This document shows positions 1 to 64,000 of a stretch of 64,000 bases of DNA, one piece after another. Origin of the DNA: Aquabacterium sp. A3 (GTDB taxonomy: Bacteria > Pseudomonadota > Gammaproteobacteria > Burkholderiales > Burkholderiaceae_C); assembly GCF_038069945.1 (NCBI RefSeq), contig NZ_JBBPEV010000005.1, positions 186,001 through 250,000 on the forward strand. The letters are read 5' to 3'. The translations under genes and the position numbers were made by a program. Every line of letters starts with the position of its first letter. Position 1 is the stretch's first letter. Under the pieces are notes generated by a model. The model saw nothing but the letters and a program-made list of their open reading frames with translations, made no database searches and was not told the origin of the DNA.

Positions 1-1705
1 GGCCTGACGCGTCCACCGCCTCGACGCCCTGGCCAGCCAACTCGCGCACCTCGGCCCAGGGTTGCCGGCTCCAGCCACCCGCGGCATCGGCCGCCGCCAG
101 CAGCGATCGCGACAAAGGATGCTGAGAGTGGGCCGCCAGGTCCACGGCCTCGGTCCAGCGCCGGGGCCAGTCCTGAGAGACGGTCTGCACCGGCTGTGCG
201 CCCTGCGCGATGCACCATGAGGACAGCGTCAGGGCGCCTTCGGTGAGCGTGCCCGTCTTGTCAAAGTACACGCGCTCGATCTTCGACAAGGTTTCCAGGG
301 CATCGAGGCGGCGCACCAGCACCCCCCTGGAGGCCATGTTGCCCGCTGCCGCCAGCAAGGCCGCTGGCGCCGACAAGGAGAACGCACACGGGCAGGTCAC
401 AACCAGCACCGACACCGCCACCCAGATGGCCCGACTGGGGTCGATCCAGCTCCAGACCAGCCCCCCCAGCAAGGCGAGGATCAGCACCCCCCACAAGAAT
501 GGGCTGGCAAACCGGTCTGCCAACCTCATCAGACCAGGCTTTTCGGTCATGGCCTGCTGAACCAGCGACACGATCTGCTGGTAGCGTGTGTCCATGCCCA
601 GGCGCTCGACGCTGATCCACACCGGGGCGGAGAGGTTGAGGCTGCCGGCCACGACCAATTGACCCGCACGGCGATGGACGGCCCGGGATTCACCCGTGAG
701 CAAGGATTCATCCACGTCGGTCTCGCCTTGCAGCACCTGCCCGTCGGCGGGGAAGGCCTGCCCGACGGCCACGCGCACCCGATCCCCATGGCGCAGCGCC
801 GAGATCGGCACCGATTCGATGCCAGCCACGGACAGGTCGGACTGAGCGTCCACTGCGCGCTCAACCGCCTCGGGCAGCCGCACACACAAGGCCTCCAGCG
901 ACTGGGTGACCTGCTCCCGGGCCCGGCTTTCAAGCCAGCGCCCTGCCAGCAGGAAAGCCACGAACATGGTCAATGAGTCGAAATAGGCATCCGGGCCAAA
1001 AATGTCGGTGTGCCCGAAGGTGACCCCGGTGGAGACCACGAAGGCCGCGGCCATGCCGATGGCCACGGGGGTGTCCATGGCAATGCGACCTTGGCGCGCC
1101 GCACGCCACGCGCCCTGGAAAAATGGCCCGCACGAAAACAGCATGACCGGCAGGCTGAGCACCCAGTTCGCCCAGTTCATGAGCTGCCACAGGTCGGGCG
1201 GGATTTCGTCGCGCCCGGCCACGTACTGCGGAAAGGTGATCATCATCACCTGCATCATGCAAAACGCGGCCACGGCCAATTGCCACAGGAGCTTGCGACG
1301 TTCGCGCAAGCGCTCGTGACCGGCGCGGGCCGCAGCGTCAGGCCAGGCGCGGTAGCCCACGGCCTGTACGGCCCGCACCAGCCCCGACAGCTGGGTGGCC
1401 TTGGGGTCCAGGGTGATGCGTGCCCGCTGGGACGCCGCCTGCACCTGAACGTCCTGAACGCCAGGCACCGTGCGCAAGGCCTGTTCGATCGTGATGGAGC
1501 AGGCCGCACAGTACATGCCTGACAAACCCAGCCCGATGGTGCGCAGGCTGGACCCGGGCACCTGTGCCAGCACGCACTGCTGCATCAGGTCGGGGTCGTC
1601 CAGCCCGGCCACCTGCGCGGCGCTGAGCTCCGGCAGCGGCGGCAGTGGCCCGCCTTCGGTCGACAGGGGTTGCGGCACGGCCGGTGCGGGGGATACGGCG
1701 TTCAT
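1..1705 (-). CDS. ccoI: Copper-translocating P1B-type ATPase, CcoI/FixI-like (3' end outside window)
   Basis: This gene encodes a heavy-metal P-type ATPase that would move Cu+ across the inner membrane. The first 568 codons are visible and the frame is still open at base 1. An N-terminal metal-binding domain carries GMYCAAC (Cys66, Cys69). The actuator motif TGES starts near residue 337, the membrane motif TCPCAFS has Cys438 and Cys440, and the phosphorylation motif DKTGTLT has Asp482. The CPC motif together with the long N-terminus preceding the metal-binding site resembles CcoI/FixI, which supplies copper for cbb3 oxidase assembly, rather than the bulk exporter CopA. That subfamily choice is inference, because ccoNOPQ are not in view. 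The ATG at 1705 is the first start after an in-frame gap and lies back to back with the DUF192 gene. Confidence 0.88.
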   Translation of the reverse strand, partial: MNAVSPAPAVPQPLSTEGGPLPPLPELSAAQVAGLDDPDLMQQCVLAQVPGSSLRTIGLGLSGMYCAACSITIEQALRTVPGVQDVQVQAASQRARITLDPKATQLSGLVRAVQAVGYRAWPDAAARAGHERLRERRKLLWQLAVAAFCMMQVMMITFPQYVAGRDEIPPDLWQLMNWANWVLSLPVMLFSCGPFFQGAWRAARQGRIAMDTPVAIGMAAAFVVSTGVTFGHTDIFGPDAYFDSLTMFVAFLLAGRWLESRAREQVTQSLEALCVRLPEAVERAVDAQSDLSVAGIESVPISALRHGDRVRVAVGQAFPADGQVLQGETDVDESLLTGESRAVHRRAGQLVVAGSLNLSAPVWISVERLGMDTRYQQIVSLVQQAMTEKPGLMRLADRFASPFLWGVLILALLGGLVWSWIDPSRAIWVAVSVLVVTCPCAFSLSAPAALLAAAGNMASRGVLVRRLDALETLSKIERVYFDKTGTLTEGALTLSSWCIAQGAQPVQTVSQDWPRRWTEAVDLAAHSQHPLSRSLLAAADAAGGWSRQPWAEVRELAGQGVEAVDASG

Positions 1706-1782
1706 GACTTGGGGCTGCTACAGTGATCGGGTTGAGACCCTTCAATATTGAACTTCCAGCGACACATCCACCTGTCATCGCC

Positions 1783-2295
1783 ATGTCTCCATCCAAGATT
1801 GTCTTGCATGCCGGGCTGAAGGCCCAAATCTGGGGGCTTGTCACGGCCGGTTTGCTGGCCATCGGCGCGTCGGCCCATGCCGGCGATGCGCCCCAAAGTC
1901 TGCCAACGGTGGCGCTGAGTGCCGGCATGCACAACATCCAGGCCGAGGTGGCGCGCACGCCGCAAGAGTTGTCCACCGGCTTGATGCACCGCAGCAGCAT
2001 GCCCGCCAATCACGGCATGCTGTTTGTGTTTGACCGGCCGGGGCAACAATGCTTCTGGATGAAGAACACGCTGATCCCCTTGTCCATTGCTTTTCTGGCC
2101 GACGATGGCCGGGTGGTGAACATCGCTGAAATGCAGGCCGGCAGCCTTGAATCACACTGCTCCACGGAGGCTGTGCGTTTTGCCCTGGAGATGAACAAGG
2201 GCTGGTTCAAACGCAAAGGCGTTCGTGAGGGGCAACGGCTCAGCGGCCCCCCGTTCGCGGCTGCATCGCCTTCAGGATCTGCGGCAACACGCTGA
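1783..2295 (+). CDS. DUF192 family exported protein
   Basis: The product is a predicted periplasmic protein of 170 residues belonging to DUF192, a family without an agreed function. The ATG at 1783 is preferred over one at 1723 because it places a typical signal peptide at the N-terminus, with a hydrophobic core and an Ala-rich end near residue 33 (ASAHA). The family signature follows: a GLMHRSSMP stretch, then GMLFVF and CFWMKNTLIPL. After the usual family end (GWFKRKGV) there is an extra tail of about 20 residues that lies inside the convergent patatin gene. That 56-bp tail-to-tail overlap is unusual but both frames are well formed. Confidence 0.85.
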   Translation: MSPSKIVLHAGLKAQIWGLVTAGLLAIGASAHAGDAPQSLPTVALSAGMHNIQAEVARTPQELSTGLMHRSSMPANHGMLFVFDRPGQQCFWMKNTLIPLSIAFLADDGRVVNIAEMQAGSLESHCSTEAVRFALEMNKGWFKRKGVREGQRLSGPPFAAASPSGSAATR

Positions 2296-3145
2296 GCGTG
2301 GCTTCACGCCCCGCCAGGATGGACAGGCGGCGCGCGGCAAAGTCGGCACTGCCGACACCCTCCAGCTTGGGCCGGATGACGACATCGGCCTCTCGGGTCT
2401 CGAACTGACCCAGGCTTTTGCCCATGATGCTGAAGGTTTGCAGCAAGATGTCGGTGGCACGCCGGGTGGGCTGGCCCTCCGGGATGGCGGAAATGTCCAC
2501 CGCGATGACCACCTCGGCCCCCATCTGACGCGCAAACCGCACCGGCACCGGAGAGACGGCGCCGCCATCGATGTACTCGCGGCTTCCGATGCGCACCGGC
2601 TCGAACACGGCGGGCACCGCGCTGGAGGCACGCACGGCCGTCCCGGGGTCGCCTCGCCTGAACAAAATGGGCTCGCCGCTCTGAAGGTCGGCCGCCACCA
2701 CGCCCAGGGGCATGCGCATGGCCTCGATCGCCCTGCCCTGAACCTGTTGACGAACAAACCGGGCCAAGGCCTCGCCCTTCATCACGCCGCGCCCGGGAAA
2801 CACCCAGTCGGTGATCGTGGACTCGTCCAGGGTCATGGCCATGCGTCCCAGCTCCACCGGATGGTGGCCGGCGGCATACAAGGTGGCCACCAGGCTGCCC
2901 GCCGAGGTGCCCACGACGAGGTCGGGCTTGATGCCCTGCTCTTCCAGCACCTGAAGCACACCGATGTGGGCAAAGCCGCGCGCAGCGCCGCCACCCAGGG
3001 CCAGGCCCAGGCGGGGCGCCCGTGTGGGTGTGGGCTCGGGGGCCTGCACCGAAGGGGCTGCAGGAGCCGCAGGCGCCATAGGCGTGCGGTGGGCGCAGGC
3101 CGACAGCAGACAAGCTGCGACCACCAGCAAACATCTATATTTCAT
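2240..3145 (-). CDS. Patatin-like phospholipase, lipoprotein
   Basis: The product is a 301-residue patatin-family lipid acyl hydrolase predicted to be anchored as a lipoprotein. The N-terminus has a signal sequence ending in the lipobox LSAC with Cys17. The glycine-rich oxyanion motif GGGAARG is at residues 51-57, the nucleophile motif GTSAG gives Ser81, and the second catalytic residue is Asp193 in YIDGG. Family knowledge says such proteins use a Ser-Asp dyad on phospholipids, and the RssA/YjjU/PlpD relatives vary in substrate. The ATG at 3145 is chosen over one at 3181 because it starts directly at the signal sequence. The region just upstream is unusually AT-rich for this genome and probably holds the promoter. 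Confidence 0.88.
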   Translation of the reverse strand: MKYRCLLVVAACLLSACAHRTPMAPAAPAAPSVQAPEPTPTRAPRLGLALGGGAARGFAHIGVLQVLEEQGIKPDLVVGTSAGSLVATLYAAGHHPVELGRMAMTLDESTITDWVFPGRGVMKGEALARFVRQQVQGRAIEAMRMPLGVVAADLQSGEPILFRRGDPGTAVRASSAVPAVFEPVRIGSREYIDGGAVSPVPVRFARQMGAEVVIAVDISAIPEGQPTRRATDILLQTFSIMGKSLGQFETREADVVIRPKLEGVGSADFAARRLSILAGREATLSVLPQILKAMQPRTGGR

Positions 3146-3274
3146 ATAGTTATAATGAAAACCAAAAAATGTTGTTCTCATGGATAAAAGAAGTCCTTAC
3201 AGTGGCGCCTTCCTGAAACGGGGACCGTCACATGCCGTGCACAGGCCGCTTCAGGAGTTGCACAACAGCCAGAC

Positions 3275-4054
3275 ATGATCCTCGATTGGATGGCGGTCGT
3301 GGCCGGCGCTGGTGTGGGGCTCATTGTGGGCCTGACCGGCGTGGGCGGCGGCTCGCTGATGACCCCTTTGCTGATTTCGGTGTTCGGCCTGGACAAGGCC
3401 GTGGCCATCGGCACCGACCTCTGGTTTGCCGGACTGACCAAGGTGTCGGGCTCGGTGGCTCACCACCGCGAGGGCCATGTCGACTACCACATCACCAAGC
3501 GGCTCTTGATGGGCAGCATCCCCGCGTCCATCCTGACGCTGTGGTTCATGCATGTCGAGGGCATCCACAAGTCAGGGCAAAGCATGCTGGCGCTGGCGCT
3601 GGGCATCGCCCTGTTGCTGACCGCCGTGACCGTGGCCTTTCGGCCGGTATGGCACCGCGTGGGCTTGTGGCTGGAGCGCTGGGTCACGCGCAGCAATCGC
3701 TCGGCCTTGACCGTACTTTGTGGTGCAATCCTGGGTGTGTTGGTGTCGCTCAGCTCGATCGGGGCCGGCGCGCTGGGTGCCACCATGATCTTGCTGCTGT
3801 ACCCCCGTCTGGACATGAAGCGGCTGGTGGGTACCGACATTGCGCACGCCGTGCCGCTCACGCTGGTGGCTGGCGTCGGCCACGCTTCACTGGGCAATGT
3901 GGAGTGGGGGCTGTTGCTGGCGCTGTTGCTGGGTTCGTTGCCTGCGATTTGGCTCGGCGCCAAATTGACCCGTCTCCTGCCCGAAATCGTCACCCGCTTC
4001 GCGCTGTGTGTCTGCCTGCTGCTGGCAGCCAACAAAGTGCTGAGGCTCGTCTGA
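3275..4054 (+). CDS. TauE/SafE family permease, probable sulfite/organosulfonate exporter
   Basis: The protein has 259 residues and about eight hydrophobic segments. An N-terminal glycine-rich motif (GLTGVGGGSL) and a second related half starting near residue 145 are the internal duplication typical of TauE/SafE proteins. Members export sulfite or sulfoacetate or import sulfonates. It is the first gene of the sulfur-assimilation run and lies 39 bp before cysI, so export of excess sulfite from the inner membrane is the likely role. That assignment comes from context. Direction of transport cannot be read from sequence. Confidence 0.82.
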   Translation: MILDWMAVVAGAGVGLIVGLTGVGGGSLMTPLLISVFGLDKAVAIGTDLWFAGLTKVSGSVAHHREGHVDYHITKRLLMGSIPASILTLWFMHVEGIHKSGQSMLALALGIALLLTAVTVAFRPVWHRVGLWLERWVTRSNRSALTVLCGAILGVLVSLSSIGAGALGATMILLLYPRLDMKRLVGTDIAHAVPLTLVAGVGHASLGNVEWGLLLALLLGSLPAIWLGAKLTRLLPEIVTRFALCVCLLLAANKVLRLV

Positions 4055-4093
4055 ACTTGATCCAGAATCCGACCCGCCCACGAGAGTCTTGCC

Positions 4094-5803
4094 ATGTACC
4101 AGTACACCGAATTCGACAAGCACTTCGTTCAACAACGTGCCGCCCAGTTTCGCGACCAGCTTGAGCGCAACCTGGCCGGCAAGCTGGGTGACGAAGAGTT
4201 CCGCCCCTTGCGTCTGCAAAACGGCTGGTACGTCCAGCGTCATGCCCCGATGCTGCGCGTGGCCGTGCCCTACGGTGAGATGTCCAGCAAGCAGATTCGC
4301 CAGTTGGCGCGCATCGCCCGTGAGTTTGATCGCGGCTACGCCCACTTCACCACCCGCCAGAACGTCCAGTACAACTGGATCCCGCTGCCCAAGGCCGCCG
4401 ATGTGATGGACCTGCTGGCCGAGGTCAACATGCACGGCATCCAGACCTCGGGCAACTGCATCCGCAACATCACCGCCGACGCCAAGGTGGGTGTGGCCGC
4501 CGACGAGATCGTCGATGCACGCCCCTACGCCGAAGTGCTGCGCCAGTGGTCCACGCTGCACCCCGAGTTTGCCTTCCTGCCCCGCAAGTTCAAGATCGCG
4601 ATCAGCGGCGCCAAGGAAGACCGCGCCGCCGTGGCCTGGCACGACATCGGCCTGCACCTGGTCAAGAACGATGCCGGCGAGGTGGGCTTCACCGTGCTGG
4701 TGGGTGGCGGCATGGGTCGCACCCCGATCACCGGCAGCGTGATCAACGACTTCGTGCCCTGGCGGCAGATTCTGGTGTACATCGAGGCCATCGTGCGCGT
4801 GTACAACCGCTATGGCCGCCGTGACAACATGTACAAGGCCCGCATCAAGATCCTGGTGAAGGCAGAAGGTCAGAAGTTCTTTGATCAAGTGAACGCCGAG
4901 TTCCAGAACATCCTGGAGCGCGACTTGGACGGCGCGGCCCACCTGATCCCGCAGGCCGAATTCGACCGCGTGAACGCCGGGTTTACGTTCCCCGCGTCGG
5001 TGCAGGCCCATGTGGCCGCCGGCAATGGACTGCCTGTCGATGCCTCGGACGCTGACAAACAGCAATTTGCCAAGTGGCTGGAGCGCAATGTGGAAGGCCA
5101 CAAGGTGCAGGGCTACCGATGCGTGCAGTTGTCGGTCAAGCGCGTGGGCCAGGCGCCCGGTGACGTGACCGACACGCAAATGGAGGCCATTGCAGACATG
5201 GCCGACCAGTTCAGCTGCGGCGAACTGCGTGTGACCCACGACCAGAACGTGCTGCTGCCTTTCGTGCGCGAAGAAGACCTGTACGCCCTGTGGCAAGCCG
5301 CCAAGGCCGCCACGCTGGCATCGCCCAACATCGGCCTGCTGAGCGACATGATCGCCTGCCCGGGTGGCGACTTCTGCGCCCTGGCCAATGCCCGCTCCAT
5401 CCCCATCGCCAACGCCTTGATCGAACGCTATCAAGACCTGGACGAGCTCTATGACATTGGCGAGATCGACCTGCACATCTCGGGGTGCATCAACTCGTGC
5501 GGCCACCACCACAGCGGCCACATCGGCATCCTGGGCGTGGACAAGGACGGCACCGAGTGGTACCAGATCACCCTGGGCGGCTCGGACGGCTCGGCACACG
5601 CGCCTGCAGCGGTCGCCGGCAAGGTGATCGGCCCCTCGTTCGCGGCCGATGAAGTGCAGGACGCCATCGAAGCCATCATCGAGACCTACCAGGCGCAGCG
5701 CCAGGGCCAGGAGAAGTTCGTGGACTGCGTCAAGCGCCTGGGGCTGGAGCCGTTCAAGGCGGCCGCCAACGCCACACGCCGCAGCACCGCCAAAACGGCT
5801 TGA
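4094..5803 (+). CDS. cysI: Sulfite reductase hemoprotein subunit (siroheme, 4Fe-4S)
   Basis: The product of 569 residues is a siroheme- and 4Fe-4S-dependent reductase that converts sulfite to sulfide in the cytoplasm. Two ferredoxin-like half domains precede siroheme-binding halves. The cluster cysteines are Cys422 and Cys428 (CPGGDFC) and Cys465 and Cys469 (GCINSCG). The conserved TTRQNVQ loop is near residue 95. Nitrite reductases share this fold, but the position before DUF934, cysH, cysD, cysN and cobA makes sulfite the substrate. No cysJ flavoprotein is linked, so the electron donor is probably a ferredoxin, and an fdxA-FNR pair sits about 4.5 kb downstream. Confidence 0.93.
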   Translation: MYQYTEFDKHFVQQRAAQFRDQLERNLAGKLGDEEFRPLRLQNGWYVQRHAPMLRVAVPYGEMSSKQIRQLARIAREFDRGYAHFTTRQNVQYNWIPLPKAADVMDLLAEVNMHGIQTSGNCIRNITADAKVGVAADEIVDARPYAEVLRQWSTLHPEFAFLPRKFKIAISGAKEDRAAVAWHDIGLHLVKNDAGEVGFTVLVGGGMGRTPITGSVINDFVPWRQILVYIEAIVRVYNRYGRRDNMYKARIKILVKAEGQKFFDQVNAEFQNILERDLDGAAHLIPQAEFDRVNAGFTFPASVQAHVAAGNGLPVDASDADKQQFAKWLERNVEGHKVQGYRCVQLSVKRVGQAPGDVTDTQMEAIADMADQFSCGELRVTHDQNVLLPFVREEDLYALWQAAKAATLASPNIGLLSDMIACPGGDFCALANARSIPIANALIERYQDLDELYDIGEIDLHISGCINSCGHHHSGHIGILGVDKDGTEWYQITLGGSDGSAHAPAAVAGKVIGPSFAADEVQDAIEAIIETYQAQRQGQEKFVDCVKRLGLEPFKAAANATRRSTAKTA

Positions 5804-5823
5804 GCCAGCCCAGGAGAACACAC

Positions 5824-6330
5824 ATGCAATTCATCGACACCCATCACGATCAATGGCACACCGTGGGCGGCGAAGACGGCCCGATGGCCCACCCGCCCAT
5901 CAAGTCGCACAGCCTGCTGACGCTGGCGCAATGGCATGCCGTGCGCGATCAGTGGCCAGCCAAGGACGCGGCCGACCACAAGCCCGTGGGCGTGATCCTG
6001 GCCAATGACACCGACATCGAAGTGCTGGAAGCCGACGCGGCCAAGCTGTCTCTGGTGGTGCTGCAGTTTCCCAAATGGACCGATGGCCGTGCGTACACGC
6101 AGGCCCGCATCCTGCGTGCACGGTACCGGTTTGGCGGCGAGATTCGCGCCACCGGCGATGTGCTGGTGGACATGATGCCGCTGCTGGCACGCACGGGCTT
6201 CAACGCCGTGGTGCTGCGCGCCGATCAAGACCGTGCAGCCGCCGAACGGGCCTTGGGCTTCTTTGGTGCGCGCGGTCATTACCAGGGCGATGTGCAACAA
6301 ACCCGGCCGGTGTTCGGCCGCGCGGCCTGA
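5824..6330 (+). CDS. DUF934 protein of the sulfate-assimilation operon
   Basis: This 168-residue protein belongs to DUF934, which in proteobacteria usually sits between cysI and cysH. Its biochemical role is not established; annotations often call it an oxidoreductase associated with sulfite reductase. The ATG at 5824 has a good ribosome-binding site (AGGAG) seven bases upstream and removes eight spurious codons. The middle (residues about 60-120) has the conserved FPKWTDGRAYTQARILR region, while the N-terminus is His-rich and poorly conserved in general. Short spacers to cysI (20 bp) and cysH (21 bp) indicate one transcript. Confidence 0.85.
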   Translation: MQFIDTHHDQWHTVGGEDGPMAHPPIKSHSLLTLAQWHAVRDQWPAKDAADHKPVGVILANDTDIEVLEADAAKLSLVVLQFPKWTDGRAYTQARILRARYRFGGEIRATGDVLVDMMPLLARTGFNAVVLRADQDRAAAERALGFFGARGHYQGDVQQTRPVFGRAA

Positions 6331-6351
6331 CCTTCTGACGGAGCCTCAACC

Positions 6352-7116
6352 ATGAGTGAAGTCTCTTCCTTGTTCGGTGGTCCGGCGCCTGCAGGCTCGG
6401 CCATCACGCTGTACGCCAAGGCCAGCCCCGACTACGCCACCAAGGTGCACGACACCATCGAACTGCTCAAGGCCGCGGCCGCCGAGCACCCCGGCAAGGT
6501 GGTGCAGGCCACCAGCCTGGGCGTGGAAGACATGATCGTGACCGATCTGATCGCTCGCCACCGCTTGCCGATCGCCATCGGCACGCTGGAAACCGGCATG
6601 CTCAACCCCGAGACGGCTGCGCTGATCGGCACGATCGAGACGCACTATGCCGACGCAGGCATCCATGTCGAGGTGTACAGGCCCGTGCAGGAAGCGGTGA
6701 TCGAGTTCGTGCAGAAGAATGGCGAAAAGGCCATGTACGAAAGCATCGACCTGCGAAAAGCGTGCTGCGGCATCCGTAAACTGGAGCCCCTGGCACGCAT
6801 GCTGGCCGAGCGCAGCGCCTGGATCACCGGTTTGCGCCGCGAGCAGTCGAACAACCGTGGCGACATGCTCGCCCGCGAGACCGATGACAAGGGCCGCGCC
6901 AAATTCAACCCGATGATCGAGTGGACCTGGGGCGATGTGTGGCACTACGTGTCTGTCAACCACGTGCCGTACAACCCGCTGCATGACCAGTTCATGCCCA
7001 GCATCGGCTGCGCGCCCTGCACGCGCGCCATCGCCGTGGGCGAGGACTTCCGCGCCGGCCGCTGGTGGTGGGAAGACGAGGGTGCCAAGGAATGCGGCCT
7101 GCACGTCCACAAATGA
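6352..7116 (+). CDS. cysH: Adenylyl-sulfate (APS) reductase
   Basis: This 254-residue enzyme reduces activated sulfate to sulfite using thioredoxin. A PP-loop-like N-terminal region (QATSLGVEDM, then TLETGML) binds the nucleotide. Cys138-Cys139 (KACCGIRK) and Cys220/Cys223 (GCAPC) are the four ligands of the 4Fe-4S cluster that distinguishes APS reductases from cluster-free PAPS reductases. The C-terminal KECGLH motif carries the catalytic cysteine. The absence of a cysC kinase gene in the cluster agrees with direct use of APS. It lies in the operon between DUF934 and cysD. Confidence 0.93.
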   Translation: MSEVSSLFGGPAPAGSAITLYAKASPDYATKVHDTIELLKAAAAEHPGKVVQATSLGVEDMIVTDLIARHRLPIAIGTLETGMLNPETAALIGTIETHYADAGIHVEVYRPVQEAVIEFVQKNGEKAMYESIDLRKACCGIRKLEPLARMLAERSAWITGLRREQSNNRGDMLARETDDKGRAKFNPMIEWTWGDVWHYVSVNHVPYNPLHDQFMPSIGCAPCTRAIAVGEDFRAGRWWWEDEGAKECGLHVHK

Positions 7117-7149
7117 ACGGCAGCCTGAAGTTTCAAGAGTGAGAACAAC

Positions 7150-8103
7150 ATGAGTGATGTGAACCAACTGCTGGCGGAAGTGGACCACCGCCACCTGGAT
7201 GCGCTGGAAGAAGAAGCGATCTTCATCCTGCGCGAAGTGGCCGCCACCTTCGAGCGCCCAGGCCTGCTGTTTTCCAGCGGCAAGGACTCGTGCGTGGTGC
7301 TGCAACTGGCCGAAAAGGCCTTCAAGATGAAGAACCCCGCCACCGGCAAGCTGGAAGGCAAGCTGCCCTTCCCGCTGGTGCACGTGGACACCGGCCACAA
7401 CTTCCCTGAGGTGATCGAGTTCCGCGAACAGCGCGTGGCCGAGATCGGCGAGCGCCTGATCGTGGCGCACATGGAAGACTCCATCAAGCGCGGCACCGTG
7501 CGCCTGGCCCACCCGCTGGAGTCGCGCAACGGCCACCAGACGGTGACCCTGCTGGAAGCCATCGAAGACAACCGGTTCGACTGCCTGATCGGTGGCGCCC
7601 GCCGTGACGAAGAGAAGGCCCGCGCCAAGGAACGCATCTTCAGCCACCGCGACAGCTTTGGCCAATGGCAGCCCAAAGAGCAGCGCCCCGAGCTGTGGAA
7701 CCTGTTCAACACCCGCATCAAGCCGGGCGAGCACTTCCGCGCCTTCCCGATCAGCAACTGGACCGAGCTGGACGTGTGGCTGTACATCGCCCGCGAAAAC
7801 ATCCCGCTGCCGGGCATTTACTACAAGCATCCCCGTCAGGTGATGCGCCGCAAGGGCCTGCTGGTGCCTCTGACCGAAGTCACGCCCGCGCTGGAAGGCG
7901 AAACCATCGAGACCGTGGACGTGCGCTTCCGCACCGTGGGTGACATGACCTGCACCTGCCCGGTGGAATCGACCGCAGCGAGCCCGGCCGACATCGTGGC
8001 CGAAACCCTGCACGTGACCGTGAGCGAGCGTGGCGCCACCCGCATGGACGACCGCACGTCCGAGGCCTCGATGGAGCGCCGCAAGAAGGAAGGTTATTTC
8101 TGA
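7150..8103 (+). CDS. cysD: Sulfate adenylyltransferase subunit 2
   Basis: This 317-residue subunit forms APS from ATP and sulfate with the GTPase CysN. The PP-loop motif FSSGKDS is at about residues 38-44, and the family blocks HVDTGHNFPE and GGARRDEEKARAKER are intact. The C-terminal end (ERRKKEGYF) is the usual family ending. The stop codon overlaps the cysN start by one base (TGATG), which suggests translational coupling and the expected 1:1 heterodimer. Length matches the family norm of about 300 residues. Confidence 0.95.
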   Translation: MSDVNQLLAEVDHRHLDALEEEAIFILREVAATFERPGLLFSSGKDSCVVLQLAEKAFKMKNPATGKLEGKLPFPLVHVDTGHNFPEVIEFREQRVAEIGERLIVAHMEDSIKRGTVRLAHPLESRNGHQTVTLLEAIEDNRFDCLIGGARRDEEKARAKERIFSHRDSFGQWQPKEQRPELWNLFNTRIKPGEHFRAFPISNWTELDVWLYIARENIPLPGIYYKHPRQVMRRKGLLVPLTEVTPALEGETIETVDVRFRTVGDMTCTCPVESTAASPADIVAETLHVTVSERGATRMDDRTSEASMERRKKEGYF

Positions 8104-9422
8104 TGAGCAACGTGATCCACAACGAGGCCACCGAAGAGCTGGCCCACAAAGCGCTTCGCTTCCTGACCGCAGGCAGCGTGGACGATGGCAAGAGCACCCT
8201 GATCGGCCGCCTGCTGTTTGACAGCCGTGCCATCTTGGCCGACCAGCTCGACGCGCTGGAAAAGCGCGCCGCTGGCGCCCCCATCGACCTGTCGCTGCTG
8301 ACCGATGGCCTGGAAGCCGAGCGCGAGCAAGGCATCACCATCGACGTGGCCTACCGCTACTTCGCCACCAAAACCCGCAAGTTCATCATCGCCGACGCCC
8401 CCGGCCACGAGCAGTACACCCGCAACATGGTGACCGCTGCCGCCGGCTCTGACGCCGCCGTGGTGCTGGTGGACATCACCAAGATCGACTGGAAGGCGTC
8501 GCCTGTGCCCCTGCTGGCCCAGACCCGCCGCCACAGCCTGCTGGCGCACCTGCTGCGCGTGCCCTCCATCGTGTTCGCCGTGAACAAGCTGGACGCCATC
8601 GAGCAAGACACCGAAGCGGCGTTCAACGCCGTCAAGGCCTCGCTGGAAGCCTTTGCCGAGCAGGCGGGCATCGTCAACAAGGGCGTGATCCCGGTGTCGG
8701 CCCTGCGCGGCGACAACGTCACCACCCCGTCGGCCAACTGGCCCTGGTACCAGGGCCCCACCCTGCTGCAGGTGCTGGAGCAACTGCCCGTGACCGACGA
8801 GCGCCATGACGGCGCCCTGCTGCACCCGGTGCAGTACGTGACGCGCGACGCAGTGGGTGAAGGCGAGGCCAACGCTTCCGGCACGGGCCACCAGTACCGC
8901 ACCTTCTGGGGCCGCATCGCGCATGGCGCGGTCAAGGCCGGTGACGAAGTGCAGATCTTCCCGAGCGGTCAGACCGCCGTGGTGGCTGAAGTGCGCCACG
9001 CCGCCCTGGTGGTGGACCAATGCGAAGCGGGCCAGTCGGCCGGCATCGTGCTGGACCGCCAGGTCGACATCTCGCGCGGCGACTGGATCCACACCCCCGG
9101 CTCGATCAAGCCGACCGACAGCTTCAGCGCCACGCTGGCCTGGCTGGACACCGAGCCCGCTGTGGTGGGCCGCAAGTACTGGGTGCGCCATGGCAACCGC
9201 TGGGTGCAGGCCCGCATCTCGGCCATCGAAAGCCGCCTGAACATCCAATCGCTGGAAGACTCTGACGCCCAAGAACTGGCCGTCAACGAGATCGGCCGCG
9301 TGACCGTGCAAACGCAGCAGCCGCTGCCGGTGGAAGCCTACGTGGACAACCGCGTGGGCGGCGCGCTCATCGTGGTTGATCCAACCACCAACCGCACCTC
9401 TGGCGCACTGCTGGTCAAGTAA
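8103..9422 (+). CDS. cysN: Sulfate adenylyltransferase subunit 1, GTPase
   Basis: This 439-residue translation-factor-like GTPase drives APS synthesis by CysD. The P-loop GSVDDGKST is near residue 24, the switch motif DAPGHEQYTRNM near residue 98 and the NKLD specificity motif near residue 160. Elongation-factor-like beta-barrel domains follow. No APS kinase (CysC) domain is fused at the C-terminus, in line with an APS-reductase pathway. It begins one base inside cysD and is followed after 7 bp by cobA. Confidence 0.95.
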   Translation: MSNVIHNEATEELAHKALRFLTAGSVDDGKSTLIGRLLFDSRAILADQLDALEKRAAGAPIDLSLLTDGLEAEREQGITIDVAYRYFATKTRKFIIADAPGHEQYTRNMVTAAAGSDAAVVLVDITKIDWKASPVPLLAQTRRHSLLAHLLRVPSIVFAVNKLDAIEQDTEAAFNAVKASLEAFAEQAGIVNKGVIPVSALRGDNVTTPSANWPWYQGPTLLQVLEQLPVTDERHDGALLHPVQYVTRDAVGEGEANASGTGHQYRTFWGRIAHGAVKAGDEVQIFPSGQTAVVAEVRHAALVVDQCEAGQSAGIVLDRQVDISRGDWIHTPGSIKPTDSFSATLAWLDTEPAVVGRKYWVRHGNRWVQARISAIESRLNIQSLEDSDAQELAVNEIGRVTVQTQQPLPVEAYVDNRVGGALIVVDPTTNRTSGALLVK

Positions 9423-9429
9423 GGCGGCC

Positions 9430-10242
9430 ATGAGTCAAGCCACTGCACGTGTGATCTTCATCGGCGCCGGCCCTGGCGAGGCCGACCTGATCACCGTGCG
9501 CGGCGCCCGCCTGCTGGCGCAGGCGCAGGTGGTGCTGTTCGACGCCCTGGCCGACCCCGGCCTGCGCGACCTCGCACCGTCGGCCACCTGGGTGGACGTG
9601 GGCAAGCGCGGCTTTTCTGGCAAAGAAGGCAGTGATTTCAATGGCCAGACCCGCATCAACCGCCTGCTGGTTGAACATGCCCAGGCCGTCGGAGCCAGCC
9701 ATGGTGCCAACGGCGTGGTGGCCCGACTCAAAGGGGGCGATCCCTCGCTGTTCGGGCGGCTGGAAGAAGAACTGCATGCCTTGCACAGCGCCGGCATCGC
9801 CTGCGAGGTGGTGCCGGGCGTGACGTCGGCCTTGGCGGCGGCCGCAGCCACCCTGCGTCCCTTGACCCGGCGGGGCACGGGCCGCAGCGTGAGCTTCACC
9901 ACGGCCATGACCCGCACCGGCGATCTCCAGTGCGGCATGGGCCCCGGCCAACGCGCCGACACCGAGGTCTTCTACATGGCCGGTCGCCAACTGGCGCCCT
10001 TGTCGCAAGGCCTGCTGGATGCCGGCTGGCCCACCAACGCCGAGGTGAGCGTGGTGTCGCGCGCCGGCTGGCCTGACATGCGCCACACCGTGCACACGGT
10101 GGGCACGCTGGACGAGGCTTCGGCCATCCATGCCGGCCGCCCCACCCTGGTCATTGTGGGCGCTGGCGCCACCGAACTACCTGACGAACCTTTGACCCAC
10201 ATCCCCCTGTGCGGAGAAGGTCAGCCCCCCGCAAAGGGCTGA
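9430..10242 (+). CDS. cobA: Uroporphyrinogen-III C-methyltransferase (SUMT)
   Basis: This 270-residue SAM-dependent enzyme makes precorrin-2, the precursor of the siroheme needed by CysI. The N-terminal [14 protein letters not shown] motif and the later [12 protein letters not shown] and VVPGVTSA blocks are diagnostic for tetrapyrrole methylases. It is a stand-alone SUMT without the CysG dehydrogenase/ferrochelatase half, so those two steps must come from another gene outside the window. The ATG at 9430 follows cysN by 7 bp. An earlier in-frame ATG at 9376 lies inside cysN and is not needed. Confidence 0.9.
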
Positions 10243-10295
10243 GCACCCGTAAAATCCGGCCCCGATCCCCATCATCAACATCAACTGAGAACGTC

Positions 10296-10619
10296 ATGAC
10301 CCACGTCGTCACCGAAGCCTGCATCCGCTGCAAATACACGGACTGTGTGGACGTGTGCCCGGTGGATTGCTTCCGCGAAGGCCCCAACTTCCTCGTCATC
10401 GATCCCGATGAATGCATTGACTGTGCGGTGTGCATCCCCGAATGCCCCGTCAATGCCATCGTCCCGGAAGAAGATGTGCCGGGTGACCAGCAGCAATACA
10501 TCCAGATCAATGCCGACCTGGCCAAAAAATGGCCCAGCATCACCAAGCGCAAGACGCCACTGCCTGACGCGGATGACTGGAAGGACAAAACGGACAAGCT
10601 GGATCAACTGATTCGCTGA
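10296..10619 (+). CDS. fdxA: 7Fe ferredoxin (3Fe-4S + 4Fe-4S), FdxA type
   Basis: The product of 107 residues is a small acidic electron carrier. The N-terminal half has the Cys pattern of FdxA proteins ([14 protein letters not shown]), and the second cluster motif [11 protein letters not shown] is complete. The C-terminal extension (about 45 residues) is typical for proteobacterial 7Fe ferredoxins. A TAAAAT hexamer at 10250-10255 could be a -10 element, suggesting its own promoter. It is 7 bp from a ferredoxin-NADP reductase gene. A role in feeding CysI is inference from proximity and from the missing cysJ. Confidence 0.93.
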
Positions 10620-10626
10620 CATCGGC

Positions 10627-11715
10627 GTGTCGGCCTCCACCCTGATCGAGACGGACGCCCTGGTCGTCGGGGCGGGCCCTGTCGGCCTGTTCCAGGTCTT
10701 TCAGCTGGGCCTGCTGGGCATGAGTGCCCAGGTGGTGGATGCCCTGCCCGAACCCGGGGGACAGTGCGTTGCACTGTATCCCGACAAACCCATCTACGAC
10801 GTGCCCGGCGTTCCGGCCTGTTCTGGGCGCGAGCTGGCTCAGCGCCTGCTGGAGCAGGCGTCGCCGTTCCTGCCCCGACAGGCCGATGGCCAGTGGGCCT
10901 CGCTGCACCTGAACCAACGGGTGGCGAGCCTGCGGCCCACAGGCGACGGCCGGTTCGAGTTGCACACCGACCATGGCCAGCAGTTCCTGGCACGGGCGGT
11001 GTTCGTGGCGGCCGGGGCTGGCGCGTTCGTGCCGCGCACACTGAAGATGCCGGGGCTGGCGCTGGCCCCCAATGTGCATCACCACCTGCCGGCGGCCGAC
11101 GCCACGCCGGCCTGGGCGGGCCAACATCTCGTGGTGCACGGTGGCGGAGAAGAAGCCGTCAGCGCCGTGTTGAACCTGCTGGCCGAGGCGCCCGAGCGGC
11201 GCCCAGCCCGCCTGACGCTGCTGCACCGTCGCGATGCCTTTCAGGTGGACGCCGAGCTGGACGCCGCACTGCGTGAGCAGCTGTCGTTGGGCAGCGTTCA
11301 GTTGGCGCTGGGCCTGCCGGACGGCGCGGAGTATCAACAAGAACGGCCCGAGGAGGGCCTGCGCAGCCTGCGCTTGCTGGGGGCGGACGGCCAGCACCAC
11401 CACCTGCCGCTGGACCACTTGTTGATCCGTCTGGGACTGAGCCCCAAACTGGGGCCGCTGAGCGAATGGGGTTTGACGCTGGAGCGCAAGCAGGTGGCCG
11501 TGTCACCTGACCGCTTTGAAAGCAGCCTGCCCGGGGTGTATGCCGTGGGTGACATCAACACCTACCCCGGCAAGAAGCGCCTGTTGCTGTGTGGCTTTCA
11601 TGAGGCCACGCTGGCGGCGCACGCCGCCCATGCCGCGCTGCACCCAGACGCCCCCCAGCACCTGCTTTACACCACCACCAGCCCATTGCTGAAGGCCCGC
11701 CTGGGCCGAGGGTGA
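10627..11715 (+). CDS. Ferredoxin-NADP reductase, thioredoxin-reductase-like type
   Basis: This 362-residue flavoprotein would exchange electrons between NADPH and ferredoxin. An FAD-binding GAGPVGL motif is at about residues 16-22, a second nucleotide-binding motif VVHGGGEEAV is near residue 172, and the FAD-closing AVGDINTYPGKK motif is near residue 305. It lacks the CxxC of thioredoxin reductase, as expected for the TrxR-like FNR class. A GTG start at 10627 is used, 7 bp after fdxA, and no nearby ATG would keep the N-terminal FAD motif. The pair probably works as a ferredoxin reduction unit. Confidence 0.88.
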   Translation: MSASTLIETDALVVGAGPVGLFQVFQLGLLGMSAQVVDALPEPGGQCVALYPDKPIYDVPGVPACSGRELAQRLLEQASPFLPRQADGQWASLHLNQRVASLRPTGDGRFELHTDHGQQFLARAVFVAAGAGAFVPRTLKMPGLALAPNVHHHLPAADATPAWAGQHLVVHGGGEEAVSAVLNLLAEAPERRPARLTLLHRRDAFQVDAELDAALREQLSLGSVQLALGLPDGAEYQQERPEEGLRSLRLLGADGQHHHLPLDHLLIRLGLSPKLGPLSEWGLTLERKQVAVSPDRFESSLPGVYAVGDINTYPGKKRLLLCGFHEATLAAHAAHAALHPDAPQHLLYTTTSPLLKARLGRG

Positions 11716-11728
11716 TGTGCCAGCGCCC

Positions 11729-11742
11729 GCCCGTCGACGGGC
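11729..11742. promoter_or_regulatory. 14-bp perfect palindrome upstream of the TPP riboswitch
   Basis: GCCCGTCGACGGGC reads the same on both strands. It ends eight bases before a TAGAAT hexamer (11750-11755) that is well placed as the -10 element for the riboswitch transcript, so it would lie in the spacer or -35 zone. It could be an operator or a short hairpin ending the FNR transcript; no U-tract follows. Confidence 0.4.
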
Positions 11743-11763
11743 ATGGCGCTAGAATCCACGCCT

Positions 11764-11846
11764 TGCTAGGGGTGTGCTGGCCTGTCGTGCCAGCACTGAG
11801 AGAGTCCCTTCGAACCTGAACGAGATCATCCTCGCGTAGGGAAGCA
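11764..11846 (+). promoter_or_regulatory. TPP (thiamin pyrophosphate) riboswitch
   Basis: The leader carries the conserved thi-box blocks in order: GCTAGGGGTG at the 5' side, a stem of GTGCTGG and CCAGCAC, CTGAGA, CCCTTCGAACCTGA, and CGTAGGGAAGC at the end. These match the RF00059 core. A probable -10 element (TAGAAT, 11750-11755) lies just upstream. Between the aptamer and the receptor start codon are 106 bases. A CTCC at 11921-11924 could pair with the GGAG of the ribosome-binding site at 11941-11944, which would fit control of translation, though this pairing is inferred by eye. Confidence 0.94.
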
Positions 11847-11952
11847 TGGCCTGCCGGGCCGCTTCGCTCAAGGCGTCATGTGCGCCTGACAGCGCAGAGC
11901 AAGCACGGCGGCGTCATCGGCTCCTGCGCGACCATCTGCTGGAGTCCTTCTG

Positions 11953-14151
11953 ATGCGTCGCCTTTCTTTGCGTCCTGCCTTGCCTTGCCGGCCCGTCGCG
12001 GTGTCGGTCTCGGTGCTCACCTTGACGGCCCTGTGTGGCGCCATCAATGCGCAGGCTGAAACCACCACCACGGCGACCGCCACCACGCCATCTGCAGACG
12101 AGCTGCCCGCCATCGGCGTGAGCGCCAGCATCGTCAAGCGCAGTGCGCGGGCCGGCATCGCCGGACTGGGCGAGCTGCCCGCCTGGCAAACCCCGCTGCA
12201 AGCCCAGACCTTCGCGGCCGACACCATGAAGGATGCCGGCATGGCGCGCCTGTCGGACGTGAGCAAGCTGGACGCCAGCACCACCGACTCGTACAACACC
12301 ACCGGCTACTGGGATTACCTGAGCATTCGGGGCTTCAAGCTGGACAACGCCTACAACTACCGCCGCGAAGGCCTGCCCATCAGCGCCGAGACCCGCCTGC
12401 TGCTGGACAACAAAGCGGCGGTGGAGTTGCTCAAGGGCACCAGTGGCCTGCAGTCGGGCGTGAGTTCGCCCGGCGGCCTGGTGAACCTGCTGGTCAAGCG
12501 CCCCACGGCGGCGCCGCAGCGCTCGGTGGAGGTGGGTCTGGACGATGCCGGGGCCCAGCGCGGCGCGCTGGACGTGTCGACACGCTTTGGCGCTGATGGC
12601 GCCATGGGCCTGCGCGTGAACGCCGCCGCCTCACGCCTGAACACCCACATCGACAACACCAAGGGCCGCGCCTACCTGCTGGCGGTGGCCACCGACTGGC
12701 GTTTGTCGGCCGACACCGTGGTGGAGGCTGAACTGGAGCACAGCCGCACGCAACAACCCAGCGTGCCTGGGCTGAGCCTGCTGGGCGATGCCCTGCCCTC
12801 TGACACGGCCTACCGCCGCAGCCTCAACCTGAACGACCAGGCCTGGACCCAGCCCGTGGACCTGCGTGGTCTGAGTGGCAGCCTGCGCTGGCGCCAGAAC
12901 CTGGGTCAGGGCTGGGACAGCAGCGTGATGTATGGGTTTCAGCGCTTGCGCACCGATGACCGGGCGGCGTTTCCATACGGTTACACCGAGCTGGACCATG
13001 GCATCTCGTTCTACGACGACGGAACGGTGGACATTTATGACTACCGCTCTGACAACGAGTACCGCCACAGCCAGGCCCTGAAGGCCGAGTTGAATGGCCA
13101 AGTGCAGTGGGGTGGCCTGCAGCACCAGTTGCGCTTCAGCGTGATGCGCAGCCTGTACGACACCGACATCAAGCCCCAAGCCTACAACTACAGCGGCACC
13201 ATTGCCGTGAACGCGCCAGGCACACCGGTGCCGGCAGCCCCCAGCCTGGATGTGGCGGGCACGAACCGCTGGGAGCGCAGCACCGAGTGGTCGGCCTTGG
13301 ACCACATCCGCTTCTCGGAGACCTGGCAAGCCTGGGTGGGCCTTCGCCACACCCAATTGACCCGCAGCAGCGTTCAAACAGATGGTGGCGAGGCCATTCG
13401 CTTGTCGCAGAACGTGACGACCCCCTGGTTGGCCCTGGGCTGGACGGTGGCGCCGCAAACCCAGGCCTACCTGAGCTGGGGCCAGGGCATCGAGCTGAAT
13501 GCAGCTCCGCGCAACACAGGGCTGGACAATGCTGGTCAGGTTCTGCCCGCCTTGAAGAGCCGCCAGACCGAGCTGGGCATCAAAGGCCAGCACCGCGCTG
13601 GTCGAATCAGCGGCCAGTGGGGGGCGAACCTGTTCCTCATCCACCGCCCGCTGGCCGAAGAGGTGAACAACCGCTTCCAGTACGACGGCGAGGCCGAGCA
13701 CCGTGGCCTGGAGGGCTTCTGGCAAGGGCGCTTCGGTGCCTGGGGCCTGGCCGCCAGCGCCATGATCCTGGACGCCGAGCGCCGCAACAGCGCGACGGCG
13801 GCACTGAATGGCAAAGAGCCGGTGAACGTACCGCGCCAGACGGTGAAGCTCTCGGGCAGCCACACCTGGGCCGCCCCGCTGCCCGTGACGCTGCAGATGG
13901 ACGTGATCCACGAAGGGCGTCGCGCCGTGACGGACGACAACCGCGTGCACCTGCCCAGCTGGACGCGCGCCGACCTGAGCCTGCGCGCCGTGCAGAGCCT
14001 GGGTGGCCCGTACAACATCACCTGGCGCGTGGCGGTGCACAACCTGTTCGACGTGCGTGCCTGGCGGGAGTCGCCGAAAGAGTTCGGGCACTATTACCTG
14101 TTCCCCATGGCGCGCCGCAGCGTGATGGCCTCGGCGCAAGTGGACTTTTGA
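11953..14151 (+). CDS. TonB-dependent outer-membrane receptor under TPP riboswitch control
   Basis: The protein of 732 residues is an outer-membrane beta-barrel receptor energised by TonB. A long signal peptide ends near residue 36 (INAQA). A plug domain follows (about residues 50-170) with the YLSIRGF and GVSSPGGLVNLL motifs, then a barrel that ends in the C-terminal Phe needed for assembly (AQVDF). By sequence it looks like the siderophore-receptor branch, with FhuA-like motifs. The TPP riboswitch immediately upstream points instead to thiamin, its phosphates or a precursor as the ligand; this is inference. The start has GGAG nine bases upstream. No inner-membrane transporter gene is adjacent. 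Confidence 0.92.
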   Translation: MRRLSLRPALPCRPVAVSVSVLTLTALCGAINAQAETTTTATATTPSADELPAIGVSASIVKRSARAGIAGLGELPAWQTPLQAQTFAADTMKDAGMARLSDVSKLDASTTDSYNTTGYWDYLSIRGFKLDNAYNYRREGLPISAETRLLLDNKAAVELLKGTSGLQSGVSSPGGLVNLLVKRPTAAPQRSVEVGLDDAGAQRGALDVSTRFGADGAMGLRVNAAASRLNTHIDNTKGRAYLLAVATDWRLSADTVVEAELEHSRTQQPSVPGLSLLGDALPSDTAYRRSLNLNDQAWTQPVDLRGLSGSLRWRQNLGQGWDSSVMYGFQRLRTDDRAAFPYGYTELDHGISFYDDGTVDIYDYRSDNEYRHSQALKAELNGQVQWGGLQHQLRFSVMRSLYDTDIKPQAYNYSGTIAVNAPGTPVPAAPSLDVAGTNRWERSTEWSALDHIRFSETWQAWVGLRHTQLTRSSVQTDGGEAIRLSQNVTTPWLALGWTVAPQTQAYLSWGQGIELNAAPRNTGLDNAGQVLPALKSRQTELGIKGQHRAGRISGQWGANLFLIHRPLAEEVNNRFQYDGEAEHRGLEGFWQGRFGAWGLAASAMILDAERRNSATAALNGKEPVNVPRQTVKLSGSHTWAAPLPVTLQMDVIHEGRRAVTDDNRVHLPSWTRADLSLRAVQSLGGPYNITWRVAVHNLFDVRAWRESPKEFGHYYLFPMARRSVMASAQVDF

Positions 14152-14265
14152 GCGACTGCTGAAAAACCGTGATGGTTTTGTGACGTCGGGCGTTGCATGA
14201 ACGCAGCGCCGGTCACGGAAACGATGCTATAGTCTTGGTCTTCGCAGTCAACGACGGCGAAGTAT

Positions 14266-14341
14266 TCCCCGATAGCTCAGTCGGTAGAGCGCCGGACTGT
14301 TAATCCGTAGGTCCCTGGTTCGAGCCCAGGTCGGGGAGCCA
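14266..14341 (+). tRNA. tRNA-Asn (GTT), copy 1
   Basis: The sequence folds into a standard cloverleaf with acceptor strands TCCCCGA and TCGGGGA, anticodon loop CTGTTAA giving anticodon GTT, T loop TTCGAGC and an encoded CCA end. A TATAGT hexamer at 14228-14233 could be its -10 element. It is identical to the second copy downstream. Confidence 0.97.
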
Positions 14342-14396
14342 AACATCCAAGACGGCCTTGCCTGCCGAAATCGCAAGGCCCGACATCAACAGATAT

Positions 14397-14472
14397 TCCC
14401 CGATAGCTCAGTCGGTAGAGCGCCGGACTGTTAATCCGTAGGTCCCTGGTTCGAGCCCAGGTCGGGGAGCCA
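14397..14472 (+). tRNA. tRNA-Asn (GTT), copy 2
   Basis: This second tRNA-Asn is identical over all 76 bases to the copy 55 bp upstream, including the encoded CCA. Only the few bases immediately before each copy are also alike. The two are probably one transcript that ends at the hairpin directly downstream. Confidence 0.97.
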
Positions 14473-14479
14473 CTCTGCC

Positions 14480-14514
14480 AACCCAGCCCAGACATCGTCT
14501 GCGCTGGGTTTTTT
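14480..14514 (+). terminator. Rho-independent terminator of the tRNA-Asn pair
   Basis: AACCCAGC (14480-14487) pairs with GCTGGGTT (14503-14510), and the T run continues to 14514. The T run abuts the stop codon of the convergent antiporter gene. Confidence 0.88.
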
Positions 14515-16223
14515 CATGCGCTACCAGACGAGCCAGAGGCACCCGATGCGCCAGGCGCCATTTCCACCGTTTGCACCAGCATGGCCGACAGGCCATCGTC
14601 TCCGGTGAACACCTGCTGGTAGCCAGCCTGCCGCAACCAGCGGGCTTCATCGTCGCTGCCGGCCTGCGCCACGGCCACGATGTCGGTATTCAAGGCGCGC
14701 GCCGTCTCCAGCATGATCAAGGCCTCTCCGGCGTCGTGGCCCGTCACCACCAGTTGCCGAGCGTGGGCAATGTGGGCCTGGATCAGGGTGGCTGGCTCGA
14801 CCGCCTCACCAAACACGGCCGCCCACCCCCGTGCGCGCAGGTCTTCCACCACGGCGCGGCTGCGCGCCACCACCACGAACGGCACGCGCTGCGCGTACAA
14901 GGCCTCGGCCACACGGCGCCCCACGCCACCGTAGCCCACGAGCACCACCTGCCGGGCCAGGTAGCGTTGGTGGGTGGTGATGGGCAGCTCGGCCAGGGGG
15001 TCTTCGCGCGCCTCCAGCCTGCGGGCCAGCTCGGAGCGCTGCAGCACCCATTGCCGCACCGGCTCGATCAGCGAGAACAGCAAGGGATTGAGCGCAATCG
15101 AGAGCATGGCCCCGGCCACGATCAGGCTTTTGGCTTCGGCCGGCAACACGCCCAGGCTGGTGCCCAGCGCCGCCAGAATGAATGAAAACTCGCCAATCTG
15201 CGCCAGGCTAACGGACACCGTCAGCGCCGTGTTGAGCGGATAGCGAAACGCCAGCACCAAGGCCGCGGCAGCCACTGATTTACCCAGGATGATGATGGCG
15301 GCCACCCCCAGCACATGCATCGGTTGATCGACCAGAACCGCCGGATCGAACAGCATGCCCACCGAGACGAAAAACAACACGGCGAAGGCATCGCGAAACG
15401 GCAGCGACTCTTCGGCCGCGCGGTGGCTGAACTCGGATTCACGCAAGACCAGGCCGGCGAAAAAGGCCCCCAGGGCCACCGAGACCCCAAACAGCGCAGA
15501 CGACCCATACGCGATGGTGACGGCCGCCGCCATCACCCCCAACGTGAACAACTCGCGACTGCCCGTTCGACTGATGTGCAACAGCACCCAGGGCAGCACC
15601 TTGCGGCCCGCCACCAGCATCACCACCAGGAAGGCGCCCACGGCCAGCAAGGTGCGCAACAGAGTCTGCCAGGCGTCTTGCGCCTGCCCTTCACCGTGCG
15701 ACCAGGCGGCCACGGTGGGCAACATCACCAGCACGAGCACCATCGCCAGGTCTTCCACCACCAGCCAGCCCACAGCGATCTTGCCGTTGACGCTGTCGAT
15801 GGCGCCTCGGCTTTCCAGGGCCCTGAGCAACACCACCGTGCTGGCCACCGACAGCGCCACCCCAAAGAGCAACGCGGCGGGCCACGGCCAGCCCCACCAC
15901 CAGGCCAGCACCGCGCCCATGGCCGTGGCCGTTCCCATCTGCACCACCGCACCAGGCACCGCGATGCGACGCACCGCGATCAAATCGTCCAGAGAGAAGT
16001 GCAGCCCCACGCCGAACATCAGCAACATCACGCCGATCTCGGCCAGTTGCATGGCCAGGTTCACGTCGGCCACGAAGCCGGGCGAATGGGGCCCGATCAC
16101 GATGCCTGCCAGCAGATAGCCGACCAGGGCTGGCAGCTTCAGGCGGCTGGCCACGAAGCCGAACACCAAGGCCAGGCCCAGTGCCGCAGCCAGGGTGACG
16201 ATCAAGGGCATGGCGCCGTGCAT
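14514..16223 (-). CDS. CPA2-family cation:proton antiporter with TrkA-N domain, YbaL/KefB-like
   Basis: The product of 569 residues has an N-terminal Na+/H+-exchanger-type membrane domain of about 12 segments (residues 5-390). It is followed by a cytoplasmic TrkA-N nucleotide-binding domain that starts at VVLVGYGGVGRR near residue 425. The motif VGYLLAGIVIGPHSPG near residue 35 and the length match YbaL rather than the longer Kef proteins. These proteins exchange K+ or Na+ for protons, gated by nucleotides. The short Gly/Ser/Ala tail (about 12 residues) is low complexity. The gene begins 6 bp after the yfbR-like gene and is probably co-transcribed with it. Confidence 0.88.
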   Translation of the reverse strand: MHGAMPLIVTLAAALGLALVFGFVASRLKLPALVGYLLAGIVIGPHSPGFVADVNLAMQLAEIGVMLLMFGVGLHFSLDDLIAVRRIAVPGAVVQMGTATAMGAVLAWWWGWPWPAALLFGVALSVASTVVLLRALESRGAIDSVNGKIAVGWLVVEDLAMVLVLVMLPTVAAWSHGEGQAQDAWQTLLRTLLAVGAFLVVMLVAGRKVLPWVLLHISRTGSRELFTLGVMAAAVTIAYGSSALFGVSVALGAFFAGLVLRESEFSHRAAEESLPFRDAFAVLFFVSVGMLFDPAVLVDQPMHVLGVAAIIILGKSVAAAALVLAFRYPLNTALTVSVSLAQIGEFSFILAALGTSLGVLPAEAKSLIVAGAMLSIALNPLLFSLIEPVRQWVLQRSELARRLEAREDPLAELPITTHQRYLARQVVLVGYGGVGRRVAEALYAQRVPFVVVARSRAVVEDLRARGWAAVFGEAVEPATLIQAHIAHARQLVVTGHDAGEALIMLETARALNTDIVAVAQAGSDDEARWLRQAGYQQVFTGDDGLSAMLVQTVEMAPGASGASGSSGSA

Positions 16224-16229
16224 GCGCGA

Positions 16230-16874
16230 TCACCCGCCCCGCATCAGCGAATCCAGCGTCAGGTCGAAGGCTGGCGCAAACACGTCCAGGAAGTAGCGCA
16301 GCTCGGGCGTCATGGTGGCGTCCATTTTTTCGCGCACCTGAGCTTCAGCCTGCTCGAACTCTCGGTTGCCATAGCGCAGCTCGGCGCGGCATTTGAGCCA
16401 GGCGGCCAGGCGGTCGGCCGTCTTGATCAGCTGCACCTCGTCGTCCGACCAGGCGGCATGCTCCATCATCGGTTTCATGGTTTGCCGAAGCGCCTCGGGC
16501 AGCAAGCGGGTCATTTCAACGGCCACCTGCTCTTCCAGGTGGCCCGTGGCCTGACGCATCGCAGGCGAATACTTCACCGGGGTGGGCAAATCACCGGTGA
16601 TGGCTTCGGTGGCGTCATGGAACAAGGCCTTGGCGGCCACCGCGTCGGGGTTGGCCGGCAGGCCCAGCACATCACGACGGATCACGGCCAGCGCATGGGC
16701 CAGCACCGCCACATCCCAACTGTGCTGCGCCACATCCTCTTCCACGGCATTGCGCATCAGCCCCCAGCGCTTGATGAAACGCAGGCGGTACAGGTGAGCG
16801 TAAAAGGGGCTGTGGGGAGACAGGGACACGGCACGAACTCGGCAAGGCAATGACAGGTCATCATCTTCGCGCAA
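16230..16874 (-). CDS. yfbR: HD-domain 5'-deoxynucleotidase, YfbR-like
   Basis: This protein of up to 214 residues belongs to the HD phosphohydrolases and closely resembles YfbR, which dephosphorylates deoxyribonucleoside 5'-monophosphates. Metal-binding residues are visible in EDVAQHS (first His), ALFHDATEAITGD (His-Asp pair) and IKTADRL (last Asp). The family hallmark LPTPVKY follows the HD pair. The first 15 or so residues are not conserved, so the true start may be slightly downstream. The gene faces away from the DUF3592 gene and precedes the antiporter by 6 bp. Confidence 0.88.
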   Translation of the reverse strand: MREDDDLSLPCRVRAVSLSPHSPFYAHLYRLRFIKRWGLMRNAVEEDVAQHSWDVAVLAHALAVIRRDVLGLPANPDAVAAKALFHDATEAITGDLPTPVKYSPAMRQATGHLEEQVAVEMTRLLPEALRQTMKPMMEHAAWSDDEVQLIKTADRLAAWLKCRAELRYGNREFEQAEAQVREKMDATMTPELRYFLDVFAPAFDLTLDSLMRGG

Positions 16875-16915
16875 AATGAGCGTGCATCAAGCCAACCAAG
16901 AACCTTGACCACGCC

Positions 16916-17296
16916 ATGTCGGACGAAATGGGCAAATTGATCCTGATCGCAGTGATTGCACTGTTTGCGGTGTTGGGCTGGCGCGCCTGGCAGATCCGTC
17001 AGGCCAGCCCGCAGTGGCCCTCTGTGATGGGCGAGATGCTGTCTGCCCGCGCGGTGGCGCGCAATGAAACCGGCGACGGCAGCGGCCATGACATGCACAT
17101 GTGGCACAGCGAAGTGCGCTACCGCTACGTGGTGCAGGGCCAAAGCTACACCGGCAACCGCCTTCGGGCCTTTGGCTACAACCACAGCAGCGAGGCCGAG
17201 TCACTCAAAGAACTGGCCGACTTTCCGGTGGGCCAGCCCGTGCGCGTGTACTACGACCCGGCCAAACCCTCCGTCAGCGTGCTGATCCCTGGCTGA
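16916..17296 (+). CDS. DUF3592 membrane protein
   Basis: The product of 126 residues has one N-terminal transmembrane segment (residues 7-25). A soluble DUF3592 domain follows in which the WPSVMGEM, HSEVRYRYVVQG and VRVYYDPAKPSVSVL blocks are recognisable. The family has no assigned function. The next gene begins 24 bp downstream, so the two may share a transcript. Confidence 0.78.
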   Translation: MSDEMGKLILIAVIALFAVLGWRAWQIRQASPQWPSVMGEMLSARAVARNETGDGSGHDMHMWHSEVRYRYVVQGQSYTGNRLRAFGYNHSSEAESLKELADFPVGQPVRVYYDPAKPSVSVLIPG

Positions 17297-17320
17297 TCAT
17301 TCCTGAGCGCACCGTCACCC

Positions 17321-18406
17321 GTGGCTTCCAGCAACTTTTCCCTGGCGTACATGCACCCCGGCTGGTTCACGCCGGTGATGGGGGGCATCGGTCTGGCCCT
17401 GGCCTGGTGGCGCGCCGCGCCCACGATGGGCATGCCGGCGTGGTGGATCGGGGTCGTGGTGGGGCTGCTGGCCACGCTGGTGTTTGTCACTGTGGCGGCG
17501 ATCAGCCTGTGGCGCGTCTTGAAACACCCGGCACAGTGGCGGGCCGATCTGGCCCACCCTGTTCGGCATGCGTTTGTGGCGGCCATCCCGGTGTCGATGA
17601 TTTTGGTGTCCACCTGGCTGCAAGCCCTGGCGGCATTGCTGGGCCGAGGTGCACTGACGGTGGATGGGCAAACCGTTGTGTTGTCTGCCCACTGGGCCTC
17701 ATCGCTGACCCGGCTGGCCGACGGGCTGTGGATGCTCGGGGCCGTGACACAGCTGGCCGTGTCGGCCTGGGTGCTGCATCGGTGGTGGCGACAGGGCATG
17801 CCACTGGCCGGCGTGACACCCGTGCACCTGATTCCCGTGGTGGGGCATGTGCTGACGCCGCTGGCCGGCATCCGCCTGGGCCATCACGACTGGGCCCTGG
17901 CGCAGTTCGCCCTGGGCACGGTGCTCTGGATGATGTGGGCCACCCTGCTGTGGCAACGTCGGCGACGGGGGCCGCCCTTGCCGGCACCACTGGCGCCGGC
18001 ACGCTTCATTCAGGTGGCGCCACTGGCCGTGATCGGTCTGTCGATGGCCGAGTTGGGCTGGGGCAGTGTGGGGCCCTGGGTGGCCTGGCTGATGGCCACG
18101 GTGCTGGTGCTGTGGCTGACCATGCAGCTTCTGCCGCAGCTCAAGACCATGCCTTTTGGCCTGTCACACTGGGCACTGAGCTTTCCGCTGGCGGCCTGGG
18201 CCTCACTGAGCTGGATGTTGGGCCATGAACTGTCAAGCCGCACCGGGGTGGCCGGCGCAGCACTGCTGCCCACGGCCTTGCTGGCGGGCGTCACCCTGGT
18301 CCTGGCGGGGCTGTCGTCAGCGACCATCAAGGGCCTGCGCCGCCAAGAACTGTTGACACCAGAGCCGGGCCCAACACCACAGGCCCCGACATCGTCCAAG
18401 TCGTAG
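17321..18406 (+). CDS. TDT family transporter (TehA/SLAC1-like)
   Basis: The protein of 361 residues has about ten hydrophobic segments and begins with the family-typical PGWFTPVMGGIGLALAWW region. This places it in the tellurite-resistance/dicarboxylate transporter family, whose members include TehA, malate carriers, sulfite efflux pumps and the SLAC1 anion channel. The substrate cannot be called. Given the sulfur genes on both sides, anion or sulfite efflux is possible. The start is a GTG at 17321, and the C-terminal tail is Pro/Thr-rich. Confidence 0.72.
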   Translation: MASSNFSLAYMHPGWFTPVMGGIGLALAWWRAAPTMGMPAWWIGVVVGLLATLVFVTVAAISLWRVLKHPAQWRADLAHPVRHAFVAAIPVSMILVSTWLQALAALLGRGALTVDGQTVVLSAHWASSLTRLADGLWMLGAVTQLAVSAWVLHRWWRQGMPLAGVTPVHLIPVVGHVLTPLAGIRLGHHDWALAQFALGTVLWMMWATLLWQRRRRGPPLPAPLAPARFIQVAPLAVIGLSMAELGWGSVGPWVAWLMATVLVLWLTMQLLPQLKTMPFGLSHWALSFPLAAWASLSWMLGHELSSRTGVAGAALLPTALLAGVTLVLAGLSSATIKGLRRQELLTPEPGPTPQAPTSSKS

Positions 18407-18482
18407 GACAATGGCCTCAGGGCACCTTCAATTGAGCCCGACGCCGCTGGCCCAGGCGTCGGACCGCATTTTCGATGACGCC

Positions 18483-18776
18483 ATGGCATTCGACAACGAC
18501 AAACACCGCACCGACATCCTGAACCGCCTCAAACGTGCTGAAGGGCAGTTACGGGGCATTCAGCGCATGATCGAAGAAGGTGAAGGTTGCCTGCCCATTG
18601 CCACCCAGATGGCGGCCGTGCGCAAGGCCCTGGACAGCACCTATGTGCGCATGACGATGTGTTACGTGGAGCAACACCTTCATGAACAACTCAGTCGGGG
18701 TGAGCCCGACGGGGCCGAGCCGGCCCTTGCCCAGATGATGCAGGAAATCGAAACCCTGCTGGGCAAGATACGCTGA
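18483..18776 (+). CDS. CsoR/FrmR/CstR-family (DUF156) transcriptional repressor
   Basis: This 97-residue all-helical regulator starts with the conserved ILNRLKRAEGQLRGI block. The ATG at 18483 is preferred because the earlier ATG at 18411 adds 24 residues with no family match. The first ligand Cys is present at residue 36. The usual His at position 61 is Tyr, with an extra Cys at 60 and a His at 65, so the metal or thiol site is not the normal CsoR, RcnR or FrmR set. Next to a persulfide dioxygenase module it may sense sulfur species, as CstR does; that is inference. It converges on the DUF2892 gene. Confidence 0.85.
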   Translation: MAFDNDKHRTDILNRLKRAEGQLRGIQRMIEEGEGCLPIATQMAAVRKALDSTYVRMTMCYVEQHLHEQLSRGEPDGAEPALAQMMQEIETLLGKIR

Positions 18777-18799
18777 AGCACCGCACGCGGGTGGTGGGC

Positions 18800-18988
18800 T
18801 CAACGGGTCTTGCAGGTAGACAGGCCAAACGGCAGGTAAGCCGGACACCAGCCGCTCAGCCCCGTGGCCAGGGGCACGATGCCGATCCAGCCCCAGACCC
18901 CGACCGTGCCGGTGGCGGCCAGGCCGATCAGAACAACCCCGGCGGTGATGCGTGCGATGCGGTCCAGGCCGCCAACGTTCGATGTCAT
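18800..18988 (-). CDS. DUF2892 (YgaP-like) small membrane protein
   Basis: This 62-residue inner-membrane protein has two hydrophobic segments and ends in the hallmark GWCPAYLPFGLSTCK. In other bacteria this domain is fused to, or encoded beside, rhodaneses (YgaP) and sulfide-stress genes. The gene follows the SulP transporter by 18 bp and is the last gene of the ArsR-SulP-DUF2892 operon. The two cysteines near the C-terminus are conserved in the family, but their role is unknown to me. Confidence 0.85.
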   Translation of the reverse strand: MTSNVGGLDRIARITAGVVLIGLAATGTVGVWGWIGIVPLATGLSGWCPAYLPFGLSTCKTR

Positions 18989-19006
18989 GTGCTTCTCCTG
19001 TGCGTG

Positions 19007-20791
19007 TTAACAACGCGTGTGGTGGGTCGAACCCGACCCGTTGATGAAAGTCTGTGACAGCGCCTGCCAGGCATGGTTGGCGCTCAGGAATACATGGGCT
19101 TGCATGTGCTCCCACCAAGGCGTAGCGTGCAGTCGGTCTGCCACAGGCCCCTTGATGTCGGTCAAGCACAGCGTGATGCCTTGCTGCGCCAGCCCCTGCT
19201 GCCACTCGATCAGGGCCTGCAAGGCCGTGTGGTCCACGTGATTGACCGCACTCATCAGCAGCACCAGCGTTCGTGTGCCGGGACGGCGCGCCAACATGGC
19301 CATGACGCCCTGCTCCACCCGCTGGATGTTGGTGAACTCCAGGCTCTCGTCCACCCGCACCATGAGCACGCCGGGCAGGCGCTCGACCTGATGGCGATCA
19401 ACATTGCGGAAATGCTCGGTGCCGGGCACCCGGCCCACTTCGGCCACGTGGGGTTGGCTGTGTCGCCAGACCATGGCCCCCAATGACCACACCAGCCCCA
19501 CCAGCAAGCCCACTTCAAAGCCCAGCAGCAGCACCCCCAGCAAGGTGCTGGCGAAGGCCCCTGCATCGGCGCGATCGTAGGCCCAGGTGGCGCGCCAGGG
19601 CGCCCAGGTCACCAGGTTGGCCACGGCCATGATGATCACGGCCGACAGCGTGGCGCGCGGCAACCAGGCCAGGGCAGGCAACACCAGCGCGATCAGCAGC
19701 ACCAGCAACACGGCGGTGATCACGCCCGCCAACGGGCTGCGCGCCCCCGCAGCCTCGTTGACCACCGTGCGTGACAGCCCGCCGGAGACCGCCAAACCGC
19801 CCAACAAGCCACCGCCCAGATTGGCCAGCCCCAGGCCCAGCAACTCGCGGTCGGCGTCCACACGGTCACCGTGCTTGAGCGCAAACGTCTGCGCCACCGA
19901 CATGCTGCTGACAAAGCCCACCAGGCTGACCAGCAACACCGGCAGCACCAGGTCACCGGCCATGCGCCATGTCAGCTCAGGCCCCAGCAAGGACCAGACC
20001 TCGCCGGGCCGTCCCAGGCTCAAGGGCCCGACCACCTGCACTTGAGGACCGTTGGTGCTGGCCCACCACCACGCCAGCGCGCCCGACAAGGTCAGCACCA
20101 ACAAGGGCCAGAGTCGGCCCAGCAGCCAAGAAGCCCGCAGCCCTGGCCCGCCCTGCCGCACACGCCCAAGCCAGCGAGGCCCCACCCACAAGGCCAGCAG
20201 CGAGGTCATGCCCACCATCGCGTCCACACCGGGCATGACGTCGGCGGCGGTGCCCCAACGGCTGGCCACCGTCTGCCACATGTCCGGCAAGGTGTGACCC
20301 AAGCCACGCGTGCCCAGCAGCGGCCCCAGTTGCCCCGCCAGGATCAACAGGGCGGACGCCACCGTGAAGCCCTGCACCACAGGCCGGCTCATCAGTTGCG
20401 ACAAGAAACCCATGCGCAACACGCCCATGACCAGCATCAGCGCGCCGCTGGCCACCGCCAGCAAGGCCGACAGCAACACGTACAGCGGCGAGCCCGCCAA
20501 GGCCAGCGGTGACAGCGCGTGCGCCACCATCAAGGACGTGACCGCCGCAGGCCCGACCGACAGCGTCCTGCTGTCACCAAACACGGCGTAGGCCAGCAGG
20601 GGCAGGATGCTGGCCAACAAGCCCGCATGGGGCGGCAGGCCTGCCAACATGGCATAGGCCAGGCTTTGCGGCACCAGCATCACGGCCACCACCAGACCGG
20701 CGCTCAGGTCACCGGGCAAATCGCTGCGCTGCCATCGGCGCCACCACACCGGTGGCATGGCCCAAGGAGACGGTGCCTGGTGCGGGGTCAC
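19007..20791 (-). CDS. SulP family anion transporter with STAS domain
   Basis: The protein of about 594 residues has an SLC26/SulP membrane core (LVPQSLAYAMLAGLPPHAGL near residue 45 and GPAAVTSLMVA near residue 85) and a C-terminal STAS domain (about residues 470-580). SulP proteins carry sulfate, bicarbonate or other anions. A GTG start at 20791 overlaps the ArsR stop as GTGA, which is ideal for coupling. An ATG 24 bases upstream is also open. In related bigR operons a TauE-type sulfite exporter fills this slot, so moving sulfite, sulfate or thiosulfate is a fair inference. Confidence 0.85.
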   Translation of the reverse strand: MTPHQAPSPWAMPPVWWRRWQRSDLPGDLSAGLVVAVMLVPQSLAYAMLAGLPPHAGLLASILPLLAYAVFGDSRTLSVGPAAVTSLMVAHALSPLALAGSPLYVLLSALLAVASGALMLVMGVLRMGFLSQLMSRPVVQGFTVASALLILAGQLGPLLGTRGLGHTLPDMWQTVASRWGTAADVMPGVDAMVGMTSLLALWVGPRWLGRVRQGGPGLRASWLLGRLWPLLVLTLSGALAWWWASTNGPQVQVVGPLSLGRPGEVWSLLGPELTWRMAGDLVLPVLLVSLVGFVSSMSVAQTFALKHGDRVDADRELLGLGLANLGGGLLGGLAVSGGLSRTVVNEAAGARSPLAGVITAVLLVLLIALVLPALAWLPRATLSAVIIMAVANLVTWAPWRATWAYDRADAGAFASTLLGVLLLGFEVGLLVGLVWSLGAMVWRHSQPHVAEVGRVPGTEHFRNVDRHQVERLPGVLMVRVDESLEFTNIQRVEQGVMAMLARRPGTRTLVLLMSAVNHVDHTALQALIEWQQGLAQQGITLCLTDIKGPVADRLHATPWWEHMQAHVFLSANHAWQALSQTFINGSGSTHHTRC

Positions 20792-21186
20792 GCGCGGTGC
20801 TCCGTCGCACCACACACGCGGCTGTGCAGCACCGCCATCACCGCCGCCGCATCGGCGCTGGCCAGACGGTAGAACACATGTTTGCCTTCGCGGCGCGTGC
20901 CCACCAGCCCCTCTTGCCGCAACACCCCCAGTTGCTGCGACAAGGTGGGCTGACGGATGCCCAGGTCGCGCTCAAGCTCGCTGACGCAAAACTCGCCCTG
21001 GGCCAAGCGGCACATCAGCACCAGCCTGTCCACATGGGCCATCACCTTCAACAAAGCACACGCCTGCGCCGCCGAGGCCTGCAATTCCAACAGGTTGACC
21101 GGCGCCGGCGGACGCCCGCAAGGCTCGCCGTGCGCTGGCGCGGCGCCCGCAGCGGCCTGCTCAGGTGTGGGCATTGACAGTTTCAT
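20788..21186 (-). CDS. ArsR-family persulfide-responsive repressor, BigR/SqrR-like
   Basis: The winged-helix regulator has 132 residues when started at the ATG at 21186; an alternative start at 21222 would overlap the operator. The recognition helix region (IRQPTLSQQLGVLRQEGLV) is clear. Cys59 (LMCRL) and Cys125 (RVCGA) lie 66 residues apart, the same spacing as the sensing pair in SqrR (41/107) and BigR (42/108), which form a disulfide or polysulfide bridge and release DNA. The divergent dioxygenase gene and the palindrome between them fit this role. The long N-terminal tail of about 30 residues is not conserved. Confidence 0.87.
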   Translation of the reverse strand: MKLSMPTPEQAAAGAAPAHGEPCGRPPAPVNLLELQASAAQACALLKVMAHVDRLVLMCRLAQGEFCVSELERDLGIRQPTLSQQLGVLRQEGLVGTRREGKHVFYRLASADAAAVMAVLHSRVCGATEHRA

Positions 21187-21195
21187 ACCAAACAT

Positions 21196-21211
21196 TATAT
21201 CTATAGATATA
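21196..21211. promoter_or_regulatory. 16-bp palindromic operator candidate for the BigR-like repressor
   Basis: TATATCTATAGATATA is a perfect inverted repeat in an AT-rich island between two divergent genes, starting ten bases before the ArsR start. Known BigR/SqrR operators are AT-rich palindromes between the regulator and the sulfide-oxidising genes. The location would block promoters in both directions. Confidence 0.7.
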
Positions 21212-21261
21212 CTATTATTCAATCAACTGATGACACGCCGTGAGTTGTCCCGGAGCCCCCC

Positions 21262-22155
21262 ATGAACACCCCTTCCTCGCATACGCCTGCGCAGCACCCG
21301 CTGGTGCACAGCCTCTTTGACCCCGACACCAGCACCTTCACCCACATCGTGCACGACCGTCCTGGCGGACACGCCGCGATCGTCGACCCTGTGCTGGATT
21401 ACGACGCCGCTTCAGGGCGAACCAGCACCCGCAGCGCGGATCAAGTGGTGTCGTTCGTGCGGGATCAGGGGCTGACGGTGCAATGGATTCTGGAAACCCA
21501 TGCCCACGCGGATCACCTGTCGGCCGCGCCCTACCTGAAGCAAACGCTGGGAGGACGCGTGGCCATTGGCGCGGCCATCCAGCGGGTGCAACGCACATTC
21601 AAGGCCCTGTTTCACCTGGAGCCCGACTTCGCCACGAACGGCACACAGTTTGATCACCTGTTCGCCGACGGCGACACCTTCCAGATCGGAGACCTGACGG
21701 CGCAAGCCTGGCATGTGCCCGGCCACACCCCGGCAGACATGGCCTATGTGGTGGGCTCGGCCGTGTTCGTGGGCGACACGATCTTTCCGCCGGATGTGGG
21801 CACGGCCCGTTGTGACTTTCCCGGTGGCGACGCGCACCAGCTCTACCAGTCGGTTCGGCGCTTGTTGGCCTTGCCTGACAACACGCGCCTGTACCTGTGC
21901 CATGACTACCCCCCGGCCCACCGCGTCACGCCCCAGTCGGTCACGACGGTGGGCGAACAACGTGCACACAACATCCATGTCCGCCATGGCATCAGCGAGA
22001 CCGAATTCGTGCAGATGCGGCAGTCCCGGGATGCCACGCTGGGCATGCCCCGACTGATCCTGCCTTCGGTGCAGGTGAACATCCGCGCGGGCCAGTTGCC
22101 GCCGCCCGAAGACAACGGCACCCGCTACCTGAAGATCCCGCTCAATGCCTTGTGA
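21262..22155 (+). CDS. Metallo-beta-lactamase-fold persulfide dioxygenase, BLH/ETHE1 family
   Basis: The enzyme of 297 residues would oxidise glutathione persulfide to sulfite with an Fe(II) centre. The metal motif THAHADH is at about residue 80, followed by VPGHTPADMAY, GDTIFPPDVGTARCDFPGG and LCHDY, which supply the remaining His and Asp ligands. The GTARCDFPGGDA string is characteristic of the BLH subgroup. It is divergent from the ArsR-SulP-DUF2892 operon and is probably repressed by the ArsR protein. Sulfite made here could be exported or used. Confidence 0.92.
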   Translation: MNTPSSHTPAQHPLVHSLFDPDTSTFTHIVHDRPGGHAAIVDPVLDYDAASGRTSTRSADQVVSFVRDQGLTVQWILETHAHADHLSAAPYLKQTLGGRVAIGAAIQRVQRTFKALFHLEPDFATNGTQFDHLFADGDTFQIGDLTAQAWHVPGHTPADMAYVVGSAVFVGDTIFPPDVGTARCDFPGGDAHQLYQSVRRLLALPDNTRLYLCHDYPPAHRVTPQSVTTVGEQRAHNIHVRHGISETEFVQMRQSRDATLGMPRLILPSVQVNIRAGQLPPPEDNGTRYLKIPLNAL

Positions 22156-22167
22156 TCCTTCGTCTGA

Positions 22168-22641
22168 TCAAGGCGCCGTCGTGGGCCAGCCTTGGGCCTT
22201 CCAGCCGCTCATGCCGCCCACCACATAGCGCACGTGCTCGTAGCCTGGCTGCGACTGCAACCGCCGCCACGCCGCACGCGAGCGATTCTGGGTGGCACAG
22301 ATCAGGTACACGGGTTTGGCAGGATCGGTCGGGATCTCGTGCCAGCGCTCGCGCCACTGGCTGGTGGGCAGCAAGCGCACGCCAGCGGCAATGCCGGCGG
22401 CATGCTCATGGGGCTCACGAATGTCGATGAGTACGGCCTGCCCGCGCTCATGGGCCTGGCGGGCCTGCGCCAAGGTGACGCTTTCACCGGGCGTCGATGT
22501 CGCGTGGGCCTGCCGTGCCCATTGCATCGCCACCATGGCGCCCCCCAGCAACAGGGCCAGCCCACCCGCCAGGCGACGGCGACGCGATGGGTCTGGCACG
22601 GCTTGCACGGACGGGTTGGTGAACCTTGGACCTTCAGACAT
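22168..22641 (-). CDS. Membrane-anchored rhodanese-domain protein
   Basis: This 157-residue protein has an N-terminal transmembrane anchor (about residues 24-43) and a single rhodanese domain. The active-site Cys is in ICATQNRSRA, where the usual loop glycine is replaced by Gln. Rhodaneses move sulfane sulfur between thiols, thiosulfate and sulfite, and here the domain would face the periplasm. The ATG at 22641 has GGAG five bases upstream. The gene converges on the dioxygenase gene with a 12-bp gap, so it belongs to the module but has its own promoter. Confidence 0.85.
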   Translation of the reverse strand: MSEGPRFTNPSVQAVPDPSRRRRLAGGLALLLGGAMVAMQWARQAHATSTPGESVTLAQARQAHERGQAVLIDIREPHEHAAGIAAGVRLLPTSQWRERWHEIPTDPAKPVYLICATQNRSRAAWRRLQSQPGYEHVRYVVGGMSGWKAQGWPTTAP

Positions 22642-22682
22642 GGGCACTCCTCAGCATGGGGCACAACACGGGCGACAGTCTG

Positions 22683-22702
22683 GCATACGATAAGGGGTAT
22701 GC
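22683..22702. promoter_or_regulatory. Inverted repeat upstream of the rhodanese gene
   Basis: GCATAC and GTATGC flank eight bases. Read on the minus strand the site contains ATACCCC, which resembles one half of CsoR-family operators. It lies 42 bp before the rhodanese start and 49 bp before the divergent DUF3422 start, so it could serve either gene. Binding by the CsoR-like protein of this cluster is only a suggestion. Confidence 0.35.
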
Positions 22703-22750
22703 AAGTTGCCGCCAAGCGGTGTCCCTGAGTGACTGAGGGACAATCTGCCC

Positions 22751-24112
22751 ATGCCTCATCACATCGACACGGCCCCCTACCCCACGCGGCAGGCACCCCG
22801 GCATCCCTTTCCGGTGCAGGCCTTGCCACCCAGCGACGAGTCGCGCGAGGTGTTGCACAACGAGGTGCACGCACGCCCGCCAGCCCGCATCCGTCTGCCC
22901 GCGCTGGTGGTTTATGTGGCGGTGCTCAACGAAGGCGTCACCCGAGAACAGGAATGCGCGCACCTGCGGGCCCTGTCGGGCCAGGACGACCTGCCGGTGC
23001 AGGCCCTGGCCGGCAATTTTTTGCGGCTGCGGTTTGACAACTACACCTTGAAGTGGGAGCGGCACACCGAGTTCTCTCGGTACTCTCTGGTGCAGAAACT
23101 GCCCGATGACGCGCTGAACGGCGGCGATGAAGCCGCCTTGCTGCAATCGCTGGTGATCCCGCCTTCGTGGTGGGCGGCCATCCCGGGCAAAACGGTGACG
23201 GCCATCATGATGGCCATGGTGCATGGCGATGTGGATGACCCCACCGCCATGCGGCGCACCGCCGAGCCCTGGCTGGACAGCCGCGAGCCCCTGGCGTCGC
23301 TGCTGGGGGTGCGCCGCTCATGTGCCATGAGCAACTTCCGCCTGCGTGACAGCGGGTTTGAGCGCCTGCTGGTGATCTCGCCGCCCAACACCTCGGAGTT
23401 GCGGGCGGGGCGGCTGTCGCAACGCCTGCTGGAAGTGGAAACCTACCGGCTGATGGCCCTGCGCGGTCTGCCCGTGGCCAAGGAACTGGCCCCGATGCTG
23501 AGCGAGGCCGAAAGCCAGCTGGCCGACATCACCGCGCGCATGGAGCAAGCCGACACCTCTGATCAAGCCCTGCTGGACACGCTGATCGCGCTGGCTGCAC
23601 GCATTGAGCGGGCCACCGCCAGCCACATGTACCGATTCTCGGCCACCCTGGCTTACCACCGGCTGGTTGAACAGCGCATCGAAGAGATGCGGGAGGCGCC
23701 CATCCCGGGCACGCAGATGCTGGGCGAGTTTTTGCAGCGCCGGCTGGCCCCGGCCATCAACACGGTACAGGCCACGGCGCAGCGGCTCAACGCCCTGTCA
23801 CAGCGCATCGAGCGCACCAGCGCCTTGCTGCGCACCAGGGTGGACATCGCGGCCGAAGCACAAAACCAGCAACTGCTGGAAAAGCTCACCAAAGGGCAAG
23901 AGCTGCAACTGCGCCTTCAAAGCACGGTGGAGGGCCTGTCCATCGCGGCCATCTCTTATTACGTGATCAGCCTGATCCTGTACGCCGGCAAGGCCGCCAA
24001 GGCCGCAGGCATCGGTGTGCACCCCGAGATGTTGGCCGGCGCACTGACACCGGTGGTGGTGCTGACCATCTGGTGGGCCACCCGGCAAATCCGCAAACGC
24101 CTGCACGATTGA
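22751..24112 (+). CDS. DUF3422 family membrane protein
   Basis: The protein of 453 residues has the DUF3422 signature LHNEVHARPP near residue 37. A long helical region follows (residues about 220-400), with two C-terminal transmembrane segments around residues 400-445 (ISYYVISLILYAGKAAK and PVVVLTIWWATRQIRKR). The family is common in proteobacteria and has no known function. The predicted layout is a large cytoplasmic body anchored at the C-terminus. Nothing in the immediate context decides a role. Confidence 0.85.
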   Translation: MPHHIDTAPYPTRQAPRHPFPVQALPPSDESREVLHNEVHARPPARIRLPALVVYVAVLNEGVTREQECAHLRALSGQDDLPVQALAGNFLRLRFDNYTLKWERHTEFSRYSLVQKLPDDALNGGDEAALLQSLVIPPSWWAAIPGKTVTAIMMAMVHGDVDDPTAMRRTAEPWLDSREPLASLLGVRRSCAMSNFRLRDSGFERLLVISPPNTSELRAGRLSQRLLEVETYRLMALRGLPVAKELAPMLSEAESQLADITARMEQADTSDQALLDTLIALAARIERATASHMYRFSATLAYHRLVEQRIEEMREAPIPGTQMLGEFLQRRLAPAINTVQATAQRLNALSQRIERTSALLRTRVDIAAEAQNQQLLEKLTKGQELQLRLQSTVEGLSIAAISYYVISLILYAGKAAKAAGIGVHPEMLAGALTPVVVLTIWWATRQIRKRLHD

Positions 24113-24123
24113 TCACGGTGTGA

Positions 24124-27100
24124 TCAGGGTGCCGCGGTCTGCGGCTTGGCACGTCCGTTCCACCGGAACTGCCAGATCAGGTCCAGTGCGTTGTCATCGC
24201 CCGCCTGAGCGCGCAAGGTGAAGCGCTGCGCCGCCCGGTAAATCAGTTGCCAGTTGCCGGTGGTGGCGTTGAGGTTGCGCTCGTAACCCAGGTACCAGCG
24301 CTCCGAGAGCTGTTTGCCAAGGTTGACCACCGTTTCACGCACGGTGCCGTCGGTCTGGCGCACCGACAACTCATCCAGGCCCAGGCGCTGCACTAGGGAC
24401 TCGCTGGGGCCGCCGCTTTCACCCGACAACAAGGCCACCGCCGCGGTCTGCAACAGACCGATGTCGGCGCCGTCCAGGCCGGAGGGCGCGCGCCCCAGCA
24501 GCAGCCACGACAGCTTCTCGGTCTCTGACATCGAGGGCTCCGAGTACAGCCGGATGCGCGGGTCCTGGGCTGTGCCCGTGATCGTGACCCCGACCTTGAC
24601 ATCGTCAGCCCGTGCCGCCGGCGACTGGGCGCGCATGGCCCGCAAGTCCAGACGAGGGTTCTCGATCGGGCCGGTGAAGGTGATGCCGCCTCGGTCAATG
24701 ACCAGGCGCTGCCCATAGGCCGCGTAGACACCGTCTTTGACCGTCACGGTGCCGGTGAGGCTGGGGCGGTTGTTGGGGGTGGTGAGCTGCAAAGCGCCTT
24801 GCAGGGTGGCCTCCAGGCCGCGACCGCGGATGCGCAGCCGCTGCCCCAGGTCGATGCCGATCTGGATGTCGGAGCGGCGTTCGGTGGCGCCATCGCCCGA
24901 GGCCTCTGCGGTGTCGTCAGACTCGCCCGGCCGGTTGACCACCCGGACGTCGTCACCGATCGTGGGCGCATCAGAACGGCTGATGTCAAACAGACCCTCG
25001 TCCACCTTGAGCTGACCCGTGGCCGTCACATCGTCGCCCTGCAACCGAGCTTGCACGCCACCGGACAGGCGCAGGCGCCGGTCGATGCGTTGCAAGGCGG
25101 TGAAGCGCTGCAACTGCGCGTCGAGCGTGGCCTGGGGTTGTTCCCCCAGTTCGGCCAGACCCGACAGCCGCAACTGCCCACCCTGCCCGTCAGCGAACAT
25201 GAGCTCATCCAGACGCACCTGACTGCCATCCAGCACCATGGACAGACGGCCATCACTGAGCGAGACGCCCGTGAGCAACTGGCTGGCCGACAGTTCTTCG
25301 CCACGAACGCCGCCGGTCAGCCTGGGCTCGGCCAGGCTGCCGCCGAGGGCCGCCCAGGCCTGAAGCTTGCCGCCCAGGCGCCAGCCAGCCGGCAGCCAGT
25401 TGCCCCAGGGTCGCAATGAAGGGGCGTTGAACGCCAGCTCACCCGACAGGGGGCTGTGCACATCGGGCAAACGGTGCGCAGGCCGCGCCGTGAGCTGCTG
25501 ACGGGCCTGCACATCGCCCAGGACGCGGCCATTGAAGCGCTGGGTCAGCGTCCACACGCCCTGTCGGGCAGACAACTCGATGCGGGCATCCCGAATGCCC
25601 AGCCGCTGTGCCTGACCACCCTGGATGGCTTGCTCAATGATCTGAAGGTCACCCTCGCGACGTTGCAGGTGGGCCTGCACCTGCCAGGGCTGCTCTGGCG
25701 TGTGGACGATGGACACGCCGCCTTCCAGCTCCAGATCGCCTGCCCAGCCCACCTGCGGCTGGAGCTGCTGCAACCAGGGCGCCACGCGCCAAGGCATCAA
25801 CTGGGCTTGCAGGGTCAGGGCATCGACGGGCACCCCATCGGCGGCCTGCAGTGCGCCACGAGGCCGCTGCCAGCGCGCCTGTTGCACACGCCAGGTCAGC
25901 CCCGCCGTGTTCAAGTCGGAGGCCGACACCTCGATGCGGTCATGCTGGGCCGTGCGTTGCCAACGCCAGGGCAGGTCGTCAACCACCAACCATGACCGTT
26001 GCTGAGTCTCGGCGGATCGACCTGCGCGACGAGCCATCCAGCTTTCCAGCACACGCACCTGCTGCAGTGCACCGCGCCAGGCGGGCTGCGCGCTGGCCAG
26101 CCCCTCAAAGCCACCTTGCACTCCCCCGGACAGGCTCCAGGTGCGCTCGGACGGCAGCTCAGCCCTCACCTGCCAGCGAGCGCGGTGCTGCCCCACCTCG
26201 CCTTGTGCAGACACGTCCAGCTCTGGCACCTTCAGGTCGCCCAGCCCCGCGCGCTGAAGGCTCAGACCACGGGCCTGCACCTGCACTTCGACCGGTGAGG
26301 TGGCCTCATGGCCTTGCCAATCCCACCGGGCTTCGGCCTGCGGCACGCTGACGGTGGTGGCCTGCGGGTCGCGCCACAGCAGCGCCTGCACCGACGCTTG
26401 CCCGGACGTGACCCACTGCGGCCACTGCCCGCTCAATGCGATGTTGCCCTGGGTACGACCGCTCAACTGCTCGGCCCCCGCCAGCACGGCCCAAGGCTGC
26501 AAGGCCTCCAGCGCATCCATCTGCCATTTCGCCTTGAGTGTCCATCGCGTGCCCAGGGTCGCCGCGCCCTGCGCGTTGGTGACCAAAGGCACGCGGCCCT
26601 CCACGTCCAGCCGGTTGCCGCCCAGATCGGCCTGTGCGCTCAGGCTCATCACCGAGGACGCGTCAGAACGCCAGTCCACCGTGGCTTGCAGCGGCACGTC
26701 GGCCAGCAGGCTGCGCTCCATGCGCAAGCTGGCCTGGCCGCGCCATTGGGCGTCCAGATCGAACGACGCGTTCCCCGTCAGCGCGTGCCGCCCCCGGGCC
26801 GCCATCGGCCAGGGCAGCCAGACGGAAGGGTCCAGCGCCTGAAGCACCACCTGCCCTGAGGCTTTCCAGGGCTGCCCCTCGGCCAGGGTCACGCGGACGT
26901 CTCGAAACTCGCCCGAGCCTTGCCCGGTGCGGGTGCTCAGGCGAGTCACCTCCAGCAACTGACCTGCGGCCGTGACCGCATACGACGCCTCCAGCGACAG
27001 CGACACCGGTCGGGCCGCCGCACCGCGCCCATGCACCCCTTGAACCTCGCCTCGCACGGCCAGCCCCTCGGGCTTGGTCAGCCGCGGGCGCAAGGCCAGA

Positions 27101-28395
27101 CGGGCCTGGCTGCGCACATCCGGCGCCGAGGTGTGCACACCACGTGGGTTGAAGCCATCCCAGCTCAGCACCAGACCGTCGGCATCCTGGGGACGCCCTT
27201 GCAGGCGGATGACGCCTGGCGGCTCGCCGGATCGCTCAGACGATGGACGCCAGCCGGGCACCGTCAGCTCCAGGTCCACCGCGGTGTCCAGCACCCAGGT
27301 GCGCCAAGGCACCTGGCCCGGCCGTTGTTGCCACGACACCTCGCCCGAGAGGGCCTGCAGGGGCAGGCGTTGCGCATCCCAGGCGCCCGCTGGCGCGTTG
27401 CGCAAGGCCAGGGTCAGGGTGCCCGGGCCCTGGGCATCGGCCTGCAATGACACGCGCCCAGACAGTCTGGCCAGCGGCCAGCCGGCCGCATCGCGTCGGG
27501 CTGCTGCGGCCAATCCTGCCGGGTTGACCGCGTCCAGCTCGGCCTGTGCCGACACCAGCGGCCAGGGTGCAAACGGCAAGAGCTGTGCACGCGCATTCAG
27601 CGTGGACGGCGACTGCTCACCTTCCACGGCCCAGCGGGCCGTGGCCTGCGCCTGCAAATCGGCCAGCGGGCCTGTGATGTTCAACGCCAGCCCGGGCTGC
27701 CCCGGCGTGGGAATCACCTGGCTGACGTTGAGCTTGAGCGCCACCGGCAGGGGCGATGCCGCCCCCACCGTGGCCTGCCCTTGCAGCCGCCAACCCTGCA
27801 CATCCAGTCGGTCCAGAACCAGGCGATGCGTGACCCCGGCGGGCTCAGGGGTGCCCGAGGCGCCAGAAGACCCACTCGGCACCATCGCCTGCAGGCTCAG
27901 ACGCACATCACGCAAAGGCTCTGGCCCCCACAGGGTGCTGTGCGCCTCGACCACAGACAGCGCCCCCAGCCGCACCGACACCGGCAAGGCCAGGGTGGTC
28001 GGGGCCTGCAATGGCGCACTCGCTGGTGCAGCAGGGTCTGGCACCCAATCCAGGGTCAGGCGCTGCACCGCCAGGCGGTCGGCTTCGACCGCGACGCCCC
28101 ACGGGGCCGTCTCGTCCCAGGCCAGGCGCAAGCCCTGCCAAACCAACTGCTCCAGCACCACTTGCCCGCCGCGCGGCAACTGCACGGTGACCCGCGCGGC
28201 CTTGAAGTCGCCCCACAAGGCGCCCTCAGGCAGCGACACCTCCACCCCGGGCAGGCGCTTGAGCAACTGCGCCGAGGCCCAGGGTTGCCGCAGCCCGACC
28301 CAGGCCGCCGCCACCAGCATCACGACCAACAACAAAGGCAGCAGGCCGGCGGTGGTCACCCACCAGCGGGTCTTGGGGGCCGCAGGCGCCGTCAC
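24124..28395 (-). CDS. tamB: TamB translocation and assembly module protein
   Basis: This 1423-residue protein has one N-terminal signal-anchor (residues about 12-32), a very long region of beta-strand-rich repeats, and the conserved TamB C-terminal (DUF490) domain that includes the LLLGRAPSGLDGAD and LGKQLSERWYLGYERNL stretches. TamB spans the periplasm, helps assemble autotransporters with TamA and takes part in lipid transport to the outer membrane. Its start overlaps the tamA stop by four bases (ATGA), so the two subunits are coupled. Length is near the family norm. Confidence 0.93.
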   Translation of the reverse strand: MTAPAAPKTRWWVTTAGLLPLLLVVMLVAAAWVGLRQPWASAQLLKRLPGVEVSLPEGALWGDFKAARVTVQLPRGGQVVLEQLVWQGLRLAWDETAPWGVAVEADRLAVQRLTLDWVPDPAAPASAPLQAPTTLALPVSVRLGALSVVEAHSTLWGPEPLRDVRLSLQAMVPSGSSGASGTPEPAGVTHRLVLDRLDVQGWRLQGQATVGAASPLPVALKLNVSQVIPTPGQPGLALNITGPLADLQAQATARWAVEGEQSPSTLNARAQLLPFAPWPLVSAQAELDAVNPAGLAAAARRDAAGWPLARLSGRVSLQADAQGPGTLTLALRNAPAGAWDAQRLPLQALSGEVSWQQRPGQVPWRTWVLDTAVDLELTVPGWRPSSERSGEPPGVIRLQGRPQDADGLVLSWDGFNPRGVHTSAPDVRSQARLALRPRLTKPEGLAVRGEVQGVHGRGAAARPVSLSLEASYAVTAAGQLLEVTRLSTRTGQGSGEFRDVRVTLAEGQPWKASGQVVLQALDPSVWLPWPMAARGRHALTGNASFDLDAQWRGQASLRMERSLLADVPLQATVDWRSDASSVMSLSAQADLGGNRLDVEGRVPLVTNAQGAATLGTRWTLKAKWQMDALEALQPWAVLAGAEQLSGRTQGNIALSGQWPQWVTSGQASVQALLWRDPQATTVSVPQAEARWDWQGHEATSPVEVQVQARGLSLQRAGLGDLKVPELDVSAQGEVGQHRARWQVRAELPSERTWSLSGGVQGGFEGLASAQPAWRGALQQVRVLESWMARRAGRSAETQQRSWLVVDDLPWRWQRTAQHDRIEVSASDLNTAGLTWRVQQARWQRPRGALQAADGVPVDALTLQAQLMPWRVAPWLQQLQPQVGWAGDLELEGGVSIVHTPEQPWQVQAHLQRREGDLQIIEQAIQGGQAQRLGIRDARIELSARQGVWTLTQRFNGRVLGDVQARQQLTARPAHRLPDVHSPLSGELAFNAPSLRPWGNWLPAGWRLGGKLQAWAALGGSLAEPRLTGGVRGEELSASQLLTGVSLSDGRLSMVLDGSQVRLDELMFADGQGGQLRLSGLAELGEQPQATLDAQLQRFTALQRIDRRLRLSGGVQARLQGDDVTATGQLKVDEGLFDISRSDAPTIGDDVRVVNRPGESDDTAEASGDGATERRSDIQIGIDLGQRLRIRGRGLEATLQGALQLTTPNNRPSLTGTVTVKDGVYAAYGQRLVIDRGGITFTGPIENPRLDLRAMRAQSPAARADDVKVGVTITGTAQDPRIRLYSEPSMSETEKLSWLLLGRAPSGLDGADIGLLQTAAVALLSGESGGPSESLVQRLGLDELSVRQTDGTVRETVVNLGKQLSERWYLGYERNLNATTGNWQLIYRAAQRFTLRAQAGDDNALDLIWQFRWNGRAKPQTAAP

Positions 28396-30302
28396 AGGCT
28401 GATCCCCACGCTGAAGTGCAGCCGCCAGGACGCCACCCGATTGCCATAGGCCACATCCAGCCGCAAGGGCCCCACCGGGCTGCGCCAGCGCACGCCCAGG
28501 CCGTAGCCCGTGTTGGCACTCAGGTCCTGAAACCGATCAGCGGCGTCGCCGACATCGGCAAACAAGGCCCCCCAGACCGCCGGCGGCAATCCTGGCAGGG
28601 GATGCGCCACCTCGACACTGGCGGTGTACAAGGTGCGCCCCCCGATCACCACCCCATTGCGCGTGATGCCCAGCGACCGGTAGGCGTAACCACGCACCGA
28701 CTCGTCGCCACCGGCCCTGAACAACAGCGTGTCGGGCACGCTCACATCGTCGGCCGCCAGCACGTCACCCAGTTCACCGCGCGCGGTCAGGTGCCACTGC
28801 CCTCCCAGGGGCAGGTAGGCGTTCACCCGGCCATACAGTCGGCCAAACCACCCCACCTGATTCAGCGCAGAAAAGGTGCGCCCACCCGACGCCTGCGCCA
28901 GCACGGTGTAGCCCTTCAAGGGCAGCACCTGGTTGTCAACCTCGCGCAAGATCCACTGCGTGGTCAGGCTCAATGCACTGGCGTCCGACAGCAAGACATC
29001 GCCCTGATCACGCACCGCCGTGCTTTGCCACTCGACGTAGTTCGTGCGCTCCAGCCGTTCACCCTCATGCAGGCGGCCCACCCGCACACGACGGCTGAGG
29101 GTTTCGGAGTCGAACGAATCGATCGTGCGCGACCACTCGGCCGAGGCGAGGCCACGCCGGCGGCCCGGCCAGGGGTGGGAGGTCAGGTCCAGCTGCAGCA
29201 GCGATTCCTTGGTGCCCCACTGCACCTTGCTGCGAGACAGCCAGTTGCTGCGAAACGGGTTGCGGTGCAGATGTTCCAGCGTGATGCGAGGCCCCGTGTC
29301 GCTGCTGACACCGACCCCGGTGGTGGCCGTCTGCAAGGGCAACTCGCGCAAGCTGATGCGCACGGGCGCCTGGCCCGGCTGGGCCGGATCCGGATCGGCC
29401 GACACGAACACGTTTTCAAACAGGTTGAGCTTCTGGAGTCGCTCTTGCCAATCCAGCAGCATCGACTCCTGGTAGCGTGCGCCCGGCTCGAAGGGCGCCA
29501 CGTTCAGCACCGACGACAGGGGGTGGTAAGCCAGCCCGGTCACCTGCACATCGCCAAAATGAAACAGCGGGCCGGAATCGGCCACCAGGAACAGCCGCGC
29601 CTGGTGGGTGCTGGCATCGACGGTGGCCGAGGTACCGCTCCAGCTGGCCAGCGGAAACCCCTGGGCACGCATCTGCGCCAAGGCCGCGTTTTTGGACGAT
29701 GACCAGGCGCCCTGGGTGAACAGCTCACCATCTTGCAGGCCCCATCCCGCACGCAGGCGCTCCTGCAAGGCCTGCGCCTGCGGGTCCTCGTCCTGTAGCA
29801 GCTGATCCAGATCGCCTTCAAACAGGAACCGGGTGTCACGGATGCGGGATCGGGGCCCGGGCTCGACCCTGATCGACACCCGCTGAGGTGCCTCGCTGGC
29901 CTGGTTGGCAGGCTCCTGAACGGCCACATCCACGCGCGCAGCAAAGTAGCCTTCGGCTTCCAGCAAGGCGCGCGCCTGATCCGGCACGGCAGCCACCAGG
30001 CGCCTGAGCTCGGAGCGGGTCACCCGCACGGGCTCACCATCGACGGTCTCGTTCTGAAAACGAGCCACGTCCAGGTACGACCTCAGCAGGCGGGCCAGTT
30101 CGTCCGGCGCCTGGATGTCGAGCGTCCAGCGCGCCGGCACACGCCAGCGGGGAGCGGGCTGCTCCGCCGGGGACACGCTGGGCTCAACGGTCTGCGCCAT
30201 GCAGACCCCCGACCACCAGCCCAACCCAGCGACAACACCCCCATGGGCCAGGGCGGCCAAGCCCCTGACCAACCGCTGCCGCACTCCCAGGCCCAGGCTC
30301 AT
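28392..30302 (-). CDS. tamA: TamA outer-membrane assembly protein (Omp85 family)
   Basis: The protein of 636 residues has a signal peptide, three POTRA-like domains (about residues 60-310) and an Omp85 barrel. The barrel contains the lid-lock-type RAGGDESVRGYAYRSLG motif near residue 530 and ends in LHFSVGISL. It works with TamB in outer-membrane protein insertion. It starts 8 bp after the CoxE-like gene, so the three genes probably form one minus-strand transcript, although no functional link between CoxE-like and Tam proteins is known to me. Confidence 0.92.
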   Translation of the reverse strand: MSLGLGVRQRLVRGLAALAHGGVVAGLGWWSGVCMAQTVEPSVSPAEQPAPRWRVPARWTLDIQAPDELARLLRSYLDVARFQNETVDGEPVRVTRSELRRLVAAVPDQARALLEAEGYFAARVDVAVQEPANQASEAPQRVSIRVEPGPRSRIRDTRFLFEGDLDQLLQDEDPQAQALQERLRAGWGLQDGELFTQGAWSSSKNAALAQMRAQGFPLASWSGTSATVDASTHQARLFLVADSGPLFHFGDVQVTGLAYHPLSSVLNVAPFEPGARYQESMLLDWQERLQKLNLFENVFVSADPDPAQPGQAPVRISLRELPLQTATTGVGVSSDTGPRITLEHLHRNPFRSNWLSRSKVQWGTKESLLQLDLTSHPWPGRRRGLASAEWSRTIDSFDSETLSRRVRVGRLHEGERLERTNYVEWQSTAVRDQGDVLLSDASALSLTTQWILREVDNQVLPLKGYTVLAQASGGRTFSALNQVGWFGRLYGRVNAYLPLGGQWHLTARGELGDVLAADDVSVPDTLLFRAGGDESVRGYAYRSLGITRNGVVIGGRTLYTASVEVAHPLPGLPPAVWGALFADVGDAADRFQDLSANTGYGLGVRWRSPVGPLRLDVAYGNRVASWRLHFSVGISL

Positions 30303-30309
30303 GAACTCG

Positions 30310-31482
30310 TCACTTGGTCAGCAAACGCATGGCCGCTTCCAGCCCCTGCAAACTCATGGGATACATGCGCCCACCCACCAGCCGGTGAATGATGTCGATG
30401 CTTTGGCGATACGGCCACACCCCGGGCGGCTCGGGGTTGATCCACGCATGGCTGGGAAAGGCATGCGTCAGGCGCTGGATCCATTCGGCGCCAGGCTCGT
30501 CGTTGTTGTACTCGACGCTGCCGCTGGGCTCCAGGATCTCGTAGGGGCTCATCGTGGCGTCGCCCACGAAGATCAGCTTGTAGTCCTTGTTGTACTTGCG
30601 GATGATGTCCCAGGTGGGAATCTTCTCGGTGTAGCGCCGATGGTTGTTGCGCCACATGAAGTCATAAACGCAGTTGTGGAAGTAATAAAACTCCAGGTGC
30701 TTGAACTCGGACTTGGCCGCCGAGAACAACTCTTCCACGCGATGGATGTGGTCGTCCATGGTGCCGCCCACGTCCATCAGCAGCAGCACCTTCACGGCAT
30801 TGTGGCGCTCCGGCACCATCTTGATGTCCAGCATGCCGGCGTTGGCCGCCGTGGCGTGGATGGTGTGGTCCAGGTCCAGCTCTTCGGCCGCCCCCGTGCG
30901 CGCAAACTTGCGCAGGCGGCGCAACGCCACCTTGATGTTGCGCGTGCCCAGTTCGATGCTGTCGTCGTAGTCGGCAAACTCGCGCTTGTCCCACACCTTG
31001 ACCGCTTTGCGATGGCGTGAGCGCTCCTGGCCAATGCGGTACCCCTCCGGGTTGTAGCCATTGGCGCCGAACGGCGAGGTGCCGCCCGTGCCGATCCACT
31101 TGTTGCCGCCTTCGTGCCGTTCTTTTTGCTCTTCCATGAGCTGCTTGAAGCGGTCCATGAGCTTGTCCCAACCCATGGCTTCGATCTGGGCCTTTTCTTC
31201 GGGGCTCAGCTCTTTTTCAAGGTGTTTGCGCAGCCACTCCAAGGGAATACCCTTGGTCAGATCGACGGCTTCGCTGACCCCCTTGAAGTAAGCTGAAAAG
31301 GCGCGATCAAACTTGTCAAAATGTGTTTCATTCTTGACCAGCGTGAGTTTGGCCAGATGGTAGAAGTCGTCCACCGAGGGCTCGATGACCCCCTCCCGCA
31401 TCGCTTCGAGCAGGGTGAGGTATTCGGGAATCGTCACCGGCAGCCGGGCCGATCGCAGCGCAAAGAAGAAATCAATGAGCAT
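30310..31482 (-). CDS. CoxE-like VWA-domain protein
   Basis: This 390-residue protein begins with an N-terminal helical domain (MLIDFFFALRSARLPVTIPEY is the usual start) and has a C-terminal VWA domain. The metal site reads DVGGT instead of the integrin-type DxSxS, as is common in CoxE relatives. Such proteins partner with MoxR AAA+ ATPases to insert cofactors or remodel complexes. A MoxR gene lies 1.3 kb upstream on the same strand, but a diguanylate cyclase gene on the other strand sits between them. Confidence 0.88.
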   Translation of the reverse strand: MLIDFFFALRSARLPVTIPEYLTLLEAMREGVIEPSVDDFYHLAKLTLVKNETHFDKFDRAFSAYFKGVSEAVDLTKGIPLEWLRKHLEKELSPEEKAQIEAMGWDKLMDRFKQLMEEQKERHEGGNKWIGTGGTSPFGANGYNPEGYRIGQERSRHRKAVKVWDKREFADYDDSIELGTRNIKVALRRLRKFARTGAAEELDLDHTIHATAANAGMLDIKMVPERHNAVKVLLLMDVGGTMDDHIHRVEELFSAAKSEFKHLEFYYFHNCVYDFMWRNNHRRYTEKIPTWDIIRKYNKDYKLIFVGDATMSPYEILEPSGSVEYNNDEPGAEWIQRLTHAFPSHAWINPEPPGVWPYRQSIDIIHRLVGGRMYPMSLQGLEAAMRLLTK

Positions 31483-31572
31483 GGGTGTCTCGCCTTGTTG
31501 CCCCTATTGTGGCCCTGGAATGGGCCTGACGTGCGCGTCGGGTCATTGCCCCACGTGCACAGCCTTTGAGTG

Positions 31573-32751
31573 ATGGCTTCTCACCACCAACTGATCGCAT
31601 TCATCCTCCTGACCCACACCCTCACCACCCTGACCTGGCTGATCGGGGGTGGGGTGATGGGTCTGTCACGGCGCGCGGCGCGCCACTGGATGGGCGCCAG
31701 CCTGGCCAACGGCATGGCGCTGTTGCTGCTGGTCCAGAATCAACATGACGCCAACGTGGGTCGCAACCTGCTGTCGGCCACCCTGGCAGCCTGGGGCGCC
31801 TTTGGTTTCCGCCGTGGTCTGCAGGCCTTTTTGCGCCTGCCCACCCGCGATGCACTGCAGGCCGCCAGCCTGGGCATGCTCACCCTGTTCACGCTGGGCC
31901 TGTGCTGGCCCATGGCCTGGGATACCGCGGGGTCGCTGACCGCGGTGGCCATCTCGGCGGCCGTCTTGCTGATCAGCGCACATCAGACCCACCCGGCATT
32001 GAGCGCCGAGTTCGATGCCTCGACGGCCTGGGTCTCCACCACCGTGCATGTGCTGGCCGTGTTGATGTTCGTGGCCATCGCGCTGGTGTCCCAGGGATGG
32101 ACGCCTGACGCATGGCACGCGGTCATGAACCCGGATGTCATGCGCTTCTGGGTGGTCTTCACGAGCGTGGGGCTGTCGATCGCCGGCAGCTTTGTGCTGG
32201 GCTACGTGGTGGTCATGCGCCTGGTACGCCGACTGGAGTACCTGTCTCAGCACGACGCATTGACCGGATTGCTCAACCGCCGCGCCATTGAAACCCTCAT
32301 GGACAAAGAGGCGCAACACCTGCACCGATTTGGCGACCCATTCGCCCTGGTGCTGATCGACGTGGACCACTTCAAGCGGGTCAACGACCGGCTGGGCCAT
32401 GCCGCTGGCGACCTGGTGCTCAGCGCCGTGGCATCGGTGCTGCAAAGCCAGGCGCGAGAGGTGGACCATGTGGCGCGTTTTGGCGGCGAGGAGTTTTGTG
32501 TGCTCTTGCCCCGCACCGACGGCGAAGGCGCCCGGCTGGCGGCCGAGCGCTTCAGGGAAGCCGTGCTGGCCACGGTGGTGCCCTGGTCGGACGAATCGGT
32601 GAGCGTGACGGTGAGCGTGGGCGTGGCGGCCACCAACGACCCGAACGAAGCCCTGCACCACGTCTTGCGACGCGCCGACGAGGCGCTGTACCGCGCCAAG
32701 GCCCAAGGCCGCAACCGCGTCGTGACCGCCCAGCGTCGACTGGTGGCCTGA
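31573..32751 (+). CDS. Membrane diguanylate cyclase (GGDEF)
   Basis: The protein of 392 residues has about six N-terminal transmembrane segments (residues 5-220) and a C-terminal GGDEF domain (about 235-390). The active site reads RFGGEEF. An RxxD motif (REVD) lies exactly five residues before GGEEF, so the product-inhibition site is intact. It should make cyclic di-GMP in response to an unknown membrane signal. GTG and ATG overlap as GTGATG at 31570-31575, and the ATG at 31573 is used. The gene is inserted between moxR and coxE-like genes in the opposite direction. Confidence 0.92.
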   Translation: MASHHQLIAFILLTHTLTTLTWLIGGGVMGLSRRAARHWMGASLANGMALLLLVQNQHDANVGRNLLSATLAAWGAFGFRRGLQAFLRLPTRDALQAASLGMLTLFTLGLCWPMAWDTAGSLTAVAISAAVLLISAHQTHPALSAEFDASTAWVSTTVHVLAVLMFVAIALVSQGWTPDAWHAVMNPDVMRFWVVFTSVGLSIAGSFVLGYVVVMRLVRRLEYLSQHDALTGLLNRRAIETLMDKEAQHLHRFGDPFALVLIDVDHFKRVNDRLGHAAGDLVLSAVASVLQSQAREVDHVARFGGEEFCVLLPRTDGEGARLAAERFREAVLATVVPWSDESVSVTVSVGVAATNDPNEALHHVLRRADEALYRAKAQGRNRVVTAQRRLVA

Positions 32752-32778
32752 CGACACCACCAATCCGCGCGGCTGCGC

Positions 32779-33621
32779 TCAGCGGTTGTTGCGGGCCATG
32801 AACACCAGCTTCTCGAACAGGCTCAGGTCCTGCTCATTCTTGAGCAGCGCCCCGACCAGCGGCGGCACAGCGGCCTTTTGATCCTGGCTCTGGAGCACCT
32901 CGGGCGGGATGTCTTCGGCCACCAGCAGCTTGAGCCAGTCAATCAGCTCGGACGTGCTGGGCTTTTTCTTCAGGCCCGGCAGGTTGCGCACCTCGTAGAA
33001 CTGACGCAGGGCCGCCGACAGCAGATCACGTTTGATGTGGGGGAAGTGCACTTCCACGATCTTTTCCATCGTGGTCGCGTCCGGGAAGCGGATGTAGTGA
33101 AAGAAACAGCGGCGCAAGAAAGCGTCGGGCAGGTCTTTTTCGTTGTTGGACGTGATGATCACCAGCGGACGGTGCACGGCCTTGATGGTCTGCCGTGTCT
33201 CGTACACATAGAACTCCATGCGATCGATTTCGCGCAGCAGGTCGTTCGGAAACTCGATGTCGGCCTTGTCGATCTCATCGATCAGCAAGGCCACCGGCTG
33301 GTCGGCCTCGAACGCTTGCCACAACACCCCTTTGACGATGTAGTTGTGGATGTCCTTGACCTTTTCTTCGCCCAGTTGGCTGTCGCGCAGGCGGCTGACC
33401 GCGTCGTATTCATAGAGCCCCTGTTGCGCTTTTGTGGTCGATTTGATGTGCCATTGCAACAGCGGCATGCCCAGCGCGGCCGAGACTTCTTCGGCCAGCA
33501 TCGTCTTGCCGGTGCCGGGTTCGCCCTTGACCAGCAGGGGGCGCTGCAGTTTCAGCGCGGCATTGACGGCCAGTTTCAGGTCGTCAGTGGCCACGTATTG
33601 GTCGGTGCCTTGGAATTTCAT
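32779..33621 (-). CDS. MoxR-family AAA+ ATPase
   Basis: The ATPase has 280 residues. Walker A is GEPGTGKT near residue 38, Walker B is LLIDEID near residue 110, and a sensor region (IITSNNEKDLPDAFLRRC) follows. It would act as a chaperone with the CoxE-like VWA protein. The ATG at 33621 is chosen because family similarity starts at MKFQGTDQYV; the open frame extends further upstream without support. A TATACT hexamer on the minus strand (33659-33654) is a plausible -10 element. Confidence 0.92.
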   Translation of the reverse strand: MKFQGTDQYVATDDLKLAVNAALKLQRPLLVKGEPGTGKTMLAEEVSAALGMPLLQWHIKSTTKAQQGLYEYDAVSRLRDSQLGEEKVKDIHNYIVKGVLWQAFEADQPVALLIDEIDKADIEFPNDLLREIDRMEFYVYETRQTIKAVHRPLVIITSNNEKDLPDAFLRRCFFHYIRFPDATTMEKIVEVHFPHIKRDLLSAALRQFYEVRNLPGLKKKPSTSELIDWLKLLVAEDIPPEVLQSQDQKAAVPPLVGALLKNEQDLSLFEKLVFMARNNR

Positions 33622-33715
33622 GCGCTGTCTCAACCGGGTTGTTACTGTGTTCGAGTATAGGCCGACAGCCAATAATGGTTTGACCTGCGGGCCTTTATGG
33701 CAACCCTCAACCCTC

Positions 33716-34411
33716 ATGAACACCTCACGCATGAACGCCTTGCCCCGACTGCCCCGCTTGCTGCTCGCCGTTGCGGCGGCCGGCTTCACCTCGGTATCGA
33801 CCCCCACCCTGGCGCAGGACGCCCCTGTGGGCCAGGCGTCTGCGGGCGCCCAAAAAGCCGCCATGTGCATCGGTTGCCATGGCATCGTGGGCTACCAATC
33901 CAGCTTCCCCGAGGTCTACAAAGTGCCCATGATCTCGGGCCAGGGCGCAGCCTATGTCAGCGCGGCCCTGCAGGCTTACCGCAAGGGCGACCGCCAACAC
34001 CCCACGATGCGCGGTGTGGCGGTCTCGCTGAGCGACCAGGACATCGCCGACCTGGCGGCGTTCTATGCCAGCCATGGCGAGGGCGCGCCCGCCGTGCCGG
34101 CCGCGCCGCCGGCGGCGCCCCCTGAGGTGCAAGCGCTGCTGGACCGTGGGGCCTGCATGTCGTGCCACGGCGCCAACTTCAACAGCCCGATCGACCCCTC
34201 CTACCCCAAGATCGCGGGCCAGCACAGCGACTACCTGTACGCCGCGCTGCGCGCCTACCAGGTGGAAGGCAAGCCCTACCAGGGCCGCTCCAACGCCATC
34301 ATGCGGGGGCAGGTCAAGGCCTTCACCCAGGCCGAACTCAAGCAGATGGCACGTTACATCGGCAGCCTGCCGGGCGATCTGCGGGTGGTACCGCAAAGCC
34401 GCTTCCGCTGA
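33716..34411 (+). CDS. Di-heme cytochrome c4-like protein
   Basis: This 231-residue periplasmic protein has a signal peptide ending near residue 33 (PTLAQ) and two heme-binding motifs, CIGCH and CMSCH, each in a cytochrome c domain with the matching distal Met regions (HPTMRG and NAIMRG). A Pro/Ala linker joins the halves. Cytochromes c4 pass electrons to terminal oxidases such as cbb3. The ATG at 33716 is used; a second ATG at 33731 gives an equally good signal peptide. A strong hairpin follows the stop. Confidence 0.9.
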   Translation: MNTSRMNALPRLPRLLLAVAAAGFTSVSTPTLAQDAPVGQASAGAQKAAMCIGCHGIVGYQSSFPEVYKVPMISGQGAAYVSAALQAYRKGDRQHPTMRGVAVSLSDQDIADLAAFYASHGEGAPAVPAAPPAAPPEVQALLDRGACMSCHGANFNSPIDPSYPKIAGQHSDYLYAALRAYQVEGKPYQGRSNAIMRGQVKAFTQAELKQMARYIGSLPGDLRVVPQSRFR

Positions 34412-34439
34412 TATCCGGGCGGTGGCACGGCCTGAATGA

Positions 34440-34466
34440 ACAAAGCCCGCCATCGGCGGGCTTTGT
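34440..34466. terminator. Bidirectional terminator between cytochrome c4 and the RTX adhesin
   Basis: ACAAAGCCCGCC pairs with GGCGGGCTTTGT around a three-base loop, a 12-bp perfect stem between convergent genes. T-rich bases follow on both strands, although no long U-tract is present. Confidence 0.8.
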
Positions 34467-34519
34467 GTTTGGGGTGCCGGGCCAGCCGGTGATGGTCTGG
34501 CCTGCGGCAGTATCAGCGT

Positions 34520-37500
34520 TCAGCTGGCATCCACGATCAGCTTGTTCTGGTCCAGCAGTTTGGCAATGACCTCGACGTCGCCCGCACCCGCGGTCAAACC
34601 GAGGTCTGCGCGCAGGTCCACCCCTTGCAAGACGATGCGCTGGGTTTCCGTGCCCATGCCACCGGCATCAAAATCACCCGCGTGGCTGACGTGGATCACG
34701 GTGTCGCTGCCTGCGGTCTCGAAGTGCAGGAACTTGTCGAGGTTGCCGGTGCCACCGGTGGTGTTCTCTCCTTGCAGCAGGTCGCGCAAGTCCAGCACGT
34801 CGCCACCGGCCGACGGGGCGCGACCGTCAAAGTCACGGATCACGTCGACCGCCGCAGCGCCGCCGACCCCACCCGTGCCCTGGTCGCCCAGGCTCCAGGC
34901 AAAGACGTCCGAGCCAGGGCCGCCCAGCAGCAGGTCATTGCCCGCACCGCCCGACAGGCGGTCATCGCCATCGCCGCCGTACACCAGGTCGTTGCCCGCA
35001 CCCGCGGCCACGGTGTCATTGCCCTGACCAGCGTAGATCACGTCGGCCTGGGCGGTGCCCACCAGGTTGTCATCCCCTGACGTACCCGACAGCACCACGG
35101 CCTTGTCGACCTCGATGCGCAACTGCGAGCTGACCTCGTCGCCATCACGGTCACTCAGGGTGAACTCGATGGTCTCGGACTGCACACCGGTCAGGTTGGG
35201 CGAGGCCGCGTAGCTGTAGTCCCCGGTGCTCATGTCGATCGTCAGGCGACCGCCCAGGCTGGTCGTCACCGACACCTCCGTGTTGGCGTCGTCAAAAAGG
35301 TAGGTGACCCCGTCAATGACCACCTTTTCCACACGGCCAAAGCCATCGGCCCCCATCACGGACTCGACCGTGCCGGCCGCGCCCAGGTTGCCCACGGCAA
35401 ACTCGGTGGCGGTGCCATTGAGCACCTGCTCCAATTGGGTGAGGTCAGACACCACCACCCCGTCCATGTTCATCCCGGCCTGGCCGTCAAACGCGACCGG
35501 GTTCAGGTAGGTTTGGCTCACGTTGGTGCCCAGACCGATCGCATAGCTCTTGATGTTGTTGGCCTGCAGGAAGCTGGTCCAGGCGGCTTCTTCGGTCAGG
35601 CCGATGCCGTCACCCAAGGCCTCTTGCGTGATGTTGCCGTCCTGTCCATTCTGGCCCGAGCTGGGGTTCTCGCGAGACAAGGTCGGGTTGCCATCCGACA
35701 GGAAGTAGGCCACGCTCTGGGCATTGCTCAGCTTTCCTGAGGTGGCGCCGTAGGCCTCCATGGCCTTGTCCAGCGCCGCGTCGTAGTTGGTCTGGCCGGT
35801 CAGTTGCACCGATTCCAGCAATTCCTTGGCCTTGTCCACGGTCACCCAGTCTTCAACATCACTCAGCGCACTGGCCGATGAGTTGAACGTGACCAGTCGC
35901 ACACGGACGTTACCCACGTCATCGTAGCGGTCCAGCAACTTACCGATGGCCTCGACGGCCGCCTCCAGGCGGGTGAGGTCACCGATGCCGCTGGGCACGC
36001 GCATGCTGCTGGAGTTGTCCAGCACGATCAGCAGGTTGGTGTCCAGAGAAGCCACCTCGCGGGAGATGTCGGCCTGCGCCGGGGCATCATCTTCGACCTG
36101 GATGGTCAATGTGGTGGCGCTGGTGTTGAGCCCATCGCTGACGCTGACCGGGAAGCTGATCGGCAGCGCATCCTCGCCCTGCGCCGGGTGCTGCAGCGGC
36201 ATGTTCAGCGTGAAGGTGTAAGCGCCATCAGCGCCGACCACCATGGTGGCGGCCACGGGCGCACCCGCCCCCGTGCCCACCGTACCGATCCAGCCGCCCT
36301 GCCCATCCGATGTCCAGCTGATGGGCGTGGTGGAGCCCACCACGTAGAGGGTCTCTGTGGGGGCGCCCACGGTCACGGTGACGGCATCGCCGTCGGCATC
36401 GCTGGCCTGGATCTGGCCGATCACGACGGCGCTGTTGCTGTTGTCGCTGGCGCCATCCGCATCCGGCAGCCCGCCATTCAGCCCCTCTTCGGACACAGCC
36501 TGGGGCTGGGCAAGCACGGTCGGTGCGCTGTCGTTGTCACGGATCTCGGCCTCGTTCGTGGCGCTGGGATTGACCGTGTTGCCCGCCACCACGTTGGCTG
36601 TCAGACGAACATATTCGGTGGGCTCGATGGCCTGATCGTCCACCGTGGACAGGCGCAGGTTGATCTGGGTCTGGCCCGGCGCAAACGTCAGCTCGCCCGA
36701 AGCGGGCACGTCCGTCCACACGCCAGGCGCCGACTCGTACTGCAGTTGGGTGCCGGTGTCGACACCCACGGTGGCGGGGCTTGTGCCCGCATTGCCGGCA
36801 CCATCAGCCAGGGTCAGTTGCACAGTGACGGCCTCTGACGACGGTTTGTTCAGCGCGAGCACATAAGGCAGTTGACCGCCTTCGGTCACACCCGTCGAGA
36901 AGATGGACAGAACAGGCGGTGCGGCAGACACGTTGATGGTGCTGACCGCGGTGTTGCTGTCCAGGCCGGTTTCGTCAGTGACCGTGACTTCGATCTGCCG
37001 CGGCGTGGTACTGGGGTTGTCCTGCTCGGTTTCAAACGTGATGGCCTGGATGGCGGTCTGGTAATCGGCCAGGGAGGCGTTGCCCGTCAGGATGATGGTG
37101 TAAGGATCGGACGAGGGCGACAACGTGATACCCACAGGCAGATCACCCAGGGCCAACACATCGTCGGCCTGCGGATTGGTCAGGACGATGGTGGCACCCG
37201 ACATCTGGGTGCTGTCGGTGTCCGTGATCAGGGAATCAATGTCTGCGATGGACACCGGCCCACCGTTGCCCAGTGCGGACGTCTGGTAGCCCGTGCCAGT
37301 GGCGGCCGAGTTGTTGGCATCCAGATCAAGGCTGGGCGGGACCGGCGGCGTGGGCTCGGGCTCGCCCTCATCCGTGCTGGCCGGCAACGCGCGCTGGTCG
37401 GCGGTGGAGCCGATCGGGAAGCCCGAAGGGCCACGCTGGGTGTCGTACTGGTAAGACAGCGGGGTCACGCCTTCTTGCACGCGGTCCACGCGCAGGCCGG

Positions 37501-37789
37501 GCAAGAGGCCACCGCTGGCGCCACCCGTCAAACCGGCGGCTGGGGCCTCTTCATCGGTTTCGATGGCCGTGATCGCCTGGTCGACCGGGTCTGCGGGCGC
37601 AGCCACGACCGGCTTGGCATCGGGATCAGGCGAGATCTGCACCCAACTGTTGTCATCGGTGACGACATGTTGACCACCCTTGACCTTGTCGCCCACATTG
37701 AGGGGCTGCAGGGTGCCATCAGGCAGGCGAATGAAGGCGGTGCCGCGAATAGCGACAACGGTACCGGCGGACATGGCAAGGATGGGCAT
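34520..37789 (-). CDS. LapA-like type I secreted adhesin with VWA domain and RTX repeats
   Basis: This 1089-residue acidic protein begins with a retention-module-like domain (residues 1-70), followed by PAAG at 83-86, which matches the dialanine site cut by LapG proteases. A Calx-beta-like region lies at about 290-420 and a VWA domain with the metal motif DNSSS starts near residue 590. Two to three RTX calcium repeats (GGxGxDxxx) occupy about 900-963, and a type I secretion C-terminal region ends in LIVDAS. It should be exported by an ABC-type secretion system and held at the cell surface. The exporter, LapD and LapG genes are not in the window. It is small for a LapA protein. Confidence 0.88.
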   Translation of the reverse strand: MPILAMSAGTVVAIRGTAFIRLPDGTLQPLNVGDKVKGGQHVVTDDNSWVQISPDPDAKPVVAAPADPVDQAITAIETDEEAPAAGLTGGASGGLLPGLRVDRVQEGVTPLSYQYDTQRGPSGFPIGSTADQRALPASTDEGEPEPTPPVPPSLDLDANNSAATGTGYQTSALGNGGPVSIADIDSLITDTDSTQMSGATIVLTNPQADDVLALGDLPVGITLSPSSDPYTIILTGNASLADYQTAIQAITFETEQDNPSTTPRQIEVTVTDETGLDSNTAVSTINVSAAPPVLSIFSTGVTEGGQLPYVLALNKPSSEAVTVQLTLADGAGNAGTSPATVGVDTGTQLQYESAPGVWTDVPASGELTFAPGQTQINLRLSTVDDQAIEPTEYVRLTANVVAGNTVNPSATNEAEIRDNDSAPTVLAQPQAVSEEGLNGGLPDADGASDNSNSAVVIGQIQASDADGDAVTVTVGAPTETLYVVGSTTPISWTSDGQGGWIGTVGTGAGAPVAATMVVGADGAYTFTLNMPLQHPAQGEDALPISFPVSVSDGLNTSATTLTIQVEDDAPAQADISREVASLDTNLLIVLDNSSSMRVPSGIGDLTRLEAAVEAIGKLLDRYDDVGNVRVRLVTFNSSASALSDVEDWVTVDKAKELLESVQLTGQTNYDAALDKAMEAYGATSGKLSNAQSVAYFLSDGNPTLSRENPSSGQNGQDGNITQEALGDGIGLTEEAAWTSFLQANNIKSYAIGLGTNVSQTYLNPVAFDGQAGMNMDGVVVSDLTQLEQVLNGTATEFAVGNLGAAGTVESVMGADGFGRVEKVVIDGVTYLFDDANTEVSVTTSLGGRLTIDMSTGDYSYAASPNLTGVQSETIEFTLSDRDGDEVSSQLRIEVDKAVVLSGTSGDDNLVGTAQADVIYAGQGNDTVAAGAGNDLVYGGDGDDRLSGGAGNDLLLGGPGSDVFAWSLGDQGTGGVGGAAAVDVIRDFDGRAPSAGGDVLDLRDLLQGENTTGGTGNLDKFLHFETAGSDTVIHVSHAGDFDAGGMGTETQRIVLQGVDLRADLGLTAGAGDVEVIAKLLDQNKLIVDAS

Positions 37790-37937
37790 GGCGTCTGACT
37801 CTCGGTGAACGCTGAGATGCCCACAGTGTAGGCAGATTCACCCCCGCATGGCCCATGCCGGCACCCCCAGATGGATGGTTAACCCCCCAAGAAGCCGCAA
37901 TTCCGTGACAAGCATCACACAGTGATGCACTGCAGCA

Positions 37938-38369
37938 TCAGCTAGCCGCCAGCCGTTGAATGCGCTCCAGGTAGGCCAGGGCGTCGGGCGGCTGCCCTGA
38001 GCGCTGGCTTTCCCAAAGGGTTTCGCCCAGCGCGTCCATCACCCCGTGATGGGCCTCGTGCAGTGAGTTGCGCTTGTGCGCCAGTCGCTCCACGGCCGCG
38101 CGGATGCCCCGGGGCTGGTCGATGCTCACCTGCTCGGATATCGACAGGTGCATGGACAAATGAAGGAAGGGATTGGTGCGCCCCTCCTCCACCGTGAATT
38201 GGGCCGCCACGGCAGCTTCGGCGTCGGCCAGATCGTCGTGGTACTCGGGGTGCTGGCTGATCCAGTCGGCCGCCAGTGCCTCCATGGGCGCCAGGGGCTG
38301 TGCCGCCTGGTGCTTGGCCCAGGCCTCGCAGAAAAAGCGGCGCACGGTTTCCTGGTTGGGTGCAAACAT
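37938..38369 (-). CDS. DUF1841 family protein
   Basis: This 143-residue cytoplasmic protein matches DUF1841, with an N-terminal RRFFCEAWAKH block, the HPEYHDDL motif and a central HLSMHLSISEQ stretch. The function is unknown. It lies 23 bp after the FKBP-type isomerase gene and is probably co-transcribed. A TGATGC/GCATCA hairpin lies at 37923-37940, overlapping the stop codon, and may end the transcript. Confidence 0.85.
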   Translation of the reverse strand: MFAPNQETVRRFFCEAWAKHQAAQPLAPMEALAADWISQHPEYHDDLADAEAAVAAQFTVEEGRTNPFLHLSMHLSISEQVSIDQPRGIRAAVERLAHKRNSLHEAHHGVMDALGETLWESQRSGQPPDALAYLERIQRLAAS

Positions 38370-38392
38370 GGTGGCGCTGCCTCAAGCCAGGC

Positions 38393-38746
38393 TCAAACGC
38401 CCAGCAGTTCAACTTCAAACATCAGGGTGGCGTTGGGGGGGATCACGCCACCCGCGCCACGGGCGCCGTAGCCCAGCTGGGGCGGGATGACCAGGATGCG
38501 GGTGCCGCCCACCTTCATGCCCTGCACACCCTCGTCCCAGCCGCGGATGACGTGGCCGGCGCCCAGCGGGAACTCGAAGGGGTCGTTTCGGTCTTTGCTG
38601 GAATCGAACTTGGCGCCCTTGACGCCGTTGTCGTACAGCCAGCCGGTGTAATGCACGGTGACGTAAGCGCCAGCCTTGGCCAGCTCGCCGCTGCCTTCGG
38701 TGACGTCTTCGTATTGCAGACCAGAGGTGGTGGTGACCACGGGCAT
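38393..38746 (-). CDS. FKBP-type peptidyl-prolyl isomerase
   Basis: This 117-residue single-domain FKBP without a signal peptide would act in the cytoplasm on prolyl bonds. The motifs [34 protein letters not shown] and the ending [12 protein letters not shown] are complete. The ATG at 38746 has AAGGAA six bases upstream; a longer frame from 38818 runs through the terminator of the urt operon and is rejected. It probably shares a transcript with DUF1841. Confidence 0.92.
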
Positions 38747-38773
38747 GGCGATTCCTTTCAGGGTAGAGGTGTC

Positions 38774-38807
38774 CAAAAACAAGGGCCCGAGTCTAACCTC
38801 GGGCCCT
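38774..38807 (-). terminator. Rho-independent terminator of the urt operon
   Basis: On the minus strand a 10-bp stem (AGGGCCCGAG with CTCGGGCCCT) is followed by TGTTTTT. It starts 25 bases after the urtE stop codon. Confidence 0.87.
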
Positions 38808-38831
38808 GCGGGATGCATGTCAACAGGGACT

Positions 38832-39536
38832 TCAGATCGACATCAATTCACGCACACCGTCGGCCTCCATGTCGGCACCGCGGCCACGGCGAATCACCTC
38901 GCCACGCTCCATCACCAGGTACTGGTCGGCCAGTTCGGCCGCAAAGTCGTAGAACTGCTCCACCAGCACCACGGCCATCTTCTGGCCATTCAAGCCCTCG
39001 TCGGCCAGCTTGCGAATGGCCCGTCCGATGTCTTTGATGATGCTGGGCTGGATGCCCTCGGTGGGCTCATCCAGGATCAGCACCTTGGGGCCGGCGCACA
39101 GCGCGCGGGCGATGGCCAGCTGCTGCTGCTGCCCGCCGGAGAGGTCGCCACCCCGGCGACCCAGCATCTGCTTGAGCACGGGAAAGAGCTCGAACAACTG
39201 CTCGGGCACCGGCGTGCTGCCGGGCTTGGAGGCCAGGCCCATCTGCAGGTTTTCGGCCACCGTGAGGCGACCGAAGATCTCGCGGCCCTGGGGCACATAA
39301 CCCATGCCCAGACGAACCCGCTCGTAAGGTTTTTGTCCGTTGATGGAGCGGCCATCGAGCTGGATGTCGCCGCTCTTGATGGGCACGAGACCCATCAGGC
39401 TCTTGAGCAGCGTGGTTTTGCCCACGCCGTTGCGCCCCAGGATGACGGTGACCTCGCCCACTTTGGCCTCGAAGCTCAGGCCGCGCAGGATGTGCGAGCC
39501 GCCGTAGTATTGATTCACACTGTTGATTTGCAGCAT
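38832..39536 (-). CDS. urtE: Urea ABC transporter ATP-binding protein UrtE
   Basis: This 234-residue ATPase is one of the two ATP-binding subunits of the urea importer. Walker A is GRNGVGKT near residue 34, the signature is [13 protein letters not shown] near residue 132, and Walker B is [13 protein letters not shown] near residue 153. The start [17 protein letters not shown] is typical of UrtE. It is the last gene of urtABCDE and is separated from urtD by 124 bp that hold a palindromic repeat. Confidence 0.94.
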
Positions 39537-39586
39537 CTCTGCCCTCTCACGTCATCACGTCTTGCCCAACCCAGCGGCCACCGTGG

Positions 39587-39656
39587 AACCGGCTTCGCCG
39601 GGCCACCAGTGGCGCCCCCTTGAGGGGGAGCGCTGAAAGCGCTCGGGGGTGGGCCC
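39587..39656. repeat. Intergenic palindromic repeat between urtD and urtE
   Basis: Three nested inverted repeats stand in a row: CCGGCTTCGCCGG, GCGCCCCCTTGAGGGGGAGC and GCGCTGAAAGCGC, ending in TCGGGGGTGGGCC. The make-up resembles dispersed extragenic palindromes common between genes in Comamonadaceae-type genomes; I recall that resemblance and cannot test it here. Only one copy is seen in this window. It could reduce or protect the mRNA for urtE. Confidence 0.55.
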
Positions 39657-39660
39657 ATCC

Positions 39661-40557
39661 TTAACGTCCCAGATAAACCTCAACGACCTTGTCGTTGGCC
39701 TGCACCTCGGCCAGCGTGCCTTCGGCCAGCACCGAGCCCTCATGCAGCACGGTCACCTTCTTCTTGCCGGCCGTGGGGCCTTGCGTGGTCAGCTCGTGGA
39801 TGAACTTCATGTCGTGCTCAACGACGACCAGCGAGTGCTTGCCCTCCAGCGAGAGGAACAACTCGGCCGTGCGCTCGGTTTCTTCATCTGTCATGCCCGC
39901 CACGGGTTCGTCCAGCAGCAAGAGCTTGGGGTCTTGCATGAGCAACATGCCGATCTCCAGCCACTGCTTTTGCCCGTGCGAGAGCAAGCCGGCCGTGCGC
40001 TGGGCCTGGTCTTTCAGGTGGATGAGCTGCAGCATGGCGGCGATGCGGTCGAGCTGTTCGCCACTGAGTTTGAAAAACACCGAGGCACGCGCCCGACGGT
40101 CGGCCTTGAGCGCCAGCTCCAGGTTCTCGAACACGCTCAGGTGCTCGAACACGGTGGGCTTTTGAAACTTGCGGCCGATGCCGATCTGCGCGATCTCGTT
40201 TTCGCGCATTTTCAGCAGGTCGATGGTTGACCCAAAAAACGCCGTGCCGGTGTCCGGCCTCGTTTTGCCGGTGATCACATCCATCATCGTGGTCTTGCCC
40301 GCACCATTGGGGCCGATGATGCAACGCATCTCACCCACCGAGATGTCCAGGCTGAGCTTGTTCAAGGCCTTGAAGCCGTCAAAGCTGACCTCGATGTCCT
40401 CCAGGTACAGGATCGAGCCGTGGGCCACATCCAGCTGGCCGGGCTCCACCACACGGCTGTAGCTGGCCTCGCGCCCGCCAGATTCTCCGGCATTGGTGGG
40501 AGCTTGATAGGCGCGCGACAGGGTCTTGGCGCCTTCTTCCATCAGATCGGGCGTCAT
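39661..40557 (-). CDS. urtD: Urea ABC transporter ATP-binding protein UrtD
   Basis: The ATPase has 298 residues. Walker A is GPNGAGKT near residue 87, the signature is LLSHGQKQWLEIG and Walker B is LLLLDEPVAGMTDEE. The SHGQ signature in place of SGGQ is usual for this subunit. An N-terminal extension of about 50 residues precedes the ATPase fold. The ATG at 40557 overlaps the urtC stop by four bases (ATGA). It pairs with UrtE to drive urea uptake. Confidence 0.94.
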   Translation of the reverse strand: MTPDLMEEGAKTLSRAYQAPTNAGESGGREASYSRVVEPGQLDVAHGSILYLEDIEVSFDGFKALNKLSLDISVGEMRCIIGPNGAGKTTMMDVITGKTRPDTGTAFFGSTIDLLKMRENEIAQIGIGRKFQKPTVFEHLSVFENLELALKADRRARASVFFKLSGEQLDRIAAMLQLIHLKDQAQRTAGLLSHGQKQWLEIGMLLMQDPKLLLLDEPVAGMTDEETERTAELFLSLEGKHSLVVVEHDMKFIHELTTQGPTAGKKKVTVLHEGSVLAEGTLAEVQANDKVVEVYLGR

Positions 40558-41684
40558 GCCTTCACCTCCGCCTTCTTGTTGAACAGTTTCTTCACGCCGC
40601 CGACGATGCCATCGGGCAGGAACAGCGTCACCAGCACGAACAGCAGGCCCAGGAAGTACAGCCAGTACTCCGGAAAGGCCACCGTGAACCAGCTCTTGGC
40701 CCCGTTGACAAAGAAGGCGCCGATGATGGGGCCGATCAGCGTGGCGCGACCGCCCACCGCCGTCCAGATGGCCATCTCGATCGAGGCCGCGGGCGACATC
40801 TCGCTGGGGTTGATGATGCCCACCTGGGGCACATACAGGGCCCCGGCGATGGCGCACATCACGGCCGACAGCGTCCAGATCGCCAGCTTGTAGGCCAGGG
40901 GGTTGTAGCCGCAGAACATGACGCGGTTTTCGGCATCACGGATGGCCTGCAGCACCCGACCGAACTTGGTGTTCACCAGCCAGCGGGCCATCAGGTAGAA
41001 GCCGATCAGCGTGAGCCCCGTGATGATGAACAGCACCATGCGGGTGGACGGCTGGGCGATGGTGATGCCCAGGATGCGCTTGAAGTCGGTGAAGCCGTTG
41101 TTGCCGCCAAAGCCGGTTTCATTGCGGAAGAACAGCAACATGGCCGCGAAGGTGAGCGCCTGGGTGATGATGGAGAAGTACACCCCCTTGATGCGCGAGC
41201 GGAAGGCAAAGAAGCCGAAGATGAAGGCCAACAGGCCCGGCACCAGCACCACCAGGATCATCTGCCCGATGAAGGAGTCGCTGAACGTCCAGTGCCAGGG
41301 CACTTCTTTCCAGTCCAGAAACACCATGAAATCGGGCAACTCGGAGCCGTAGCTGCCATCGGTGCCGATCTGGCGCATCAGGTACATGCCCATGCCATAA
41401 CCGCCCAGGGCGAAGAACAGCCCATGCCCCAGCGACAGGATGCCGGTGTAGCCCCAGATCAGGTCCATGGCCAGCGCGCAGATGGCGTAGCACATGATCT
41501 TGCCGATCAGCGCCAGCATGTAGTCGGACAGGTGGAAGGCCGAGCCCTCGGGCACCAACAGGTTGAGCACGGGGGCCAGCACCACCACGCTGATGATGGC
41601 CGCCATGAGGGCGGTCCAGCCGGTCGGGCCCAGCAGAAGCCCGCTTTGGGGCTTGAGCAAGACAGAAGAGGTGATTGAACTCAT
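40554..41684 (-). CDS. urtC: Urea ABC transporter permease UrtC
   Basis: This 376-residue permease of the branched-chain-amino-acid type has about ten hydrophobic segments. The WGYTGILSLGHGLFFALGGY motif is near residue 85 and the cytoplasmic loop has GRVLQAIRDAENRVMFCGYN. The ATG at 41684 has GAGG nine bases upstream; an upstream TTG at 41699 is rejected. It forms the membrane channel with UrtB. Confidence 0.94.
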   Translation of the reverse strand: MSSITSSVLLKPQSGLLLGPTGWTALMAAIISVVVLAPVLNLLVPEGSAFHLSDYMLALIGKIMCYAICALAMDLIWGYTGILSLGHGLFFALGGYGMGMYLMRQIGTDGSYGSELPDFMVFLDWKEVPWHWTFSDSFIGQMILVVLVPGLLAFIFGFFAFRSRIKGVYFSIITQALTFAAMLLFFRNETGFGGNNGFTDFKRILGITIAQPSTRMVLFIITGLTLIGFYLMARWLVNTKFGRVLQAIRDAENRVMFCGYNPLAYKLAIWTLSAVMCAIAGALYVPQVGIINPSEMSPAASIEMAIWTAVGGRATLIGPIIGAFFVNGAKSWFTVAFPEYWLYFLGLLFVLVTLFLPDGIVGGVKKLFNKKAEVKA

Positions 41685-41712
41685 GGTGTGATTCCTCAAG
41701 CGTATCGGGGGG

Positions 41713-43362
41713 TCATGCCTCGCGGCCCTTGAAGGCGAACAGCCCTTGGGGTCGCTTCTGGATGAAGATCACCACCATGATCAGCACCATGATCTTGGCC
41801 AGCACGGCGCCCGACCATCCTTCCAGGAACTTGTTGATCATCCCCAGGCCCAGCGCGGCGTAGACCGTGCCGGCCAACTGCCCCACCCCGCCGGTGACCA
41901 CCACCATGAACGAGTCGACGATGTAGGCTTGGCCGAGGTCTGGCCCCACATTACCCACCTGCGACAAGGCGCACCCTGCCAGCCCGGCGATGCCGGCGCC
42001 CAGCGAAAACGCCAGGGTGTCGATGCGCGCCGTGTTGACGCCCATGCACGAGGCCATGGCGCGGTTTTGCGTCACGCCGCGCACGAACAGGCCCAATCGG
42101 GTGCGGGCGATGAGCAGGGACACGCCCACCAGCACCAGCACCGCAAACGCGATGATGGCCAGGCGGTTATAGGGCAAGGTGAGGTTGCTGAGCACGTCCA
42201 TGCCGCCAGACAACCAGCTGGGGTTCTCGACCTGCACGTTCTGTGCGCCGAAGATGGTGCGCACCAGCTGCATCAGGATGAGGCTGATGCCCCACGAGGC
42301 AAGCAGCGTTTCCAGCGGCCGACCGTAGAGGAAGCGAAACACACTGCGCTCCAGGATGGCCCCCACGATGGCCGCGGCCATGAAGGAGGCCGGCACGGCC
42401 AGCCAGATGTAGTAATCAAACGCGCCAGGCAGGTACTGCCGAAACAGGTTTTGCACCACGAAGGTGGCGTAAGCGCCGATCATGATCAGCTCGCCATGGG
42501 CCATGTTGATCACGCCCATGAGGCCGTAGGTGATGGCCAGACCGAGGGCGGCCAGCAACAAGATCGACCCCAGGCTGATGCCGGTGAAGATCACGCCGGC
42601 GTGTTCACCCCAGGCCAGGGTGCGGTTGACCTGTTTGAGCGAGTCTTCCAGCGCGGCCATCACGGCCGGGTCGGTTTCTTCCTCGGGCTGCATGCGCTCC
42701 ATCAACAGGGCACGCACCTCGGGGCTGCCCTTGCCGGCCAGCAGACTGGCGGCCTCGATGCGCCGAGCGGGGTCTTTGGCACGCAACAGGATCTTGGCCT
42801 GCACGGTTTCCAGCTGCTTGCGCAAGGCAGGCACGGTTTCCTGGGCCAGGGCCTGCTCCACCGCAGGCAGTTTGGATTCATCCGGTGCCTCGGCCACCGC
42901 ATCGATGGCGGACTCGCGCTCGTCGGCATCGTCGCTGAGCAATTTGGGCAGGGCCAGCACGGCCTCCAGCTCGCCACTCATGCGGCTGTTGTTGACCACA
43001 TCTTCTGCCGCCTCGGGCAGCGGCATCACCTCACCCGTGATGGCATGGCGGGCGGTTTCGCCGTCGTAGATCAGCACGGTCTCACCCGCAACCTTCACCT
43101 GATCGGCCAACAGGGCTTCGATCAGCGCGGGCAAGGCCGGGTCATTGCGTGGCGTGAGCGCCTGCAGCGCGGCGATGCGCTCGTCGTTGTCGCCTGCCGA
43201 GATGGACAGGGCCTCGGGCATGGTGAGCGCATGCGCCCCGGACGTCAGCATCAACACCACCAGGCCGCACACGCTGGCGGCCTGCCTCAAAGAACCCCAC
43301 ACACGGTGTGGCGCATGGCTGACATCAATTGATTTCACAGGCATGTCCTGTCTTTCACTCAT
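41713..43362 (-). CDS. urtB: Urea ABC transporter permease UrtB
   Basis: The protein has about 549 residues. A signal-like N-terminus and a periplasmic helical region with HEAT-like repeats (about residues 50-240) come before the permease domain of about eight membrane segments, with GVINMAHGELIMIGAY near residue 290. That N-terminal extension is characteristic of UrtB and absent from LivH. Two ATGs (43362 and 43344) are possible. The gene starts directly after an intrinsic terminator following urtA, so it depends on read-through. Confidence 0.92.
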   Translation of the reverse strand: MSERQDMPVKSIDVSHAPHRVWGSLRQAASVCGLVVLMLTSGAHALTMPEALSISAGDNDERIAALQALTPRNDPALPALIEALLADQVKVAGETVLIYDGETARHAITGEVMPLPEAAEDVVNNSRMSGELEAVLALPKLLSDDADERESAIDAVAEAPDESKLPAVEQALAQETVPALRKQLETVQAKILLRAKDPARRIEAASLLAGKGSPEVRALLMERMQPEEETDPAVMAALEDSLKQVNRTLAWGEHAGVIFTGISLGSILLLAALGLAITYGLMGVINMAHGELIMIGAYATFVVQNLFRQYLPGAFDYYIWLAVPASFMAAAIVGAILERSVFRFLYGRPLETLLASWGISLILMQLVRTIFGAQNVQVENPSWLSGGMDVLSNLTLPYNRLAIIAFAVLVLVGVSLLIARTRLGLFVRGVTQNRAMASCMGVNTARIDTLAFSLGAGIAGLAGCALSQVGNVGPDLGQAYIVDSFMVVVTGGVGQLAGTVYAALGLGMINKFLEGWSGAVLAKIMVLIMVVIFIQKRPQGLFAFKGREA

Positions 43363-43371
43363 CTTGCAGCT

Positions 43372-43409
43372 CAAAAAAATAGCCCCCTGGGGTCACCCCC
43401 AGCGGGGCT
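43372..43409 (-). terminator. Intrinsic terminator/attenuator between urtA and urtB
   Basis: On the minus strand AGCCCC-C-CTGGGG pairs with CCCCAG-GGGGCT around a four-base loop, and ATTTTTTGA follows at once. The urtB start codon lies about ten bases beyond. Partial termination here would make more urtA mRNA than urtBCDE mRNA. Confidence 0.8.
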
Positions 43410-43443
43410 GAACGCTCTGCAACAAAAATTCATCCGGCTGGGG

Positions 43444-43471
43444 CCGCTGCCCCACGACATGGGGGCAGCGG
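43444..43471 (-). other. Stable hairpin downstream of urtA
   Basis: CCGCTGCCCC and GGGGCAGCGG form a 10-bp stem around eight bases, 32 bases after the urtA stop. No U-tract follows directly, so it more likely protects the 3' end of the urtA message than terminates it. Confidence 0.6.
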
Positions 43472-43503
43472 TGGTGGCCCGGATGAGGCCACCGCTGAAA
43501 GAC

Positions 43504-44781
43504 TCACTTGACTTCAGGCTCGTCTTTCTTCTTGTCGTTGCCAGGGATGTAGGGGCTCCAGGGCTGGGCCTTGATCGGGCCCGGGGTCTTCCACACCACC
43601 TTGAACTGACCGTCGGCCTTGATCTCGCCGATGAAGACGGGCTTGTGCAGGTGGTGGTTCTTCTCGTCCATCTTGGACATGAAACCGCCCGGGGCCTTGA
43701 AGGTCTGACCCGCCATGGCCTTGATCACGGCGTCCACATCGGTGGTCTTGGCCTTGGTGACGGCCTGCGCCCACATGTTGATGCCGATGTAGGTGGCTTC
43801 CATCGGGTCGTTGGTCAGCGGCTTGTCCTTGTGGCCAGGGATGTTCTTGGCCTTGGCGTAGTCGCTCCACTTCTTGATGAAGGCGTCGTTGGTCGGGTTC
43901 TTGATCGACATGAAGTAGTTCCATGCGGCCAGGTGGCCCACCAGCGGCTTGGTGTCCACACCGCGCAGTTCTTCTTCACCCACCGAGAAGGCCACCACGG
44001 GCACGTCCTTGGCCTTCAGGCCCTGGTTGCCCAGTTCCTTGTAGAAGGGCACGTTGGAGTCGCCGTTGATGGTCGAGATCACGGCCGTCTTTTTGCCTTC
44101 AGACGCGAACTTCTTGATCTTGGCGATGATGGTTTGATAGTCAGAGTGGCCGAAGGGGGTGTACTCCTCCATGATGTCGGCCTCGGCCACGCCCTTGCTC
44201 TTCAGGAAGGCGCGCAGGATTTTGTTGGTGGTGCGGGGGTAGACGTAGTCGGTGCCCAGCAGCACGAAGCGCTTGGCCGAACCACCGTCCTTGCTCATCA
44301 GGTATTCCACAGCGGGAATGGCTTGCTGGTTGGGGGCGGCACCGGTGTAGAACACGTTCTTCTCGAGCTCTTCACCTTCGTACTGCACGGGGTAGAACAG
44401 CAGGCCGTTGTTCTCCTTGAACACGGGCAGCACCGACTTGCGGGACACCGAGGTCCAGCAACCGAAGACCACATCGACCTTGTCCTGGGTCAGCAGTTGC
44501 TTGGCCTTTTCGGCAAACAGGGGCCAGTTGGAGGCCGGATCCACCACCACGGGCTCGAGCTTCTTGCCCAGCAGGCCGCCCTTGGCGTTGATCTCGTCGA
44601 TGGCCATCAGGACGGTGTCCTTGAGCACGGTTTCCGAGATGGCCATGGTGCCGGACAGCGAGTGCAGCACGCCGACCTTGATGGTGTCGGCGGCGATAGC
44701 CATGGAGCTGAAGGCCAGACCGGCGACGCCCAGGGCGACGGCGGACAGGGATTGAACGGCACTGCGACGGGTGAGTTTCAT
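43504..44781 (-). CDS. urtA: Urea ABC transporter substrate-binding protein UrtA
   Basis: This 425-residue periplasmic receptor for urea starts with a signal peptide (about 31 residues, ending MAIAA) that contains a twin Arg (TRRSAVQ), so Tat export is possible. The mature part starts IKVGVLHSLSGTMAISE, as in all UrtA proteins, and the conserved VFGCWTSVSRKSVLP and GTDYVYPRTTN blocks are present. The ATG has AGGAG ten bases upstream. It is the first gene of urtABCDE. The divergent spacer holds an inverted repeat. Confidence 0.95.
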   Translation of the reverse strand: MKLTRRSAVQSLSAVALGVAGLAFSSMAIAADTIKVGVLHSLSGTMAISETVLKDTVLMAIDEINAKGGLLGKKLEPVVVDPASNWPLFAEKAKQLLTQDKVDVVFGCWTSVSRKSVLPVFKENNGLLFYPVQYEGEELEKNVFYTGAAPNQQAIPAVEYLMSKDGGSAKRFVLLGTDYVYPRTTNKILRAFLKSKGVAEADIMEEYTPFGHSDYQTIIAKIKKFASEGKKTAVISTINGDSNVPFYKELGNQGLKAKDVPVVAFSVGEEELRGVDTKPLVGHLAAWNYFMSIKNPTNDAFIKKWSDYAKAKNIPGHKDKPLTNDPMEATYIGINMWAQAVTKAKTTDVDAVIKAMAGQTFKAPGGFMSKMDEKNHHLHKPVFIGEIKADGQFKVVWKTPGPIKAQPWSPYIPGNDKKKDEPEVK

Positions 44782-44854
44782 GGGTGAGCGCTCCTGGTAA
44801 GCGTGGGTTGTTGAATCAGTGAACCCAGTGTGCCCAGGGGCCCCAAAACGAGGA

Positions 44855-44872
44855 ATACGCCACATGGCGTAT
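44855..44872. promoter_or_regulatory. Inverted repeat between urtA and the spermidine-synthase-like gene
   Basis: ATACGCC and GGCGTAT flank ACAT, giving 7-bp arms. The site is 74 bases upstream of the urtA start and 49 bases before the divergent gene. The size suits a dimeric regulator such as a LysR- or Crp-type nitrogen regulator, but no specific factor can be named. Confidence 0.5.
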
Positions 44873-44920
44873 CGGTGTGTCGCCTGGGCGACGTCATGGC
44901 CTAGACTGATGGCGCCAATC

Positions 44921-45655
44921 ATGCCTGATGACATCCACATCCACACCAACCGCCAGACCCGCTCGCTGAGCTTGTCGACCACCCTCATCCAGAGCTGCAT
45001 GCGCCTGGAAGACCCCGACGAGCTGGTGCTGGACTACACCCGCACCATGATGGGCGCCCTGTTGTTCAACCCCTGCCCGCGGCGGGTGTTGATGATCGGA
45101 CTGGGCGGCGGCTCCATGCTGAAGTACCTGCACCGCCATGTGCCAGAGGCGTGCGTGACGGCGGTGGAAATCAGCCAGGGCGTGATCGATTTGCGCGATG
45201 AGTTCTGCATCCCCCCCGACAGCGAACGGCTGAGCATCGTTTGTGCAGATGGTGCCGCCTTCGTGGCCACCCCACCGCAGCGCTACGACCTCATTTTGGT
45301 TGACGGGTTTGATGGCGCAGGCATCCCGCCCGACCTCAGCACGCGGCGCTTTTACACCCATTGCCGCGAGGCCCTGACGCCCTCGGGCATCCTGGTGTCC
45401 AACGTGCAGGCCGCGACCAGCCAGGCGCGCCAGCTCCGAGACCGTCTGAGCAAGGTGTTTGACGGCCAGAGCATATCGGTGGAGTCCGACGAGGGCGGCA
45501 ACGAGATCGTCACAGCGGCCAACGACCGCTCCGACCTTGACGCCCTGGCAGCTGACTTTGGGGCGCGCTGGGATGCGCTGCCCACTGTGCACCAGACCAC
45601 GCTGGCCGCCTGCTCCACCCGACTGGAGCGGGCCCTGAGAAAGAGGATTCGATGA
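44921..45655 (+). CDS. Spermidine-synthase-like class I methyltransferase-fold protein
   Basis: The 244-residue protein has the nucleotide-binding motif RRVLMIGLGGGSMLKYLHRHVPEA near residue 65 and an ILVDGFDG block, typical of SpeE-type aminopropyltransferases and their relatives. It lacks the N-terminal beta-barrel domain and is shorter than SpeE, so it belongs to the large group of SpeE-like proteins with unknown substrate. The ATG at 44921 is preferred over ATGs further upstream that would cover the inverted repeat. It overlaps the Nudix gene by four bases. Confidence 0.8.
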   Translation: MPDDIHIHTNRQTRSLSLSTTLIQSCMRLEDPDELVLDYTRTMMGALLFNPCPRRVLMIGLGGGSMLKYLHRHVPEACVTAVEISQGVIDLRDEFCIPPDSERLSIVCADGAAFVATPPQRYDLILVDGFDGAGIPPDLSTRRFYTHCREALTPSGILVSNVQAATSQARQLRDRLSKVFDGQSISVESDEGGNEIVTAANDRSDLDALAADFGARWDALPTVHQTTLAACSTRLERALRKRIR

Positions 45656-46167
45656 GGTTCAACTACTGCCCGACCTGTGCCCGCCCCCTGACCTTTCGCG
45701 CCCACTCGGGCTCACCTGCGGTGCAACGGCCCAGTTGTGCCGACGAGGCGTGTGGGTTCATCCACTGGAACAACCCCGTGCCCGTGGTGGCCGCCGTGGT
45801 TGAGCACGAAGGCGCTGTGATCCTGGCGCGCAACAGGGCATGGCCGGTGCCGTTTTACGCCCTGATCACGGGGTTTCTGGAGCAAAGCGACCCCAGCCCC
45901 GAAGAAGCGATTGCCCGGGAAGTCAAGGAAGAGCTGAACCTGGACGCGACCGGCGTGCACTTCATCGGACATTACCGGTTCGAGCGACAAAACCAGATCA
46001 TCCTGGCTTATCACGTCTCTGCCACTGGCGTGATTGCGCTGGGGGAGGAGCTGTCGGACTACAAACGCATCCCCCCAGAAAAGGCGCGCTACTGGCCCGT
46101 GGCCACGGGACTGGCCCTGCGGGACTGGCTGATCTCGCGCGGACACGACCCGCAACCACTGGCATGA
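45652..46167 (+). CDS. Nudix hydrolase with N-terminal zinc ribbon
   Basis: The 171-residue protein opens with a zinc ribbon (CPTC and a second CADEAC pair, residues 6-34). A Nudix domain follows whose box reads GFLEQSDPSPEEAIAREVKEEL. Compared with the consensus the box has one extra residue before the REVKEE helix. The catalytic REVKEE core is intact. The layout is like the C-terminal half of NudC (NADH pyrophosphatase) without its N-terminal domain. A nucleotide-diphosphate substrate is likely but not defined. Confidence 0.85.
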   Translation: MRFNYCPTCARPLTFRAHSGSPAVQRPSCADEACGFIHWNNPVPVVAAVVEHEGAVILARNRAWPVPFYALITGFLEQSDPSPEEAIAREVKEELNLDATGVHFIGHYRFERQNQIILAYHVSATGVIALGEELSDYKRIPPEKARYWPVATGLALRDWLISRGHDPQPLA

Positions 46168-46175
46168 TCAGCAGC

Positions 46176-47816
46176 TCATCCCAGACCCGCGAGCCGCAAG
46201 GCGATGAACAATGACCACGCGCCACACTGGTGCGAGCGCTGGAAGGCCCCCCAGTCCAGCACCTGGGTTGCCTGTGGGGCCAGGCTCAGCACAGGCTTGC
46301 GCCAGCCGCTGTAGCGTGGCCAGACCGGGTCGCCCGCAGCCGCCGCCGTCGTGCTGCCGGGGTCGCCCACGTGCACAAACCGCTTCCACAGTCGCTGCGT
46401 CTGCTGGGACAGCCGCAACTGTTCAGCCGACAGCTTGAGTGGCGCACCGCCAGGAGGCGTCTGGAACCAGTACAGCAGGTCCGAGGCGTGGAAGGCCCCC
46501 TGGTCAATGAAGGGGTCCTCCACAAAGACGGGCGCCTGCCTGTCGGCGAATTCGTACATGTACACCGGCACCTGGGCGTGGGCGCGCTGAGCAAGTTCAT
46601 TGGACTGGCACGCGAAAACATCCGTCCAGACCTGCGAGGCGGCCAGGTTGGGCGCACCATACTTGCTGACCGGATAGAGCCAGTCGGTCAACACGGGCTG
46701 AAGGGACGCCCCCAGGAAGGCGCGGATCGCCTGCTTGTACTCGGCCTCGGTCATGGGCGAGCCATCGAGGTCGAAGGACAGCGGGATGAAGCCACGGCCC
46801 TCATCAAGCGTGGTGCCCACCATGATCGGCACGCGGTTGAACTCTCCACGCGAAATGGCTTTGAGGACGTCTTGCGCAACCACCTCACCGTCCACGAAGT
46901 TGGTCCAGGGCACGCCCTGGCGGCCAATGTCTATGTAGCCCGGGGCCGAAGCCAGCATCTCCGACACACCGAGTGAGCGCAGGCAGGCCATCTGCCCGTC
47001 TCCAGCCGGACAGCCCCAAGTGCTCGCCAGGGCATCCCCTCGCTGCGCGGCCTGGGCGGCCGTGGGCAAGCCTGGCGCTTCGACCCCGCTGGCGAGGATG
47101 ACGCGCTGGAACAGCCCAGCCGCGCTCGGCGAGGTCAGGTGCACCGAGGCAGACGTGGCACCGATCGACTCCCCCACCAAGGTGACGCGTCCGGGATCCC
47201 CCCCGAAGGCTGAAATGTTGCGCTGTACCCAGCGCATGGCCGCCTGCTGATCTTGCAGCGCAAAGTTGTGCCCGCGCTTCTCTGCCGCCATGCCGCTGGT
47301 CCACAACCAGCCCAGGGCGCCCAGGCGGTAGTTGATGGTGACCACGATGGCGTCGGTGGCCAGCGACAGCCGACTGGCGTCGTACTGCGCGCCAGAACCG
47401 AGCACCGTGCCGCCGCCCGGAATCCAGAAGATGACCGGCCTCGGTACACCATCCGCAGGGTTCGACGGTGGCACGTACACATTGAGGAAGAGACAGTCTT
47501 CGCTGTGCGGGCCCGGATCGGCGAAGGGCTCGGGGCGCTGCGGGCACGCGGCCCCGAAGCGCGAAGCGTCCCGCTCGCCAGACCAGTGGCGAGGCGCCTG
47601 CGGAGCAGCCCAGCGCAAGGACCCCACCGGCGGCAGCGCATACGGAACGCCCCGGAACTGGTGAACACCATCGATGAGGGCGCCCCTCAAGGTGCCTTCG
47701 CTCACCTGCGCTGTGAGGGCCACGTCGGCGGCGGTGGCGGAGGCGGCCACGCCGGCACACCACAGTGCCGCCACCCAACTGGCTGCGCGGGTGTATCCCT
47801 TGATGACTGTTTTCAT
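46176..47816 (-). CDS. Secreted type-B carboxylesterase
   Basis: This 546-residue alpha/beta-hydrolase has a signal peptide (about 29 residues, ASATAA). The oxyanion motif IPGGGTVLGS is near residue 130, where family members more often have HGGG. The nucleophile motif GESIGA gives Ser217, and an acid residue sits in TTLDEG. The family includes para-nitrobenzyl esterases and cholinesterases, so the substrate here is open. The gene is divergent from the LytS-type kinase, and the spacer holds direct repeats that could be a LytTR site. Confidence 0.88.
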   Translation of the reverse strand: MKTVIKGYTRAASWVAALWCAGVAASATAADVALTAQVSEGTLRGALIDGVHQFRGVPYALPPVGSLRWAAPQAPRHWSGERDASRFGAACPQRPEPFADPGPHSEDCLFLNVYVPPSNPADGVPRPVIFWIPGGGTVLGSGAQYDASRLSLATDAIVVTINYRLGALGWLWTSGMAAEKRGHNFALQDQQAAMRWVQRNISAFGGDPGRVTLVGESIGATSASVHLTSPSAAGLFQRVILASGVEAPGLPTAAQAAQRGDALASTWGCPAGDGQMACLRSLGVSEMLASAPGYIDIGRQGVPWTNFVDGEVVAQDVLKAISRGEFNRVPIMVGTTLDEGRGFIPLSFDLDGSPMTEAEYKQAIRAFLGASLQPVLTDWLYPVSKYGAPNLAASQVWTDVFACQSNELAQRAHAQVPVYMYEFADRQAPVFVEDPFIDQGAFHASDLLYWFQTPPGGAPLKLSAEQLRLSQQTQRLWKRFVHVGDPGSTTAAAAGDPVWPRYSGWRKPVLSLAPQATQVLDWGAFQRSHQCGAWSLFIALRLAGLG

Positions 47817-47963
47817 GCTCGCTCCTGAATGAGTTGAAGATGCCGCAGGCTAGACCCGGCCGGCCGCCGTGTGCGACCAATGCGATCAATGGCGGCGTGT
47901 GGGCGCCAAACGCCGCTGCGCAGCGCAAGGCGCCGTGGGATCGAATCGCCGAGGTCAAACCAC

Positions 47964-47992
47964 CGTTGGCGCCAGCCGGTGGACGTTGGCGC
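47964..47992. promoter_or_regulatory. Candidate LytTR operator: two exact 9-bp direct repeats
   Basis: CGTTGGCGC occurs at 47964-47972 and 47984-47992, exactly 20 bp apart, so both copies face the same side of the helix. LytTR proteins bind pairs of roughly 9-bp direct repeats with a spacing near two helical turns. The site lies in the 238-bp spacer between the esterase and the LytS/LytTR genes. Confidence 0.5.
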
Positions 47993-48054
47993 GCTCAGGG
48001 CGCAACCCGCGTCACGCTGCGCACGGCTGGCGCCGCCTGCGCTAGGCTGCACAC

Positions 48055-49203
48055 ATGAAATCGCCGCAGACGATTACCCCCCCGTTCCCGCCCGGCCTGA
48101 GATGGCGCGTCGTGATGCCGCGGCTGGCGCTGCTCAACGAAATCCTCGTCTGGGTCGGCGCCATTTCCATGCACGTCACCGACGTGCTGGCTGGCGGGGG
48201 ACGGACCAGCCTGGGTCTGCCCTACCAGTTGCTGTGGATCCACCTCATCGGCCTGTGCGGCCTGACCATCAACGGCTCGGTCATACTGGGGCTGGCGCGG
48301 CGCGGTTGGCGCATGACGCCAGACATGGCCGAACGCTACGCCCAGCGAGGCGTCTACCTTGGATTGCCTGCGCGCGTCCGCTGGCAGCTCTTGCTGGGCG
48401 GGATCTTCAGCATTGGTGCGGCGTCCCTGGCGGCCCAGACGCTCATGGCGGTCTGTCTGGCCTTGCCCTTGGCAGAGGGCTTGCCTGATGTGCTACCGCC
48501 CTTTCAGTTCGCCCTGTTCAACTCGCTGTACGGGTGCCTGGCGGTGTACGCGTTCGAAGCCTTCCAGGACCGCGTGGCGCTGAGCCGCTGGCGCGTGCAA
48601 CGTGCCGAAGAACTCACGGCGCAGGCGCAGCTGGACCTGCTGCGCTCGCAGCTCGATCCGCACATGCTGTTCAACACGCTGGCCAATGTGGTTGATTTGA
48701 TGGAAGAAAACCCGAAACAAGCTCGGGACATGGTCAACCGCCTCATTGGGTTCCTGCGGGCCACGCTGGCGGGCAGTCGAGCCAGCGAGCAGGCGCTCAG
48801 CCAAGAGTTCGCGCTGGTCGCAGATTACCTGTCCATCATGCAGATTCGCATGGCCGACCGCCTGCGCGTGCGCCTGGATCTGCCCGAGACCCTGGCGTCG
48901 GTGAAGGTGCCCGCGCTGGTACTTCAGCCCCTTGTGGAGAACGCCATCGAGCACGGCCTGGCGCCCCACCGGCAGGGTGGGCAACTGGACATCACCGCCC
49001 GGCACCAAGGCGGCTGCCTGGTCCTGGAGGTGAGCAACACCGCCGAAGTGCCCCCTGCCTCCGACCCCCATGGGGGATTCGGTCTGGCGTGTGTGCAACA
49101 GCGCTTGCATGCGCTGCACGGTGACCGCGGCCTGCTGGAGTTGTCGCATGATGCCGCTCAACAACTGACGCGTGCCACGGTGCGCGTTCCCTTGTCCACC
49201 TGA
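48055..49203 (+). CDS. LytS-family membrane sensor histidine kinase
   Basis: The protein of 382 residues has about four N-terminal membrane segments (residues 20-175) and a short His-kinase domain of the LytS/YehU type. The phospho-acceptor His is in LDPHMLFNTL near residue 202, and the N-box LVENAIEHGL and a glycine-rich GGFGLACVQQRL follow. It has no PAS or GAF domain, so the membrane part must sense the signal. The LytTR regulator gene follows after 27 bp and is the obvious partner. Confidence 0.92.
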   Translation: MKSPQTITPPFPPGLRWRVVMPRLALLNEILVWVGAISMHVTDVLAGGGRTSLGLPYQLLWIHLIGLCGLTINGSVILGLARRGWRMTPDMAERYAQRGVYLGLPARVRWQLLLGGIFSIGAASLAAQTLMAVCLALPLAEGLPDVLPPFQFALFNSLYGCLAVYAFEAFQDRVALSRWRVQRAEELTAQAQLDLLRSQLDPHMLFNTLANVVDLMEENPKQARDMVNRLIGFLRATLAGSRASEQALSQEFALVADYLSIMQIRMADRLRVRLDLPETLASVKVPALVLQPLVENAIEHGLAPHRQGGQLDITARHQGGCLVLEVSNTAEVPPASDPHGGFGLACVQQRLHALHGDRGLLELSHDAAQQLTRATVRVPLST

Positions 49204-49230
49204 GCTACCCCCGCTCCCCCGCCACCTCCG

Positions 49231-50043
49231 ATGAAATCCGCGCCGCCGGCCCAAACGCTGCCCATGAATTCGACCGTCCGTGCCGTGCTCGCTGAAGATG
49301 AGCCGGTGCTGGCCCGCGGACTGGCTCGGTCACTGCGTGGTCTGTGGCCCCAGCTTCACCTCGACAGCATCGTGCACGACGGGCGTGCGGCAGTAGAAGC
49401 AGCACTCACCCACCTGCCCGACCTGCTGCTGCTTGACATCCGGATGCCGGAGCTCTCCGGGCTGGAAGCTGCGCGTCACGTCGTGGACGACTGGCCCGAA
49501 GGGCGTGCACTGCCGCTGCTGGTGTTCATCACCGCGTTCGACCGCTTCGCGATCGAGGCGTTCGAAGCAGGCGCCATCGACTACGTGCTCAAACCGGTGG
49601 AGCCCGCACGCCTGAGAACAACGGTGTCCCGACTGCAGGCCCGGATGACCGAACGGGAGGGCCACACCTCACGCGCCATTCAAAGCTGTCACCAGCTCGA
49701 GCGCCATGCCGGACACGCGCCGCTGCGCCACATCCAGGCGGCGCACGGCAACAGTCTCCACTTGGTGCCCATTGAGGCGGTGCGCTGCCTCATCGCGGAT
49801 GACAAATACGTGCAAGTGCACACCTCTGAGCGCGTCTGGTTGATCCGAACCCCCATGCGTGAACTTGCCAGCCGGCTGTCGCCTGACCTGTTCGTACAAA
49901 TCCATCGTGGCTGCATCGTGCGCTGGAATGCCATCGACCGCATCGAGCGCGATGACAGCGGCCGCTTGTGCGTGCACCTTGCTGGTCTGGCCCAAGCGCT
50001 GTGGGTCAGCCGCAGCCATGCCCATCACTTCCGGGCCATGTGA
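49231..50043 (+). CDS. LytTR-family response regulator
   Basis: The regulator has up to 270 residues. The receiver domain (about residues 15-135) has the acidic EDE start and a phosphorylation site in LLLDIRMPE. The C-terminal LytTR DNA-binding domain (about 170-268) has the IEAVRCLIADDKYVQVHT and FVQIHRGCIVRWNAI blocks. An internal ATG at 49264 is an equally good start. Expected targets are its own operon and the neighbouring esterase, both next to the direct repeats at 47964-47992. Confidence 0.92.
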   Translation: MKSAPPAQTLPMNSTVRAVLAEDEPVLARGLARSLRGLWPQLHLDSIVHDGRAAVEAALTHLPDLLLLDIRMPELSGLEAARHVVDDWPEGRALPLLVFITAFDRFAIEAFEAGAIDYVLKPVEPARLRTTVSRLQARMTEREGHTSRAIQSCHQLERHAGHAPLRHIQAAHGNSLHLVPIEAVRCLIADDKYVQVHTSERVWLIRTPMRELASRLSPDLFVQIHRGCIVRWNAIDRIERDDSGRLCVHLAGLAQALWVSRSHAHHFRAM

Positions 50044-50066
50044 AGTGCCTGAAGTCGCCAAGGGGC

Positions 50067-51026
50067 TCAACGCGCCTTGAGCTGGGCCACGCGGCTCATG
50101 GCCAGGCCTGCTGCCGCCGTGCGGGTCTCCACGCCCAGCTTGGCGAAGATGTGCTCCAGTTGCTTCTTGACGGTGGCCGGGCTGCTGCCCAGGATGTCGC
50201 CGATGTCGCGGTTGGTCTTGCCGCGCACCACCCAGTACAGCACCTCGCCTTCGCGGGTGGTGAGCTTGAACTCCTGTGTCAGGGCGTCGATGGCGGCCTG
50301 ATCCGAGCTCTCCTGCATCACCAGCAGCCATTCATCGTCACCCGTGGGCTGGTGCAGGGTGAAGCTCAGGCGGCTGCCTGCCTGGTTCACCGTCCACACC
50401 GGCACGGCGCTGGGTGGCCGCCCTGCCGCCAGGTCACGGCTGAGCGCAGGCGCCGTCTGCAGCAACCAATCGGCCAGTTCGGCCGGCGCCACGGAATCAG
50501 GCGCATCAAAGTAGGTTTGCAGCAGCTTGCGGGCCAAAGGCGTTTGCCACAGCACCCGCCCGTCGCTGATGCGCACCGTCAGCGACGCGTGTCCGAAGGC
50601 GTCCAGCGCATTGCGCGCCTGACGCGCCTGGCGGGCGCTTTGCATGTGGGCCTCGATGCGGGCCATCACCTCGCGCGGGCGGATGGGCTTGGTCACGTAG
50701 TCCACCCCGCCGGCCTGGAAGGCTGCCACCACGTGCTCGGTTTCGGTCAGCCCGGTCATGAACACGATGGGGATGTGGCTGGTCTCGGCCTGCGCCTTGA
50801 GGCGGCGCGCCACCTCGAAGCCATCCATGCCCGGCATGATGGCGTCCAGCAAGATGATGTCGGGCACGGCCTGCGTGGCGCGCTGCATGGCCGCCTCGCC
50901 GTGGGTGGCCACCAGCACGGTGTAGCCCGCCTCGTCCAGCGCATCGTGCAGCAACGACAGGTTATCGGGCACATCGTCCACGATGAGCACGACGTCGGTG
51001 CGGCTGCGGTCCAGGTGTTCGAGCAT
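50067..51026 (-). CDS. REC-LuxR response regulator, partner of the permease-kinase fusion
   Basis: The 319-residue regulator has an N-terminal receiver (DDVPDN, phospho-Asp in IILLDAIMPGMDG, Lys in VTKPI), a middle segment of about 110 residues that may be PAS-like, and a C-terminal LuxR-type helix-turn-helix (LTTREGEVLYWVVRGKTNRDIG). The ATG at 51026 begins two bases after the kinase stop codon, so the genes are co-transcribed and probably coupled. It should bind DNA; the urease operon start, 3.6 kb away at the head of the kinase gene, is the nearest likely target. Confidence 0.88.
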   Translation of the reverse strand: MLEHLDRSRTDVVLIVDDVPDNLSLLHDALDEAGYTVLVATHGEAAMQRATQAVPDIILLDAIMPGMDGFEVARRLKAQAETSHIPIVFMTGLTETEHVVAAFQAGGVDYVTKPIRPREVMARIEAHMQSARQARQARNALDAFGHASLTVRISDGRVLWQTPLARKLLQTYFDAPDSVAPAELADWLLQTAPALSRDLAAGRPPSAVPVWTVNQAGSRLSFTLHQPTGDDEWLLVMQESSDQAAIDALTQEFKLTTREGEVLYWVVRGKTNRDIGDILGSSPATVKKQLEHIFAKLGVETRTAAAGLAMSRVAQLKAR

Positions 51027-51028
51027 GG

Positions 51029-54000
51029 TCAGGCGGCGTTGGCCTCGGAAGACTCCGGGCCCGATTGTGCCTGCTCCAGGCAAGACCTCACCGAATGGGC
51101 CAGGGCATCGAGCTGAAACTGCTTGGCCCACTGCCGGTGGCGCTGCACAAAGGCATCGCACTGCGGCTCGGCGGCGGCGATCTGGTCCAGCACCTTGTGC
51201 ACGCCGCGCACATAACCGGCATGGATCTGGTCTTCCAGGCTGCGCAAGGCCTCCACCGAAGGCATGGCCTCGGGGGCGCTGGACTCGGCCGGCACGATGG
51301 CCTGTGGCGCCGCGGCACGGGCTGCCTCCACCCATTGCAGCTGCAAACGACGACCCAGCCAGTCCAGCAACTCGGCCACCCGCACGGGCTTGACGATGAA
51401 GTCGTCGGGGGTGATGCCCACGTCGTTGTCCAGCGCCTTGTCAAAGGCGTTGGCCGAGACGATGGCCACGGCCGCCTCGGTCAGGCCCTCGTCACGAGCC
51501 TGACGCAGGGTGTCCCAGCCGTCCAGCCCGGGCATGGCCAGGTCCATGAAGATGGCATCGGGGTGCTGCGTGGGCGGCAGCAGCCGCAACTGGGCCAGAC
51601 ACTCCAGCCCCGAAGGCAAGGGCGTCACCTCGAAGCCCAGGGGCTCCAGGATGCGCACCAGCAGGCCGCGATCGGCCTCTTCGTTGTCCACGGCCCAGAT
51701 GCGGCGCCGCTCACCCACGTAGCCGATGCGTTGACCACGCGGCACGACGTGAGGCACCTCGGCATGGCGCACCTGCGGCAAAAACAGCCGAATGCGGAAG
51801 CTCGTGCCCTGACCTGGCACGCTGTGCACGGTCATCTCGCCGCCCATCAGGTCGGTCAGCATCTTGCTGATGGTCAGGCCCAGGCCGGTGCCCCCCACCG
51901 AGGAGCCCGCCGCCGAAGAGCCCCGCGCGAAGGGCTCGAACACCTTGTCCAGCTCCTCGGTGGCGATGCCGGGCCCGGTGTCGGTGATCTCGATGTGGGC
52001 GATCTCGCGGGCGTAACGCAGGCTCAAACGCACCTGCCCGGCTTGCGTGAACTTCACGGCGTTGCCCAACACATTGATCAAAATCTGCCGCACGCGGCGC
52101 TCATCGGCCCGCACGGCCTCAGGCAAGGCCGGGTCGATGTCGGCGATGAACTGCAGGTGCTTGGCCCGGGCCTCGTGCTCGATCAGGCCGGTGATCTGCT
52201 TGAGCAGCTCACCCAGCAACACGGGTTTGACGTCCAGCGTCAGCTTGCCGCTTTCAATGCGGGCGATGTCCAGCGTGCCTTCGATCAGCGACAGCAGGTG
52301 GTCGCCCCCGCGCTTGATCACGCCCACGGCGTGCTTGACGTGCTCGGGCAGCGTCAGATCGTCATCCAGCAGTTGCGCATAGCCCAGGATGCCATTGAGC
52401 GGCGTGCGCAACTCATGGCTGATGGTCGAGATGTAGCGGCTTTTGGCGTGGTTGGCCTGTTCGGCCACGTGCTTGGCCTGTTGCAGCTTTTCATCGGTGA
52501 TGCGGTGCAGGTCGATTTCGCGCACCAGCAAATGGGTCTGGCGGTTGGATTCTTCTTGCGCCACCTGGCGGCTTTTGTGCGTCAGCACCACCCACCAGCT
52601 CACCACCCCCACGATCAGCAAGAGCGCAGCAAACAGCTTGAGCAAGGTGTCCTTGAGCATGCTGGCGGCCCCGGCGTAGGCCTGAGCATCCAGCTGCCCC
52701 AGGTCTTTGAGCTGCTGCTGGTAGACCAGGCCGAACAAGGCGGCCAGCAAGGGCGCCAGCACCAGCATGATCAACAGAAAGTGCCCCAACTCGGTGTCCA
52801 CCCGTTGCCACACCGGGCCCGGCATCAAGCGTGTGGCCAGGGCACGCCACTGCACGGCCCAGCGCGCATGGGGTTTGCACAAATCCTGACAGCGTGCGTC
52901 CAGCGCGCAGCACAGCGAGCAGATGAAGCCCTGGTAAGCCGGACACTGGGCCACGTCATCGGCCTCGTACTCGCGCTCGCACACCGTGCAGCGGTGCAAG
53001 GCCTTGAGGCGAATCACCCGGGCCAGCGGGGCGCCTTCGGTGTCGGGCGCGGTTTCGTCTGTTGCGGCCACCAGCGGCTGCCGAGCGAGGTAATAGCGAC
53101 CCCGCGTGGCCCACGCGATCAACGGCGAGGTCACGAACGCCACCACCATGGCGATCACCGCCGAAAACGCCTGGGCCACCTCACCCATCCAGCCCACATG
53201 CGCCATCATGGACACCAGCGAGGCCAGGCTCATGGCGCCCACGCCCACCGGATTGATGTCGTACAAGTGCGCGCGCTTGAACTCGATGCCACGGGGCGAC
53301 CAGCCCATGGGTTTGTTGACCACCAGGTCGGCCACCACGGCCATCATCCACGCGATGGCGATGTTGGCGTACAGCCCCAGCACCTTGCCCAGCGCCTGGA
53401 ACACATTGAGCTCCATCAGCAGCAGGGCAATCAGCGCGTTGAACACCACCCACACCACGCGACCGGGGTGGCTGTGCGTGACACGGGCAAAGAAGTTGGA
53501 CCACGCCAGCGAGCCCGCGTAGGCGTTGGTGACGTTGATCTTCATCTGCGAGATCACGACAAACACCACCACGGCCGCGATGGCCCAGGTCTGGTGCCCC
53601 ACGATCAGCTTCCACACCACCAGGTACATCTGATTCGGGTCGAGGGCGTCATCCACCGAGCGCCCCACCTGCAGGGCCAGAAAGGCCAGCAAGGCGCCAC
53701 CCAGCATCTTGAGCACGCCCATGATCACCCATCCAGGCCCACCCACGAAGACATTGAGGTGCCAGCGCCAATCTGATCGGTCGCGCGCTGGCCGCACGGG
53801 CTCGGGCATGAAGCGCAGGTAATCGGCCTGCTCGCCCATCTGCGTGATCAGGGCGATGCCCACCGTCAAGGCCGCGCCAAACGCCAGCAGGTCAAAACCC
53901 TGGTGGGTGCCGGTCTTGCCGGCGTACTGCATCAACTCGGGCAGCAAATTGGGCTGGGTCTGAAACACATACACAAACGGAATGACCAGCATCACCAGCC

Positions 54001-54601
54001 AGATGGGCTGGGTGAGCACCTGCAGCCAGCTGATGGTGGTGATGCCGTGGGTGACCAAGGGGATGACCACCACGGCACACACCAGGTAACCCCAGGCTGG
54101 CGGGATGCCAAAGGCCAGCTCCAGCGCATAGGCCATGACGGCGGCCTCCAGCGCAAAGAAGATGAAGGTGAAGGACGCGTAGATCAGCGAGGTGATGGTG
54201 GAGCCGATGTAGCCGAAGCCCGCGCCGCGGGTGAGCAAATCCATGTCAACGCCGTAACGGGCCGCATAGATGCTGATGGGCCACCCCGCCAGCAAGATCA
54301 GCAGGCCCGTGGCCACGATGGCCCAGAAGGCGTTGATGAACCCGTATTCGATGAGCAAGGTGGCACCCAGCGCCTCCAGCACCAGGAACGAGGCCACGCC
54401 AAAGGCCGTGTTGGCCACCCAGGAGCCGCCCCACTTGCGCGCTGAACGTGGGGTGAAGCGCAGGGCGTAATCCTCGATGGTCTCATCGGCCACCCAGCTG
54501 TTGTAATCACGTCGCACCTTGACGACCCGCTGCGGAGCCTCCGGGGCGTGGGCGTGGGCGCTGCTGAAGGCGTCTGGACGAAACTGGTCTGTCTCTTGCA
54601 T
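51029..54601 (-). CDS. NCS1-type permease fused to a hybrid histidine kinase
   Basis: This 1190-residue protein joins a full cytosine/purine/allantoin permease-like domain (about residues 35-500, with some 12 membrane segments) to a signalling part. A Cys-rich block resembling a zinc ribbon lies at residues 538-575 (CTVC, CSLCC and more). Two further membrane segments follow near 605 and 650. The kinase has the phospho-acceptor His729 in ISHELRTP and an ATPase domain ending with GTGLGLTISKML. A receiver domain has phospho-Asp1020 in FMDLAMPG, and a helical C-terminal region ends the protein. The design recalls CbrA, where a solute symporter is fused to a kinase. It is divergent from ureA with only 68 bp between them, so a nitrogen compound is the likely cue. 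Confidence 0.9.
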   Translation of the reverse strand: MQETDQFRPDAFSSAHAHAPEAPQRVVKVRRDYNSWVADETIEDYALRFTPRSARKWGGSWVANTAFGVASFLVLEALGATLLIEYGFINAFWAIVATGLLILLAGWPISIYAARYGVDMDLLTRGAGFGYIGSTITSLIYASFTFIFFALEAAVMAYALELAFGIPPAWGYLVCAVVVIPLVTHGITTISWLQVLTQPIWLVMLVIPFVYVFQTQPNLLPELMQYAGKTGTHQGFDLLAFGAALTVGIALITQMGEQADYLRFMPEPVRPARDRSDWRWHLNVFVGGPGWVIMGVLKMLGGALLAFLALQVGRSVDDALDPNQMYLVVWKLIVGHQTWAIAAVVVFVVISQMKINVTNAYAGSLAWSNFFARVTHSHPGRVVWVVFNALIALLLMELNVFQALGKVLGLYANIAIAWMMAVVADLVVNKPMGWSPRGIEFKRAHLYDINPVGVGAMSLASLVSMMAHVGWMGEVAQAFSAVIAMVVAFVTSPLIAWATRGRYYLARQPLVAATDETAPDTEGAPLARVIRLKALHRCTVCEREYEADDVAQCPAYQGFICSLCCALDARCQDLCKPHARWAVQWRALATRLMPGPVWQRVDTELGHFLLIMLVLAPLLAALFGLVYQQQLKDLGQLDAQAYAGAASMLKDTLLKLFAALLLIVGVVSWWVVLTHKSRQVAQEESNRQTHLLVREIDLHRITDEKLQQAKHVAEQANHAKSRYISTISHELRTPLNGILGYAQLLDDDLTLPEHVKHAVGVIKRGGDHLLSLIEGTLDIARIESGKLTLDVKPVLLGELLKQITGLIEHEARAKHLQFIADIDPALPEAVRADERRVRQILINVLGNAVKFTQAGQVRLSLRYAREIAHIEITDTGPGIATEELDKVFEPFARGSSAAGSSVGGTGLGLTISKMLTDLMGGEMTVHSVPGQGTSFRIRLFLPQVRHAEVPHVVPRGQRIGYVGERRRIWAVDNEEADRGLLVRILEPLGFEVTPLPSGLECLAQLRLLPPTQHPDAIFMDLAMPGLDGWDTLRQARDEGLTEAAVAIVSANAFDKALDNDVGITPDDFIVKPVRVAELLDWLGRRLQLQWVEAARAAAPQAIVPAESSAPEAMPSVEALRSLEDQIHAGYVRGVHKVLDQIAAAEPQCDAFVQRHRQWAKQFQLDALAHSVRSCLEQAQSGPESSEANAA

Positions 54602-54669
54602 AGTGGCATTCTGATCCGGCCCCAAGACCGCAAATTCAATGCCCGGGGCCACCGACCTGCCAGGCACCC

Positions 54670-54972
54670 ATGGAACTCACCCCACGCGAGAAAGACAAGC
54701 TGCTCATCTTCACCGCCGCCTTGCTGGCCGAGCGGCGAAAGGCACGCGGCCTGAAGTTGAACTACCCCGAAGCCGTGGCCTTGATCACCGCCGCCATCAT
54801 GGAAGGCGCGCGTGATGGCAAGACCGTGGCCGACCTGATGAGCGATGGCAAGACCGTGCTCAGCCGGGCCGACGTGATGGAGGGAGTGGCCGACATGATC
54901 CCCGAGATCCAGGTGGAGGCCACCTTCCCGGATGGCACCAAATTGGTGACCGTGCACCAACCCATTGCATAA
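54670..54972 (+). CDS. ureA: Urease gamma subunit
   Basis: This 100-residue subunit matches UreA over its full length, from [23 protein letters not shown] to the C-terminal VTVHQPI. It is part of the cytoplasmic nickel enzyme that splits urea to ammonia and carbamate. It heads the urease operon. The 68-bp spacer to the divergent kinase gene contains GGCCCC and GGGGCC arms (54618-54650) but no clear promoter. Confidence 0.97.
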
Positions 54973-55064
54973 AGAACCGATCAATCCGCATTTGCACCTT
55001 TTTGGTTCAATTGATCGGGGTTCAACCCGCCACGATTTACAGACTTCCACCCGAAAGCCCCAAG

Positions 55065-55253
55065 ATGACGCACCGCATTCTTGCCGCCCGACTGTCCGCC
55101 CTGGCCTTGCTGGGCAGCCTCAGCGCACCGGCCCTGGCGCATGAAGGCCACGGCCTGCCCGGCCTGGCCCACTGGCACGCCACCGACGTGCTGGGCTTTG
55201 TCGCGCTGGCCGCCATCGTGGTCGGCGTGATCTGGTTCAAGGGGCGCAAGTGA
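55065..55253 (+). CDS. Small His-rich membrane protein in the urease operon (HupE/UreJ-like fragment)
   Basis: This 62-residue protein has a signal peptide (cleavage after ALA at about residue 26), a His-rich stretch ([13 protein letters not shown]) and one membrane segment ending in KGRK. The start of the mature part resembles the HPGHG nickel-binding motif at the N-terminus of HupE/UreJ nickel permeases, but the other membrane segments are missing. The ATG at 55065 is used because the upstream codons lack a signal peptide. The stop overlaps the ureB start (TGATG at the junction), so it is translated with urease. A role in nickel handling is inference. Confidence 0.8.
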
Positions 55254-55558
55254 TGGTGCCCGGCGAGCTGATCACCGATGGGCCCGACATCGACCTGAAC
55301 CCGGGACGCCGCACCCTCACCCTGGTGGTGGAAAACGCAGGCGACCGGCCCATCCAGGTGGGCTCGCACTACCACTTTGCCGAAACCAACGCCGGTCTGC
55401 GCTTCGACCGTGAGGCGGCGAAGGGCATGCGGCTGAACATCGCCTCGGGCACGGCCGTGCGCTTCGAGCCGGGCCAGCAACGCACCGTGGAGCTGGTGGA
55501 CTACGCCGGAGACCGCACGGTCTATGGCTTCCGTGGCCTGGTTCAAGGCCAGCTCTGA
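55253..55558 (+). CDS. ureB: Urease beta subunit
   Basis: This 101-residue UreB protein has the family blocks [18 protein letters not shown] and the C-terminal YGFRGLVQG region. The ATG at 55253 overlaps the stop codon of the small upstream gene; a GTG directly before it is also open. It packs with UreA and UreC in the enzyme core. Confidence 0.96.
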
Positions 55559-55588
55559 GCACGCCCCCCTACTGAAAGCCTGATCAAG

Positions 55589-57316
55589 ATGGCAAGCATC
55601 CCCCGACGCGCCTATGCCGAAATGTTCGGCCCCACCACTGGCGACCGCGTCCGCCTGGCCGACACCAACCTCATCATTGAAGTTGAAAACGACCTGACCC
55701 TGCGCGCTGGCGGCTATGGGGAAGAGGTCAAGTTCGGTGGTGGCAAGACCATCCGCGATGGCATGGGCCAGGGGCAGCGCCCCAACGGGCCTGGCGCGGG
55801 TGACGCCTGCGACTGCGTGATCACCAACGCGCTGATCCTGGACCACTGGGGCATCGTCAAGGCCGACATCGGCATCAAGGCCGGCCGCATCGTCAAGATC
55901 GGCAAGGCCGGCAACCCCGATGTGCAGCCGGGCGTGGACATCGTCATCGGCCCAGGCACAGAGATCGTGGCCGGCGAAGGCATGATCGTCACGGCCGGCG
56001 GCATCGACACCCACATCCACTTCATCTGCCCGCAGCAGATCGAAGAGGCGCTGATGAGCGGGGTGACCACCATGATCGGTGGCGGCACCGGGCCGGCCAC
56101 GGGCACCTTTGCCACCACCTGCACGCCAGGGCCCGACAACCTGGCCCTGATGCTCAAGGCGGCCGAAGCCTTCCCGATGAACATCGGCTTCCTGGCCAAG
56201 GGCAACGCCAGCCAGCCCGAGGCCTTGCGCCAGCAGGTGCACGCCGGCGCCATCGGCATGAAGTTGCACGAAGACTGGGGCACCACACCGGCGGCCATCG
56301 ACTGCTGCCTGAGCGTGGCCGAAGAAACCGACGTGCAGGTGGCCATCCACACCGACACGCTCAATGAATCGGGCTTTGTCGAAGACACCGTGGCGGCGTT
56401 CAAGGGCCGCACCATCCACAGCTTTCACACCGAAGGCGCCGGCGGCGGACACGCCCCCGACATCATGAAGGTGGTGGGCGAGCTCAATGTGCTGCCCTCG
56501 TCCACCAACCCCACCCGCCCCTACACGGTCAACACCATCGACGAGCACCTGGACATGCTGATGGTGTGTCACCACCTGGACGCGTCCATCGCCGAAGACC
56601 TGGCCTTTGCGGAAAGCCGCATCCGGCGCGAGACCATCGCCGCCGAAGACATCCTGCACGACCTGGGCGCCATGAGCATGTTCAGCTCGGACTCGCAGGC
56701 CATGGGCCGCGTGGGCGAGGTCATCATGCGCACTTGGCAGACGGCCCACAAGATGAAGGCGCAGCGCGGTGCCCTGCCCGGTGACACGGCACGGCATGAC
56801 AACGCCCGCGTGAAGCGTTATGTGGCCAAGTACACGATGAACCCGGCGCTGGCCCATGGCATCGCCCACGAGGTGGGCAGCGTGGAAGAAGGCAAATGGG
56901 CCGATCTGGTGATCTGGAAGCCCGCCTTCTTTGGCGTCAAACCCAGCATCATCATGAAAGGCGGCTTCATTGCAGCGGCGGCCATGGGCGACCCCAACGC
57001 CTCCATCCCCACGCCGCAGCCCGTGCATTACCGGCCCATGTTTGGCAGCTTTGGGGGCGCTTTGTCACGTACCTCGCTGGCGTTCTTGAGCCAGTCGGCC
57101 ATCGCTGCGGGCGTCCCGGGCGAGCTGGGGCTGAACAAGCAGATCGTGGGCGTCAAGGGCTGCCGCACCGTCAAGAAGACGGACATGGTTCACAACAGTT
57201 ACCTGCCCAAGATGGAAATCGACGCGCAAACCTACCAGGTGCGCGCCGACGGGCAGTTGCTGGTGTGCGAACCCGCCACCGAATTGCCGATGGCGCAGAA
57301 GTACTTCTTGTTCTGA
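55589..57316 (+). CDS. ureC: Urease alpha (catalytic) subunit
   Basis: The subunit has 575 residues, a little longer than the 567 of Klebsiella UreC. Nickel ligands are visible in [12 protein letters not shown] and in [15 protein letters not shown], and the carbamylated Lys is Lys225 in [10 protein letters not shown]. The active-site flap His is in MVCHHLD. All motifs appear intact, so the enzyme should be active if UreD is supplied from elsewhere. It follows ureB by 30 bp. Confidence 0.97.
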
Positions 57317-57331
57317 GCCACACTGGCGTCC

Positions 57332-57931
57332 ATGCTGACCGTCAACAAACTCCTCCCTCAAGGCCAGGGCCTGGCCCCTGTGCTGCTCAAGCGCGCCGCC
57401 ACCGTCGAACTGGATTGGGACGTGCGCCAGAAAAGCCGCTTTGACGCCACCGACAGCCAGGGCCGCACCCTGGGCGTGTTCTTGCCTCGTGGCACGGCCG
57501 TGCGAGGCGGTGATGTGCTGGTGGCTGAAGACGGCTCCATGATCCGCGTGGTGTCGGCGCCCCAGGCGGTGTTGGTGATCACGCCTTGTGCGGCACACGG
57601 GTCGCCTTTCGACTTGGTGCGCGCGGCCTACCACCTGGGCAACCGCCACGTGCAGATCGAACTGCAGCCGGACCACCTGAAAATCGAGCCCGACTACGTG
57701 CTGGCCGACATGCTGCGCGCCATGCACCTGACGGTGCGTGAGGCCCACGAGGCCTTCGAACCTGAAGGGGGCGCTTACGCTGCGGGTGGGCATGGGCATG
57801 GGCATGACCATGCACACGGCCACGATCACGACCATGCGCCAACGCCCCGTGGCAAGCCCGTCGGGATTCCCGTCAAAGGAGCGCCCGCCACACCTCATGT
57901 GCACGGCCCGGGCTGCGGCCATGATCACTGA
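57332..57931 (+). CDS. ureE: Urease accessory nickel chaperone UreE
   Basis: The protein of 199 residues has an N-terminal peptide-binding domain and a metal-binding domain with the central [11 protein letters not shown] motif. A long C-terminal His tail holds [15 protein letters not shown] and a second [11 protein letters not shown] cluster. It delivers nickel to the UreDFG-urease complex. It lies 15 bp after ureC and overlaps ureF. Confidence 0.95.
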
Positions 57932-58682
57932 GCGCAGCGCCCCGATCACCGCCGCCGCCCGCTTGCAACTGATGTGGTTGGCCTCGCCGGCCCTGCCGGT
58001 GGGTGGCTTCAGCTACTCAGAAGGCCTGGAGGCGGCCATCGATGCCGGCCTGGTGGGCACAGAGGCCCAGGCCCAGGCCTGGCTGGTGGACCAACTGCAC
58101 CTGGCCGTGGCCCGCAGTGACCTGGCCGTGGTGGCCCGTGCCGTGGCCGCGTGGCAGCGGCACGACCTGATGCGCGTGCGGGAACTCAACGACTGGGTGA
58201 TCCACACCCGTGAAACCAGCGAGCTTCGGCTGCAGACCGAACAAATGGGGCGCTCGCTGGTGGAGTGGTTGCGCAACCGGGGTGGCGGGGCTCAGGTGGC
58301 CACAGACGATGCCCGCCTGAGCGAATGCGCCGCGCTGGCGCCTGCCCCCACCTGGCCAGTGGCCTTTGCACTGGCGGTGGCGCAGTGTTTGCCGCCGGGG
58401 TCCGTGCGCTCTTGTGCGGCATCGACCGCCCCCATCGTGCGCGAGGCCTTGCTGAGCTTCACCTTTGGCTGGGCTGAAAACATGGTCCAGGCGGCCATCA
58501 AGGCCGTGCCCCTGGGACAAAGCGCTGGCCAGCGCATCTTGCAGGCCCTGGTGGACGACATTCCCCAGGCCATCGACACCGCCCTGTCGCTGTCGGATGG
58601 TCAGCGACAGGCTTTCACCCCCATGCTGGCCATCCTCAGTGCGCAGCATGAATCTCAATACTCTCGACTGTTCCGATCATGA
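57921..58682 (+). CDS. ureF: Urease accessory protein UreF
   Basis: This 253-residue helical protein works with UreD and UreG to activate urease. The block [19 protein letters not shown] near residue 20 is characteristic. The ATG at 57921 overlaps the ureE stop by 11 bases and the stop overlaps ureG by four (ATGA). An open frame upstream from 57738 lies entirely inside ureE and is not used. The usual partner ureD is not found in the window. Confidence 0.94.
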
Positions 58683-59326
58683 GCGCTTTGCACAACATCC
58701 CTGGCCGCACCAAGAAGCTCCCCCCCCTGCGCGTGGGCGTGGGCGGGCCCGTGGGCTCGGGCAAGACCACCCTGCTCGAAATGCTGTGCAAGACCATGCG
58801 CGAGCACCACGACCTGGTGGTCATCACCAACGACATCTACACCAAAGAAGACCAACGCCTGCTGACCGTGGCCGGCGCGCTCGACCCGGATCGCATCATG
58901 GGCGTTGAAACGGGCGGCTGTCCACACACGGCCATCCGTGAAGACGCCTCGATCAACCTGGAGGCGGTGGACCGCATGCTGGCCAAGTACCCGGATGCCG
59001 ACATCGTGTTCATTGAATCAGGCGGCGACAACCTGGCGGCCACCTTCAGCCCGGAGCTCAGCGACCTCACCATCTACGTGATCGACGTGGCCGCTGGCGA
59101 AAAAATCCCGCGCAAAGGGGGCCCCGGCATCACCAAGAGCGACCTGTTCGTGATCAACAAGACCGACCTGGCCCCGCACGTGGGCGCCAACCTGGAGATC
59201 ATGGAAGCCGACACGAAGCGCATGCGACCCACGCGCCCCTTTGTGATGACCAACCTCAAAACCAAGACTGGCCTGGATCAGGTCATCGAATTCATCGAAA
59301 CCAAGGGCATGCTCAAGGCCGCTTGA
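58679..59326 (+). CDS. ureG: Urease accessory GTPase UreG
   Basis: This 215-residue SIMIBI-class GTPase delivers nickel during urease maturation. The P-loop [13 protein letters not shown] is near residue 23, the metal-binding motif [15 protein letters not shown] near residue 78, and [10 protein letters not shown] supplies guanine specificity. Its last 14 bases overlap the convergent sulfatase-fold gene. It is the last gene of the urease operon. Confidence 0.97.
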
Positions 59327-61247
59327 GGCCTGCGCTGTTGACGTCGGCCAGGCCGCCGTGCCGGTAGGCCCAGGCGGCGCCCTGGTACCAGCTGATGGCA
59401 TCGGCCATCACGTCGTCGCGCAACAGGTGTCCGGCATCACTGGCATCTGCCCCTGCGACAGCGGTGACCGATGTGAGCTGCTGAGGCGACAACTCCACCA
59501 GGGTGTTGCCGCGCCAGTAACCCAGGTTCTGGTAGGTGGACACGAAAGCGCGCTCTCGCCCGGGCTCCAGGTCCATCAGGTCATAACCCAGGAAGCGGCT
59601 GGTGTAGTTCATGTGCATCAGGCCCAGCAGCGTGGGGGCCAGATCGATCTGGCTGGCCAGGCGGTCCACACGCCCAGGCTGCACCAGGCCTGGCGCGTAG
59701 ACGATGGCCGGGATGTGGTACTTCTCGATGGGCAGCTCGGTCTTGCCGGCGCTGGAGGCGCAGTGGTCGGCCACGAAAACGAACACGGTGCGGTCGAACC
59801 AGGGCTGTGCCTTGGCGCGCCGGACGAAGTCCCCCAAGGCCCAGTCGGTGTACTTCACGGCGCCCTCGCGTCCGGTGTGCGATGGGATGTCGATGCGCCC
59901 TGACGGGTAGGTGTATGGCCGGTGATTCGAGGTGGTCATCACATGCAAAAAGAAGGGCCGCCCCCGTTGGTGGGCCTGATCGGCCTGCGAGAGCGCCAGG
60001 CTGAAGAGGTCTTCGTCGGCCACACCCCAGATGTTTTCGTGGTGCACGGGCTGGGTGATGGCCGTGCGGTCCACCACCTCGTAGTGGTTGTCGCCAAAAA
60101 AGGCGTTCATGTTGTCGAAGTAGCCGTAACCACCATAGACGTATTGGGTGTCGTAGCCCTTGCTGCGCAGCACGCTGCCCAGGGTGAACAGCCCGGCGTG
60201 CCCAGGCCGCTTGACGATGGACTGCCCCGGCGTGGGCGGCACGGACAGCGTCAGCGCCTCCAGCCCCCGCACCGTGCGGGTGCCCGTGGCGTACAGCCTG
60301 GTGAACAACAGGCCTTGGCGGGCCAGCTCGTCCAGGTGCGGCGTCAAGCCCCGTGGGTTGCCAAACACGCCCAGGAAATCGGCCGACAGGCTTTCAATGC
60401 TCACCAGCACCACGTTCCAGTGCTGCTCGGGCTGGTCGTAGCGCACCACCCGGGTGATATCCATGGGGTCATCGCTGGCCAGCCCGGCGTGCGCCGTGAC
60501 CAGTTGATGGCGCAGGCGCTGCATGGCCTCAGGGGCGGGCATGCTGGCGTAGAAATGCTCGTAATCGAGCTCGCTGTTGCGCACGGCCGAGAAGAACTCG
60601 TACACGCCCGCGCCAGACAATTCGTTGAGCCGCGCGTCCTCAGACCAGCGGTGGCTGGCGCCCGACGCCACAGAGAATCCCCCGGCCAAGACGGCCGTCA
60701 GTGCCAACGGAAAGCCCCAGCGTGGCCCGATGTCGGCGTTCAGCGCACGCGAGCGCGGCAGCCAGCGCTGCCACAAGGTCAGGCTGCCCAAGACCGCCAG
60801 CACCCCGACCAAGGCCAACAAGCGCCCCACAGGATACGACTGCCAGATGTTGCCCAGCACCTCGTGGGTGTAGACCAGGTAATCCACCGCGATGAAGTTG
60901 AAGCGGGACTGGAATTCACCCCAGAAGATCCATTCAGACACCAGAACCACGGCGAAAAAAGCCAACCAGCAGGCGGTGCCCATCACCATCCAGGCGCGCC
61001 ACCAAGGGCCCCGCCAGGCCCGCGCCGGCAGCACGGCCAGAAACCAGGCAAGCACGTACAGCACCGCAGCGCCGGACAAGGCGTCAAACAAGGCCCCACG
61101 CAAGAACGCCATGGGCAAGTCATGGTGCGGTGCCTGCAGAACCCCCTGGGTCATCAGGCCCAGGCGCAACACGGTGGACATCACCATGAACATCGCCCAC
61201 AGGCGCCACCACAGTGTCCACCGCATTGAACTGAATTGCGCGCGCAT
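59313..61247 (-). CDS. LtaS/OpgB-like phosphoglycerol transferase family membrane protein
   Basis: The protein of 644 residues has about five N-terminal membrane segments (residues 10-205) and a periplasmic alkaline-phosphatase-fold domain. The domain opens with [17 protein letters not shown] near residue 278, the probable nucleophile Thr lies in [13 protein letters not shown] near residue 320, and the metal-binding VADHCA lies near residue 495. Relatives transfer phosphoglycerol to glucans or teichoic acids. In Gram-negatives glucan modification is likely; this is inference. The start has AGAGGG seven bases upstream. It converges on ureG. Confidence 0.88.
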
Positions 61248-61366
61248 GCCGGATCCCTCTGATGATCAGAAGCGGCGATTGCACAACAGCCAGCTTATGC
61301 AAGGATTAAGCGAGCTCGCAGTACACTACGGCGCTCGCGTTGGCACAGGCCGCGCGACGTGGCCCG

Positions 61367-61441
61367 CCCTCTGTAGTTCAATGGATAGAACGGCCCCCTC
61401 CTAAGGGGCAGATACAGGTTCGATTCCTGTCGGGGGGACCA
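61367..61441 (+). tRNA. tRNA-Arg (CCT)
   Basis: The 75-base sequence folds with acceptor strands CCCTCTG and CGGGGGG (two G-U pairs), a D loop AATGGAT, anticodon loop CTCCTAA giving CCT, a T arm ACAGG/CCTGT and an encoded CCA. Its 3' half overlaps the end of the H-NS-like gene on the other strand. Confidence 0.93.
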
Positions 61442-61688
61442 CCCGCAGCTCTTCCACGGTGTAGCCCTCTTTGGTCAGCGCCAGGCGCAGCCATTCAGGC
61501 TGAGAACCCACACCATCCCAGGTGTCGCCGGTTCGGGGGTGCCGGTATTTGGGCACGCGCACGGGCGGCGCCACCTCGACTGCCTGACGAGCAGGGGCGT
61601 CCATGCCGAGTTCGTGGGCCTCGATCTGCCAGAAATCAACGAGCTTGCGCACGGAGCGCAGCACGGCCTCTTGTTCTGCGGTTCTCAT
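61401..61688 (-). CDS. Short H-NS-family DNA-binding protein, 3' end in the tRNA gene
   Basis: The frame of 95 codons has an N-terminal helical segment (residues 1-30) and a C-terminal H-NS DNA-binding domain with the hallmark KYRHPRTGDTWDGVGSQPEWL. The second domain is complete, so a nucleoid-associated or silencing role is expected, although the oligomerisation part is short. The last 13 or so codons (PPTGIEPVSAP end) are antisense to tRNA-Arg, and an older stop may have been lost. The ATG at 61688 is preferred over one at 61724. Confidence 0.75.
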   Translation of the reverse strand: MRTAEQEAVLRSVRKLVDFWQIEAHELGMDAPARQAVEVAPPVRVPKYRHPRTGDTWDGVGSQPEWLRLALTKEGYTVEELRVVPPTGIEPVSAP

Positions 61689-61760
61689 CGGTGGATGGGG
61701 GAGCGTTTGCCAAGATGCTACCAAATGGGGGCGAGGTGTGCGCTCGCCACCCTGATGTGC

Positions 61761-64000
61761 TCACTGCAGCGCTTGCAAGCGAGAGACCTTTTGAAAGGCG
61801 TCCACGGCCTTGCCCTTGCGCGCTCGCTTGCCGATGTGCGCCTGATAGGCCGAGTTGCGCACATCTTCTTCCTTGGGCTTGGCGCCGCGGGTGGTGCCGA
61901 TCACGCGAACCCCGTTGTGCACCGATGCCACCGACACCAGAGGCACCTTGGGCGGATCGACCTCCATCAGGGTGAGACCCCGTCCGCCGTTGGACTGCAG
62001 CTTCAGCTCATCCAGCCCGAAGACCAGCATGCGGCCATCGCCACTCAAGCAAGCGACCTGGGTATGGATGGCTTGCACCACCACCGGGGGCAATAGCGCG
62101 CACCCCTCGTCCAGCGTCAGGAAGGACTTGCCGCCCTTTTGACGGGTGGTGAGGTCACCCAGCTTGGCCAGCAGTCCAAACCCTCCGGTGTTGGCCAACA
62201 GGATGGTCTGGTCCAGGGCGCCTGCCAGGTAGTGCACGGGCTGCGTGCCCGATTCGAGCTCGATCATGGTGGTGATGGGCTGACCGTCGCCACGGGCGCC
62301 GGGCAAGGCGCTGACCGGCACGCTATAGACGCGCCCGTTGCTGCCCAGCACGATGAGTGGGTCGACCGTGCGGCATTCGATGGTGCCGTACAGGCCATCG
62401 CCCGCCTTGAAGGCGAAGCTGGCCGGCTCATGGCCATGACCGGTGCGGGCGCGCACCCAGCCCTTCTGGCTGATGACCACGGTGACGGGCTCGTCGATCA
62501 CTTTGACCTCGGCCACGGCGCGCTTTTCAGCCTGGATCAGGGTGCGGCGTCCATCACCGTATTGCTTGGCGTCGGCCTCGATCTCTTTGACCACGGTGCG
62601 GCGCAAGGTGGCGGGGCTGGAGAGGATGTCTTCGAGTTTGCCTTGCTCGGTGCGCAACTCGGCCAGCTCTTGCTCGATCTTGATGCCTTCCAGACGGGCC
62701 AACTGGCGCAGGCGGATGTCGAGGATGTCGTCGGCCTGGCGGTCGCTCAGCTGGAAGCGCTCGATCAACGCGGGCTTGGGCTCGTCGCTGTGGCGGATGA
62801 CGTGGATGACCTCGTCGATGTTGAGCAGGACCTTCTGGCGCCCCTCCAGGATGTGGATGCGGTCCAGCACCTTGCCCAGGCGGTGCTGGGTACGGCGCGT
62901 GACGGTGTCAAGGCGGAAGCCCACCCACTCGGTCAGGATCTGGCGCAAGCCCTTCTGGGTGGGCTTGCCATCGGCCCCCACCATCGTGAGGTTGATGGAG
63001 ACCGAGCTTTCAAGGCTGGTGTGGGCCAGCAAGGTGGTGATCAGCTCTTGCTGGTCAATGGCGCGGCTCTTGGGCTCGAACACCAGGCGCACGGCCGCAT
63101 CCTTGCTGGACTCGTCGCGCACGCCATCCAGCACCGACAGCACCGTGGTCTTGAGCTGGGTTTGATCGGCCGTGAGCGCCTTCTTGCCCGCCTTGACCTT
63201 GGGGTTGGTCAGCTCTTCGATTTCTTCCAGCACCTTCTGGGCGCTGGTGCCATGGGGCAGCTCGGTGACGACCAGTTGCCATTGGCCACGGGCCAGATCT
63301 TCAATCTTCCAGCGGGCGCGCACCTTCAGGCTGCCACGGCCGGTGCGGTAGGCCTCCTGGATGTCCTGGGGCGCCGAGATGACCTGCCCACCGCCAGGGA
63401 AGTCCGGGCCCGGGATGAGCTCGGCCAGGTCCTCATCCGGCAGCTGATCGTTCTTGAGCAAGGCCACGGCAGCCGCGGCCACCTCGCGCAGGTTGTGGCT
63501 GGGGATCTCGGTGGCCATGCCCACGGCGATGCCGCTGGCGCCATTGAGCAGCACGAAAGGCAGGCGCGCGGGCAGCTGGCGCGGTTCGTCGGTCGAGCCG
63601 TCGTAGTTGGGCACGAAATCAACCGTGCCCATGTCGATCTCGTCCAGCAGCAGACGTGCAATGGGTGACAAGCGGGCTTCGGTGTAGCGCATGGCGGCTG
63701 CACCGTCGCCGTCGCGCGAGCCGAAGTTGCCCTGCCCGTCAATCAGTGGGTAGCGCAGCGAAAAATCTTGCGCCATGCGCACCAGGGCTTCGTAGGCGGC
63801 CGAATCCCCATGGGGGTGGAAACGGCCCAGCACATCACCCACCACCCGGGCGCTCTTGACAGGCTTGGCACCACTGGCCCCGCTGAAGGTGAGGCCCATG
63901 CGCTCCATGGCGTACAGGATGCGGCGCTGCACGGGCTTTTGCCCATCGCACACATCGGGCAAGGCGCGGCCCTTGACCACGCTCAGGGCGTACTCCAGGT
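61761..64000 (-). CDS. parC: DNA topoisomerase IV subunit A (5' end outside window)
   Basis: The visible 746 codons cover all but the first few dozen residues of ParC, the DNA-cleaving subunit that unlinks daughter chromosomes. The frame enters at [26 protein letters not shown]. The catalytic Tyr lies in [14 protein letters not shown]. The tail is a beta-propeller-like domain in which [16 protein letters not shown] acts as the GyrA-box-like block. The absence of a full GyrA box and the [13 protein letters not shown] block fit ParC rather than GyrA. The gene ends 72 bp before the H-NS-like start. Confidence 0.93.

Follow-up and report, generated by a model that had tools for sequence, protein, structure and literature searches.

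What does a protein that joins a membrane transporter to a histidine kinase sense when it lies beside urease genes, and which genes would answer to it? The protein is encoded in Aquabacterium sp. A3, and the window referred to below is the whole 64,000-nucleotide stretch that was analysed (contig NZ_JBBPEV010000005.1, positions 186,001 to 250,000). We judge it rather likely that the sensor is a urea/short-amide transceptor, which would activate urea uptake and use by way of a neighbouring regulator and a palindromic box.

The sensor is a single open frame encoding 1190 aa, with its ATG at 54601 and its stop at 51029-51031 (Table 1). His729 and Asp1020 occupy the positions expected in HisKA and receiver domains, and with the HATPase domain and a partner regulator next door they indicate a hybrid histidine kinase two-component system. 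The first-pass annotation had described this architecture (permease, Cys ribbon at residues 538-575, His729 and Asp1020 in one frame) and a distance of 68 bp to ureA; the frame, Pfam, hhalign and a predicted model all agree with the former, and the latter also stands. Between residues 500 and 719, where a STAC linker domain would lie, the Pfam search matched no family.

Table 1. Features of the sensor, its neighbours and the candidate operator in the window.
Feature	Coordinates	Strand	Basis or remark
urtE	38832..39536	-	TIGR03410 335.5 bits, cut-off 285.8
urtD (start approximate)	39661..40413	-	TIGR03411 373.4 bits, cut-off 304.1
urtC	40554..41699	-	TIGR03408 455.6 bits, cut-off 296.2
urtB	41713..43374	-	TIGR03409 429.5 bits, cut-off 250.3
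urtA (start approximate)	43504..44799	-	NCBIfam TIGR03407 593.9 bits, cut-off 492.75
Candidate operator ATACGCCACATGGCGTAT	44855..44872	.	palindromic, perfect 8-bp arms
Putative cognate response regulator, 319 aa	50067..51026	-	receiver + LuxR (GerE) HTH; 2 bp after sensor gene
Sensor, 1190 aa	51029..54601	-	NCS1-type permease + 8-Cys ribbon + two TM helices + hybrid histidine kinase
Receiver (Response_reg), residues 969-1080, Asp1020	51362..51697	-	Pfam
HATPase_c, residues 833-941	51779..52105	-	Pfam
HisKA, residues 719-785, His729	52247..52447	-	Pfam
Two further hydrophobic segments, residues 608-674	52580..52780	-	hydropathy
8-Cys ribbon, residues 538-575	52877..52990	-	Cys positions, conservation; cytoplasmic by hydropathy count
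NCS1-type permease domain, residues 40-498, ~12 TM helices	53108..54484	-	hhalign; model matches CodB 7qoa, Mhp1
Divergent sensor/ureA gap, 68 bp	54602..54669	.	without operator-like palindrome; GG-N10-GC element
ureA, urease gamma	54670..54972	+	
ureB-like ORF	55250..55558	+	named by eye from sequence, not by library match
ureC, urease alpha	55589..57316	+	
ureE	57332..57931	+	
ureF	57738..58682	+	mechanical ORF; overlaps ureE, so true start probably further in
ureG	58679..59326	+	Pfam cobW/HypB/UreG domain

The permease part is largely invisible to family libraries. Pfam and NCBIfam gave it no transporter match; in Pfam none appeared even at E 10, where the only hit was MscL (E 1.7), and SLC5 was likewise absent at E up to 10. 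PF02133 recognised 1 of 41 family members, the stand-alone permease L153 (above the cut-off), leaving the window sensor unmatched; it matched nothing in the sensor's own genome and found its family in 4 of 14 control genomes. Sequence searches of the PDB returned nothing at E up to 1 with the sensor-family profile and nothing with L132; with L153 only its Cys tail matched, on small cytochromes, which we took as chance. Profile and structure comparisons were more informative. Residues 40-498 aligned by hhalign to 13 NCS1 sequences headed by E. coli CodB at 99.85% probability (96% for a smaller set of CodB and two others), blastp gave a match to the CodB-like L201 at E 8e-7, and the best solved matches to the predicted structure (pTM 0.79) were CodB (7qoa) and Mhp1, with the SLC5-type chains SGLT and CHT1 also matching at lower rank. 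The predicted model thus has a LeuT-type fold closest to Mhp1 and CodB, as an NCS1 member should, and together these results point to NCS1 rather than SLC5.

Genome comparison ties this sensor to urea and amide genes. Of 300 genomes, 49 matched the family strongly, 48 through a fusion and G259 through a stand-alone permease; UreC was present in 47 of these 49 versus 76 of 251 others, counts that are uncorrected for kinship. The idea of a transporter-derived sensor kinase tied to nitrogen genes, for which a lack of co-occurrence with nitrogen genes had been named as a possible refutation, is borne out by these numbers. Divergent ureA adjoins the fusion in fifteen named genera, so the adjacency is not chance. 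Among loci flanked by 5 kb or more in both directions, genes for urease, UrtA-C, FmdA or amidase shared the locus in 48/54 named and 52/59 sampled cases; of 12 control stretches of 20 kb, taken at round-number positions in these genomes, none had such genes. No more than 600 bp from the fusion, a regulator match was present at every one of the 54 named loci and at 52 of the 59 that were sampled (106/113). On a tree in which rows lacking these neighbours, or lying at a contig end, were left uncounted, a minimum of nine changes separated the labels urease, urt and amidase, and the link is therefore not one inherited accident. Counting against the urea/amide reading are two genomes with a fusion but no UreC (G061 and G068), the near-relatives L121, L122, L155 and L156, which adjoin none of these genes, and 13 of the 113 loci from which the probed genes were absent, including Zoogloea-type loci that keep the regulator. 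Two sensor paralogue clades were resolved, one mostly beside urease and the other mostly beside urt and formamidase, and the A3 genome has one sensor of each. Homologues of the system number in the thousands in alpha-, beta- and gammaproteobacteria and occur in hundreds of plasmid records. Conserved linkage of this kind, with a shared operator-like box, suggests a urea/amide-responsive regulator.

Allantoin, uracil or purines had been proposed as the ligand, but the neighbourhood instead comprises urease, UrtABCDE, the formamidase FmdA and an aliphatic amidase, and so points to urea and short amides. NCS1 transporters usually take nucleobases or ureides, and a sensor for such a compound (allantoin, uracil, hydantoin) would also account for urease genes alongside, because purine breakdown ends in urea; CodB and Mhp1, the relatives by fold and profile, transport cytosine and hydantoins, and passages of one account describe the characterised NCS1 members as having heterocyclic substrates in common (PMC13390362). 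We nevertheless regard this reading as unlikely, given that the genes seen to recur alongside encode urease, urea/amide ABC transport, formamidase and amidase, and that NCS1 substrates need not contain a ring, as MetT with metformin shows. Also, the substrate-stacking Trp108 of CodB falls on Phe148 in the sensor and its TM6 Phe204 on Leu251, as mapped by hand on the hhalign alignment at 18% identity. The family has motifs of its own (QxGEQxDxLRF in TM6, SQxKIN in TM8), and in TM3, TM6 and TM8 the two sensor clades agree in their motifs with each other and with three stand-alone permeases. No clade-specific pocket residues that might discriminate between urea and amides were seen in the TM3, TM6 and TM8 stretches viewed; outside them were five weak clade-specific positions, with residues 80 and 84 near TM1.

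The stand-alone permeases also bear on the Cys block, which the first-pass annotation had placed between permease and kinase and regarded as a possible metal or redox input. Its eight cysteines (538, 541, 553, 561, 564, 565, 571 and 575) are each kept in 155 to 157 of 158 aligned rows, and it is no linker add-on, because stand-alone permeases of the family also have it, L152 whole and L153 and L119 in part. These three proteins stop short of the extra hydrophobic pair at sensor residues 608-674. Two of them lie among urease or formamidase genes, which suggests a carried substrate, and the stand-alone relatives may be a new urea/amide carrier family, open to direct test. We tentatively offer a wider reading, which may well prove too broad: an NCS1-type urea/amide permease clade, largely missed by Pfam, with a C-terminal 8-Cys ribbon, whose stand-alone members would be carriers within urease/formamidase clusters and whose permease-ribbon module, coupled to a hybrid kinase, a kinase lacking the receiver or PAS-GGDEF-EAL as its output, would form flux- or occupancy-reading urea transceptors, found on plasmids together with urt/amidase cargo and the operator.

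Ammonia is the common product of urease, formamidase and amidase. The sensor could accordingly read nitrogen status or ammonia released by urease or amidase rather than the substrate, and a transporter-based sensor kinase for ammonium is known in Ks-Amt5; the NCS1 fold of the sensing part and the two stand-alone members in urea/amide clusters make such product sensing improbable.

As to the genes controlled, urease had been suggested, but the window does not support direct control of ureA. An operator in the 68-bp ureA gap was rejected, none being found, and the candidate operator instead lies 10 kb away before urtA, at the head of an operon spanning 38832-44799, where ATACGCCACATGGCGTAT is the sole window match to TACGTCANNTGACGTA at up to 3 mismatches. 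By eye, in an alignment of near relatives, the GG-N10-GC element in the gap is directed toward the sensor. Beyond the window, the ureA/sensor gap does hold the box in 22 of 64 relatives, mostly Comamonadaceae, and lacks it in 42.

At 0-1 mismatch the box occurred in 61 of 81 UrtA upstream regions versus 4 of 1620 shuffles (shuffled in 2-base blocks, many of the loci being close relatives), leaving 20 regions without it. Over 2.94 Mb, 100 of 108 matches preceded urtA, sensor, ureA or fmdA by no more than 450 bp, and shuffled DNA gave 14 matches. Outside the discovery set, urtA orthologues had the box in 7 of 20 genomes with a fusion, 0 of 40 without and 1 of 600 shuffles; the remaining 13 fusion genomes count against the association. 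Of six plasmid loci in named records, four have it before urtA at 0-1 mismatch. Genome-wide at up to 2 mismatches, the A3 genome held 6 sites versus 5 for a reversed control pattern, and G253 held 3 versus 20; the exact 16-mer was present in 18 of 300 genomes and its reversed control in 35 by our count, the 18 dividing into 12 of 49 strong-match genomes versus 6 of 251 others. The box is not unusual by genome-wide count; its placement is. Two genomes (L216, L217) have a further box ~10-11 kb from the first, with no urea context recognised by eye.

The box might belong to another urt regulator, with the neighbouring two-component system controlling something else. Box and regulator are tied together by genome comparison only, and GG-N10-GC sigma-54-like elements, as for NtrC-type control, also lie in these gaps. 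We think this quite unlikely, since the urtA orthologues of the 40 fusion-free genomes lack the box, it stands exact beside the fusion in 6 of 10 genomes with only the other paralogue clade, and the LuxR-type CrbR of a comparable sensor is reported to use an imperfect inverted repeat. That the permease part is a relic merely anchoring the kinase would suit the lone, stand-alone PF02133 match but is very improbable, the TM3, TM6 and TM8 motifs being retained in the sensors.

For the urea/amide transceptor that we favour, a mechanism can be proposed from domain order and gene arrangement. Urea, or else formamide or another short amide, would bind the central pocket of the NCS1-fold part, and the conformational cycle of the permease would be relayed through the ribbon and extra TM pair to the HisKA-HATPase kinase. 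The kinase would phosphorylate the adjacent receiver-LuxR regulator, the built-in receiver perhaps tuning or buffering the flow. The regulator would then bind the 18-bp palindrome ATACGYCANNTGRCGTAT before urtABCDE in the window, and in other species the same box where it stands before urtA/sensor, ureA/sensor or fmdA, presumably activating substrate uptake and hydrolysis. In the window, urtABCDE is the likely direct target, and urease expression is probably matched to it, though ureA has no box upstream.

Urea is of major importance both as a fertiliser and as a host nitrogen source, and its sensing therefore bears on soil nitrogen loss. In the mainly open-access literature searched, we found no transporter-based two-component urea sensor and no NCS1-kinase urea sensor; the protein seems to be a urea/amide sensor of a kind not yet described. 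A similar gene neighbourhood was noticed in the genome of Ectopseudomonas guguanensis G3, where urtABCDE lies next to genes for a hybrid kinase and a LuxR regulator; the relevant passages give no function, domain analysis or operator (PMC13296017).

CbrA had been cited as the known precedent; the sensor's transporter part is indeed nearer NCS1 than CbrA's SLC5, but CbrA is not the sole precedent, CrbS, RpuS and Ks-Amt5 being others. Like the sensor, the SLC5/STAC kinases CbrA, CrbS and RpuS (of CbrAB, CrbSR and RpuSR) are described as joining a LeuT-fold transporter to a histidine kinase. Two of them, CrbS and RpuS, are of the hybrid type and have a LuxR-type regulator, and for CrbR an inverted-repeat operator has been demonstrated. 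The sensor differs from them in its NCS1-like transporter part, in the ribbon and TM pair of its linker and in its tie to urea and amides instead of acetate, pyruvate or histidine. CodB and Mhp1 share fold and profile homology with its permease part, and MetT is an NCS1 member reported to carry a non-ring guanidine-type compound; the portions of the literature covering these three report no kinase fusion, whereas the sensor clade has its own TM6/TM8 motifs and a C-terminal Cys ribbon. Ks-Amt5 is likewise a nitrogen-source transporter domain made into a kinase sensor, but belongs to the Amt family and is described as binding, not translocating, ammonium. Beside these, the sensor system would add NCS1 to the few transporter folds converted to sensor kinases, in a form that is common and has both a defined regulator and an 18-bp candidate box open to testing.

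The permease-kinase fusion is real, widespread and more informative than first described. The sensor is encoded by an uninterrupted 1190-residue reading frame at 51029-54601 on the minus strand, with its ATG at 54601. The first-pass annotation had placed a kinase with His729 and a receiver with Asp1020 in this one frame, and Pfam domains and motif positions agree, both residues lying within the usual kinase and receiver motifs; the distance of 68 bp to the start of the divergent ureA was also upheld. Hydropathy, with overlaps merged by eye, indicated about 12 segments as far as residue 498 plus a further pair at 608-674, and residues 538-575 hold eight cysteines. The adjacent receiver-LuxR regulator gene was absent from the earlier description of the locus. 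Directly downstream of the sensor operon, at 48055-50043, are genes for a LytS-type kinase and a LytTR regulator, and similar pairs occupy the equivalent place in three other loci (L036, L038, L041).

Features of the sensor system in the window, and stand-alone permeases in other loci (own coordinates)
Feature	Position	Strand	Remark
HisKA	residues 719-785 of sensor	-	Pfam
HATPase_c	residues 833-941 of sensor	-	Pfam
Receiver	residues 969-1080 of sensor	-	Pfam
Receiver-LuxR regulator gene	50067-51026		2 bp downstream of sensor gene
urtABCDE	38832-44799	-	every product above NCBIfam cut-off
Candidate operator, perfect box ATACGCCACATGGCGTAT	44855-44872		before urtABCDE; unique match in 64 kb at <=3 mismatches
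Stand-alone permease L152	10767-12446		559 aa; before fmdA and amidase
Stand-alone permease L153	9089-10711		540 aa; between ureG and a nickel-transporter-like gene (by eye)
Stand-alone permease L119	6125-7711		

A query with the permease region matched no fewer than 8000 proteins whose lengths were 0.55-1.75 times that of the query protein, many of them annotated at source as "purine-cytosine permease-like" hybrid kinases. In the order sample 53 of 300 genomes had a match; the strong ones numbered 49, of which 48 are fusions and the last, in G259, is a stand-alone permease. In the class and phylum samples, 21 of 369 and 64 of 398 genomes, respectively, had a match of any strength. The same Aquabacterium genome carries a second sensor copy, 60% identical, beside urtABCDE, formamidase and fmdB. 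The permease was also matched by 536 of 72,556 plasmid records, 342 of them from Klebsiella. The one examined more closely, locus L283 (NZ_CP124699.1, Klebsiella pneumoniae), is a conjugative IncFIB/IncFII plasmid that carries the sensor together with urtABCDE, formamidase and a single candidate operator box, and on the conjugative plasmid pBVIE02 (L282) a sensor-regulator-urt-formamidase-amidase set is flanked by transposase genes.

Neighbouring genes were probed for urease, urea ABC transport (Urt), FmdA/FmdB, amidase and the regulator in loci of sampled genomes and in 80 named loci, which are the nearest relatives and so are biased to the window protein's clade. Among fusions flanked by 5 kb or more on each side, 48 of the 54 from named loci and 52 of the 59 from sampled genomes had urease, UrtA-C, FmdA or amidase genes in their locus, and a matching regulator lay within 600 bp of 54/54 and 52/59, respectively. 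As a control, twelve 20-kb stretches at round-number positions of these genomes were probed: none matched urease, UrtA-C or amidase, and there was one generic ABC-ATPase match, for which reason UrtD/UrtE-only matches were left out of the count. Co-occurrence with ure genes, raised in the first-pass annotation, was borne out in the order sample: with kinship ignored, UreC was present in 47 of 49 strong-match genomes versus 76 of 251 others, and two genomes (G061, G068) had a fusion and no UreC match. Annotated records place sensor and regulator beside urt-type genes and formamidase in Burkholderia vietnamiensis G4 pBVIE02 and Methylobacterium currus, and beside urt-type genes in Roseomonas haemaphysalidis; urtABCDE, formamidase and sensor occur together in Klebsiella pneumoniae p1-KP21317, and the sensor occurs with urease in Mitsuaria sp. 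7. These recurrent neighbours (urease, Urt, formamidase and amidase genes) speak against the ligand class first proposed, allantoin, uracil or purines.

A palindrome with the consensus ATACGYCANNTGRCGTAT emerged from comparison of urtA/sensor gaps with no prior knowledge. Matches were allowed at most one wrong base among twelve fixed positions, and shuffling was in 2-base blocks. In sets that overlap the discovery set and contain close relatives, the box was found in 26 of 39 urtA/sensor gaps (11/1950 shuffles), 22 of 64 ureA/sensor gaps (1/3200) and 61 of 81 UrtA upstream regions (4/1620), and 100 of 108 matches in 2.94 Mb of loci lay in the 450 bp that precede urtA, ureA, fmdA or the sensor gene, with 14 matches after shuffling. 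By family, the ureA/sensor gaps had the box in 19/34 Comamonadaceae and 1/21 Sphaerotilaceae. Among urtA orthologues outside the discovery set, picked from a longer list, it preceded 7 of 20 from genomes with the fusion, 0 of 40 from genomes without it and 1 of 600 shuffles (p 2e-4). In a post hoc split, with clades assigned by tree or, for nine genomes absent from it, by identity and context, all seven boxed urtA genes came from the ten genomes that carry a urease-clade copy; the remaining ten have the other clade alone, and in six of these an exact box adjoins the fusion instead. Six plasmid loci outside the discovery set included four with a 0-1 mismatch box before urtA (L282, L283, L286 and L287, the last with a second 1-mismatch match elsewhere), one with a 2-mismatch palindrome (L285) and one, with urease and no urt in its stretch, that had no box (L284). 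Against this, genome-wide counts at up to two mismatches did not set the box apart from its reversed control (6 sites versus 5 in the window's own genome, 3 versus 20 in G253). The exact 16-mer occurred in 18 of 300 genomes, versus 35 for the reversed control by our count, and in 12 of 49 strong-match genomes versus 6 of 251 others.

Direct control of ureA by the sensor system, as first suggested, finds no support in the window, where the ureA/sensor gap (54602-54669) has no box and a perfect one stands before urtA. Taken alone this match is weak, because shuffling expects 0.47 at up to three mismatches; the same perfect TACGCC-N4-GGCGTA box precedes urtA in 13/13 near-relative loci (L032-L047) with the urtA start inside the stretch. 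The window gap has a GG-N10-GC element toward the sensor, visible in the near-relative alignment. With a sigma-54 consensus and a partly coding scan, such elements scoring at least 9 occurred in the sensor direction in 51 of 65 ureA/sensor gaps (shuffled 6.7%) and in the ureA direction in 60 of 65 (shuffled 9.9%), which makes sigma-54 control possible. In urtA/sensor gaps, sigma-54-like elements at this score, some overlapping coding sequence, pointed toward the sensor in 23/39 and toward urtA in 3/39.

The Cys block does sit between permease and kinase, as first described, but it is not an add-on there. Each cysteine is kept in 155-157 of 158 aligned rows, and the ribbon belongs to the permease module because stand-alone L152 has all eight and L153 and L119 keep both CxxC pairs (538/541 and 561/564); the sensors' own addition is the two extra TM helices. 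These three permeases are candidate urea/amide carriers, the first two within formamidase or urease gene clusters. Motifs in TM3, TM6 and TM8 common to them and both sensor clades suggest a single class of ligand and continuing selection on the pocket.

In a quick tree of 87 representatives, with SH-aLRT as the only support, the window protein's clade (33 rows, support 91, not starred) had 20 urease, 4 urt and 4 no such neighbours and 3 contig ends, the remainder being amidase. The clade of the second copy (41 rows, support 88, not starred) had 36 urt. With rows lacking a urease, urt or amidase label omitted, the tree requires at least nine label changes. Stand-alone L152 and L153 fall outside both clades, as do variants L121, L122, L155 and L156, whose loci had none of the probed urea/amide neighbours. 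In L155 (6849-10520) permease and ribbon are joined to PAS-GGDEF-EAL in place of the kinase, a possible c-di-GMP output. L121 (9016-14431), from a genome without a UreC match, has a divergent 1.4-kaa member, and the gene after it encodes a bifunctional NMN adenylyltransferase/Nudix protein. Fusions of similar length in L166 (8499-11156; no receiver by Pfam) and L169 (7663-10347) lie near FmdA and adjoin other response-regulator genes, and L154 (7949-9442) encodes a distantly related NCS1 permease, 27% identical and matched by PF02133, beside a gene that is nitrilase-like by eye.

The domains, fold, linkage and box of this system are established, and it is probably a urea/amide transceptor with a regulator and a candidate operator. 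In the favoured reading, urea or a short amide would be the ligand of the permease part, the kinase would signal through the LuxR regulator by phosphotransfer, and the regulator would bind the box and raise uptake and hydrolysis. The core of the first idea, a sensor for nitrogen genes, is kept, but a different ligand class and direct target are now proposed, and the Cys block is read differently.

No paper on an NCS1-kinase fusion was found in the open-access literature searched, and an excerpt of PMC13296017 mentions an HK-LuxR pair next to urtABCDE and assigns it no function. The other literature consulted was PMC5715377, PMC9100948, PMC13022988, PMC5764959, PMC9379551, PMC13390362, PMC12625717, PMC8905175 and PMC12918730. 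Among known systems, CrbS and RpuS are SLC5/STAC hybrid kinases with LuxR regulators. The window sensor is kept apart from these because its transporter part is nearer NCS1 than SLC5 and a STAC domain was not recognised in it (no Pfam family between residues 500 and 719), but it resembles them as a transporter-type hybrid kinase working with a LuxR regulator.
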